40,288 nucleotides of DNA, from positions 1-40,288 of the IMG/VR virus record IMGVR_UViG_3300044972_000036. The stretch is one strand, 5' to 3'. This stretch comes from a virus. The notes below the pieces were generated by a model that saw nothing but the letters and a program-made list of their open reading frames with translations, was not told the DNA's origin and did not search any database. Positions 1 through 40,288 of the stretch are shown here, piece after piece (within the stretch, counting starts at the first letter, position 1; the number at the start of each line of letters is the position of its first letter). A program made the translations under genes and the position numbers.

Positions 1-1
1 A

Positions 2-574
2 AGCAAGATGAATTCAGATATTATCGTTGTAGATGAGATCGAAAAGTCAATGAGTGAAGAGCAAATTAATCCACCAATGGAAGATGCAATTCCTGTCATA
101 ATGGAGGACACACAAAAGGCTATTGAAATCGAAGTTACAGAAGAAGACGAAGAAGACTCAGAAGATGAAATGGCAGAAAAAGCCTATTCAGGAGCCGAAG
201 AAGAAAAAGGCGACATGAGTGATGAGGCAAAGAAAGCCATTTCACCATCAGCAGTAAGTGAAGAAGATGTTAATGCTACAACCAAAATGATTGACACCAT
301 TAACGATCATCTCACGTCTGCACTCTCTACTCTTGCTGAAACAGTAAAGGCTCTTGATGCTAAGATTGAAGGCATTAACAAGGCAATTGCTGGAGTCAGC
401 AATGAGGTAAGTGAAGTGAAAGATAGTTTTGGAAAGCGCGTGGACGCTGTGGAAAAGGACACTGCTTTCCGTAAGTCTGCTGATCTTGGCGAGATCTTGC
501 AGGAACAACCAATAGTGGTTAAAAAATCACTGTGGGGCGGCAGTTTCCTCAAAAATGCCGATCTATTTAAATAA
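2..574 (+). CDS. Acidic scaffold-like protein, probably the C-terminal part of a gene starting upstream
   Basis: The reading frame is open to the left edge. The first ATG at 8 has only seven bases before it and no ribosome binding site, so the true start may lie outside the window. The visible 188 residues have a very acidic first half (runs such as EEDEEDSEDEM around residues 45-55) and a predicted coiled coil at about residues 85-155, then a short basic/hydrophobic tail. An acidic, helical protein directly before the major capsid gene is the usual place and look of a capsid scaffold, often fused behind a prohead protease. It would line the procapsid interior and be removed on maturation. 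No protease motif is visible in this part. The scaffold role is inferred from composition and position; no family is recognised by sequence. Confidence 0.55.
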   Translation, partial: SKMNSDIIVVDEIEKSMSEEQINPPMEDAIPVIMEDTQKAIEIEVTEEDEEDSEDEMAEKAYSGAEEEKGDMSDEAKKAISPSAVSEEDVNATTKMIDTINDHLTSALSTLAETVKALDAKIEGINKAIAGVSNEVSEVKDSFGKRVDAVEKDTAFRKSADLGEILQEQPIVVKKSLWGGSFLKNADLFK

Positions 575-589
575 AACAGGAAGAAATTC

Positions 590-598
590 AGGAGGTGA
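590..598 (+). promoter_or_regulatory. Strong Shine-Dalgarno site of the major capsid gene
   Basis: AGGAGGTGA, an almost complete anti-16S complement, lies six bases before the ATG at 605. It fixes the start of the capsid gene and fits the need for very high expression. Confidence 0.85.
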
Positions 599-604
599 AA
601 CACA

Positions 605-1729
605 ATGACACAAGAAATTATTAAGAACCAGCCAAGTGATACAGGAGAATACGGTGATCCAAACCCAGGTCTATACCAAGGTCAAGGAGCATTCGCCGCA
701 GGAGGTATTGGTACTGTGGAAGACCCAAGTGCTGGTGTATTGGGAAACATCCCAAACTCCAACTATGGTGACACAACAGGCCCAAACGCAGTTAATCCAG
801 TAGGAGCACCTGGTGGTCTTTTAAACCCAGAACAAGCACGTCGATTCATCGACTATGTTTGGGATGCAACAGTTCTCGCCCAAGACGGTCGTAGAGTTAC
901 AATGCGTGCAAACACGATTGAACTTGAAAAGGTCAACGTAGGTGAGCGTGTTATCCGTTCAGCAGCACAGGCACTTGGTGAATATACCAATGCTGGAGCA
1001 ACATTCACAAAGGTTGAACTTACTACAAAGAAGATTCGTCTTGACTGGGAGGTTTCAACTGAGGCACTTGAAGATAACATCGAAGGTGCAGCACTTGAAG
1101 ACCATCTAGTTCGTTTGATGACAAACTCATTCGGTAACGACCTTGAGGATCTTGCCATCAACGGTACTGGAGGAATGGACCCATTCCTTGGTATCATGAA
1201 CGGTTTCGTAAATCAGGTAACCGCTGGAGATTCACACGAAGCAGTCGTTGATACAACAGGAGGATGGACACCTGAGGTAATGCAGGAGATCATTTATGCT
1301 CTCCCACGCAAGTACCGTGCTATCAAGTCAGGACTCAAGTTCTACGCAGGTACAGATGTCTTTGCAAACATTGTAAAGAACAACGGTACACTTGCAGATG
1401 CTATCTCTGAAGCACTTATGCCAAGAGTTAGCGGAACACCAGGACGTCGTGAAGACTACCTTTCAGGTGGTGGACAGACATTTGGTGGCGCTCGTACCAC
1501 TCGTGTTCTTGGCATGAATGTTCAGGAAGTTCCTTACTACCCTGCTGGTTATGTCGATTTGACATTCCCACAGAACCGTGTATGGGGTTTCCAGAGAGAC
1601 ATCACTGTCAACCGTGAGTACAAGCCAAAGAAGGACACAATTGAATATACAATTTTCGTCCGTTTTGGCCTAACATGGGAAGAACTAGACGCAATTGCAT
1701 ACGCAGAAGCAACACCAGTTGTTTCCTAG
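605..1729 (+). CDS. Major capsid protein, HK97 fold
   Basis: A 374-residue protein that would form the icosahedral shell. The first 75 residues are Gly/Pro/Asn-rich and poorly structured, then comes the HK97-type pattern: an N-arm, a stretch with WEVSTEALEDNI at about residues 155-166 followed by a long helix and the short motif AINGTG near residue 195, which is typical of phage_capsid family proteins. The C-terminal part has the expected beta-rich P- and A-domain character (VWGFQRDITVNREY, FVRFGLTWEELDAIAYAEA). It has the strongest ribosome binding site in the head region, and a stable hairpin directly follows the stop codon. Scaffold-like gene before it and adaptor gene after it are the usual order. 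Whether the N-terminus is cleaved is unknown. Confidence 0.9.
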   Translation: MTQEIIKNQPSDTGEYGDPNPGLYQGQGAFAAGGIGTVEDPSAGVLGNIPNSNYGDTTGPNAVNPVGAPGGLLNPEQARRFIDYVWDATVLAQDGRRVTMRANTIELEKVNVGERVIRSAAQALGEYTNAGATFTKVELTTKKIRLDWEVSTEALEDNIEGAALEDHLVRLMTNSFGNDLEDLAINGTGGMDPFLGIMNGFVNQVTAGDSHEAVVDTTGGWTPEVMQEIIYALPRKYRAIKSGLKFYAGTDVFANIVKNNGTLADAISEALMPRVSGTPGRREDYLSGGGQTFGGARTTRVLGMNVQEVPYYPAGYVDLTFPQNRVWGFQRDITVNREYKPKKDTIEYTIFVRFGLTWEELDAIAYAEATPVVS

Positions 1730-1741
1730 TATCAAATATGC

Positions 1742-1782
1742 TATGCTTTGGGGAGGGACTGCGGTCCCTCCCCTTAAGCATA
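1742..1782 (+). terminator. Long GC-rich hairpin after the capsid gene
   Basis: GGGGAGGGAC (1750-1759), loop TGCG, then GTCCCTCCCC (1764-1773) form a perfect ten-base stem. It is extended by TATGCTT (1742-1748) with AAGCATA (1776-1782) across a small bulge. Only two T residues follow, so it is not a textbook intrinsic terminator. It could be a partial terminator, or a 3' stabiliser of capsid mRNA. The next promoter starts inside its 3' end. Confidence 0.6.
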
Positions 1783-1785
1783 TAA

Positions 1786-1794
1786 TGATATAAT
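1786..1794 (+). promoter_or_regulatory. Extended -10 promoter for the connector genes
   Basis: TGATATAAT is an exact extended -10 element (TGn followed by TATAAT). A second TATAAT overlaps just upstream at 1781-1786. No -35 is seen at the right distance. Transcription would start near 1801, just before the AAAGGAGAGG ribosome binding site of the gene at 1817. Confidence 0.55.
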
Positions 1795-1816
1795 TAACAT
1801 AAAGGAGAGGTACAGC

Positions 1817-2266
1817 ATGATGAATGAATCAGTAGACTTGGTAGAAGAAAAGTCAGATGTTGAAGAAAATGAAACTGCTGTAGAAGCAGTAGCAAAAGAA
1901 AACCCAGTAATTCAAAACGTAAAGGTGGGAGAAGTTGTCAACTATGACAACCAAAAGGTTATTACTGGACCAGCAAAGAAGAAGACATCAAGGTCTTCAA
2001 ACATACAGAAAGATACTGAAAATGTTCTTGGATCGAAGGCTGCTGACAGAGCACTTGCAAAAATCATCGTAGAAGAAAAAGAAGAACCAAAGAAAGTTTC
2101 AGAAAAGATTGCACTTTGGTCAAACAAGAATATTCGTTGGTCAGATGTTGGAGACTTAAAAAAGGGTTATAATATTGTAACAGAGGGGGCATCCGAAAAG
2201 TGGCTTTCTAGGGATGGTATCCGCAAGGCTACTCCTGAAGAAGTAGCAACTTATTTCGGTAAGTAG
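1817..2266 (+). CDS. Small acidic head-region protein of unknown function
   Basis: A 149-residue protein with a strong ribosome binding site (AAAGGAGAGG, 1801-1810). An ATGATG pair makes the start 1817 or 1820. The first 30 residues are very acidic; residues 50-95 are Lys/Ser-rich and low complexity. A compact C-terminal segment (about 100-149) contains WSNKNIRWSDVGDLKKGYN and ends in ATPEEVATYFGK, looking like a small folded domain. It sits between major capsid protein and adaptor, where phages often encode head accessory or decoration proteins. I do not recognise the family, so a structural role is inferred from position only. Confidence 0.6.
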   Translation: MMNESVDLVEEKSDVEENETAVEAVAKENPVIQNVKVGEVVNYDNQKVITGPAKKKTSRSSNIQKDTENVLGSKAADRALAKIIVEEKEEPKKVSEKIALWSNKNIRWSDVGDLKKGYNIVTEGASEKWLSRDGIRKATPEEVATYFGK

Positions 2267-2269
2267 TTT

Positions 2270-3286
2270 ATGGAAATTCCAAGAACGCAACCGTTTCCAC
2301 TGACTTTTACTCAGTCTGGATTTGAAGCAGATACAGAATATGTGTTGTGCATTCTTGATGATCACGCGGCAGATCTTGTAGAGATTAGAAGTCCTAGCGA
2401 TTCAGATGGAACTATCTCCATAGATCTACCTAATTATTTTTCTAGGTACGATGATGAATACCGTGGAGAAATTTATTACAATCTTTCAATGACACCAGAA
2501 ACTACAATTTTACGAGGAGATTTAGTATGGGTAGACACAATTACAGTCATGCGTCCATATGTAAATCCATTAACTATTGCTGAAACTCCAGAAGACATAG
2601 CAAATGCAATAATTTATGAAGAAATTGCAAGGGCAATCATTAATTCAATAACTGGTGGATTCATGTATAAAAGAGAGGTGGTTGAAACCGTAGGACTAGG
2701 CAACGACTACTTATCAGTTCCATTTAGACTTAATAAAATAGTTCGGGTATATGAAAACGATGTAATTGTTTATGATACAGAGCCTGCTGATGCAGAAACT
2801 TGGACAAACGTGAAGGAGTATTATATTACTCCAGACAAGGCATCTATCAGCGTGGTTGTGCCCGGTACAACTGGATTTAATAGAACACAGTCAAAACCTG
2901 TAAACATGAGAAGAGGTGCATCAGATTCCTTTACTCTATACAACACTAACGACTCGCCAAACTTTGCGTATGATGTGTACGATACTAAAACGTTTTCAGA
3001 TTACGGGGGTAACTCTGTAATGTTCCCATCTGGATGGGATTATGTAGTATTGGTTGAAACGGGTTGGCCTATCATTCCACAAGATATAAAGCAGGCTACT
3101 AGCCTCCTCATCAGTGACATTAAGTGCAATAATCTTCCTTATGTAAATCAATACATTTCAGAATACAAGAGCGATCAATTTAATATTAAGTTTAATGATC
3201 TTGCATTTAAAGATACTGGAAACAGAATTGCCGACAAAATTCTTTCTGCCTACGTTAGGCCAATCTATCGCCTTGGTGTTTTGTGA
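2270..3286 (+). CDS. Head-tail adaptor-like protein (gp6-type connector)
   Basis: A 338-residue protein starting at ATG 2270, four bases after the previous stop and without a clear ribosome binding site, which suggests coupled translation. Residues 1-105 look like a beta-sandwich addition with many Thr/Ser. From about 110 on (TIAETPEDIANAIIYEEIAR) it becomes an adaptor-like protein. The end, around residues 270-338, has the pattern of HK97 gp6/SPP1 gp15 adaptors: PQDIKQATSLLISDI, then a basic strand segment, then DTGNRIADKILSAY. Such proteins form the ring under the portal. The next genes are head-closure, neck and terminator candidates, which supports this. The N-terminal extension is longer than in the simplest adaptors. 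Confidence 0.6.
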   Translation: MEIPRTQPFPLTFTQSGFEADTEYVLCILDDHAADLVEIRSPSDSDGTISIDLPNYFSRYDDEYRGEIYYNLSMTPETTILRGDLVWVDTITVMRPYVNPLTIAETPEDIANAIIYEEIARAIINSITGGFMYKREVVETVGLGNDYLSVPFRLNKIVRVYENDVIVYDTEPADAETWTNVKEYYITPDKASISVVVPGTTGFNRTQSKPVNMRRGASDSFTLYNTNDSPNFAYDVYDTKTFSDYGGNSVMFPSGWDYVVLVETGWPIIPQDIKQATSLLISDIKCNNLPYVNQYISEYKSDQFNIKFNDLAFKDTGNRIADKILSAYVRPIYRLGVL

Positions 3287-3759
3287 TGGCGTTATTTCCA
3301 TGCTACAACCTATTCTTTCCAATGCATTGCGATGTCTACTATTCAGTAGAGACTCAAGATGATTATGGAAAGATGGTAAAAGAATGGTTTTTTGATAGAT
3401 CAGAACATTGCTCAATATATTCAATTAGCGATAGATCTAATGATGAAAACTTTACTTTTAATGCCGCCAGCAAAGACATATTCTTTAAATTAGAAACCAT
3501 GCTGTATGGAAGAACTCAAACAGATTTAAGAAAATCTTCAAGTGGAGAATACTATCCAATGTCTAATATTTTAATAAAAAATATTCGTGGCTTAGAGGGA
3601 GATGACTCATTCTTTATTGAGACTGTAGGCGGGTATTCTGGAAAATCAACAATATATGAGATAAAGGCAAATCAACCATACGTTGGACCATTTAATAAAG
3701 TAGACTACTTTAAGATACAATTAGAACGTTCAGATATTCAAGGTGAGTTGATAACATGA
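3286..3759 (+). CDS. Head-closure (stopper)-like protein
   Basis: About 157 residues. The stop of the adaptor gene overlaps the start (GTGATG): either GTG at 3283 (four-base overlap) or ATG at 3286; I take the ATG. The protein begins a beta-rich segment DVYYSVETQDDYGKMVKEW at about residues 16-34, which resembles the first strands of SPP1 gp16/lambda FII-like stoppers that begin with a 'YxxxxxxDxYG' pattern. The rest is beta-strand-rich without further known motifs. In siphophages the stopper follows the adaptor and seals the filled head. Identity rests on gene order and fold-like pattern, not on a decisive motif. Confidence 0.5.
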   Translation: MALFPCYNLFFPMHCDVYYSVETQDDYGKMVKEWFFDRSEHCSIYSISDRSNDENFTFNAASKDIFFKLETMLYGRTQTDLRKSSSGEYYPMSNILIKNIRGLEGDDSFFIETVGGYSGKSTIYEIKANQPYVGPFNKVDYFKIQLERSDIQGELIT

Positions 3760-4427
3760 TAGACATTAAGGTTGATGCAATGCAACTAAACAAAACTTTA
3801 AAGAATGTTGTAGATTACTCTGATGGTTTTCTTAAAGGCATAGACATGAAAGCAGTAGAGTTCAATAATGAAGTTGCTAACTTTACACATTCCGCACTAA
3901 ATAAATATATTGATTCTCAAGCAAGAATGAATCCACTTAGGCTTCACCATGTGTATGAGTGGGGGAAAGCAGGCAATCAAGCATCAAGACTTTTTGAGTT
4001 TGATACAAGGGTGTTAGGAAAAACTATATCATTTACTGGAAAGTTTCTTCCATCAAAATCTGTAAGCGATACGTCAAGTGAACCTTTTGTCAACAAGGCA
4101 AATATTATGGAAAACGACATTCAAATAGTAATAGAGCCAAAAAATAGCGACGTGTTAGTATTTGAAAACAATGGAGAAACGGTGTTTACCACAAATGAAA
4201 TTTACATAGATCATCCTGGTGGAGATGAAGTTGCGGGAAGTTTTGGAGAAACAGTGAGTAATTTTTTTGATAATTACTTTACCAATGGATTGTTAAAGCC
4301 ATTAATAAATAAACTATCAACAGCAAGTGAATTTGCTGCATCGTTTTCCTCTGGTGCAAGAAGCGGTAGCAACGTGGGCATTCGTGCAGGAAAAGAATAT
4401 TTAAATCTTAAGGGGATAGTTGAATGA
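3756..4427 (+). CDS. Neck/tail-completion protein, HK97 gp10-like
   Basis: A 223-residue protein overlapping the previous gene by ATGA. It starts with the pattern IDIKVDAMQLNKTLKNV and a helical segment ending in HSALNKYIDSQA (residues 45-57), like the gp10/minor-capsid neck family. These proteins join the stopper to the tail terminator. Near the middle there is a Gly/His-rich segment (YIDHPGGDEVAGSFGE), and the C-terminus is helical then Ser/Gly-rich. The family call is moderate; position between stopper and terminator supports it. Confidence 0.5.
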   Translation: MIDIKVDAMQLNKTLKNVVDYSDGFLKGIDMKAVEFNNEVANFTHSALNKYIDSQARMNPLRLHHVYEWGKAGNQASRLFEFDTRVLGKTISFTGKFLPSKSVSDTSSEPFVNKANIMENDIQIVIEPKNSDVLVFENNGETVFTTNEIYIDHPGGDEVAGSFGETVSNFFDNYFTNGLLKPLINKLSTASEFAASFSSGARSGSNVGIRAGKEYLNLKGIVE

Positions 4428-4927
4428 GCCTAGCAGATCTAACATTGCCAGTACTTGCAGTAAATGGATATCTGTGGGATACCATGAAAGACATTGATCC
4501 AAGTTTTGCAAGTAGGTATGGATCTACCGTTCCCTTCTTCCCACTCAGCGATTCAGCAACGGGAGCGAGTTGGGAAAACAAACCTTACATTATCTATGAC
4601 AGAATGATGAGAACTACGGGAAGTTCCTTTTATCCAACAAAGAAAGATCATATACTTTATGCGGTAAAGGCAACAGACATTGAATCATTGCAGTGGGGAC
4701 TTGCAATTGAATACATTCTTGATAGAATGGACGACGCTGCTCAAGATATCAATGAATGGAATAGACGAAAAAATAATAAATACAAGGTATATTTTCATAA
4801 TTTGAGAGTGTTCCAGTCGGAGTCATCTACAAATAGAAACTTCAGTACAAGGCCATATTATATTACCGAATTCATCGTTCAGTCTGAATATCACTTTACT
4901 GAGTCATTAGAATCATTTCTGACATAA
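4424..4927 (+). CDS. Tail terminator-like protein
   Basis: A 167-residue protein, overlapping the neck gene by ATGA. Its layout fits gpU-type terminators: N-terminal helix (LPVLAVNGYLWDTM), then KPYIIYDRMMRTTGSSFYPTKKDHILYAV, which reads as strands of an alpha/beta fold, a helix LQWGLAIEYILDRMDDAAQDINEW (given here in two parts: residues 85-96 and 97-108), and terminal strands. This protein caps the tail tube end facing the head. It is the last gene before the tube protein, as expected. The next transcription start follows directly after its stop. Confidence 0.5.
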   Translation: MSLADLTLPVLAVNGYLWDTMKDIDPSFASRYGSTVPFFPLSDSATGASWENKPYIIYDRMMRTTGSSFYPTKKDHILYAVKATDIESLQWGLAIEYILDRMDDAAQDINEWNRRKNNKYKVYFHNLRVFQSESSTNRNFSTRPYYITEFIVQSEYHFTESLESFLT

Positions 4928-4934
4928 AAAAGCA

Positions 4935-4942
4935 GGTATAAT
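4935..4942 (+). promoter_or_regulatory. -10 promoter for the tail tube gene
   Basis: GGTATAAT, with TATAAT at 4937-4942, starts ten bases after the terminator gene stop. It leaves an A-rich leader of about 50 bases containing GAGGTGA (4989-4995) before the ATG at 5001. No -35 is recognisable. Confidence 0.45.
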
Positions 4943-5000
4943 AGTACTGAGGAAACAACCGCAACAAAAAAAAATAAAAGGAAAATAGAGGTGAAGTAAA

Positions 5001-5675
5001 ATGGCTTATAGTCGTGGTGATTCAAAGCAGATTATCGTTGGTGCAGCAGCACTATTCGTATCAAAGACTGCTGAATTTGATCCAACAAATACCAGTCCAG
5101 TTCTTCCAGATTTCGTGGCAGGCACAGCATACCGTGAAACTCTTACAACTGCTTCAGGAGTAGTTCGTAACGTTGGTTACACATCAAATGGTTTGGAAAT
5201 TCAGTTCCAACCAGACTTTGGTGAGGTTCAAGTAGATCAACTTCTTGACGTTGCAAAGTTGTACAAGCAAGGAATGCAGGTTAGCCTTAACACAGCATTT
5301 GCAGAAGCAACTCTTGAGAACCTTCTCGTAGCAATTGCTGCTGGTTCTGAAGATCTTGCAAAGGATGTCAAGATGGACAACCCACTTGAAACAGGAACAA
5401 TTAACTTTGCAGATGTCATGGAAATCAAGTCAGGAGAAATTGGCGAATGCCCTGTAGAGCGTGGAATTATTGCAGTTGGACCTGGTACAGGAGATTGTGC
5501 AGCAGGAAGTTCAATTGAAAGAATCTATGTTGCTTACCGTGCGCTCTCAATTGAGAACGTTACAGTATCTGCAAAGCGTGATGCACCTTCAATGTTTGAA
5601 GTTTCATTCCGTTTGCTGCCAGCAAACAACGGTTCATACGGAAAGATCGTTGACCGTCTCGTCCCATCTTCATGA
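5001..5675 (+). CDS. Major tail (tube) protein
   Basis: A 224-residue protein with its own promoter, a good ribosome binding site and a strong terminator behind it, consistent with a highly expressed structural protein. The sequence is rich in Ala, Val, Thr and alternates strands: VVRNVGYTSNGLEIQF, then DFGEVQVDQLLDVAKLY and a long Ala-rich helix, then paired strands IERIYVAYRALSIENVTVSA and MFEVSFRLLP near the end. This is typical for the tube fold of siphophages of actinobacteria. It would polymerise into stacked hexameric rings around the tape measure. It lies immediately before the chaperone pair and the tape measure gene, the normal arrangement. Confidence 0.8.
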   Translation: MAYSRGDSKQIIVGAAALFVSKTAEFDPTNTSPVLPDFVAGTAYRETLTTASGVVRNVGYTSNGLEIQFQPDFGEVQVDQLLDVAKLYKQGMQVSLNTAFAEATLENLLVAIAAGSEDLAKDVKMDNPLETGTINFADVMEIKSGEIGECPVERGIIAVGPGTGDCAAGSSIERIYVAYRALSIENVTVSAKRDAPSMFEVSFRLLPANNGSYGKIVDRLVPSS

Positions 5676-5699
5676 CAGGATCATAACTTAATAGGCATT

Positions 5700-5722
5700 A
5701 GCCCCGCTTCGGCGGGGCTTTT
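5700..5722 (+). terminator. Intrinsic terminator with UUCG tetraloop
   Basis: AGCCCCGC, loop TTCG, GCGGGGCT make a perfect eight-base stem followed by TTTT (5719-5722). It would end tube protein transcripts. The flanks CATGAC (5671-5676) and GTCATG (5723-5728) are also complementary and could add an outer stem. Confidence 0.85.
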
Positions 5723-5730
5723 GTCATGCG

Positions 5731-5739
5731 TGATATAAT
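5731..5739 (+). promoter_or_regulatory. Extended -10 promoter for chaperone genes
   Basis: TGATATAAT directly after the terminator, no -35. The 14 bases TGATATAATTTACA recur exactly at 32234-32247. Transcription would start around 5746, about 26 bases before the start codon, with AGAAAGGG as ribosome binding site. Confidence 0.6.
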
Positions 5740-5771
5740 TTACACATCAACCTTAGAAAGGGTAAAAATAG

Positions 5772-6113
5772 ATGGCTACTACAGTTTTTGAAAAGACAGA
5801 CCTCGTGCTCATGGACGGCACAAAGATATCTATGCGTCCACTAAAGATTTCACTCCTTCGTAAGTTTATGAAGAAGTTCGATACCGTTGTTGAAGTTGCC
5901 TCAAGCAACGTTGACTCAATGGATGTGCTTATTGATTGTGCATTGATTGCAATGGAACAATACGCTCCAGAGTTTGCAACAGATCGTGAAAAGTTTGAAG
6001 ATGTTGCTGACATCAAGATGGTCTATAAGATCATTGAGGTTGCTTCTGGTATCAAGTTGGACGCAGAGGGAAACGATCAGGCGATGGCGGCGGCACTACT
6101 TGGTCAGAACTAG
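5772..6113 (+). CDS. Tail assembly chaperone, short form (lambda gpG-like)
   Basis: A 113-residue protein: short strands (TDLVLMDGTKISMRPLKISLLRKFMKKF) then helices. It lies between tube and tape measure genes, has the size of gpG-like chaperones, and carries a programmed frameshift site near its end, which together make the assignment safe. The protein coats the tape measure and recruits tube subunits. Most ribosomes are expected to finish at the stop at 6111-6113; a minority shift at 6068-6074 to make the long form. The last twelve residues after the slippery site are specific to the short form. Confidence 0.85.
   Translation: MATTVFEKTDLVLMDGTKISMRPLKISLLRKFMKKFDTVVEVASSNVDSMDVLIDCALIAMEQYAPEFATDREKFEDVADIKMVYKIIEVASGIKLDAEGNDQAMAAALLGQN
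6068..6074 (+). promoter_or_regulatory. Programmed -1 frameshift slippery site
   Basis: GGGAAAC in the zero frame reads G GGA AAC, the classical X XXY YYZ heptamer. Slipping back one base puts the ribosome into a frame that has been open since 6038 and runs to 6475. The GC-rich segment just downstream (GGCGATGGCGGCGGC, 6080-6094) could help the pause. Lambda uses the related GGGAAAG at the same place. Confidence 0.88.
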
Positions 6114-6475
6114 ACCTCGCTGTCCTTGAATCAGAAATATTTCTTTTGGGCAATTGGAAAGATTATGAAGAGTTAGAAGATAATCTTTCTATGCCAGAGT
6201 TAACTGCAACGCTAACAGCAATAAGAGAAAGAGACAACAATCATAATAAGTTTCTTGCAGCAATTCAAGGGATTGATCTTGATGCAGACTCTACTGAAAC
6301 CAAGGGACAAAAGGAATGGGAAGATCTTAAGGCAAGAGTATTTAGCGGGGGAACTGCAAAAGACTCAAACGATATAACATCTCTTCAAGGAATAAATGCT
6401 TCTCAGGCTGGATTTGGCATTGGCGCTGGTCTTTCTTATGACAATGTAGGCGATGGGTCAGGTAGTTGGGCATGA
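6074..6475 (+). CDS. Tail assembly chaperone, frameshift extension (gpT-like part of gpGT)
   Basis: This frame has no good start: the only nearby candidate is TTG at 6146, in the middle of a helix and without a ribosome binding site. Read through from the slip at 6074 it gives about 133 residues: RSGDGGGTTWSELDLAV, then LESEIFLLGNWKDYEELEDN, then a helix LTATLTAIRERDNN. A Gly-rich hinge followed by this helical T domain is the expected gpGT layout. The fused protein (5772-6074 plus 6074-6475) would be about 234 residues. Its role is to bind tape measure and tube protein during tail assembly. Confidence 0.82.
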   Translation, partial: RSGDGGGTTWSELDLAVLESEIFLLGNWKDYEELEDNLSMPELTATLTAIRERDNNHNKFLAAIQGIDLDADSTETKGQKEWEDLKARVFSGGTAKDSNDITSLQGINASQAGFGIGAGLSYDNVGDGSGSWA

Positions 6476-6482
6476 TGAGAAA

Positions 6483-6491
6483 TGGTATAAT
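6483..6491 (+). promoter_or_regulatory. Extended -10 promoter before the tape measure gene
   Basis: TGGTATAAT begins eight bases after the gpT stop. The predicted start near 6498 falls within the AAGGTGAAA ribosome binding site (6497-6505), so the leader would be only about 12 bases. Weaker ribosome binding may follow; the tape measure is needed in few copies. Confidence 0.5.
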
Positions 6492-6510
6492 TTATTAAGG
6501 TGAAAACATA

Positions 6511-9500
6511 ATGGCAGATGTAAATGCAATCATTAATATAGACATAAATTCGTCTTCTGCGTTAGTAAATCTTAAAAGACTTGAATCGCAGATAGACCAG
6601 TTTAATAGGTCTGTATCAACAAGCAATGCAACGGCTGCCGCATCACAACAAAGTCTAAATAGAGCACTTCTTGATGGCATAAACAATACTGGATTATTTA
6701 CTTCAAAAATTGTTCCAGTCGAATCATCAATGACAAGATTTTCAAGATCTTTAGACGAGGGTCGCCTATCTCTTGGAGAATACTCAAGACATGCTGCATC
6801 TCAAATGCCGGGGCTAAGCAGGCTATTCAAGAGAGAATTTGATTCTATTGAGCAAGTTGCTACATCTAGAGTTAAATCAATGCAAACTCAATACATTGCC
6901 CTTGGAAAAACGGTAGATGGAGTTACAAAAGCAATTGCTTCAACTCCAACAGGACTAGGAAGAGGACTGGCTACAGATTTAGCAATGACTCAACAACGTC
7001 AACAAATATTTAATAAATTGCTTGATGATGGTTCGACAAAACTTTTGAACTGGGGAAAGAACACTCAGTGGGCTGGTCGTCAGTTGATGGTTGGATTTAG
7101 CCTTCCTCTTGCTGCATTTGGCGCTGCGGCTGCTAAGACATTCATGGAAATTGATAAAGCAACTATTTCACTTAAAAGAGTGTATGGAGATTTAAGTACA
7201 ACTAAGGGAGAGTTGGATGCAAACGTTGAATCAGTAAAGGTTCTTGGGCAAGAGTACACCAAATACGGCATAACACTAGCAGAAACAATTAGTTTGAGTG
7301 CTCGTGCTGCTGCTACTGGAGCAACCAATGAAAGTTTAATGGCTGCAACAGAGCAGACTTTGAGGTTTGCAACACTTGGTCAAATGGATTACAATGAAGC
7401 ACTTGATACAACAATTTCTCTTCAAACTGCCTTTGCAATTTCCAATGAAGATCTTGGAACAACTGTAGATTACCTTAACGCTGTGGAAAACCAAACAATT
7501 CTTACAATGGAAGACATGTCTGTTGCTATTCCAAGAGTTGCCACGGTAGTCAAGGGACTTGGAGGTAATGTACAAGATTTAGCAATCATGATGACAGCAA
7601 TGCGTGAAGGTGGAGTAAGCGCAGAGAATGCTGCAAACGGTTTGAAGTCAGGTCTTGCGTCTTTGATTAATCCAACAAAAAGGGCATCTGAAAGTTTGGC
7701 TTCTATGGGTGTCAACCTTAACGCCATTATTACTCAAAATAAGGGCGACCTTATGGGAATCATTACTGAATTTGGTACAGCAATTAATAAACTAGATGAG
7801 TTTAGTCGTCAACAGGTTCTTGAACAAGTTTTCGGTAAATACCAGTATGCAAGAATGAGCGCACTGTTCACTAACATTACAAAAGATGCGGGACAAGCAG
7901 CAAGAGCAATGGACATTGCTGGAATGTCAGCAGCAGATCTTGCTAAGATTTCTGAGAAAGAACTTGGACAAATATCTGAATCTACTTCTGTAAAGTTTCA
8001 AGCATCAATGGAAAAACTTAAGATGTCCATTGCCCCTATTGGAGAAGCATTCTTAAAGGGAATCACCCCAATAATTGATATGGTTTCAAAAGTTGCCGAT
8101 GCATTCAACAATCTTCCAGATGGAGTAAAGAATGCAATGGCAGTTATTACGGGGGTGGTTGCAGGATTAGGTCCAGTACTTCTTATGACCATTGGTTTGT
8201 TAGGTAACGGTATAGCAAACATAACAAAGTTTATCCAATTTATTAGAAAAAGTTTGGCTGGTATCAAGGGTGACGCATCAGCATTTACTTATTTAGCACA
8301 AGGAGAACTTGAAGCAGTAACAGCAAGCAAGGCACTTGAAGGAAGTTCTGTTAGCCTTACAGATAAGTTACTTCTTCAAAGAGGAGCGGTTTCTGGCCTT
8401 ACCGCAGAATATGAAAGATTTGCTCGTGCCGCAGGAATTGCTAGAGCCGAAATGGGATCAATGGGTGGTGCTCCTGCGCCTATCGGTGGAGGCAGAGCAC
8501 CAGTACCAACCCCAAGAATACGCAGAAACACAGGTGGAACAATTCCAGGTGTTGGAAGTACAGACACAGTTCCAGCAATGTTAACACCGGGAGAATTTGT
8601 AATCAACAAAAAATCAACTGCTAGAAATCTTCCATTGCTTCATGCAATCAATGATGGACAGGCGGTTGGGGGCTTTAATAAAGGTGGACAGATTCCAGGA
8701 GTACAGTATTTTGGAGGTAGGATACAGCCTGGAGGACAAGTTGAAAGAATTAGAGAAAAACTAAAAGGTGCCGCTGAATATCTTCCTCCACTACCTAAGG
8801 CTAAAGGTCCAAGTACCTTTTTGCATTTGATAAAAGAACAAGGACAAGGCGGCGAGGCTCCAGATATCATTCGTGCGCTTGCAACGGCTTTAGGTGTTAC
8901 TCCAAGAAGAATGTCAAAAGTAGGAATTGACATTATTTCTGGAAAAGACATAAACAGTAGGTTGAATGTTGCTGAATTAGGAGGTACACCGAGTGGAGGA
9001 CATGTAACAAAGAAACAATTTCTTGAGGCTATTACGGCTACTCAGGCTAGCAACAAAGATCCATTTAGAAAAATAAAGAAACTAGATCCTAACATTGGTC
9101 AAGCAATTGAAGATGATTTAATAGCGTGGTTAAAAAATAATCCTACGGAAGAATTAAACGACTCCATGATCAGTGATGTGGTTACGGGAACAATAAACAA
9201 TTCAAAGATAACAGAAGAAGCGAGGACACGATTCTTATCTACAGGAGGGTACAGGCTTTCTAGGGGGATTGGTTTTAGTAAAATTAATGAGGCTCTAGGT
9301 CGTGGAACAATAAAAAGGGCTTGGAAAGAAGGAAAAAGACATGTTGCAGTTGAACTTGAAGATGGAACAATAGTTTCTTATGAAACAAGAAATATTAGCA
9401 CTTCTGAAGGAGTAAATCAAACTGGTGGAAAAAATTATAGAGAGTTTGATAATGAAGCCTCATATGGAGAATGGGCAAGGGCTCAAGGCAGAGAGATTGA

Positions 9501-12500
9501 GCCATTAGAATTCAGGGAACCCTTAAGACGTAATCGTGGTGGACAAATTCCAAGGTTTAATCGTGGTGGAAGATTCCTTGGAATGCCACAAAAGTTTAAC
9601 ACTAAACTAGAAAAAGAATTACAGGAATCAACACGACTAGCACAAAGTGGTCCAGGTAGTCAATTACCACTATCAGAATTTGCAACACTAGAACAAGGTA
9701 TTGGTGGATATAGTGCTGCGTTCCCTGGATTAAATGGAATATATGTAGATGCAGCGGGAAGAAAAGTAGTATACAAGTCTCATCCTAATTTTGAATCAGC
9801 AGAAGCAGAAATGCTTAGCGGAAGATTGATGAGTTCTTTATTTGGACTAGAGTCTCCAAGCCAAGTAGTAGTAAAGAGAAAGCATCCTATTACTGGAGAT
9901 ACTGTATTTGGCGTTGAATCAGAATTTGATAAGACGTTTGCAATAAGCGAAACAGTAGAGGCGGGGAGTGGAAGACAATTTACCCCTTCAGAAGCCGCTC
10001 GTCAATTTATTGCAAGTGGAATAAGAAGAGATAGAGATCTACAACCCGCAAATATTCGCGGCAATATTGTAGTGGATCAAGGTGTTGCGGTTACTGGAGT
10101 AAATGATAAGGGTGAACCACGAGCCATGGCTCAGGGTAGAGTCACAACAACTGATCCAAGATCAGTTACCGAACAATTACAAGTCAATGCCATAATGGGG
10201 AAGGGTGGAGCCAAGAAGTTTCTTGCAGAAAATCTTGCAGATATTGCAAGATCAGTAGGCCCAGAAGAATTTGAAAGATTAATGGTTTCCGCTGTTTCAG
10301 AAGCAAGGGCTAAATTAAGTACATCTATTGATAACCTTCCAACATCAGAATCAACAAAAAACATGTACAGATCCATTCTTACAAAAGACTTTGATGAGTT
10401 ACAAGCAACATCATGGAGATCATACTATGATCACTTAGAATCTTTTACAGTACCAGTTCCAAAACAACCAACTGAGGCTGCATTAAAGAAATTAGAATTA
10501 GCAAGACAAGAGTCTAAAAGGTCAAAAGCATCAATAGACATGGCTGAACACAATATCGTTTCAAGCAGGCTGGGTCTTCCTACTGCGTGGGCAAGAGGGG
10601 TATTCAGGAACACTGGGGGGCCAATCTTTGAATCACAGACTAAGATAGTTCCTGGAGTTGGAAGTACTGATACTGTTCCTGCAATGTTGACTCCTGGAGA
10701 GTTTGTAATCAATAAGCAAGCGACCAGAGAAAATCTTCCACTACTTCATGCTATCAATAATGGTGAAGTTCTTAATAGAAACAAGGGTGGACAAATTCCC
10801 GGTATGCAATATTTTGCAACACCAAACCCTCAAAGAATGGTTCAAAGCCAAAATGAATTAAATTATTCAACAACAACATCAATGCGTGCAGGACTTCCGT
10901 TACCAATTGCTGGAAGAAAGCAATTAGTGTTGGTGGATCTTGATGGAACAATAATAGGAAATCCAGGTGGAACCCTATCTAAGTTAAACCCAGAAGACTT
11001 TACTCCAATTGAAAAAAACATAGGAAGAATCAGGGAACTTAGAAATCAAGGAATTGATATAGAGTTTGTTACTGCAAGACCTCCTGAAATGGAAGAACTT
11101 ACAAGAGAAACATTAAAGCGTTTAGGCTTAGATGATATCCCTGTTACGTTTAATGACATGGAGCAGCAGGGCAAGAGAGATCCAAGTAAGATGGTGAGAA
11201 TGTCTGCACCACAGTATAAACTTGAGGTTGCTAAGAGAAGGATGAGAGATGGGTATGATGTATCTCTATTAGATGATGATGAAAAAAATAGAATGATGAT
11301 GCAACAAAGTGGCATCTATTCGTTCTTTAATAAAGGTGGACAAATTCCCGGTATGCAATATTTTGCAACACCTAGACCACAAAGAGTAGTACAAAAGCCA
11401 GAAATACGATCAGTAAAGGATGAACCATTCATACTGGACCCAGCATTATTTGGTCCAATGGGTAGTAGGTATCAAGGTTTTGAAGAAAGAACACTATCTA
11501 GTGGATTGAGAATATTAAGAAACCTTAAGGGCGATGGATCAACTGTTATGCTACAGATGGGTAAATATCATCCATTCCATGTAGGACATGAAAAATTATT
11601 AAATCAAGGTATTATAGCCGCACGCGAAGCCGGATCAGATTTTGTTCTTGGTGCAAGCGGATCATATGGAAGTCAATCAAACAACCCATTAAGCCCTAGA
11701 TTAAAGAAAAAACTTATTGAAGAGGCAACTGGAATAAGTCCAAATATGGTAGGAGTTACTTCATCTGGTAAAAAGTTGGACGACCTTCTTGCTGATTTGC
11801 TTAGCGAGGAGGGCGGGTATTCAAAATTTATGCCAGCCATTGGTTCGGATAAAATTATTAAACGTCCTGACTCAGATAAAACTAGCGATCCATATAGTGG
11901 TGCAGCAAGTCGGGCCGGATTTGAAATAGTTGAAGGATTTACATTGCCAAGAGATGCATCAACTGAAGTGTCTAACTCTTCTGGAACACTTCTTAGGGAA
12001 TTGGCAATGTCTGGAAATCTTGAAGAATTTGCTAAATTGATGCCTGCCTCAGTATCAAGAAAAACAATAGAAGAAGCATATTATGCAATAAGAAACTATA
12101 AAACCTTCCTAAAAAGAAGTGAACCAATTCCAGAAGAATTCAATGTACGAGGATATGCTTTAGGTGGACCAGTTACTCCAATGCTAGCGGCGGCAGCATC
12201 AAATCTATCTCGTTTAGGATTTAACAGACTTGGTGCTGAAGAAAGATTGATCTTACAGTCTCAACAACAAGCATCACCATTAGGTATGCAATTGTTTAGA
12301 GGCGTAAACGCAGCGGCAGACTTAGTTCCAGAAGAAATTAGGCAGTTGGCATTGTCTGGAAATGTTACTGATTTTTCTCAATTAATTGGAAGAGAAATTG
12401 CTACTCCTAGAGGATCTTGGAGTTCAGCACTTAATCCAGCAGCAACAATGCTTGGAGAAAATTCAACTGCAAGAAGGCTTAAAGAATTATCTTCAATGAT

Positions 12501-15500
12501 ATTCCCAAGATCACAAAGGTCAAGTAAAAGAACTGCAAGAGAAATACTTGATCGTGAAAGAGCACTTGGAGACAATAGTCCACAAATAAAGGCGGCAAAG
12601 AAAAAATTAGACTTAGCAATAAAAGAAGGAGAGTCTTCATCCTATATATCATCACTAGAGGCTGAATATGAAAAAGCAAAACAAGCCCAAAGACTAAGGG
12701 TTCAATCATTAGAACAAGCAGTACCAGAATATGAAAACCTTATGCGTTCTGGTGCATCAAGTTCAATGATATTTGACCTAACAAATGTTGGTCCAAGTTC
12801 TGGAATAGGACAAGGACAATCCTTAATAAATGGAATCACTGTAGATAAAGATGGAGTTTATAGGGTAAGTCTTCATTCATCTGGCTTTGATACCGTCCCC
12901 ATTTCAGATATCAGTTCATTTGGAGTACAAGAAAGAGGTATTGGTGGGGGTAATCAATTCAATGAACAAGAACACTTTATGTTTAACAAAGGTGGACAAA
13001 TTCCTGACGTTCAACACTTTGCTTTTGGTGGAATGGCTCAATCATTAAAAAATAAAATAGGAGATTTAAGAACTTATCTCAATTTAAGACATGGAGCAGC
13101 CCCAGGAGTTGAAAGAATCCCATTAGATCCATTGAGCCAATCTGCAAGGGATCAGCAAAGAAATGAAGATATCTATGGTCCAGGGATCTATCATTCAGAT
13201 AGATATGATACTCCTCAAACGTATGCAGGAATTCCTCGCCCAGACGGTTCTTATGTATACAAGGGATCTAGTGAACTTGGAAGAATGTATTCTGTAAGTG
13301 ATGTTCCTGGAACTATTTATAGAACTTCTAGAAACCCTAGGGCATTGCTTGATTTTGCCAAAGGAAAAGGATTTATTCATATAGACGATATACCAGATAT
13401 TTTTGGATCTCTTGAACAACAGAATCTAGAACTTAGAAAAATGGGGTATTCAGGAATAATAGTTCCAGATGTTGGAGCAAGAGGAGAAAGTTTTATAGTC
13501 GATCTCATATCAGGAACTCAATCATATAATGCATTAGCAAAAACTAATCCCGATAAACCTTTTAGAAAAAGTGAAATGGAAAGAATGAGGGCTGCAAGAG
13601 AAAAAGTTACTCAGAATAGAAACACTGGTGGACCAATATTTGAGTCACAAAGTAAAATAGTTCCAGGTGTTGGAAGCACTGATACTGTACCCGCAATGCT
13701 CACACCGGGGGAATTTGTAATAAACAAAGAAGCAACCCAATCAAATCTTTCTTTATTACATGCAATTAATGATGGTAATACTCCTCAATCAATGCAAGGG
13801 TTTAACAAGGGTGGGCAGATTCCGGGTATGCAGTATTTTGCAAATGGTGGGCTGCCACAGTCAGAACAAAGAAGATACAGCAGTCCAATTTCATTGATTG
13901 ATAACATAAACAGTCTTCCAGAAGGTTCACTCAAAGAAGAGATGAAACGTATGGCTGCAAGAGAAGCATACGCAGCAGAACAATCACATCAAACATCTAG
14001 AGGAAATTTTCCAAACCAAGTTGACTTTGCTCATAATGAGTCTGGTGGAGGAAAGAGTCGTAATGTAGAAGATTGGAAACTTGGAAGGTCAACTGATCCA
14101 GGAGGAAAAGGTCTTCCACAAGCACATCCTTCAAATCAAATGACTCAAGTATATAGAAGTTCTGAAAAAAACAGAGCCGTACTTGAAAAAACTCTAAAGC
14201 GTCAACAAGTAGATTCAAAAATTACTCAACGTATCTTGAAAGCAGCAGCAGAAGGGGCTGCCCAAGATGCAGCAGATCAGCGAATATTAGATGAAGCAAA
14301 TAAAGAAATTTTAAAAGGCATTAACGATAAAACAATAAAAAGCACTGAAATCTCAAACAAATTTGCAAAAACTCTTGAAGCAGACATAAAAGCACAAGTG
14401 GCTAGAGATGAATGGACTAGAAGTTATAACGCGGCTGGAGATGCAGAAAAGAAAAGAATGGTTCAACAAGGTTTGGATCAAGTAAGAGAACAGGGTAATA
14501 GACAAGTTTCAGAACAAAGACAACAGGCAAAGTCAGATTCTCAAAAACTTCCCAGGACTAAAATTCCAAAAGAAACAGTAGATAGAATAAAAACCGAATC
14601 AGAAAAAGAAGCAAGAAAAATTGTTAGAGAAGAAGTATCTAAAACATTTAAAGCACAAGGTGGAACTTATGAAACAACAAGGCTTGCAGGACCGCTTGCC
14701 ACACGTTATGGAATAGAACCAGTTGAAGTTAATGTTGCAAAAGATAATGCCAAATATATAAAAAATAGACAAGAGGCTGAAGCAAAAAGATTAAGAACTG
14801 TAGCATTTGAAGAAGAAAACAATAAATTAGAAAAAATAAGAAAACAACAACAATCTAAAGGAGGTGCAGCAAAAGCAAAAGACATAGCAATAGAAAGAGA
14901 TAGGTTGATAAAAAATGATGGACTTGATTACAAATCTGCAACTGCGGCAGCAAAAGAAAATCTTAAAAATCCTATTATTATTCCTGTAGAAGAACCAGCA
15001 CCCGAAAGAACACCTAGAAAAGCAGGATTCTTCAGGAGTGGAATAGATGCTGAAGGAAATAAACTTCCTTCTAGAATGCAAAAAATGACACCAGGAGTTC
15101 ATCAAGCAAGCATGGGTCTTGGTGGTGGATTGATGATGGCATCAATGGCTCCAATGATGATGCAAGACGAACAAGGTAAGTTCATGGGAATGGACCCAAA
15201 CATGGCAATGATGGGTGCTATGGGTGCAGGCACTGTAGTGTCAATGCTTCCAATGCTTGGTCCAGCAGCACCTGCTGTTGCGGGGGTACTAGCAGCAATT
15301 GCAGCAGTAACTATTGGTCTTAAAGTATGGAGAGGTAATGTTGACGGTGCTGCAAAGAAAACAGCAGAACTTGGTGCAAATATGGGTGGTACAGCAAATT
15401 CATTAAACAACATGTCAAAAATGTTGGGTGTTTCTACCCCCGCGCAAAGAAGAGCAGCAATAAAACTTGGAGTTGGAAAAGAAGAATCAGCACAAATAAA

Positions 15501-18500
15501 TGAAAAAATTGCTCCAATACTTCAGAGTGAACAAGGTCAGAAGTTTATGAAAGAGTTAAAAGATTCAACCTCTGCTGATAGATTTTCAAAATTATCAGAT
15601 TACTTAAGAAATGGAATTGCCGCTGGAATACTAGACTCACAAACAGCATCCTTATTTGCAAAAGCCGTTGGATCAGAATTAAATGATGCTGTTCTTGGTA
15701 TGACTGTTATTCAGTCTTTACGAGGACAAACTAAAGGGTCAAAGGGGTTGTTGGAAATTGCACAACGTAGAGAATCAGCAACAAATGTGTTAATTTCTGG
15801 AACTGGTAGAATAGATCAGCAAAGTCTTTCAAGAGAACAGTTAACTGGTATTACTGGTGGTGGCGGTGTAAAAACTGGCGCAAGAATCCCATCAATGACT
15901 CCACAATTAGAAGGTAAAAACACAGTTCAAACAGATTCAGACTATAAAAAACTTATAGGCGCTTCCATTCAAGTTATTCAAGATTTTTCAAATGTAACGG
16001 CTTTAGCGTCAGAAGAATATCAAAACGGAACAATTAAATTTAAAGAGTATATTGATATAGTTAATACTTCTAGAGAGGCACAAGTAAAATATACTCAATC
16101 CTTAACTGACGCAATGGAAAAGGGATCTGATTTTGGTTCAAGTATGCAGGCTTGGAGCGATCAACTTACTCTTGCTGGAATTGGTACTGAAGAACAGGAT
16201 ATTTTAAGAAGAGCAGCAACTAATACTGATACAGAGTTTGGTTCTTCAATTATAGAGTCAACGTTAAAAAACCCTATTGCCATGCCTGGAACAAGTTTTA
16301 TAGGGGATCGCTGGGCAGCATTGCAAGAGCAATCACTGACGGGTCAACTTGATTGGGGAACTGGTATTAATGCACTTATGTCAGGTGATGTACAAAGGGT
16401 TGATGAGCAAAAACTTTCAGAAATAACTGCGGCTATTTTAGACAATCAAGTTTCTGTAGCAGATGCATCAGCAATATTAGCAGAAATAGCAGCAAATCCA
16501 GAAGGTCTTGTAGCGCAAGCATATGACACTAATAAGAGCACTGGTCAAAGTGCTTCAGCCGCAGCATTCGCTATGAATCTTGAAAAAAATGGTGGAGTAG
16601 TTCCAGGATTAAATCAAGCACAAACACTTGAATATACAAAAACTGCTGCAAGATATGTAAAAGAAAGTGGAGGACAATATAAAGATATTGAATCTTATAT
16701 GGCATCAATTCCAGACATATCTGTTGGATTTCCAAGTCAAATAAATCTTCAACAACGTGGATTTCGCGCAGGAGTTTCAGAAATAACACAAACACCAAGA
16801 GTTTTTAAATCTCAAAGAGAAATTGCATTAGGTCAATTAAAAGGATTAAGTGGTGAACAACTTGCAGCAACTGTTACATCTTTACCTAGACTTCAAGCAA
16901 GTTTAGGTCAAGTTGCTGGATCAAAATTTCAAACATCTGATATATATCAGAAAGCATTAGGAGCCATGGGCGACACTTATACTACTGGTGGTGGAATAAC
17001 TAAAGGTGATGAAGGAAAAACACTACAGAGTGTATTAAAAGCAAATGAAGGTGCTAACCAAGTTTTTGGAGAAAAAACTAATTTAATGACAATTAAAGCA
17101 CAAACAGATATTAATGGAAAGCCAGTTGATCCACAAGACTATGTTAGAGTTTTAGGAGAATGGACGAATCAGGCAAAAGTCATACAGGAAAATATTCCAC
17201 CAGAAGTAATAAAAGCATTACATATTGATATGACAAGTCCAGAAGATTTAGAAAAGTATGCCAAACTTGCCGAAACAGTGGGTAGAAATTGGAAATTCTT
17301 AGATGGATTAAATCCAAATATAAACAAGATGTCCGTATTTGAAGCAACAATGGTGGATAAGGACGGGAACATAATAACAGATCCAATGAAAATTGTTAAA
17401 AATGTTACAGCAGTAAATGAAGCCTTTAAGAAATTAGGAAATAAAAATAGTAAGGTAAGAAAAGAAGCAATAGTTTCATTGGCAACATCGTATGCTGGAA
17501 AAGATGGAAGTCCAGAAGAAATTAAAAAAGGTTTAGCAGAATTAAGAAAACAGTATGCAGATTTTGATAAATTAGATCCAATTGTTCAAAATCAAATGCT
17601 TGAATTAAAATTTAACTTTAATGTTGATGGTGAAGATCAAATGCTAAAGTTAGCACAATTAAGAGAAAAATTAAAAGATCCAAATATAAGTTTAAGAAGT
17701 GCAAAACTTATTCATGATCAAATAAAAATAATAGAAAAAGAACAAGCCGCATCTATAGAACAAGCATATCAAGGTGGAAAAGATATGGGTGATGCAGGTG
17801 GTGGTGGTGGATCGAATCCATTATTAGACTTTAAAAAATCTTTAATGGAACAAATAAGACTTTATGCAGACTTAAGTATGACACTTAAGAAACTATTCTC
17901 TTCAAAGATGTCTTTCCTTAAATTACTCGGAAGTAATAAGGGTGTTGATGATCAACTTCGTGCCGCTGGATTAGGGGAGGCTGCTACTCAAGCAGTGATG
18001 TCAATGGGTGCTGACGCAGCAAAGAAATGGATCAAGGCAAATATTTCTGGCGGCAAACTCAAGGAATCAGGAAAGAAGCAAGAAGAAGCCCTTCTTGCTG
18101 GAGCAATGTCTCAAAGACAAAGCGAGGCAGTCGGAGCAATTAAAACTGCAAATATTCAACAGCAAGCATCAACATTACTAGCAAGTGGTAAGTATGGCAA
18201 GGCAGGGATTGAAACAACGTCTGCAATACTAGGAGATCCACTACAATCAGAAGGATTTGTAAAAGCAGCAAAAGAATATGACATTGTTCAAAAAAAGGTA
18301 AAGCAAGCAGAGAAAAAGGGCAAGAGTCTTCCTAGTGAACTAGAAAAAGAATGGAAGAATGCTCAAAAGACAATGCTTGGTTATGTAAATAAACAAGACA
18401 AAGCATTTTCAAAAACCAACATACAAGAGCAATTAAGGGCAGCACAAGAAGCAGCCGCTCAGCAAGGTATTATGATGAGCGTAAAGAAATCATTAAGTGC

Positions 18501-20238
18501 TTCTGGGACTTCAAGAGAAGTAATGGATGCAATTAGCAGTGACTACGGAAAGTCAAAAGCGTTATATGAACTTGATGAGGCAATTGCAAAGGGTAAGGAT
18601 GCAAAAGGCAAGGGAGCCAAGGCACTGCGAGAAGCGGGTAGACAGGCTGCAAAAGATAAAGCAAAACTATTAGCAGATACTCAAGCATCATTACCAGACA
18701 CGACACTTGAAAAGAATATTGCTGATCTTCAAATGGCTCAACAGGAAATAAACAGGCCACTTCAAAAGCAGATAGACCTTTATCAAGAACAGATCAACCT
18801 TATAAACAAAGAAATAGAAGCACTTCAAAGACTTAATGATTCTGATCAAAATAGAATTAGAACTCTTACTAGAGAAAAAGAAATGCTTGAGCGTCAAGTT
18901 GAAGTTATTAATCGAAAGAATGAAAAGGATCAACTAAGCATAAACAGTCTTCAACGTGAAGATGAAATGAGAACTCGTGTTGCAGACGCACTAAATCATG
19001 AACTATCTATTATGTCTGAAAAAGAAACAAAGATTCGTGAGGCATACGATAAGAGAATTAAGGCTCTTGATGAGGTTGCAAAGATTAATGATTATATTAT
19101 TAATCAACAGAAGAGTCAACTTGGATTAGCAGATGCATTGAGCCGTGGAGATATTTCAGCAGCAGTATCTGTTCAACAAGACATGCAAGCAGGAAATGCT
19201 CAATTTGCTACAGAACAAATGCGTACTGGCCTTCAAACTGGGGTAGATAATCAGATTGAAGGGCTAACAACTTCTGGTGGACTGACAAGGGTACAAGCAG
19301 AAGATCAAATTCGTGCAATAGGTCAACAAACTTATCAAACATCCTTACTTGTTAGAGACTTACAAGATGCAATCTATGCGAGAAATCTTGAAATTGCAGC
19401 AATAAAGATTCAACAAAGGGATGTTGATGATAGTATTCTTAAGATTCAAGATGATATCTACGCCAGAGAGTCATTAATTATTGGAATTCAAAGAGATAGA
19501 ATTCAGCCACTTCAAGATCAAATAACAAAGATTCAAGATGCAAAAGATCTTCAAGACAAAAACATTCAGAATCAAATTGATGGTTATCAATTACAGATTG
19601 ATCAAAGAGATATGGCTCAGGAACAGGCTGATAAGGTAAAGGGTCTTGCTATACAGTGGGGTAGTGTAGGTGATGCAATTGCAGCAGCAAATAAATTAGC
19701 AAATAATGCTAAATTAGAGGCATCAAGTTGGAAGCCGACTGATCTTCTACCTGATGCAACTGATGAAGAAAAAAGACTACAAAAAGAAAAAATGGATAAA
19801 TGGAAAACAAAAAATGATGAAATTGAAGCAGAAAGATTATCTACTATTGCAGCATTAAAGGCTAATGGGGTGGTTGCAAAGTTTGCTACTGGTGGAATAG
19901 TGGGTATGGGTGGAAGAGATTCAGTACCATCTATGTTAACTCCTGGAGAATTTGTAATGCGTAAAGCATCTGTTCAAAAGTATGGTACAGCAATGTTTGA
20001 AAGAATGAATATGGGTGCATTCGATATGCCAAGGTACAACGTTCAAGGACCACAGGAACAAAGCAAGGCATCAAACACGAGTAACACAAGCATTAACGCT
20101 CCAGTGTATAATACTTATAGTGTCAACGTCAACGTTCCAAATACCAATGCTGATCCAGATGTTATTGCCAATAAGGTTATGATGAGAATGACACAAATAG
20201 ATAACTCAAACATAAGGAGTCTCCGTGGCAACAAGTAA
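6511..20238 (+). CDS. Giant tape measure protein with internal enzyme-like cassettes
   Basis: One uninterrupted 4575-codon frame; the AAGGTG site precedes ATG 6511. Residues about 170-500 are a clear TP901-type core: GKNTQWAGRQLMVGFSLPLA, the ARAAATG segment, then MREGGVSAENAANGLKSGL and LEQVFGKYQYARMSALFTNI. A hydrophobic stretch follows (about 542-585). Residues about 670-2450 differ completely: globular, enzyme-like cassettes divided by Gly-rich repeats (listed separately). After that come a Lys/Glu coiled-coil region (2450-2860), a Met/Gly-rich hydrophobic segment (about 2869-2942), long helical and Thr/Gln-rich parts, a strong coiled coil (about 4064-4377) and a C-terminal copy of the TPGEFV motif. 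At about 0.15 nm per residue the whole chain would specify roughly 690 nm, or about 420 nm if the cassette block is not counted. The stop overlaps the next gene by 14 bases. Confidence 0.95.
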   Translation: MADVNAIINIDINSSSALVNLKRLESQIDQFNRSVSTSNATAAASQQSLNRALLDGINNTGLFTSKIVPVESSMTRFSRSLDEGRLSLGEYSRHAASQMPGLSRLFKREFDSIEQVATSRVKSMQTQYIALGKTVDGVTKAIASTPTGLGRGLATDLAMTQQRQQIFNKLLDDGSTKLLNWGKNTQWAGRQLMVGFSLPLAAFGAAAAKTFMEIDKATISLKRVYGDLSTTKGELDANVESVKVLGQEYTKYGITLAETISLSARAAATGATNESLMAATEQTLRFATLGQMDYNEALDTTISLQTAFAISNEDLGTTVDYLNAVENQTILTMEDMSVAIPRVATVVKGLGGNVQDLAIMMTAMREGGVSAENAANGLKSGLASLINPTKRASESLASMGVNLNAIITQNKGDLMGIITEFGTAINKLDEFSRQQVLEQVFGKYQYARMSALFTNITKDAGQAARAMDIAGMSAADLAKISEKELGQISESTSVKFQASMEKLKMSIAPIGEAFLKGITPIIDMVSKVADAFNNLPDGVKNAMAVITGVVAGLGPVLLMTIGLLGNGIANITKFIQFIRKSLAGIKGDASAFTYLAQGELEAVTASKALEGSSVSLTDKLLLQRGAVSGLTAEYERFARAAGIARAEMGSMGGAPAPIGGGRAPVPTPRIRRNTGGTIPGVGSTDTVPAMLTPGEFVINKKSTARNLPLLHAINDGQAVGGFNKGGQIPGVQYFGGRIQPGGQVERIREKLKGAAEYLPPLPKAKGPSTFLHLIKEQGQGGEAPDIIRALATALGVTPRRMSKVGIDIISGKDINSRLNVAELGGTPSGGHVTKKQFLEAITATQASNKDPFRKIKKLDPNIGQAIEDDLIAWLKNNPTEELNDSMISDVVTGTINNSKITEEARTRFLSTGGYRLSRGIGFSKINEALGRGTIKRAWKEGKRHVAVELEDGTIVSYETRNISTSEGVNQTGGKNYREFDNEASYGEWARAQGREIEPLEFREPLRRNRGGQIPRFNRGGRFLGMPQKFNTKLEKELQESTRLAQSGPGSQLPLSEFATLEQGIGGYSAAFPGLNGIYVDAAGRKVVYKSHPNFESAEAEMLSGRLMSSLFGLESPSQVVVKRKHPITGDTVFGVESEFDKTFAISETVEAGSGRQFTPSEAARQFIASGIRRDRDLQPANIRGNIVVDQGVAVTGVNDKGEPRAMAQGRVTTTDPRSVTEQLQVNAIMGKGGAKKFLAENLADIARSVGPEEFERLMVSAVSEARAKLSTSIDNLPTSESTKNMYRSILTKDFDELQATSWRSYYDHLESFTVPVPKQPTEAALKKLELARQESKRSKASIDMAEHNIVSSRLGLPTAWARGVFRNTGGPIFESQTKIVPGVGSTDTVPAMLTPGEFVINKQATRENLPLLHAINNGEVLNRNKGGQIPGMQYFATPNPQRMVQSQNELNYSTTTSMRAGLPLPIAGRKQLVLVDLDGTIIGNPGGTLSKLNPEDFTPIEKNIGRIRELRNQGIDIEFVTARPPEMEELTRETLKRLGLDDIPVTFNDMEQQGKRDPSKMVRMSAPQYKLEVAKRRMRDGYDVSLLDDDEKNRMMMQQSGIYSFFNKGGQIPGMQYFATPRPQRVVQKPEIRSVKDEPFILDPALFGPMGSRYQGFEERTLSSGLRILRNLKGDGSTVMLQMGKYHPFHVGHEKLLNQGIIAAREAGSDFVLGASGSYGSQSNNPLSPRLKKKLIEEATGISPNMVGVTSSGKKLDDLLADLLSEEGGYSKFMPAIGSDKIIKRPDSDKTSDPYSGAASRAGFEIVEGFTLPRDASTEVSNSSGTLLRELAMSGNLEEFAKLMPASVSRKTIEEAYYAIRNYKTFLKRSEPIPEEFNVRGYALGGPVTPMLAAAASNLSRLGFNRLGAEERLILQSQQQASPLGMQLFRGVNAAADLVPEEIRQLALSGNVTDFSQLIGREIATPRGSWSSALNPAATMLGENSTARRLKELSSMIFPRSQRSSKRTAREILDRERALGDNSPQIKAAKKKLDLAIKEGESSSYISSLEAEYEKAKQAQRLRVQSLEQAVPEYENLMRSGASSSMIFDLTNVGPSSGIGQGQSLINGITVDKDGVYRVSLHSSGFDTVPISDISSFGVQERGIGGGNQFNEQEHFMFNKGGQIPDVQHFAFGGMAQSLKNKIGDLRTYLNLRHGAAPGVERIPLDPLSQSARDQQRNEDIYGPGIYHSDRYDTPQTYAGIPRPDGSYVYKGSSELGRMYSVSDVPGTIYRTSRNPRALLDFAKGKGFIHIDDIPDIFGSLEQQNLELRKMGYSGIIVPDVGARGESFIVDLISGTQSYNALAKTNPDKPFRKSEMERMRAAREKVTQNRNTGGPIFESQSKIVPGVGSTDTVPAMLTPGEFVINKEATQSNLSLLHAINDGNTPQSMQGFNKGGQIPGMQYFANGGLPQSEQRRYSSPISLIDNINSLPEGSLKEEMKRMAAREAYAAEQSHQTSRGNFPNQVDFAHNESGGGKSRNVEDWKLGRSTDPGGKGLPQAHPSNQMTQVYRSSEKNRAVLEKTLKRQQVDSKITQRILKAAAEGAAQDAADQRILDEANKEILKGINDKTIKSTEISNKFAKTLEADIKAQVARDEWTRSYNAAGDAEKKRMVQQGLDQVREQGNRQVSEQRQQAKSDSQKLPRTKIPKETVDRIKTESEKEARKIVREEVSKTFKAQGGTYETTRLAGPLATRYGIEPVEVNVAKDNAKYIKNRQEAEAKRLRTVAFEEENNKLEKIRKQQQSKGGAAKAKDIAIERDRLIKNDGLDYKSATAAAKENLKNPIIIPVEEPAPERTPRKAGFFRSGIDAEGNKLPSRMQKMTPGVHQASMGLGGGLMMASMAPMMMQDEQGKFMGMDPNMAMMGAMGAGTVVSMLPMLGPAAPAVAGVLAAIAAVTIGLKVWRGNVDGAAKKTAELGANMGGTANSLNNMSKMLGVSTPAQRRAAIKLGVGKEESAQINEKIAPILQSEQGQKFMKELKDSTSADRFSKLSDYLRNGIAAGILDSQTASLFAKAVGSELNDAVLGMTVIQSLRGQTKGSKGLLEIAQRRESATNVLISGTGRIDQQSLSREQLTGITGGGGVKTGARIPSMTPQLEGKNTVQTDSDYKKLIGASIQVIQDFSNVTALASEEYQNGTIKFKEYIDIVNTSREAQVKYTQSLTDAMEKGSDFGSSMQAWSDQLTLAGIGTEEQDILRRAATNTDTEFGSSIIESTLKNPIAMPGTSFIGDRWAALQEQSLTGQLDWGTGINALMSGDVQRVDEQKLSEITAAILDNQVSVADASAILAEIAANPEGLVAQAYDTNKSTGQSASAAAFAMNLEKNGGVVPGLNQAQTLEYTKTAARYVKESGGQYKDIESYMASIPDISVGFPSQINLQQRGFRAGVSEITQTPRVFKSQREIALGQLKGLSGEQLAATVTSLPRLQASLGQVAGSKFQTSDIYQKALGAMGDTYTTGGGITKGDEGKTLQSVLKANEGANQVFGEKTNLMTIKAQTDINGKPVDPQDYVRVLGEWTNQAKVIQENIPPEVIKALHIDMTSPEDLEKYAKLAETVGRNWKFLDGLNPNINKMSVFEATMVDKDGNIITDPMKIVKNVTAVNEAFKKLGNKNSKVRKEAIVSLATSYAGKDGSPEEIKKGLAELRKQYADFDKLDPIVQNQMLELKFNFNVDGEDQMLKLAQLREKLKDPNISLRSAKLIHDQIKIIEKEQAASIEQAYQGGKDMGDAGGGGGSNPLLDFKKSLMEQIRLYADLSMTLKKLFSSKMSFLKLLGSNKGVDDQLRAAGLGEAATQAVMSMGADAAKKWIKANISGGKLKESGKKQEEALLAGAMSQRQSEAVGAIKTANIQQQASTLLASGKYGKAGIETTSAILGDPLQSEGFVKAAKEYDIVQKKVKQAEKKGKSLPSELEKEWKNAQKTMLGYVNKQDKAFSKTNIQEQLRAAQEAAAQQGIMMSVKKSLSASGTSREVMDAISSDYGKSKALYELDEAIAKGKDAKGKGAKALREAGRQAAKDKAKLLADTQASLPDTTLEKNIADLQMAQQEINRPLQKQIDLYQEQINLINKEIEALQRLNDSDQNRIRTLTREKEMLERQVEVINRKNEKDQLSINSLQREDEMRTRVADALNHELSIMSEKETKIREAYDKRIKALDEVAKINDYIINQQKSQLGLADALSRGDISAAVSVQQDMQAGNAQFATEQMRTGLQTGVDNQIEGLTTSGGLTRVQAEDQIRAIGQQTYQTSLLVRDLQDAIYARNLEIAAIKIQQRDVDDSILKIQDDIYARESLIIGIQRDRIQPLQDQITKIQDAKDLQDKNIQNQIDGYQLQIDQRDMAQEQADKVKGLAIQWGSVGDAIAAANKLANNAKLEASSWKPTDLLPDATDEEKRLQKEKMDKWKTKNDEIEAERLSTIAALKANGVVAKFATGGIVGMGGRDSVPSMLTPGEFVMRKASVQKYGTAMFERMNMGAFDMPRYNVQGPQEQSKASNTSNTSINAPVYNTYSVNVNVPNTNADPDVIANKVMMRMTQIDNSNIRSLRGNK
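8527..8718 (+). repeat. Tape measure linker repeat, full copy 1
   Basis: Residues 673-736. It reads NTGG, then PGVGSTDTVPAMLTPGEFVI, a short helix with LPLLHAIN, and FNKGGQIPGVQYF. The TPGEFVIN motif is common in tape measure proteins; three full copies inside one protein are not. Confidence 0.9.
8730..9525 (+). other. Cassette 1: unrecognised domain in the tape measure
   Basis: Residues about 740-1005. Helical first part (DIIRALATALGVTPRRM), a region with AIEDDLIAWLKNNPTEEL, and a small beta part near KRHVAVELEDGTIVSYE that looks SH3-like. I see no catalytic motif. Its boundaries are set by linker repeats on both sides, so it is probably a separate folding unit. Confidence 0.4.
9532..9570 (+). 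repeat. Tape measure linker repeat, short copy
   Basis: Residues 1008-1020, NRGGQIPRFNRGG, the short form of the linker between cassettes 1 and 2. Confidence 0.75.
9661..10470 (+). other. Cassette 2: HipA/PI-kinase-like fold in the tape measure
   Basis: Residues about 1051-1320. GIYVDAAGRKVVYK places a Lys (K1089) on a strand as in the kinase N-lobe. A helix with an EAEMLSGRLMSSLFG pattern follows, like the acidic C-helix of HipA-type kinases, then SPSQVVV. The later segment RRDRDLQPANIRGNIVV (D1174, N1185) resembles the catalytic DxxxxN loop. The expected metal-binding Asp is not evident (TGVND instead), so activity is uncertain. Confidence 0.5.
10609..10818 (+). repeat. Tape measure linker repeat, full copy 2
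   Basis: Residues 1367-1436: NTGGPIFESQTKIV, the STDTVPAMLTPGEFVIN block, LPLLHAIN and NKGGQIPGMQYFA. Nearly the same protein sequence as copies 1 and 3 although the codons differ in many third positions. Confidence 0.9.
10918..11322 (+). other. Cassette 3: HAD-family phosphatase-like domain in the tape measure
   Basis: Residues about 1470-1604. All main HAD motifs can be read: motif I VDLDGTI (D1476, D1478), motif II FVTARP (T1521, R1523), a Lys-rich helix with a possible motif III Lys, and motif IV LLDDDEKNR (D1588-D1590). At about 135 residues it is a minimal HAD core without a large cap, like polynucleotide 3'-phosphatase or phage HAD domains. Intact acidic residues suggest it could be active; the substrate is unknown. 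Confidence 0.75.
11326..11370 (+). repeat. Tape measure linker repeat, short copy
   Basis: Residues 1606-1620, FNKGGQIPGMQYFAT, without the TPGEFVIN part. It separates the HAD and nucleotidyltransferase cassettes and matches the tail of copies 2 and 3. Confidence 0.85.
11530..12115 (+). other. Cassette 4: HxGH nucleotidyltransferase-like domain in the tape measure
   Basis: Residues about 1674-1868. MGKYHPFHVGHEKLL contains the HxGH signature (H1690, H1693) of the cytidylyl/adenylyltransferase superfamily, in the form seen in NMN adenylyltransferases. NPLSPRLKKKLIEEA matches the following 'NPL..R' element, GSDK a middle motif, and SSGTLLREL (S1823-R1829) corresponds to the ISSTxxR motif; the helices after it (GNLEEFAKLMP) also fit. 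Substrate cannot be told: nicotinamide mononucleotide, pantetheine phosphate or sugar/alcohol phosphates are all possible. Confidence 0.75.
12199..12981 (+). other. Cassette 5: R-S-E class ADP-ribosyltransferase-like domain in the tape measure
   Basis: Residues about 1897-2157. LFRGVN (R1930), then GSWSSAL (S1969-S1972), then MIFDLTN and QFNEQEHFMF with E2152 and E2154 follow the Arg / Ser-x-Ser / Glu-x-Glu order of VIP2/C3-type mono-ADP-ribosyltransferases. Between the second and third motif lies a Lys/Glu-rich helical insert of about 90 residues (about 1990-2080). Modification target unknown; motif spacing longer than usual because of the insert. Confidence 0.6.
12982..13032 (+). repeat. 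Tape measure linker repeat, short copy
   Basis: Residues 2158-2174, FNKGGQIPDVQHFAFGG. It directly follows the Glu-x-Glu motif of cassette 5 and precedes cassette 6. Confidence 0.8.
13063..13545 (+). other. Cassette 6: PARP/ART-PolyVal-like ADP-ribosyltransferase domain in the tape measure
   Basis: Residues about 2185-2345. LRHGAA (H2194) fits the first-strand His, YGPGIYHSD (Y2227) the 'GxGxY' motif with a following helix DTPQTYAG, and GYSGIIVPD with GESFIVDL (E2326) the last strands and catalytic Glu. This H-Y-E arrangement is that of PARP-like ARTs, including the ART domain of phage polyvalent proteins. It is clearly different from cassette 5. Confidence 0.6.
13621..13851 (+). repeat. Tape measure linker repeat, full copy 3
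   Basis: Residues 2371-2447: NTGGPIFESQSKIV, the STDTVPAMLTPGEFVIN block, LSLLHAIN and FNKGGQIPGMQYFANGG. It closes the cassette block; helical tape measure sequence follows. Confidence 0.9.
19882..20028 (+). repeat. Tape measure C-terminal TPGEFV motif (diverged copy)
   Basis: Residues 4458-4506: FATGGIVGMGGRDSVPSMLT, PGEFVMRK, then a helix with GTAMFERMNMG. This is the usual C-terminal place of the motif in tape measure proteins, and may be the ancestor of the internal copies. Confidence 0.8.
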
Positions 20239-20812
20239 TTATTTGGAAGGTAGAACAAGATGGTCTAGACCACAAGGACTTCTATTCTCTGATAATGCAG
20301 GAACTCTTAGCAATGGCATCTTTGTTCCGCAGGGATCTGAAGCAGACGGTGACTTCATTATTCCCTCCGATCATAATCGTGGAGCAATAAATTTAACTCA
20401 GCAAAGAATAGAAAACAGACTTAGAACTATTAATGGAACGATGCGTTCGTACCATGTAGCAGATAAAATAAACTTGTCCGTTTCTTGGCAAAATCTACCA
20501 TCTAGAGCACACTCACAAGAAGAATCTTATAATGCTAGTGGCATATACGATGGGACTGGAATTGAATATACCGCCGATGCAGGCGCGGGTGGAGTTGAAA
20601 TGCTTGAATGGTATCAGAATCACTCTGGACCATTCTATGTATATCTATCCTATGACAAATACATCAACTTTGAAGAAAACAGATATGATCACTTAAATCA
20701 ATACAGTCAGGTTATCCACATGTTCTTCTCTTCTTTTGATTACACAATATCAAAGCGTGGTGCAACTAACCATGACTTGTGGGACATAAGTTTGTCCTTG
20801 GAAGAGGTTTAA
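20225..20812 (+). CDS. Minor tail protein next to the tape measure (distal-tail-like)
   Basis: A 195-residue protein starting at GTG 20225, six bases after AAGGAG (20214-20219) and 14 bases inside the end of the tape measure gene. It is beta-strand-rich: KINLSVSWQNLPSR in the middle, GPFYVYLSYDKY, then IHMFFSSFDYTISKRG and DLWDISLSLEEV at the end, which has the ring-forming look of distal tail proteins. Its place, between tape measure and the large hub protein, is where Dit-type proteins are encoded. No cysteine or catalytic motif is visible. The family call is by position and secondary structure pattern. Confidence 0.6.
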   Translation: MATSNYLEGRTRWSRPQGLLFSDNAGTLSNGIFVPQGSEADGDFIIPSDHNRGAINLTQQRIENRLRTINGTMRSYHVADKINLSVSWQNLPSRAHSQEESYNASGIYDGTGIEYTADAGAGGVEMLEWYQNHSGPFYVYLSYDKYINFEENRYDHLNQYSQVIHMFFSSFDYTISKRGATNHDLWDISLSLEEV

Positions 20813-20813
20813 G

Positions 20814-23800
20814 ATGTTTCAATCAGATGCGCTGAAAGATCATCTACAGACTTCCTATACCATTGAAAACAAGTCACTAGTTTTTGCTGAGTGGAATCTT
20901 AATCAACCAGAAAATATAGCGAGGATTGGCAACTATCGCTACAGACCTAGCGGTGGCGTCGTTGATGCTCAATTCGCTACAGTACCGTTAACATACGATA
21001 TCAACGATGCTGGTGGGTATTACACAGGAGCAACAGATGCAGACATTGTTGTTGATGGTGGGTATGATGACAATGGAGATCCTATAAGTTTTACTACCGC
21101 TAAAGATAAGATGCAGATGCTTTACTCACTTGAAGATTGTTTTAATCCGTTCAGACCAAGATCTGGAATAAACAAGATGATTTATTTGGGACTATCTGGA
21201 GCGGGGTATACAGAATCACAATACATTGCAAACTTTGGATCAGATTCTGCAACAAGACCAAGATACTATTTGTCATCAAAGTACGATCAATTTAAATATT
21301 GGACATCATATAGAACTCAAGACGGTGTGGAGTATGGCGTATCTAAAACAATGTTTAATGGAAGATCATATATTGACGATGCAGTTCCCTTTGTTGTATA
21401 CAAAGAAAACATAACAGCAAATAGAATTGTTATCAAAATGCAGACAAACGTAGGAGAAACAAATCTTGGAGATATTCGTGTAGGAGAGACTACAATTCCA
21501 GATCCTCTCTACGGTGTTGCCAATCAAACAACTCCCGTTAGGTGGCGGGTAGAGGTGCTCAAGGGTACTTCTTGGATAGAGGTAGCATCCTTTGATGAGA
21601 ACTCTCTTCGTCCTGACGGAACAGCAATAATACAGTCTGATGGATATGTGGAACTTGCATACGGATTACAATTGCCAAACGAATATAAGGATACATTTGT
21701 TTACGCTGGTGAAATATCTTCTTTAGATAGCCTTCCAACTAGCGCCCCAAACGGTTACGCTTACTTATTAAAAGATAACTCTGATGACAAAGGTATCTTT
21801 TATATCTACAATGGGGTGGACAATGAGTGGGTGGGGCTAGATCCACAATATACTTGGGACATAGCAGACAATTTTGTTAGTAAGAATAGCAAATTTGTAA
21901 CTGATTTAACTAATCCAGATTATTTTTGGGATCAAGGTAAAAAAGTATATAGAGACATTGAAGTGTTTAAGGGTATAAGAATTGTAGTTGCGACAATGAA
22001 TAAGCCAAATTGTACTTTTGACCTTATTGAATTATCCCCTCGTCTATCTGCTGATCTTACTGATCGTGTTCAAGACTTTAGCATTACGAGGACTCTTTCT
22101 GATTTGGGTAATGGAAAGATTCCTGTAGGATCTTTGCTTGCTGGTACTGGTCAAATAAACGTTAACGATAATGATTTTGCTTTCGTACAAAATAATTCAT
22201 TTAATGAAATAACTTCTCAAGGAAGCATTGTATCAAAATACTTATTGACACATGTAAAGTTTATGTTTTATGATGTGATAAGAAACGTTGACTCATATGA
22301 TTACTATGTTCCTATAAAGACAATGTATTCTGAAGGTCTTCCTCAATCTCAAGGTAACTTTGATCAGATCTCTATAAACCTAAGAGATGCATATTTAATT
22401 CTTGAAGCAAGTCCTGCTCCATCCTTAATGCTTACAGACATTTCTTTAAGTGCTGCAATAATGATTCTACTGGATTACATAGGTTTTAGCAACTACGTCT
22501 TTAAAAGAATTCAAGGGGTGCCAGACCCAGTTATTCCTTATTTCTTTGTTGCACCAAATCAAAACGTTGCAGAAGTTCTTACTCAATTAGCAGTTGCAAC
22601 TCAGAGTGCAATGTTCTTTGATGAGTATAATAATTTTGTTTTGATGACAAAAGAATATTTGTTACCAGATATCGGAGGAAGAGATTTAGATATAACGTTA
22701 TTTGGTAACAAAGTAGATTCAATGTTACCAAACATTATTCAAGTATCTTCATCAAATAAAAGTGTTAACAATAATGGTCAAATAAACTATACTCAAAGAT
22801 ATATTCAAAGAACATATGGGTCAACTCGTCAATCCATGTATAGTGATGAGTTTAAGACTTGGGTATATACTCCAACATTAATGTGGGAAGTTACAGGAGA
22901 TCAAACTACTAAAGCAATAAATGAAACCGCTACTGAACAATCTTCCTATTCATTATCAGCAATGCCGTTAAATTCTAATCTCACAGCAGACGTTCCAACA
23001 GTGATAAACAACACAATGACCAACAATATACTTGACGTGGGCGAATCTATCTACTATATTGCTAGGTACAATGGATTCTTTTACGCTAATGGAGAGATAA
23101 TAAAGTATGATGCAGTAGAGTATTCAATAACTGGACAAGCAACACCATTGTGGATAAACAATGTTCAAGAATATCAAAACTACTTCCTAAATATTCCATT
23201 TAACGGAAAGATGTATCCAACAGGAAAGATAAGAATATATTCAGAACCAGAGTATATTGTTGTTGGAGGAGTGACGGTAATGAGTCCTGGCCCTGCTAAG
23301 ATTCACGGTAGAGGTCAATTTGGAACAACCATAACAAATCACGATGCTGGAATCAATACTTATTGGACAGATTCTAATAATGTGTATGGATGTCAGCAGC
23401 AAGGTAATTATATTTATAGTGCTGATCAAGTTGTTAATTATCCATTAGGATTAGAAAAGAATACTGCTGCTGGTATAAGTAATGCAAAAGCAAGAGAAAG
23501 TTCTAGAAACGGTATTATAAAAAATACAACCTCTCAAGTCTATTGGACAGAAAGACAAGTAAATGAATTTACAACAGCACAGTCTGGAACTGTTCAATCT
23601 TCTGCACTAGTTTTTACTGGTCCAAACTTTGATACAGGAGTTTCGCCAAGAGATTATGTTTCTTATATACACAAGCCACTAGACAATGCCTATAAGCATT
23701 TTGGAACAAGAATGAGAATTATAGGTAAGATTGAAGCGGGTGCAAATAGAGTACAAACACCAATTGGAAGTGCTGAGTACATTTCAATCTCCCCCACAGA

Positions 23801-25421
23801 TTCAAGCCAACAGATGAGCATCTCAGGAGGCTCAGGTGGAATAGGTGTTATGGTCAATAACACAACAAACAATGGTTATTATTTTGAAATAGCAGCACTA
23901 ACAAATAACAACATAAGCAGTTATTATGATTCCAATAGAAAACAAATAGTTGTTTATCCTGTTGCAGTAGGAGGAGTAACACTTTCTGGATCTGGAAATA
24001 GGATAGTGACAATTACTACATCTGTAAATCATCAATTTAAAGTTGGTGAAAAAGTTGTTATGTCTGGTTTTGTTAGATCTCCAGTCAGTTCAGAAATAAA
24101 TGGTGAGTTCACAATAACGGCAGTAACAGCAAGAACGTTTACCTATGACTCAGGAGTATCAATTCCAGGAGTTCCAACAAGTGGTGGGCAAGCAGAAATC
24201 TATATTGACTCTGGCGTAAATATAAACAACCTAATATTTTATAAGGTAGTTGAAGGACCAGATCCAGTAACAGGAGTAAGAGGAGCAGCCTACCCAGTCA
24301 AACTATGGTCTGGACTTGGAAACATCCTTGTTGACTCAGGAAGGTTCACAGGTCAATATAGAACCGTTGGAGAGAATGCACCAACAGTGTATGATCTTGC
24401 AATAGAATATAAAGACAGTGGAACAATCAGAACCTTTTACTTATATGTAAATGATAAACAAGTTGCAACAGTAGTAGATAGTGATCCTTTAATAAAAAAT
24501 AATAACATGTGTGTTTTTGTTCGTGGGTCAACAAAGTGTATGTTTGAAAACGTATACGCCTTATCAGAAAACTATGCTCAGAATACTATTGCCACAGCAG
24601 TAGATAACATATCGCAAGTGTTTGGAGATACAGAGATAAACTCTTCTGAGGCGTTAAGGAAATATGCGGTAAATGGTTTTGTTCAGGCATCGTATTTAAG
24701 TGGTATCAGTAGTTATCAGCCACCAAACTTTAATATGTATTTTGAGGAATTTGGCACAATACTAAGAGAAGCCGCTCATTTTAATATTGAGTATGACAGA
24801 GCCTATCCTGCATTGTATGCAAAACTTGCTCCAACAATGAATAGAATTAAAACATATTCATCTTCTGGATTCTATGCTGGAGCATATGCAGCAGACTTCT
24901 TAATCTTTAATTGTTTAGATAAAAATATTAACCTTGACCCAACATCGGGAAACTTCCTAAGAATTCAAGGAATAACATTTACTCAAAACACAACTAAAAC
25001 TTTAACAGTAGATGATTATTTTAATAGAGTGTCAAATCTTGCTGACCCACAATTTGATTCTGGAAACTTAGTTTATAGTCCATTACATGCAAAAGAACTA
25101 TACAACAAAGTGAAGGTTAGTAGAACTCGCCACGGCAATCAAGAGTTTTCTATTGATAGCATGTATATACAAACAGATGCAGCAGCGAATGATACCTTGG
25201 GTTGGATTATTAATAGAACGATGGAGCCTAAAAAGAATATTGGGATGACCACCTTCGGAACCCAAATGATTCAATTAGGAGATTTAGTAAACATATCCTA
25301 TACAAATCCTGAAGGCATCAATGTTATTGCAGATATAGATACAAAGTTTGTCGTCTATAATATTGAATATGGAAGAACTTCAAGCGGGACAAATATGACA
25401 TTATACTTGGCAGAGGTGTAA
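20814..25421 (+). CDS. Large tail hub protein with lectin-like domain
   Basis: A 1535-residue protein starting one base after the previous stop. Residues about 430-630 carry a hub-like pattern seen in minor tail proteins of actinophages: IPVGSLLAGTGQINV, YVPIKTMYSEGLPQ, then SLSAAIMILLDYIGFSNYVF, VAEVLTQLAVATQSAMFFDE and FVLMTKEYL. This recalls the gp27/Tal-type ring at the tail tip. Residues about 930-1250 look like a concanavalin/LamG-like jelly roll (YDLAIEYKDSGTIRTFYLYV), into which a small Ig-like unit is inserted (about 1055-1125, VTITTSVNHQFKVGEKVVMS). The C-terminus returns to hub-like sequence. The lectin part may touch host glycans. No lytic or peptidase motif is evident. Confidence 0.7.
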   Translation: MFQSDALKDHLQTSYTIENKSLVFAEWNLNQPENIARIGNYRYRPSGGVVDAQFATVPLTYDINDAGGYYTGATDADIVVDGGYDDNGDPISFTTAKDKMQMLYSLEDCFNPFRPRSGINKMIYLGLSGAGYTESQYIANFGSDSATRPRYYLSSKYDQFKYWTSYRTQDGVEYGVSKTMFNGRSYIDDAVPFVVYKENITANRIVIKMQTNVGETNLGDIRVGETTIPDPLYGVANQTTPVRWRVEVLKGTSWIEVASFDENSLRPDGTAIIQSDGYVELAYGLQLPNEYKDTFVYAGEISSLDSLPTSAPNGYAYLLKDNSDDKGIFYIYNGVDNEWVGLDPQYTWDIADNFVSKNSKFVTDLTNPDYFWDQGKKVYRDIEVFKGIRIVVATMNKPNCTFDLIELSPRLSADLTDRVQDFSITRTLSDLGNGKIPVGSLLAGTGQINVNDNDFAFVQNNSFNEITSQGSIVSKYLLTHVKFMFYDVIRNVDSYDYYVPIKTMYSEGLPQSQGNFDQISINLRDAYLILEASPAPSLMLTDISLSAAIMILLDYIGFSNYVFKRIQGVPDPVIPYFFVAPNQNVAEVLTQLAVATQSAMFFDEYNNFVLMTKEYLLPDIGGRDLDITLFGNKVDSMLPNIIQVSSSNKSVNNNGQINYTQRYIQRTYGSTRQSMYSDEFKTWVYTPTLMWEVTGDQTTKAINETATEQSSYSLSAMPLNSNLTADVPTVINNTMTNNILDVGESIYYIARYNGFFYANGEIIKYDAVEYSITGQATPLWINNVQEYQNYFLNIPFNGKMYPTGKIRIYSEPEYIVVGGVTVMSPGPAKIHGRGQFGTTITNHDAGINTYWTDSNNVYGCQQQGNYIYSADQVVNYPLGLEKNTAAGISNAKARESSRNGIIKNTTSQVYWTERQVNEFTTAQSGTVQSSALVFTGPNFDTGVSPRDYVSYIHKPLDNAYKHFGTRMRIIGKIEAGANRVQTPIGSAEYISISPTDSSQQMSISGGSGGIGVMVNNTTNNGYYFEIAALTNNNISSYYDSNRKQIVVYPVAVGGVTLSGSGNRIVTITTSVNHQFKVGEKVVMSGFVRSPVSSEINGEFTITAVTARTFTYDSGVSIPGVPTSGGQAEIYIDSGVNINNLIFYKVVEGPDPVTGVRGAAYPVKLWSGLGNILVDSGRFTGQYRTVGENAPTVYDLAIEYKDSGTIRTFYLYVNDKQVATVVDSDPLIKNNNMCVFVRGSTKCMFENVYALSENYAQNTIATAVDNISQVFGDTEINSSEALRKYAVNGFVQASYLSGISSYQPPNFNMYFEEFGTILREAAHFNIEYDRAYPALYAKLAPTMNRIKTYSSSGFYAGAYAADFLIFNCLDKNINLDPTSGNFLRIQGITFTQNTTKTLTVDDYFNRVSNLADPQFDSGNLVYSPLHAKELYNKVKVSRTRHGNQEFSIDSMYIQTDAAANDTLGWIINRTMEPKKNIGMTTFGTQMIQLGDLVNISYTNPEGINVIADIDTKFVVYNIEYGRTSSGTNMTLYLAEV

Positions 25422-25422
25422 G

Positions 25423-26034
25423 GTGGCTGAATTTGGAAATAACATTGACCTTTCTCTATTTGATCCAAGTCAAATTAATTGGGATGCATTAGGAGCAACA
25501 AATCCAATACCGCCACCACCCGCAGCCCCAGCACCCGGAGGAGGCGGCGGCGGCGGTGGAGGCGGTGGAGGATCTTCAGCACCAGCATCTACACCGCCTG
25601 CGCCCGTAATTCCACCACCAGTAGCAACCACTTACGCAGTAAAACAACCAGCCCCAAGCCTAGTTACATATAATGCAGAAACTTTGCCACAAGAACTTAT
25701 TGTTGACTTGTTGTTTGAGGATGTTGGGGGTACAGAGTTAATTAATGTTTCTAGGCATGATACTATCAATGGTCAGAACGTAGTCTATTCATTAGTAAGC
25801 AACCTATCTATATTAAATAGATCATTCAATCCAAATAACATTCTTGCTGGACAGATGTCATACTCTCAATTTTCTGAATACTCACTAGACATTGCATCAA
25901 AATTAGTTGGGATTTCATTAGACGCAGGCGGTAACTTAGTTATTGAATTTTCATCAATAGGAAACGATGAGTATGCAGAAATAGAATTATCTAGCGATGG
26001 TACAATATATAGGATTGGAGTGGTCATACCTTGA
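25423..26034 (+). CDS. Tail tip protein with Pro/Gly-rich hinge
   Basis: A 203-residue protein starting at GTG 25423, with AGAGG at 25412-25416 before it. The first 25 residues are ordinary; then follow a Pro/Ala run (IPPPPAAPAPG), twelve consecutive Gly, a Ser/Ala/Pro run and another Pro run, up to about residue 75. Residues 90-203 form a beta-rich domain (ELIVDLLFEDVGGTELINVS, then AEIELSSDGTIYRIGVVIP). The hinge should make a long flexible linker between an anchoring N-terminus and a folded head. Lying between hub and fibre-like genes, it is likely part of the adsorption apparatus. Confidence 0.6.
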   Translation: MAEFGNNIDLSLFDPSQINWDALGATNPIPPPPAAPAPGGGGGGGGGGGGSSAPASTPPAPVIPPPVATTYAVKQPAPSLVTYNAETLPQELIVDLLFEDVGGTELINVSRHDTINGQNVVYSLVSNLSILNRSFNPNNILAGQMSYSQFSEYSLDIASKLVGISLDAGGNLVIEFSSIGNDEYAEIELSSDGTIYRIGVVIP

Positions 26035-27167
26035 TTACAAATAACGGAAAAGAAATTATTGCTAAGTTTTTGCTTGGTCAAGCACCTGCATATGCAACCC
26101 ACATTGCATTAGGTTGTGGAGCAAAGCCAAACTCTGTGGGAGACTTTTCTGCTAAAGAGGTTATGGATTTTGAAATGATTAGGGTTCCAATTTCTTCAAG
26201 AGGATTTGTTGACGAGGGCGGCATAACAAAATTAGCGTTGTCAGCAGAAATGCCAACAGAGTCTCGTTATGAGATATCTGAAGTTGCCCTATGGTCAGCA
26301 GCATCAAACAGCGCAGTCACAAACTCTGATAGCCGCATACTTTTTAGTTTTGATTCAAGCGAAGGATGGAGACTTCATAAGACGGAATCTCCTGGTTTTA
26401 CTGGGCCAATTCCAGAATTCACCGCATCTCTTGATGGTGGAGATGACACAAACGATATCAATCTTCCTGTTGTTGCTGGCGATGCTATTTTTGCAACCAC
26501 GGCAGACAACGAAACGCTTCTTAGTTCAATTAGAAAAGATAGGCAAGAAGGATCAAGATTTCTCAATCACACAATCTTCTTAAGAGGAGATACTTCAGAT
26601 ATAAATTCATCATTTGTTATTTCTGACGGTAGCGTGGGTAATTCATCACACATCCATTTAGACGGAAGAAACATCAACCTATCTAAAAATAGTCCAGACG
26701 ATGAAATAAAGATTGCACTATCAATAGTTCCTCAACAAGAAAGTAACATTGTTATTCCAGATTCAACGAGGGTAGTCATTGAATTTCTTCAATCAGAAAT
26801 AAATCCAACAGTTGGATATGCTCGTCTCACTCACGAAGTATTAAATACAGACTTAGAAGCAGATAACAGGTATGCCGTAATTACTAAAAAACTTAAAGAT
26901 CTTGAAACATCTCCAGAATTTTCATGGACAGACGTAAGAATGATTAGAATATACACGTCAATACATAAAGATACAGGTGACGTTAATCCAAGCGATGAGT
27001 ACTACGTTGTATTAGATGCAATGAGATTTGAAAACCTTAATTCTCCAAACCCGCTGTATGTAATGTCTGGGTACTCAGTTGTTGACACCACGCTACAAAG
27101 ACCAATTGTAAAAATAGCAAACACTAGTAACTATATAGAGTTTAGGCTTTCCGTGGGAGTTGGGTAA
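26031..27167 (+). CDS. Tail tip/fibre-like virion protein
   Basis: A 378-residue protein starting with TTG 26031, whose last bases are the previous stop (TTGA overlap). Residues 1-110 have the pattern of a family seen in actinophage tail modules: ATHIALGCGAKPN, then MDFEMIRVPISSRGFVD and LSAEMPTESRYEISEVALWS. The remainder is beta-rich and looks like a jelly roll (IHLDGRNINLSKNSPDDEIK, WTDVRMIRIYTSIHKDTGDV). I infer a receptor-facing or baseplate role. The rare start and four-base overlap indicate coupled translation. Confidence 0.6.
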   Translation: MITNNGKEIIAKFLLGQAPAYATHIALGCGAKPNSVGDFSAKEVMDFEMIRVPISSRGFVDEGGITKLALSAEMPTESRYEISEVALWSAASNSAVTNSDSRILFSFDSSEGWRLHKTESPGFTGPIPEFTASLDGGDDTNDINLPVVAGDAIFATTADNETLLSSIRKDRQEGSRFLNHTIFLRGDTSDINSSFVISDGSVGNSSHIHLDGRNINLSKNSPDDEIKIALSIVPQQESNIVIPDSTRVVIEFLQSEINPTVGYARLTHEVLNTDLEADNRYAVITKKLKDLETSPEFSWTDVRMIRIYTSIHKDTGDVNPSDEYYVVLDAMRFENLNSPNPLYVMSGYSVVDTTLQRPIVKIANTSNYIEFRLSVGVG

Positions 27168-27604
27168 TGCCAAAGATAATAATAAGAAAAGAAGAACTTC
27201 CTCCCATTAGTACAGATGATACTGGATACAACGTTCGTGTGAGATTGATATCTCAAGATAGAAACAGATCATCCTTTTGGACTCCATTGGTTACAATCAT
27301 CTCCCCTCAAGTAACTGAAATTCCATACATTACTCACATAGTCAATACTGGTTCTGGAAAAACAATAAATGTTGTTTGGGATGATAATCAAAATAATAAA
27401 GAATACGATATTTATGTAAAGTGGTATATGACTAACGGAGATACGTCAGCAATTTGGGAGTACAAAGGATCGACACTATCAAATACCTACACTTTAATAG
27501 ATCCATCAGCCCATTCATATCAAGTAAGCGTACAGAGGCTGACCTATCCAAAACAATATTCTTCAAGGTATTCTCTGTTTACCTCACCAATACATAACGT
27601 TTGA
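27167..27604 (+). CDS. Small fibronectin-III-like tail protein
   Basis: A 145-residue protein; its ATG shares one base with the previous stop (TAATG). It has the alternating strand pattern of two small beta sandwiches: YNVRVRLISQDRNRSSFWTP, then INVVWDDNQNNKEYDIYVKW and YQVSVQRLTYPKQYSSRYS. This resembles Fn3 modules that decorate tails. Its last codon, TGA, is also the TGn of the extended -10 of the next gene. Confidence 0.55.
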   Translation: MPKIIIRKEELPPISTDDTGYNVRVRLISQDRNRSSFWTPLVTIISPQVTEIPYITHIVNTGSGKTINVVWDDNQNNKEYDIYVKWYMTNGDTSAIWEYKGSTLSNTYTLIDPSAHSYQVSVQRLTYPKQYSSRYSLFTSPIHNV

Positions 27605-27610
27605 TATACT
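27602..27610 (+). promoter_or_regulatory. Extended -10 promoter giving a leaderless mRNA
   Basis: TGATATACT with the stop codon TGA serving as TGn. TATACT (27605-27610) ends six bases before the ATG at 27617, so transcription should begin at or next to the start codon. No ribosome binding site is present. Confidence 0.6.
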
Positions 27611-27616
27611 TAGTCT

Positions 27617-28060
27617 ATGGCAATAGTTAGAGTCCCAGAAAGAGGGACACCCCTAGATGTAACATACCTATATGATTTAGCAAACGCTATCAATAACGTA
27701 TCTAATTCGGTATCTTCAGCAACATATAATTACACTACAGTAAAAACTAGAGAAGCATCAGATCAAAGTATAAAAACTAGTGAGTCTAGGATTATTGCAG
27801 CGTATGTAGATGTAGTAAATAATGAAAACATGTTGGCAGGAACAACAAGATCGTTCAGTTATGACTACCCATCAGACTTTAAGTATGCACCAATAGCCAC
27901 TGCAAGTCCCGTAAATACTGGAAGGACGGCAGTCGGAAACGATGTTACCATTGTTTTAAATTCAATAACAACTTCCAGAGTAGAGGGAGAAATTAAATTT
28001 TCTTCTACTGGAACGATGAGTGTAAGCATAAACTTGATCATTATTGGAATACCAACGTGA
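27617..28060 (+). CDS. Small virion-type protein, leaderless
   Basis: A 147-residue protein without a ribosome binding site, behind a -10 element placed for leaderless transcription. The N-terminus (VPERGTPLDVTYLYDLANAI) is followed by a helix, then a beta-rich part: RSFSYDYPSDFKYAPIATAS and VTIVLNSITTSRVEGEIKFS. This layout, a short anchor helix and a beta head domain, fits a small tail or fibre accessory protein at the end of the tail module. I do not recognise a named family. Confidence 0.55.
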   Translation: MAIVRVPERGTPLDVTYLYDLANAINNVSNSVSSATYNYTTVKTREASDQSIKTSESRIIAAYVDVVNNENMLAGTTRSFSYDYPSDFKYAPIATASPVNTGRTAVGNDVTIVLNSITTSRVEGEIKFSSTGTMSVSINLIIIGIPT

Positions 28061-28066
28061 TATACT
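28058..28066 (+). promoter_or_regulatory. Extended -10 promoter giving a leaderless or near-leaderless mRNA
   Basis: TGATATACT, again with the stop codon TGA of the upstream gene as TGn. TATACT ends nine bases before ATG 28076. Ten bases (TGATATACTT) are identical to the promoter at 27602. Confidence 0.55.
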
Positions 28067-28075
28067 TCTTGCATT

Positions 28076-28267
28076 ATGCTTACTTGTAAAAAATGTAGTG
28101 GAAGAATGTTTATTGACAGAGCATTCTCTGAACACAATCATATGGAAACTTTCTGTATAAGGTGTGGTACAAGAGTGTTCTATCATAACTTTGATCAATC
28201 AAATGGAGAAATCTCATGGCTATGGAACATGGAGAAGATGAGAATGAAAGATCATATATCCAAGTAA
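28076..28267 (+). CDS. Small zinc-ribbon protein
   Basis: A 63-residue protein with two CxxC knuckles: C4/C7 (TCKKC) and C27/C30 (FCIRCGTRVF), 19 residues apart, the spacing of a zinc ribbon. It has no ribosome binding site and probably is translated from a leaderless mRNA. Its last 52 bases overlap the next gene in another frame. Such small zinc ribbons are frequent at the border between tail and replication modules and may bind nucleic acid or RNA polymerase; this is inference. Confidence 0.6.
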   Translation: MLTCKKCSGRMFIDRAFSEHNHMETFCIRCGTRVFYHNFDQSNGEISWLWNMEKMRMKDHISK

Positions 28268-28758
28268 TACATAGAAAGAATAAAAAGGCTTGGTTTCTTG
28301 ATGGAGATCTGGTAAGAATAATTCATGTCAGTCGTGCTCAAGGAATTGTTATACTTTGGAACTGTACAAAGTCTTTACAGATGACTGCCACTCTGGTAGA
28401 ATTTAAAAGAAAGAGAAAGAGAGCCTTTACAATAGCAGAAACAGCAAGACTTCTTAACTATCACAGAAAAAGCATACCCAGACTAGTTAAAGCAGGAATG
28501 CTTCCCCCTCCTATAGGACAACTGCCAGATGGCAGAACAGCATTTCATCATCTTAGTTATTATAGTGAAGATCATATCTGGGAAGCAAGAAATCTTATGG
28601 CTCAGACCCATATGGGCAGGGCAAGAAAAGATGGAATGATAACAAATAATAAAACCCCAACAGAACAAGAACTCAAGTATGCAATGGGTGAGGGTCTTAT
28701 TTATTATGTAAAAAATGATGAAGGTAGATTTATTCCTGTATTTAGTGAGACTGTCTAG
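28216..28758 (+). CDS. HTH (MerR/excisionase-like) DNA-binding protein
   Basis: A 180-residue protein; GGAGA at 28204-28208 precedes ATG 28216. Residues 10-65 form a small basic beta domain (NKKAWFLDGDLVRIIHVSRA). Residues 68-125 are a MerR/AlpA-type winged helix: KRAFTIAETARLLNYHRKSI, PRLVKAGMLPPP, then GRTAFHHLSYYSEDHIWEAR, which covers helix-turn-helix and wing. The rest is helical with MGRARKDG. It would act as a phage transcription regulator. It lies before the promoter of the replication genes, which could be its target. Zinc-ribbon gene and this gene overlap by 52 bases. Confidence 0.75.
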   Translation: MAMEHGEDENERSYIQVIHRKNKKAWFLDGDLVRIIHVSRAQGIVILWNCTKSLQMTATLVEFKRKRKRAFTIAETARLLNYHRKSIPRLVKAGMLPPPIGQLPDGRTAFHHLSYYSEDHIWEARNLMAQTHMGRARKDGMITNNKTPTEQELKYAMGEGLIYYVKNDEGRFIPVFSETV

Positions 28759-28761
28759 GTC

Positions 28762-28790
28762 TTGACTATTCACTCTTAATCCAATATGAT
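28762..28790 (+). promoter_or_regulatory. Sigma70-type promoter of the replication module
   Basis: TTGACT (28762-28767), a 17-base spacer, TATGAT (28785-28790). It starts four bases after the regulator gene stop. Expected start near 28797; AGGAAAGG then serves the gene at 28818. Confidence 0.7.
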
Positions 28791-28817
28791 AGGTCCATCA
28801 ACTAGGAAAGGTTTTAT

Positions 28818-29015
28818 ATGGAAGAAACTAGAATTGCTTGGTCCCTCGGTTATACTTTTAATACGGGGAACTTTCAAAACCTTCGTCTTGACTGTCAAGT
28901 GACAGATTACAAGCACGATGATGAAACAGCCAAGGAAGCATCTGATCGTATTTATCAGTTTGTAGAAAATCAACTAATGGAAAAACTCAACGAGGCAAAG
29001 GAAGAACTAGCATGA
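28818..29015 (+). CDS. Small acidic protein, unknown
   Basis: A 65-residue protein with AGGAAAGG (28804-28811) before the ATG, first in the replication transcript. The first half is strand-like (IAWSLGYTFNTGNFQNLRLD), the second is one acidic amphipathic helix rich in Glu and Lys (ETAKEASDRIYQFVENQLME). Small proteins of this design open the replication module in some actinophages, but I know no function. Confidence 0.6.
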   Translation: MEETRIAWSLGYTFNTGNFQNLRLDCQVTDYKHDDETAKEASDRIYQFVENQLMEKLNEAKEELA

Positions 29016-29215
29016 TCAATGATCATAGTGGACGATATGAAGCAAGAAACGAAAATCCAATCGTGCTTTGTTCCTATGGAGAGAGTCCAGCAGATGCCTT
29101 TAAGCAAATGGCTAAGTTACTAAAGAAGAGCGATCTTGTTAGCGACTTTGCAAGTGTTAATGCCGTAAACACTTCGTTTGAAGAAGGAATTCATTACGTT
29201 ACCGTCTATATTTAA
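29012..29215 (+). CDS. Small protein, unknown
   Basis: A 67-residue protein, coupled to the previous gene by an ATGA overlap. It has a strand, a helix with SPADAFKQMAKLLKKSD and closing strands (IHYVTVYI), so it is probably one small alpha/beta domain. It is transcribed with the helicase gene. No family recognised. Confidence 0.55.
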   Translation: MINDHSGRYEARNENPIVLCSYGESPADAFKQMAKLLKKSDLVSDFASVNAVNTSFEEGIHYVTVYI

Positions 29216-29223
29216 GGAGAGTC

Positions 29224-29532
29224 ATGGCTGATCGCAAGGATAGGTTTGCACTTATCACTAGGTTCGAAAGGTCATGCAAGATGAAAGGCATGTCTGCGCC
29301 CACTATCAATAAGTACAATGAGCAGTGGGCAGCAGACGCCCTCTTGGAATCTTTTGATATAGATGAGTTGTACAGGGCAATGGAATATTATTTCAGTATT
29401 CAGGAACGTCCCACATGGAAAGCATTTGCCAAGAACGCAGGCCGTCTGCTAGAATCCATGAAGGCAAGCAAAGAAGACAGAGAATTTCGGGCAGAGATGC
29501 GACAGAAGGCAAAGGAATGGGTGAATGGCTAA
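29224..29532 (+). CDS. Small helical protein before the helicase (possible loader or accessory)
   Basis: A 102-residue, almost entirely helical protein; AAGGAGAG at 29215-29222 marks the start. It overlaps the helicase gene by eight bases. Typical parts are SAPTINKYNEQWAADALLES and a helix RPTWKAFAKNAGRLLESMKA followed by a charged C-terminal helix. The gene directly before a replicative helicase often encodes a loader or helicase partner. No sequence motif confirms this. Confidence 0.55.
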   Translation: MADRKDRFALITRFERSCKMKGMSAPTINKYNEQWAADALLESFDIDELYRAMEYYFSIQERPTWKAFAKNAGRLLESMKASKEDREFRAEMRQKAKEWVNG

Positions 29533-30739
29533 TCTAGAGGCAAAGACAATATCAGCAGTCTTGAATGACAAGCAGGTTCACATTCTGCTACAGGCTAACA
29601 TTGATACGATTCTTAGGACACACAACGATGTGTGGGGATTCGTAAGAAACTACTATGAGCAGAATCAGACTGTTCCTCCTGCAAACATTGTGAAGCAGCA
29701 GTTTGCTGATTTTGAGTACACCTCTGATACTGGTAGCACCAAGCATCATCTTGATGAATTGCGTACCGACTTTCTTAATGACAATATTAAGATAATGCTT
29801 CGCTCTGCTGCAAATGAGGTTCAAGATGGAAAGGCAACGGATGCCCTCAACACTCTTGTTACCGAAACAGCAAAACTAAAGCGCATCACATCAACAGTGC
29901 GAGATCTTGATGTTTCAAACGTTGATGATGCTGTAGCATACTTTGAGAATATCAAGAGGCTACAGGAAAGCGGTATGCATGGAATCTACACAGGACTTGC
30001 AGGATTTGACAACTATATGCCAGCGGGAATTACCCCCGGACAATTTGGCGTCCTTCTTGCTTACCCTGCTATTGGTAAGTCTTGGATGGCCTTGTACCTT
30101 GCTGTACAGGCATGGAAGCACGGCAAGTCACCACTGATCATCAGCCTTGAAATGACGGAGGCAGAAGTTCGTAATAGATTATTTGCAATCATTGGCAACG
30201 GTATGTGGAGTCACCGTAAACTATCATCTGGAAACGTAGAGATTGATATGTTTAAGAAGTGGATGAGCAAGACCTTTGAGGGCAAGCCAAGCATTCATAT
30301 TATTTCCAACGAGGGAATTGGAGAGGTTTCTCCATCAGTTCTTCGTGGAAAGATTGATCAGTATAATCCATCTATCGTGTTTGTTGACTACCTCAACCTT
30401 ATGACTTCTAATACTCGTACTGAGAGTGAAGTTGTCAAGGTGATGAATCTTTCAAAGGAACTAAAGTTGCTTGCAATTAGCGAGGAAGTTCCAATCGTAG
30501 CCATCTCATCTGCAACACCAGACGACGTAACAGATATGAATAGCGTGCCAACACTTGGTCAGACTTCTTGGTCACGTCAGATTGCATATGATGCTGACTG
30601 GCTTTTGGCTTTGGGTCGTGCTGCTAACAGCGATGTGTTGGAGTGCGTATTTAGGAAGAATCGTAATGGATTTCTTGGAGAGTTTATGGTTCAAGTTGAC
30701 TTCGATAGTGGTCGATTTATCTATAAGGATTTTGAGTAA
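29525..30739 (+). CDS. Replicative DNA helicase, DnaB family
   Basis: A 404-residue protein. Residues 1-130 form the helical N-terminal domain. The RecA-type motor follows: GIYTGLAGFDNYMPAGITPG, Walker A AYPAIGKS at 179-186 (DnaB proteins also have Ala at the first position, as in the E. coli ARPSMGKT), the Glu helix ISLEMTEAEVRNRL (206-219), Walker B IVFVDYLNLM (284-293, D288), and TSWSRQIAYDADWLLAL near residues 347-363 with the arginine-rich loop. It is somewhat shorter than E. coli DnaB (about 470). It would unwind the phage replication fork with the primase, SSB and polymerase encoded downstream. Starts inside the previous gene. Confidence 0.88.
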   Translation: MANLEAKTISAVLNDKQVHILLQANIDTILRTHNDVWGFVRNYYEQNQTVPPANIVKQQFADFEYTSDTGSTKHHLDELRTDFLNDNIKIMLRSAANEVQDGKATDALNTLVTETAKLKRITSTVRDLDVSNVDDAVAYFENIKRLQESGMHGIYTGLAGFDNYMPAGITPGQFGVLLAYPAIGKSWMALYLAVQAWKHGKSPLIISLEMTEAEVRNRLFAIIGNGMWSHRKLSSGNVEIDMFKKWMSKTFEGKPSIHIISNEGIGEVSPSVLRGKIDQYNPSIVFVDYLNLMTSNTRTESEVVKVMNLSKELKLLAISEEVPIVAISSATPDDVTDMNSVPTLGQTSWSRQIAYDADWLLALGRAANSDVLECVFRKNRNGFLGEFMVQVDFDSGRFIYKDFE

Positions 30740-30743
30740 ATAG

Positions 30744-30751
30744 TGTATAAT
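30744..30751 (+). promoter_or_regulatory. -10 promoter giving a leaderless mRNA
   Basis: TATAAT at 30746-30751, preceded directly by TG. It ends six bases before ATG 30758, the same spacing as at 27602 and 32234. No ribosome binding site. Confidence 0.55.
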
Positions 30752-30757
30752 TAATTC

Positions 30758-31042
30758 ATGCCTATTACACATAATCTTATATCACTAAACAATACAACTG
30801 CAATACCAGTCTCTGTTACGGGTAATCATGCTGGAAGAGATATCACTATTCAAAATGTATCTAGTTCCGCAATTGTCTACCTCGGCGCAGAGGGTGTCAC
30901 AGCCGCTAATTACGGTTACAAGATCTATCCAGAAACTGCATGGTCTGTAGAACTAAGGGGTGGAGATGTTTTGTATGCAATATCATCTACTACATCAGAC
31001 GTAGCAGTAATCCAACTTGGATTAGAGAGTATGAATATCTAA
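30758..31042 (+). CDS. Small beta-rich virion-type protein
   Basis: A 94-residue protein with leaderless promoter. The pattern AIPVSVTGNHAGRDITIQNV, then SSAIVYLGAEGVTAANYGYK and WSVELRGGDVLYAISS is that of a small beta sandwich of the kind found in phage head-decoration or tail proteins. It is out of place between helicase and primase genes. Its stop overlaps the next start (TAATG), and both seem to form a two-gene cassette. Confidence 0.55.
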   Translation: MPITHNLISLNNTTAIPVSVTGNHAGRDITIQNVSSSAIVYLGAEGVTAANYGYKIYPETAWSVELRGGDVLYAISSTTSDVAVIQLGLESMNI

Positions 31043-32229
31043 TGGCTAGATTTTATAATTCAGGTGGTGGAGCAGGCGGCGATGTATCTTTTACTGGAGA
31101 GGGCTGCATAGTATTCCCAAACGATGGTGAAGTTTGCAATGTGCCGAATAGTTCAGGGGATGGTGCTGGATACTCTACAATACAGATAAATCCAGATACC
31201 ACTACCAATGATAATAGATATATCATTATTGATCCTACCGCGCCAAACCATATTCATATCCGTGCTGGTGGAACACAAGACGGTTCTAGTGCAGATCTAT
31301 TCCTTGGTGGAGAAAGAAACAATGTTCATGTTTCTGATGGTGGAAGAGATGTGGTCATTAATACAAGACCAGCCACAGTTATCAACACTTATACAAATCT
31401 AAACCCAACAGGTAACACCTCCTTTGTAGTAAGCAATACAGCAAATATTTATGTAGGAGATACAGCATATTATGCAGGTGGCGGTGATACAGTCACTGTT
31501 GACTCAGTTACACAAGACTTACCAAGTGCTGGGTTACAAACTATTACAGCAAACTTAAATGGAGAACCAGCAATATTTGTTGGAGGTGCAGCCCATATAT
31601 TTAGTCATGAAGAATCATGGAATAACAGTTGGTTATTTAATGACTCTGGTGTTTTATCTGGCCCAGCAATGGGATCAGTTGCGGTAAATGGAATTTATAA
31701 CAACTTTACTGATGACCTATACATAGGTAGTTCAGAGTCAATTCAAATAAGTGGTACTGGAGGAGAATTCCTTAACGACTCCTCTATTCCATCAAATCAG
31801 ATTGCAACCATCGGTGACATTCAAAATACAGTTTCAGACGTTACCTCATACAATCCTGTTTGGTCTGGTACTGGACTTGCTTTTACTGGAACACCAGCAG
31901 TAGGGTCTTATGTAAAGGTAGGCAGTGTTGTGACGGTACAAATTGATGTTGAGTTTGACAATGTATCGAATTTCGGAACTGGTCAATATTCTTTGACATT
32001 ACCGTTTGACTCTAGATACCACACAGATGTTTATGGTGGATCAGTACACGATGTTGGAGGAACAACAAATCACTACAGCCTTAAGGGTCATCTAAACCCT
32101 AACTCATCAACGATGACAGTTTGGAGCCTAAAAAGTTCTGCACAGGACGAACCCTTTGATCACAACTCTCCAATGGTTTTGACAACAGCGGATAAGTTTC
32201 ATATGTCATTTACATATATCTGTGAATAA
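31042..32229 (+). CDS. Tail-fibre/decoration-like protein in the replication module
   Basis: A 395-residue protein. The frame is open further upstream, but the ATG at 31042, sharing a base with the previous stop, gives the natural start (MARFYNSGGGAGGDVSF). The sequence is Gly/Asn/Thr/Ser-rich, beta-strand-rich, with few Lys, and looks like a fibre shaft followed by a C-terminal domain (about 300-395) with VTVQIDVEFDNVSNFGTGQY and HFSF-type ends (DKFHMSFTYICE). Near residues 85-110 it shows LFLGGERNNVHVSDGG, typical of fibre proteins. A receptor-binding or decoration role is inferred; no enzymatic motif seen. Confidence 0.6.
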   Translation: MARFYNSGGGAGGDVSFTGEGCIVFPNDGEVCNVPNSSGDGAGYSTIQINPDTTTNDNRYIIIDPTAPNHIHIRAGGTQDGSSADLFLGGERNNVHVSDGGRDVVINTRPATVINTYTNLNPTGNTSFVVSNTANIYVGDTAYYAGGGDTVTVDSVTQDLPSAGLQTITANLNGEPAIFVGGAAHIFSHEESWNNSWLFNDSGVLSGPAMGSVAVNGIYNNFTDDLYIGSSESIQISGTGGEFLNDSSIPSNQIATIGDIQNTVSDVTSYNPVWSGTGLAFTGTPAVGSYVKVGSVVTVQIDVEFDNVSNFGTGQYSLTLPFDSRYHTDVYGGSVHDVGGTTNHYSLKGHLNPNSSTMTVWSLKSSAQDEPFDHNSPMVLTTADKFHMSFTYICE

Positions 32230-32233
32230 CTAC

Positions 32234-32242
32234 TGATATAAT
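32234..32242 (+). promoter_or_regulatory. Extended -10 promoter giving a leaderless mRNA
   Basis: TGATATAAT; TATAAT (32237-32242) ends six bases before ATG 32249. The 14-base block TGATATAATTTACA is identical to the promoter at 5731. It restarts transcription of the replication genes after the virion-type cassette. Confidence 0.65.
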
Positions 32243-32248
32243 TTACAA

Positions 32249-32566
32249 ATGAATTACATGCATAAGAGAATAAAAAGATTTGAACTTATTGGACAAATAG
32301 CCGATGACTCTTTTATTCTTCGCATGAAAGATCAGTATGTAAGATTATTATCAGAGTCAATGAAGGATGAAGGATACGTTCAGCGTATTGACATTGACCC
32401 AGATTGGTCTGTATCATATGAAGGCAACCATTACGAATTTATACTAAGCGTATACGGATCATATATTGGAAAGAGGGAAGCCGCATGTATCGACGGTTTA
32501 GACAAGAACCGACCTCTCTATACTCCCCAGAACAAGTCAAGCGAGTCGTTCAAAACTCAGGTGTAG
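32249..32566 (+). CDS. Small protein upstream of the primase, unknown
   Basis: A 105-residue protein with no ribosome binding site and a leaderless promoter. The visible fold is a small alpha/beta domain: KRFELIGQIADDSFILRMKD, a helix, then strands YEGNHYEFILSVYGSYIG. The last 82 bases overlap the primase gene in another frame, so the last 27 residues have composition imposed by the primase frame. No function recognised; coupling suggests a role with the primase. Confidence 0.55.
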   Translation: MNYMHKRIKRFELIGQIADDSFILRMKDQYVRLLSESMKDEGYVQRIDIDPDWSVSYEGNHYEFILSVYGSYIGKREAACIDGLDKNRPLYTPQNKSSESFKTQV

Positions 32567-33429
32567 AGGTAGTAGGAGAAGTTCCTAATGGATGGATTAT
32601 GTTCTGTCCATTTCACAATAACTACCGCACTCCCGCAGGGGAAATGGATAAGCATGGTGGACACTTCTACTGCTTCTCATGTAGCACGTCAATCAGTCTT
32701 ATTGACTTTGTAATCAACCTTACAAAAAAGACTTACTTTGAATCTGTTCGATTCATTAAATCTTTTGAGGTTGATAGTAGCATTGTTGATAGCCTTGACA
32801 TTGCTCTTGAGACAAGGGTGGAGTTTGAGCCATTTGATGAACTCATGATTAAGAGACTAAACAATCAAGCATTGGAATCTCCTAGGGCGGTTCGTTACTT
32901 TGAGTTTAGAAGTATAACCAAAGACAGCATGATAAAGTTTTCACTAGGGTATAGTGAGAAGCAGGACATGGTTACTGTTCCGATTACAACTCCAGATGGC
33001 AACATGTTCGTTGGATTTGTTGGTAGATCTGTGGAGGGTAAGGATTTTAAGAATACTCCAAAACTTCCAAAGTCAAAGATTCTTTTCAACTTGCATAGAG
33101 CAAGATTACACGATACAGTCTATGTAGTTGAGTCTTCCTTTGATGCAATTCGCTTAGATCAATGTGGCATTGCAGCGGTAGCAACCCTAGGGTCCAGTAT
33201 ATCTAAAACTCAGATTGACCTATTGACGAAATACTTTAACAATGTTATACTTATTCCTGACAACGATGATGCTGGTAAAGAGATGGTACGTCGTGTCATT
33301 GATGGTATGGGGCACAGAGCAGTATCAATTGGAATACCCCAAAGATTTAAGGATATTGGAGACATGACAGATTCCGATATTGGAGAGTTAGTTAAGAAAA
33401 CGCAAGACCCACTATTAGCAATGTATTAA
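32485..33429 (+). CDS. DNA primase (CHC2 zinc finger and TOPRIM)
   Basis: A 314-residue DnaG-type primase. GAGGGA before ATG 32485 supports the start within the previous gene. The zinc finger is C41-x2-H44 and C63-x2-C66 (MFCPFHNN, FYCFSCS). The TOPRIM domain shows E216 in VYVVESSFDAIRLDQ and the DxD-type acidic motif D259-N-D261-D262 in ILIPDNDDAGKEM. The middle has the short RNA-polymerase part (FSLGYSEKQDMVTVPI). It lacks a fused helicase domain and a long C-terminal helicase-binding domain, being about half the size of E. coli DnaG. It would lay RNA primers for the phage polymerase. Confidence 0.88.
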   Translation: MYRRFRQEPTSLYSPEQVKRVVQNSGVEVVGEVPNGWIMFCPFHNNYRTPAGEMDKHGGHFYCFSCSTSISLIDFVINLTKKTYFESVRFIKSFEVDSSIVDSLDIALETRVEFEPFDELMIKRLNNQALESPRAVRYFEFRSITKDSMIKFSLGYSEKQDMVTVPITTPDGNMFVGFVGRSVEGKDFKNTPKLPKSKILFNLHRARLHDTVYVVESSFDAIRLDQCGIAAVATLGSSISKTQIDLLTKYFNNVILIPDNDDAGKEMVRRVIDGMGHRAVSIGIPQRFKDIGDMTDSDIGELVKKTQDPLLAMY

Positions 33430-33453
33430 TAAACTATATAAGGAGCGTATTAA

Positions 33454-34125
33454 ATGAGTATTTTGAGAGGTTTGAAGGCTATGGAACAACTTGATCGCTC
33501 TCCTGCAAATTCAGGAGATGGAACTAAGGTTCGTTGGGTTAAGTTGGAAGACAGTCAAAGCGTAAAGGTTCGATTTGTTAATGAACTTGATGAGGATTCA
33601 CCAAACTACGATGCAGCACGAGATCTTGCAATTGTAGTATCTGAGCACACCAACCCAAAGGATTACAAGCGTAAGGCTGTCTGCACTATGGATAGTGAAG
33701 GTCGTTGCTTTGGGTGTGAGATGGCTAGGAAGCAGACTGAGGCTGATCGTAAGCAGGGTTCGTGGCGTGCTCGTTTTCGCTACTACACCAATCTGCTTGT
33801 AGACGACGGCATGGAAGAGCCATACGTTGCTGTTTGGTCACAGGGCGTAGGCAAGCAGTCTGCATTTAATACTCTCAAGGAGTATGCTATTGATACTGGA
33901 AGTATCAGCAATAGGTCTTGGCGAATGAAGCGTCAGGGTAGTGGAACTGACACTAGTTATATTATTCTTCCTGGAGATCCAGACAACGAGAAGTATGACT
34001 GGAGCAAGGTTGAGCCATTTAATCTTGAGAAGGTTGTTCGTCAGGTTCCATATGCAGAGCAGGAGTCGTTCTATTTGGGATTTGATACTCCAACATCCAG
34101 CGACACAAAAAATGTTGACTGGTAA
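33454..34125 (+). CDS. Single-stranded DNA-binding protein-like
   Basis: A 223-residue protein with AAGGAG (33439-33444) before ATG. The core resembles phage SSBs with a small zinc-like knuckle: H65, C77, C85 and C88 (VCTMDSEGRCFGCEMA). Strands include VKVRFVNELDED and RARFRYYTNLLVDDG, and aromatic and basic residues are frequent, as for ssDNA binding. The C-terminus is acidic/polar and ends in DTKNVDW, like SSB tails that recruit partners. Position between primase and polymerase fits. The fold relation to T4 gp32 is by analogy. Confidence 0.65.
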   Translation: MSILRGLKAMEQLDRSPANSGDGTKVRWVKLEDSQSVKVRFVNELDEDSPNYDAARDLAIVVSEHTNPKDYKRKAVCTMDSEGRCFGCEMARKQTEADRKQGSWRARFRYYTNLLVDDGMEEPYVAVWSQGVGKQSAFNTLKEYAIDTGSISNRSWRMKRQGSGTDTSYIILPGDPDNEKYDWSKVEPFNLEKVVRQVPYAEQESFYLGFDTPTSSDTKNVDW

Positions 34126-34154
34126 TTGACAAACAGAGAAGGGGACGGTAGAAT
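34126..34154 (+). promoter_or_regulatory. Sigma70-type promoter inside a terminator
   Basis: TTGACA (34126-34131, perfect -35), a 17-base spacer and TAGAAT (34149-34154). The -35 begins right at the SSB stop codon. The -10 lies in the left arm of the terminator hairpin, so the new RNA begins after that arm (about 34161) and cannot form the hairpin. Confidence 0.75.
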
Positions 34155-34175
34155 AAAACTATCGTCCCCTTTTTC
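34141..34175 (+). terminator. Intrinsic terminator after the SSB gene
   Basis: GGGGACGGTAG (34141-34151), an eight-base loop, and CTATCGTCCCC (34160-34170) form an eleven-base stem with one G-U pair, followed by TTTTT. It would end transcripts arriving from the SSB gene. The DNA polymerase gene then depends on the promoter embedded here. Confidence 0.85.
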
Positions 34176-34195
34176 ATTTCTATTAAAGGAGTTTT

Positions 34196-37100
34196 ATGCA
34201 TAACTACGTCCCCCTTCACCTACACACACATTACTCTCAAATGGACGGAGTTGCAACACCAGAAGAATATGTAGAGCGAGCACAGCAGAATGGCATGTCT
34301 GCAATCGCTATCACTGATCATGGAACGCTCTCTGGTCATCGACCAATGTATCGTGCGGCTAAGGCGGGTGGCCTTAAGCCTATCCTTGGAGTAGAAGGAT
34401 ACATTACGGCAGATAGATTTGATAAGCGTGACAAGAAAGAACGAACTCTTCCCCTTGACATGGTATACAACCATATAGTAATTCTTGCTAAGAATGATAT
34501 TGGTCTTGAGAACCTTGGTCGTCTTAATGAGATTTCTTGGAACGAGGGGTACTACCGTAAGCCTCGTATTGACTTTGAGGTTCTGGAGAAGTATCGTGAG
34601 GGGCTTATTGTTTCCTCTGCCTGCATGTCTGGCCTTATCAATAAGGCTATTGAGGTAGACGACTATGCTGTAGCAAAGGCGCACCTAAAGTGGTTTGGAG
34701 ATCGCTTTGGCGATGATTTCTATGTTGAGGTTATGCCACACAATACTGCTGGTATGAATCGGGCATTGATTGATCTTGCTGATGCCTGCGGTCATAAGAT
34801 TATTGTAACTCCAGATTGCCATCATGCGACGGTAGACCAGAAGGTAATTCAAGAGATCATGCTTATTAACAACACTCATGCTAAGTTTGAGAAGGATATA
34901 TCCTACGACAAGTCTCGTAAGGTAGAAGACCCTCTTAAGCGTCTCGACTATCTGTATGGACAAGATCGAATGATGAGTTTTAATAAGTTTGATATTCATC
35001 TTCTTTCTGGTGATGAGATGCATGAGTCAATGGGTGAAGACTCTCGCGCAGACATGTTTGCTAATACTTTGGACATTGCCGACAAGGTGGAAGAGTATAC
35101 GATTCATCGTAACCTAAACCTTCTTCCTGTTGAGCACAAAGATCCTGATGCACAGATCAGAAAGTATGCATTTTCTTGGCTAAAGGCCAACAACTTGGAT
35201 ACTAATCAAGAGTATGTAGATAGGCTCAATGAAGAACTTGAGACTATCAAGCAGAAGAAGTTTGCCTCTTACTTCATTGTTGTCCAGAATATGCTTAATT
35301 GGGCAAAGAAGGAAGGTATCATGGTTGGTCCCGGTCGTGGATCGTCTGCTGGATCACTAGTCTGCTATGCATTGGGCATCACAGATATTGATCCTATTAA
35401 GCATGGACTTCTGTTCTTCCGATTCATTGACATGGATCGTGATGATATGCCAGACGTTGACTCCGATATCCAAGATTCTCGCCGTGAAGAGGTAAAGGAT
35501 TATCTAGAGAAGCAGTATAAGCATGTTGCATCCATTGCAACATTCCTACAGTTTAAGGATAAGGGCGTTGTTAGAGACGTGGCTCGTTGCTTCAATGTTC
35601 CTCTTGCTGATGTAAATCGTGCGCTAAAGACAGTGGATACTTGGGAAGAGTATGTGATGTCTAAGAATACTCAGTGGTTCCGTGAAAAGTATCCTGAGGT
35701 AGAACTGTATGGAAATCAACTGCGTGGTCGCATTCGTGGCACTGGAGTCCATGCAGCAGGCGTTGTTACGTCCAAGATTCCAATCTCTAGGGTCGCCCCA
35801 ATGGAAACTCGTAACGTCACAGGAAGCGATTCTAGACTCCCTGTGGTCGCGGTAGACATGGAAGAGGCAGCAGACATTGGTTTGATCAAGATCGACGCTC
35901 TGGGGCTTAAGACTCTTACGGTTATGAATGATGCTCTCAATATTATTGAGGATCGAACTGGAAGAAGAATTGTTCTAAAGGATATAAATCTTGAGGATTC
36001 TAATATTTATAACATGCTGTCTGATGGGCATACTAAGGGAGTCTTCCAATGTGAAGCAACACCATACACAAACCTACTAATTAAGATGGGCATTAGTAAG
36101 TTTAATGAACTTGTTGCATCTAACGCCCTTGTACGCCCTGGTGCTATGAATACTATTGGCAAGGATTATATTGCTCGCAAGCAGGGTAAGCAGGGTATCG
36201 TTTACGCATCCCCAATCATGAAGGAGTTTACTGAAGACACTTACGGTACAATTCTATATCAGGAACAAGTTATGCTTGCTTGCACAAAGTTGGGCGGCAT
36301 GACTATGGGAGAGGCCAATAAGGTTCGTAAGATTATTGGTAAGAAGAAGGATGCGAGAGAGTTTGACGAGTTCAAGGAGTTATTTGTTCGGAATGCAACT
36401 GGGCCACTTGGCGGGGCGGCTGCTGAAAAGATGTGGCATGACTTTGAAGCACACGCAGGATACTCGTTCAATAAGTCTCATGCTGTCGCTTACTCAACAA
36501 TTTCGTATTGGACGGCGTGGCTGAAGTATTACTATCCGCTTGAGTTCATGTTCTCTCTTCTTAGTAATGAGAAGGACAAGGACGGTCGTACTGAGTATCT
36601 GATTGAGGCAAAGCGCATGGGCATTCCTATGCGTCTGCCACATATTAATGACTCTGGATCTGACTTCAAGATTGAGGGTAAGGGGATCAGGTTTGGTCTT
36701 TCTTCCATTAAGTACATCTCAGACAAGATTGCATCCAAGTATCTTGAAGCACGTCCATTTAAATCATTTGAAGATGTAAAGGAATTTACATACACAAAGG
36801 GTAATGGGGTTAACTCACGAGCACTTGAGTCAATGAGGGCAGTTGGAGCATTGACATTTCCAGACAACCCTAGGAATGACGAAGAGATTCGTAGCAACAT
36901 GTATGAATACCTAAATCTTCCAGAGTTTAATATGCAGGTTCCACAGCACTACCATGCTTATGTAACCTCTGCTGATGACTTTGATGAGAAGGGCGCATTC
37001 ATCCTTATGGGTGTTGTTCGTGGTATTAAGCGTGGTAAGGGATGGAGCCGTGTAGATATTCTAGACGGTACAGGATCAATTGGAGTATTTGATGAAGAAC

Positions 37101-37465
37101 AAACTACTATCGAAGCAGGTAGGACTTACATTATTCTTGTTGGATCTAACAGAATTGTGGAAGCAGTTCCTATTGACGAGATATCAACGAGCAAGTCACC
37201 GCTTATCAGGTTCTTAAACTATAAGCAACTGCCATACAGCGATGACGAATATTATGTATTATCGTTTAAGTCAAGGATTACCAAGGCAGGTAAGAGGATG
37301 GCCAGCCTAGTAGTTGCCAACTCAGGTAGAGATCTCCTATCAATGATTGTATTTCCAACTGCATTCGCGGTTGCATACACAAGGATAGAAGAAGGTAATA
37401 TTTATAAGATTAACTACAGTCTCTCAAAGGATGAGGACTTAATATTTCAGGAGGTAGTTGCATGA
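34196..37465 (+). CDS. dnaE: DNA polymerase III alpha subunit (C family)
   Basis: A 1089-residue C-family polymerase; AAAGGAG before ATG 34196. The N-terminal PHP domain looks intact: HLHTHYSQMDG (residues 8-18), AITDHGTLSGH, GVEGY and TPDCHHA near 204-210, so it may keep a metal-dependent nuclease or phosphoesterase function. Palm motifs: GPGRGSSAGSLVCYALGITD (about 380-399) and MPDVDSDIQ with D420, D422, D424, the catalytic aspartates. Later come tHhH-like and beta-binding parts, and an OB domain (about 940-1030, FILMGVVRGIKRGKGWSRV). Length is near E. coli DnaE (1160). It would replicate phage DNA together with the helicase, primase and SSB genes here. Confidence 0.92.
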   Translation: MHNYVPLHLHTHYSQMDGVATPEEYVERAQQNGMSAIAITDHGTLSGHRPMYRAAKAGGLKPILGVEGYITADRFDKRDKKERTLPLDMVYNHIVILAKNDIGLENLGRLNEISWNEGYYRKPRIDFEVLEKYREGLIVSSACMSGLINKAIEVDDYAVAKAHLKWFGDRFGDDFYVEVMPHNTAGMNRALIDLADACGHKIIVTPDCHHATVDQKVIQEIMLINNTHAKFEKDISYDKSRKVEDPLKRLDYLYGQDRMMSFNKFDIHLLSGDEMHESMGEDSRADMFANTLDIADKVEEYTIHRNLNLLPVEHKDPDAQIRKYAFSWLKANNLDTNQEYVDRLNEELETIKQKKFASYFIVVQNMLNWAKKEGIMVGPGRGSSAGSLVCYALGITDIDPIKHGLLFFRFIDMDRDDMPDVDSDIQDSRREEVKDYLEKQYKHVASIATFLQFKDKGVVRDVARCFNVPLADVNRALKTVDTWEEYVMSKNTQWFREKYPEVELYGNQLRGRIRGTGVHAAGVVTSKIPISRVAPMETRNVTGSDSRLPVVAVDMEEAADIGLIKIDALGLKTLTVMNDALNIIEDRTGRRIVLKDINLEDSNIYNMLSDGHTKGVFQCEATPYTNLLIKMGISKFNELVASNALVRPGAMNTIGKDYIARKQGKQGIVYASPIMKEFTEDTYGTILYQEQVMLACTKLGGMTMGEANKVRKIIGKKKDAREFDEFKELFVRNATGPLGGAAAEKMWHDFEAHAGYSFNKSHAVAYSTISYWTAWLKYYYPLEFMFSLLSNEKDKDGRTEYLIEAKRMGIPMRLPHINDSGSDFKIEGKGIRFGLSSIKYISDKIASKYLEARPFKSFEDVKEFTYTKGNGVNSRALESMRAVGALTFPDNPRNDEEIRSNMYEYLNLPEFNMQVPQHYHAYVTSADDFDEKGAFILMGVVRGIKRGKGWSRVDILDGTGSIGVFDEEQTTIEAGRTYIILVGSNRIVEAVPIDEISTSKSPLIRFLNYKQLPYSDDEYYVLSFKSRITKAGKRMASLVVANSGRDLLSMIVFPTAFAVAYTRIEEGNIYKINYSLSKDEDLIFQEVVA

Positions 37466-37827
37466 TGAAAACAGAAAAAGAAACTATGGAGGATATAATG
37501 AATTTTGATACATGGGCAAAAGAGATTCATGAAACATCGGTAGAGAAAGGATTCTGGGAACCTAATAATGAAGAAACCCATACCATCTTCTATCTTAAGC
37601 AGATTGCTATGATTCATTCAGAGTGCTCTGAGGTACTAGAAGCAATTCGTAAAGAGAAGGGTGACGATCAAGTTGTTGAAGAACTAGCAGACATCATTAT
37701 CCGTACTCTTGACCTATATGAAGGATTGAAAGAAGATGGTTACACAGAAGAATCACTTCATCAAGTTATGAGACGCAAGACAACCATCAATAGACAACGA
37801 GCACAAATGCATGGGGTGCTTGCGTGA
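37462..37827 (+). CDS. MazG-like nucleotide pyrophosphohydrolase
   Basis: A 121-residue all-helical protein. MazG-type metal motifs: HSECSEVLEAIRKEK (E54, E57) and EELADIIIRTLDL (E74, D77). Members hydrolyse (d)NTPs to monophosphates and can influence nucleotide pools or alarmones. The start at 37462 overlaps the polymerase stop (ATGA) and has AGGAGG seven bases ahead. A second start, ATG 37498, has GGAGG seven bases ahead and gives a protein beginning MNFDTWAKEIHE, closer to usual MazG ends. Both may be used. Located in the replication operon between polymerase and recombinase. Confidence 0.8.
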   Translation: MMKTEKETMEDIMNFDTWAKEIHETSVEKGFWEPNNEETHTIFYLKQIAMIHSECSEVLEAIRKEKGDDQVVEELADIIIRTLDLYEGLKEDGYTEESLHQVMRRKTTINRQRAQMHGVLA

Positions 37828-38840
37828 CAAACATTGAAGATATCCTTGCGAGTCTTAATCCTAAGTTACGAAAAAAGATTAGTTTAGGTTCAGAAATTGA
37901 ACAGACTCAATTTGCTAAGACTCCTAGTTTTGGATTAAATAGGGCACTCAATGGTGGTTTTCCCTACGGTCGTCAAGTACTAGTGTGGGGAAATAAGTCA
38001 TCTGGTAAGTCATCATTTTGCCTACAGTTGATTGCACAGGCGCAGCAAGAAGGAAAGTCTTGTGCTTGGATTGATGCAGAGATGACCTACTCACCAGAGT
38101 GGGCTACAAAATTGGGGGTAGACAGTTCAAGTCTTATCCATTCAACTGCTCGTACCATGAACGACATGGTAGATGTTGGTACAGATTTGATGAAGGCAGG
38201 GGTAGACCTTATTGTTGTTGACAGCATATCTGCACTACTTCCTGCAATCTATTTTGAAAAAGATAGTACAGATCTAAAGCAACTAGAGAACACAAAGCAG
38301 ATTGGTGCAGAAGCAAGAGACATGACGAATGCTGTCAAGATGCTAAACTACTCAAACAATCAAGTAAAGCCTACGCTGCTAATTCTTATATCGCAGGCTC
38401 GTAACAACATCGGTGCTATGTACGTCTCACAGCAGCCTACAGGGGGCATGGCGACCAAGTTCTACTCGTCTACCATCGTTAAACTGTTCTCATCAGAATC
38501 TGACAATCAAGCAATCAAAGGAAAGATCTATGTTGGAGATAAGATTATTGAAGAAAAGGTTGGTCGAAAAGTTCGTTGGGACGTTCAGTTCTCAAAGACA
38601 AGTCCAGCATTCCAAACAGGAGAGTATGATTTCTACTTTAGGGGAAGTGATTTGGGAGTTGACTCTGTAGCAGACCTCGTTGATACATCAGAAATGCTTG
38701 GCTTTATTGAACGAGGAGGCGCTTGGTATACGGTTGAAGGAGAGCGTTATCAAGGTAGAGAGAAGTTGATTCTTGGAGTTAAGGAAAACCTTGATATCCA
38801 ACAAGCACTAATTGAGAAGGTATCCAATGAGCAACTATAG
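37824..38840 (+). CDS. RecA/UvsX-like recombinase
   Basis: A 338-residue protein starting with GTG in a GTGA overlap. Walker A GNKSSGKS at residues 56-63, then DAEMTYSPEWATKLGV (typical of RecA's second motif), Walker B DLIVVDSISALLP near 129-141, and ILISQARNNIGAMYVSQQPT with Gly-rich loop L2 (about 190-215). The C-terminal part is smaller than in RecA and carries a short domain (YTVEGERYQGREKLILGVKE). It would pair DNA strands in recombination-dependent replication and repair. Position with a Cas4-like exonuclease and a small resolvase-like gene downstream suggests a full recombination set. Confidence 0.87.
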   Translation: MTNIEDILASLNPKLRKKISLGSEIEQTQFAKTPSFGLNRALNGGFPYGRQVLVWGNKSSGKSSFCLQLIAQAQQEGKSCAWIDAEMTYSPEWATKLGVDSSSLIHSTARTMNDMVDVGTDLMKAGVDLIVVDSISALLPAIYFEKDSTDLKQLENTKQIGAEARDMTNAVKMLNYSNNQVKPTLLILISQARNNIGAMYVSQQPTGGMATKFYSSTIVKLFSSESDNQAIKGKIYVGDKIIEEKVGRKVRWDVQFSKTSPAFQTGEYDFYFRGSDLGVDSVADLVDTSEMLGFIERGGAWYTVEGERYQGREKLILGVKENLDIQQALIEKVSNEQL

Positions 38841-39033
38841 TAAGCCAAACTACAACAATCGTAATCATCTAAAACCAGTGCCAAAGTTTACCAATTACAA
38901 TGGTGAGTTTGTCTGTCAAAGATGTAAGGCAGAAGTAAAAAGGGCTAGGTTCTGGAAAGATACTTTTGACTTTACTTGGATGTGTGAATGCAAGTTTGTT
39001 TCAAAAGTAAACCTTTATGGAAAAGGATACTGA
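38827..39033 (+). CDS. Small zinc-ribbon protein
   Basis: A 68-residue protein. The frame extends to a TTG at 38812, but ATG 38827 with GAGAAGG (38814-38820) ahead is the better start; it lies in the end of the recombinase gene. A basic, Asn-rich N-terminus is followed by a zinc ribbon: C30/C33 (VCQRCKAE) and C53/C55 (WMCECKF). The CxC second half is unusual. Possible nucleic-acid binding; function unknown. Confidence 0.6.
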   Translation: MSNYSKPNYNNRNHLKPVPKFTNYNGEFVCQRCKAEVKRARFWKDTFDFTWMCECKFVSKVNLYGKGY

Positions 39034-39323
39034 TGACAGAGCGTGGAGAAGCGAGCCGGATAGGTGCAAAACTGCACAAAAATTCTGGTCGCAATAACAC
39101 TAAAGGAGATGCTAGTTGGCACAACTACGTTCTTGATTTTAAAGAATTTACTAAATCATTTAGCATCACTCAAAATGTTTGGGCAAAAGTAGTAACAGAT
39201 ACCTTAAAAGTTGACAAACAGAAGTCTCCTGCGATATGCTTAATCCTTGATGGTAAAACTAGGCTTGCCATAATTGAATGGTCTGAATTTGAAAGGTTGG
39301 TCGAAAATGACAACGACTCTTGA
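39033..39323 (+). CDS. Small PD-(D/E)xK-like nuclease, possible Holliday junction resolvase
   Basis: A 96-residue protein; AAAAGGA precedes ATG 39033, which overlaps the previous stop (TGATG). GRNNTKGDASWHNYVLDFKE contains D26 and D35-x-K37, like the metal and Lys positions of compact PD-(D/E)xK resolvases, followed by the helix FSITQNVWAKVVTDTL and strands ICLILDGKTRLAIIEW that complete the core. The KGDA...DFKE arrangement recurs in small phage proteins proposed as junction resolvases. The size is minimal. In a recombination operon this role is plausible, not proven. Confidence 0.55.
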   Translation: MTERGEASRIGAKLHKNSGRNNTKGDASWHNYVLDFKEFTKSFSITQNVWAKVVTDTLKVDKQKSPAICLILDGKTRLAIIEWSEFERLVENDNDS

Positions 39324-39603
39324 GCAGATTAACGATCTGTATGAAATTGCAGAGTACATGAATGATCCAGAGTTAACTTCAGCATTAGAGTTTATTGCCA
39401 AGGTTATCTTTAAGCCAGACATTCCACCACATGTTGCCACTATAGAGATAGTTAGAATGCAAGCGATTGCAGCAAAACTCCAAATGCGAGCAACATGGAT
39501 GGCTAATGTAGACAAAAGCAATAGGGATAAAAAGAATATCTATTACACCGCAGCGGCAGAGGTAGATAAGGTCGTTGCCGCATTAAAGTTTCTACTAAAA
39601 TAG
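39307..39603 (+). CDS. Small helical protein, unknown
   Basis: A 98-residue helical protein. ATG 39307, inside the end of the previous gene and preceded by GAAAGG (39291-39296), is preferred over codons further upstream in the open frame. Helices include TLEQINDLYEIAEYMNDPEL, TIEIVRMQAIAAKLQMRATW and a Lys/Tyr segment then EVDKVVAALKFLLK. It resembles short helical proteins of actinophage recombination modules without known function. Confidence 0.55.
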   Translation: MTTTLEQINDLYEIAEYMNDPELTSALEFIAKVIFKPDIPPHVATIEIVRMQAIAAKLQMRATWMANVDKSNRDKKNIYYTAAAEVDKVVAALKFLLK

Positions 39604-39605
39604 GG

Positions 39606-39611
39606 TACAAT
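39606..39611 (+). promoter_or_regulatory. Possible -10 promoter for the exonuclease gene
   Basis: TACAAT three bases after the previous stop. A weak -35 candidate (TTAAAG, 39583-39588) is at 17 bases. AAAGG (39626-39630) is the ribosome binding site for ATG 39637. Confidence 0.35.
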
Positions 39612-39636
39612 TGTGTTTTACAAACAAAGGAAAATA

Positions 39637-40288
39637 ATGGCTAAAAACTTTTTAAAGCAGGTAATGGATAAACAACCAGAAGGAGCAATAGACACTAAGG
39701 CGTTTATTCAAAAGATTGAGTCTGGTTATATTGCAGGAAAGGGGCAGCCAGAGTTTAAAACAAAAAAGACTTTTAGCCCGTCCTCTCTTGTGTATGGAAA
39801 CGGTGCGTGCCCTAGATATTGGTGGTTAGCATTTACTGGAACAGAATTTGTTGACGATCACGATCCATATGCTGTAGCAAATATGAGTGCTGGAACAATG
39901 AGTCATGAGCGAATTCAGAAAGCAATTGAAGATGCTGGAATGATGGTTGAAAAAGAAAAGAGGATCATTACTCAAGATCCACCAATCTTTGGTTTTGCAG
40001 ATGCTGTCGTCCAGTGGGGCGAAGAGCAGCCAGTAGTAGAAATCAAGACAATGAGGGATGAAGCCTTTGCTTACAGAAAGTATGCAAAGCCACCTTCATA
40101 TCATTTAATGCAGTTAGTTATCTACATGAAGGTTCTTGGAAAGAAGTTAGGAATCCTTCTTTATGAGAATAAGAACTCTCACGAACTTCATGCCATCACA
40201 GTTGAGCCTACACCAGAACTTATTGAATGGGCAGACTATGCTTTTGACTGGATGAGAAAAGTTCGATCACAGTGGGAGAATGAGGAAA
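39637..40288 (+). CDS. Cas4/RecB-like PD-(D/E)xK exonuclease, partial at the window end
   Basis: The frame starts at ATG 39637 with AAAGG ahead and runs off the right edge; 217 residues are visible. Motifs: C58 in GACPRYWW (the lone N-terminal Cys of Cas4-type iron-sulfur nucleases; the C-terminal Cys cluster would lie outside the window), H90-E-R, D122 in GFADAVV, E135-x-K137 in VVEIKTMRD, and the Q159 helix (YHLMQLVIYMKVLG). These match the RecB-nuclease catalytic order. Members degrade DNA ends to give single strands, which suits the neighbouring recombinase gene. Whether the iron-sulfur cluster exists cannot be seen here. Confidence 0.85.
   Translation, partial: MAKNFLKQVMDKQPEGAIDTKAFIQKIESGYIAGKGQPEFKTKKTFSPSSLVYGNGACPRYWWLAFTGTEFVDDHDPYAVANMSAGTMSHERIQKAIEDAGMMVEKEKRIITQDPPIFGFADAVVQWGEEQPVVEIKTMRDEAFAYRKYAKPPSYHLMQLVIYMKVLGKKLGILLYENKNSHELHAITVEPTPELIEWADYAFDWMRKVRSQWENEE

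Follow-up and report, generated by a model that had tools for sequence, protein, structure and literature searches.

The 70-base gap between a gene for a single-stranded DNA-binding protein (ssb) and a gene for a DnaE-type DNA polymerase III alpha subunit (pol) holds both a promoter-like pair of hexamers and a strong terminator-type hairpin, with the -10 element at the hairpin's apex. We put the probability at roughly two in three that the two are fused into a single terminator-promoter, compact and probably leaky, by which transcription is reset between ssb and pol. The stretch of DNA analysed here, which we call the window, is a virus record of 40,288 bases with a GC content of 39%. Among annotated phages, its pol is nearest to that of Streptomyces phages such as Muntaha, with 65-68% DNA identity over part of the gene. 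Phages of the Muntaha type are Stanwilliamsviridae according to their records, and the host of the window virus may be an actinobacterium. Elsewhere in the window, one open reading frame spans positions 6511-20238 and encodes 4575 residues. Its product is probably a tape measure protein, in which case the tail would be very long.

Anatomy of the ssb/pol gap

Table 1. Features in and around the ssb/pol gap, in window coordinates.
Feature	Position	Strand	Basis
Upstream gene, ssDNA-binding protein (ssb)	33454-34125	+	PHROG 9721, E 1.6e-42
-35 hexamer TTGACA, immediately 3' of the ssb stop codon	34126-34131	+	Invariant in nine aligned nested copies
Hairpin left arm	34136-34151 (G/C-rich core 34141-34151)	+	Folding; compensatory changes
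-10 hexamer TAGAAT	34149-34154	+	T1, A2, A4 and T6 invariant in nine aligned nested copies
Apical loop, 7 nt	34152-34158	+	Folding
Hairpin right arm	34159-34174 (core 34159-34169; T5 run 34170-34174)	+	Folding
Predicted transcription start, A34161	34161 (range 34160-34162)	+	Inferred from spacing, 7 bases past the -10
Shine-Dalgarno AAAGGAG, outside the hairpin	34185-34191	+	Read from the sequence
Downstream gene, DnaE-type DNA polymerase III alpha (pol), ATG 34196	34196-37465	+	PHROG 405, E 8e-300

The candidate promoter has the hexamers of a sigma-70-type promoter and a spacer of 17 nucleotides, within the 16-18 expected of that class, and agrees with the consensus at 11 of 12 letters. It is one of the two best among the promoter-like sites between positions 24000 and 40288. 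That interval contains 34 such sites, against 44.9 in shuffled sequence; taken alone, the promoter match is no better than chance. The hairpin (34136-34174) has 16 pairs, a loop of 7 and a folding energy of -24.7 kcal/mol (z -5.9), and none of 200 shuffles was equally stable. It has the stable, G/C-rich form of an intrinsic (factor-independent) terminator and by far the longest stem among the seven terminator-like sites in the same interval. The U-tract after the stem is T5 in the window, reads TTCTC in near-identical relatives, and is T-poor or broken in several of the nested relatives described below.

The two signals share bases, because the TAG of the -10 pairs with a CTA in the right arm while the remaining -10 bases form part of the loop. 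The original prediction, that a promoter and a terminator-type hairpin coincide at 34126-34175, is borne out by coordinates, folding and shuffles. It also had the promoter overlapping the left arm, which is correct for the -10, through TAG only, but not for the -35, which lies 4 bases to the left of the hairpin. The geometry on which the prediction relied holds as well: given the predicted start near 34161, a transcript initiated at the nested promoter would be missing the left arm, and one arriving from upstream contains the whole hairpin. Sequestration of the ribosome-binding site, of the kind known from T4 gene e, was considered for this hairpin and rejected. Both the Shine-Dalgarno sequence and the ATG of pol lie outside it, so a role in hiding the ribosome-binding site can be set aside at this position.

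Two other strong intergenic hairpins in the window, at 1750-1794 and 5700-5739, are each followed 11-12 bases on by an extended -10, TGATATAAT. This extended -10 itself occurs at chance frequency (4 against 2.9 expected).

Boundary forms in relatives and a second nested locus

Searches with the polymerase and ssb proteins yielded 227 loci with an ssb 3' end, representing 117 distinct 90-base stretches. Among these, the nested form occurs at ssb/pol in six divergent groups: the window with L001-L004, L033 and L127; L006; L020/L021; L027; L034; and L133. In an alignment of nine nested copies, TTGACA and TA-A-T are invariant at a spacing of N17/18 while neighbouring letters vary. The stem is also maintained, with 97.2% of cells in the nested copies paired and both sides changed in 6 of 12 pairs (14 cells). 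No shuffle of 500 reached this value, and slid controls gave 0-1 double-changed pairs. The three stem pairs that contain -10 bases show no variation in rows with both sides aligned, which for the outer pair means 8 of 9 rows. These relatives lend support, at the level of aligned sequence, to the view that the site is a real bifunctional terminator-promoter element.

The nested form is one of several at this boundary. Among 93 labelled loci, 13 were nested, 17 had a hairpin, 5 were tandem (a hairpin followed by a separate TTGACA promoter), 16 had an insert in the hairpin loop, and 42 had none of these. These labels were used together with direct reading of the stretches after ssb; automatic classes missed tandem promoters with a CATAAT -10 as well as long-loop hairpins, such that loop-insert loci came out as 'none'. 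One locus (L023) was labelled hairpin despite a weak TTGACA downstream. Since neither hairpin nor promoter is found in 42 of the 93 labelled rows, the boundary appears to be dispensable. The five tandem rows (L119, L120, L126, L130 and L140) form a separate pol clade, and direct reading identified the tandem form also at L211, L220, L236, L237, L239, L243, L245 and L247. On a polymerase tree of 64 rows, which left out 29 of the 42 'none' rows and from which L055 and L131 were dropped as too short, the nested label needs five changes and the tandem label one. Together with the variant forms, these changes suggest that hairpin and promoter are separable parts that fused, and that nesting was gained or lost several times.

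Cultured phages show the same hairpin position. Of 136 records with an ssb relative, 14 were inspected, and in every one ssb is followed directly by a strong hairpin; in four of them (BoomerJR, Tomas, Coruscant and LukeCage) TTGACA and, 17-18 bases on, TA---T lie right behind the hairpin. At six loci (L005, L007, L008, L010, L019 and L024) the hairpin is followed by an inserted, different gene, with no visible promoter before pol, and at L036 by pol directly, again with no visible promoter. The hairpin is therefore unlikely to be an absolute stop at these seven loci, where read-through seems to be needed.

At L009, L014, L015, L017, L018, L022, L028-L031, L035, L037, L107, L122, L131, L135 and L141, the loop of the post-ssb hairpin is enlarged by an insert, very roughly 70-95 bases in length, in which a conserved core, CTTAGGATGGTTGTAGTTA, is flanked by paired sequence that varies. 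This core has exact matches in 12 contigs of the viral_contigs collection, all at the ssb-pol site. A gene inserted into the hairpin between ssb and pol (at loci such as L029) was considered and rejected, as the whole gap shows the loop insert with its conserved core. The insert is possibly an unknown structured RNA that controls ssb or pol. A search of Rfam returned no match at the gathering threshold for the window or the loop inserts (8 sources), and a single chance-level match (E 1.4) for L029. In a separate set of relatives, L134, L138 (3001-7298), L164 and L167 (3001-7301), the pol match extends over about 4.3 kb as against 3.3 kb, probably owing to an intein or intron.

A second nested locus, in the same phage group, lies 3' of a 50-residue gene of unknown function (L377:4227-4500, equivalent to G001 83427-83700), with further copies at L397 (around 9359, - strand) and L416-L461. 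The pattern TTGAC-N17/18-TA---T is present at 38 of 46 such loci, in 21 distinct sequences, and is nested in a hairpin in every case; the other eight loci are without the nested form. In most copies, a GTCA or GTTA that follows the right arm can pair with the TTGAC of the -35. The stem again covaries, with 33 cells double-changed over 6 pairs, where shuffles average 12 cells and none of 500 was as high.

Possible termination and alternative roles of the hairpin

Whether the hairpin would terminate was assessed with a terminator score, d, after a published formula. By this score, the window's copy reaches 36, L001 scores 11 and the other five nested copies score 5 to -13, giving a mean of 5.6 for seven nested copies against 31 for eight tandem relatives (range 15 to 47); six cultured phages range from 12 to 41. 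The score is zero or below in three of the seven nested copies and in one of two second-locus copies. The mean tail score is likewise 3.23 for nested against 4.27 for tandem copies. From these lower scores, nested copies look leakier than tandem ones, with the window's copy the best of the nested. The original prediction held that the element insulates pol from upstream transcription. This agrees with the good score of the window's own copy, but several nested relatives have poor U-tracts, pol in the relatives without a visible promoter seems to need read-through, and we treat insulation as a hypothesis drawn from sequence features.

The hairpin could instead protect the ssb messenger, as a 3'-end or processing/stability element such as an RNase stop or cleavage site, and cause little termination, while the nested promoter adds pol transcripts. 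The weak U-tracts of several nested copies would fit such a role, as would those relatives with a hairpin alone, where read-through appears to be required for transcription of pol, and the covariation demonstrates an RNA hairpin rather than termination as such. We nevertheless consider this reading unlikely, given the T5 and good score of the window's own copy and the ordinary terminator tails found at the same place in tandem relatives and cultured phages, several of them with a new promoter behind.

The same bases could also serve as DNA, either as an operator for a repressor or activator or as a cruciform that aids promoter melting, in which case the RNA form would be irrelevant. At both loci, the centre of the dyad falls within the expected transcription bubble, and both arms of the second locus conserve CCAC/GTGG and TTGAC/GTCA, as the binding site of a dimer would. 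Against this, the loop varies from 5 to 10 in length, the arms differ widely, and some second-locus copies carry a one-base bulge. The two kinds of mismatch also separate RNA from DNA, since a G-T pair holds only in the + strand RNA, and a DNA dyad predicts no asymmetry between G-T and A-C. Counted at symmetric positions, with both mismatch kinds penalised alike when the arms were found, G-T occurs at 34 positions and A-C at 5 across 19 copies from the two loci, although related copies among these are not independent. This excess argues for a + strand RNA hairpin formed by transcripts from ssb, and leaves a DNA palindrome or cruciform very unlikely.

The frequency of nesting was compared with chance in 10 related phage contigs, the window included, with sites of at least 10 of 12 consensus letters counted as promoter-like. 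The 284 such sites include 8 nested within a strong hairpin, 3 with the -35 in a hairpin loop and 5 just behind a hairpin. Twelve permuted motif pairs, with a mean of 114 sites each, gave 0, 0.08 and 0.83, respectively. Seven of the eight nested sites are at ssb/pol, those of the window and G001 being near copies of each other, and the eighth leads to the second locus. Promoter and hairpin thus occur together more often than chance allows. That the promoter-like motif is accidental and the hairpin an ordinary terminator is highly improbable: the unremarkable number of promoter-like sites around the window's copy and the many strong post-ssb hairpins without a promoter are what this would predict, but the hexamers and their spacing are kept in six divergent groups while adjacent letters change, permuted motifs were never nested, and the same design is found again at another locus.

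Scanning viral contigs for the pattern gave at least 81 sites, and at least 4 of them form strong nested hairpins where 0.16 would be expected. Among the matches listed, these four are on L027's own contig and at L273, L324 and L308. The last three are phages with no evident relation to the window, and in them the right arm reaches toward the next start codon. At L324:6300-6360 and L308:4224-4284 the right arm of the nested promoter's hairpin extends to the start codon of the next open reading frame, and at L273 (around 3185, - strand) it runs toward the next start. Sequestration of the ribosome-binding site as at T4 gene e would fit these three sites better than it fits the window. In G013, at 61071 (+) and 68512 (-) (locus L371 and the L370-L371 region), a strong hairpin holds TTGACA in its loop and fills the promoter spacer with its right arm, in what appears to be another way to fuse a terminator and a promoter.

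Proposed mechanism and known systems

In the fused terminator-promoter that we favour, RNA polymerase arriving from ssb would make the complete hairpin and would, for the most part, be released at the U-rich stretch behind it, leaving an ssb messenger that ends in this hairpin. A new messenger would begin near 34161, within the right arm, from a host sigma-70-type promoter with its -10 at the hairpin apex. Without the left arm, this messenger could not form the hairpin and would run into pol. About 14 bases would belong to both messengers, closing that of ssb and opening that of pol. Rather than acting as a complete barrier, a leaky stop combined with a restart may set a ratio, with much ssb and separately tuned pol. 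A broader hypothesis, which we regard as doubtful, is that such sites form a dedicated class of boundary element, kept at several boundaries of each genome, whether nested, tandem or with the -35 in the loop, in which polymerase released at the hairpin is handed to a promoter in the same 50 bases and hairpin, tail and promoter jointly tune the strength. With the promoter lying some 20 bases upstream of the point of release, such a relay would be an extreme form of restart at a nearby promoter.

If the fused element works as proposed, phage genomes can pack the end and the start of transcription units into the same bases and lose neither, and the ssb/pol boundary would be a natural setting in which to ask whether recycling of polymerase after termination matters in vivo. 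It would also be a warning for annotation, as both calls may be correct where a terminator and a promoter are called at one place. In the literature searched, which covered few subscription papers, no natural case of a promoter nested within an intrinsic terminator was found, which is no proof of absence. For LUZ100, the parts of the report drawn on here describe no nesting (PMC10134795).

The arrangement resembles the tandem boundary of BoomerJR, Tomas, Coruscant and LukeCage in that a stop after ssb is followed by a restart before pol. Unlike the tandem form of these Streptomyces phages, in which the signals stand in series, the signals of the window share the same 50 bases. In filamentous phages, the gene VIII terminator is next to, or overlaps, the gene III promoter. 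There too, terminator and promoter are close together in a compact phage genome.

After intrinsic termination, bacterial RNA polymerase often remains on the DNA, and it can initiate again at promoters close by (PMC6978380; PMC11347151). Such recycling would predict efficient restart at a promoter adjacent to a terminator. In the parts of these reports on which we draw, it was demonstrated in vitro with separate signals and no natural nested element is described (PMC6978380; PMC11347151), whereas here the signals are nested.

The closest geometry is that of T4. In the sections of the source used here, the T4 genes e, soc, 49 and I-TevI have a Shine-Dalgarno sequence or start codon within a messenger hairpin, and the late promoters of gene e coincide with the DNA that encodes the hairpin's 5' strand, such that late transcripts escape the hairpin (PMC3014915). 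As in gene e, the window has a promoter in the left arm, with transcripts from a predicted start that would lack the 5' arm while upstream transcripts form the hairpin. In gene e, as far as described there, a promoter of the T4 late type lies within a hairpin that masks the ribosome-binding site, whereas in the window the Shine-Dalgarno sequence is free, the promoter is sigma-70-like, and the proposed target is termination or the 3' end of the upstream messenger. Thus, the placement of a promoter within a hairpin is known from the translational control of T4 gene e, and its proposed use as a conserved terminator-promoter boundary is new.
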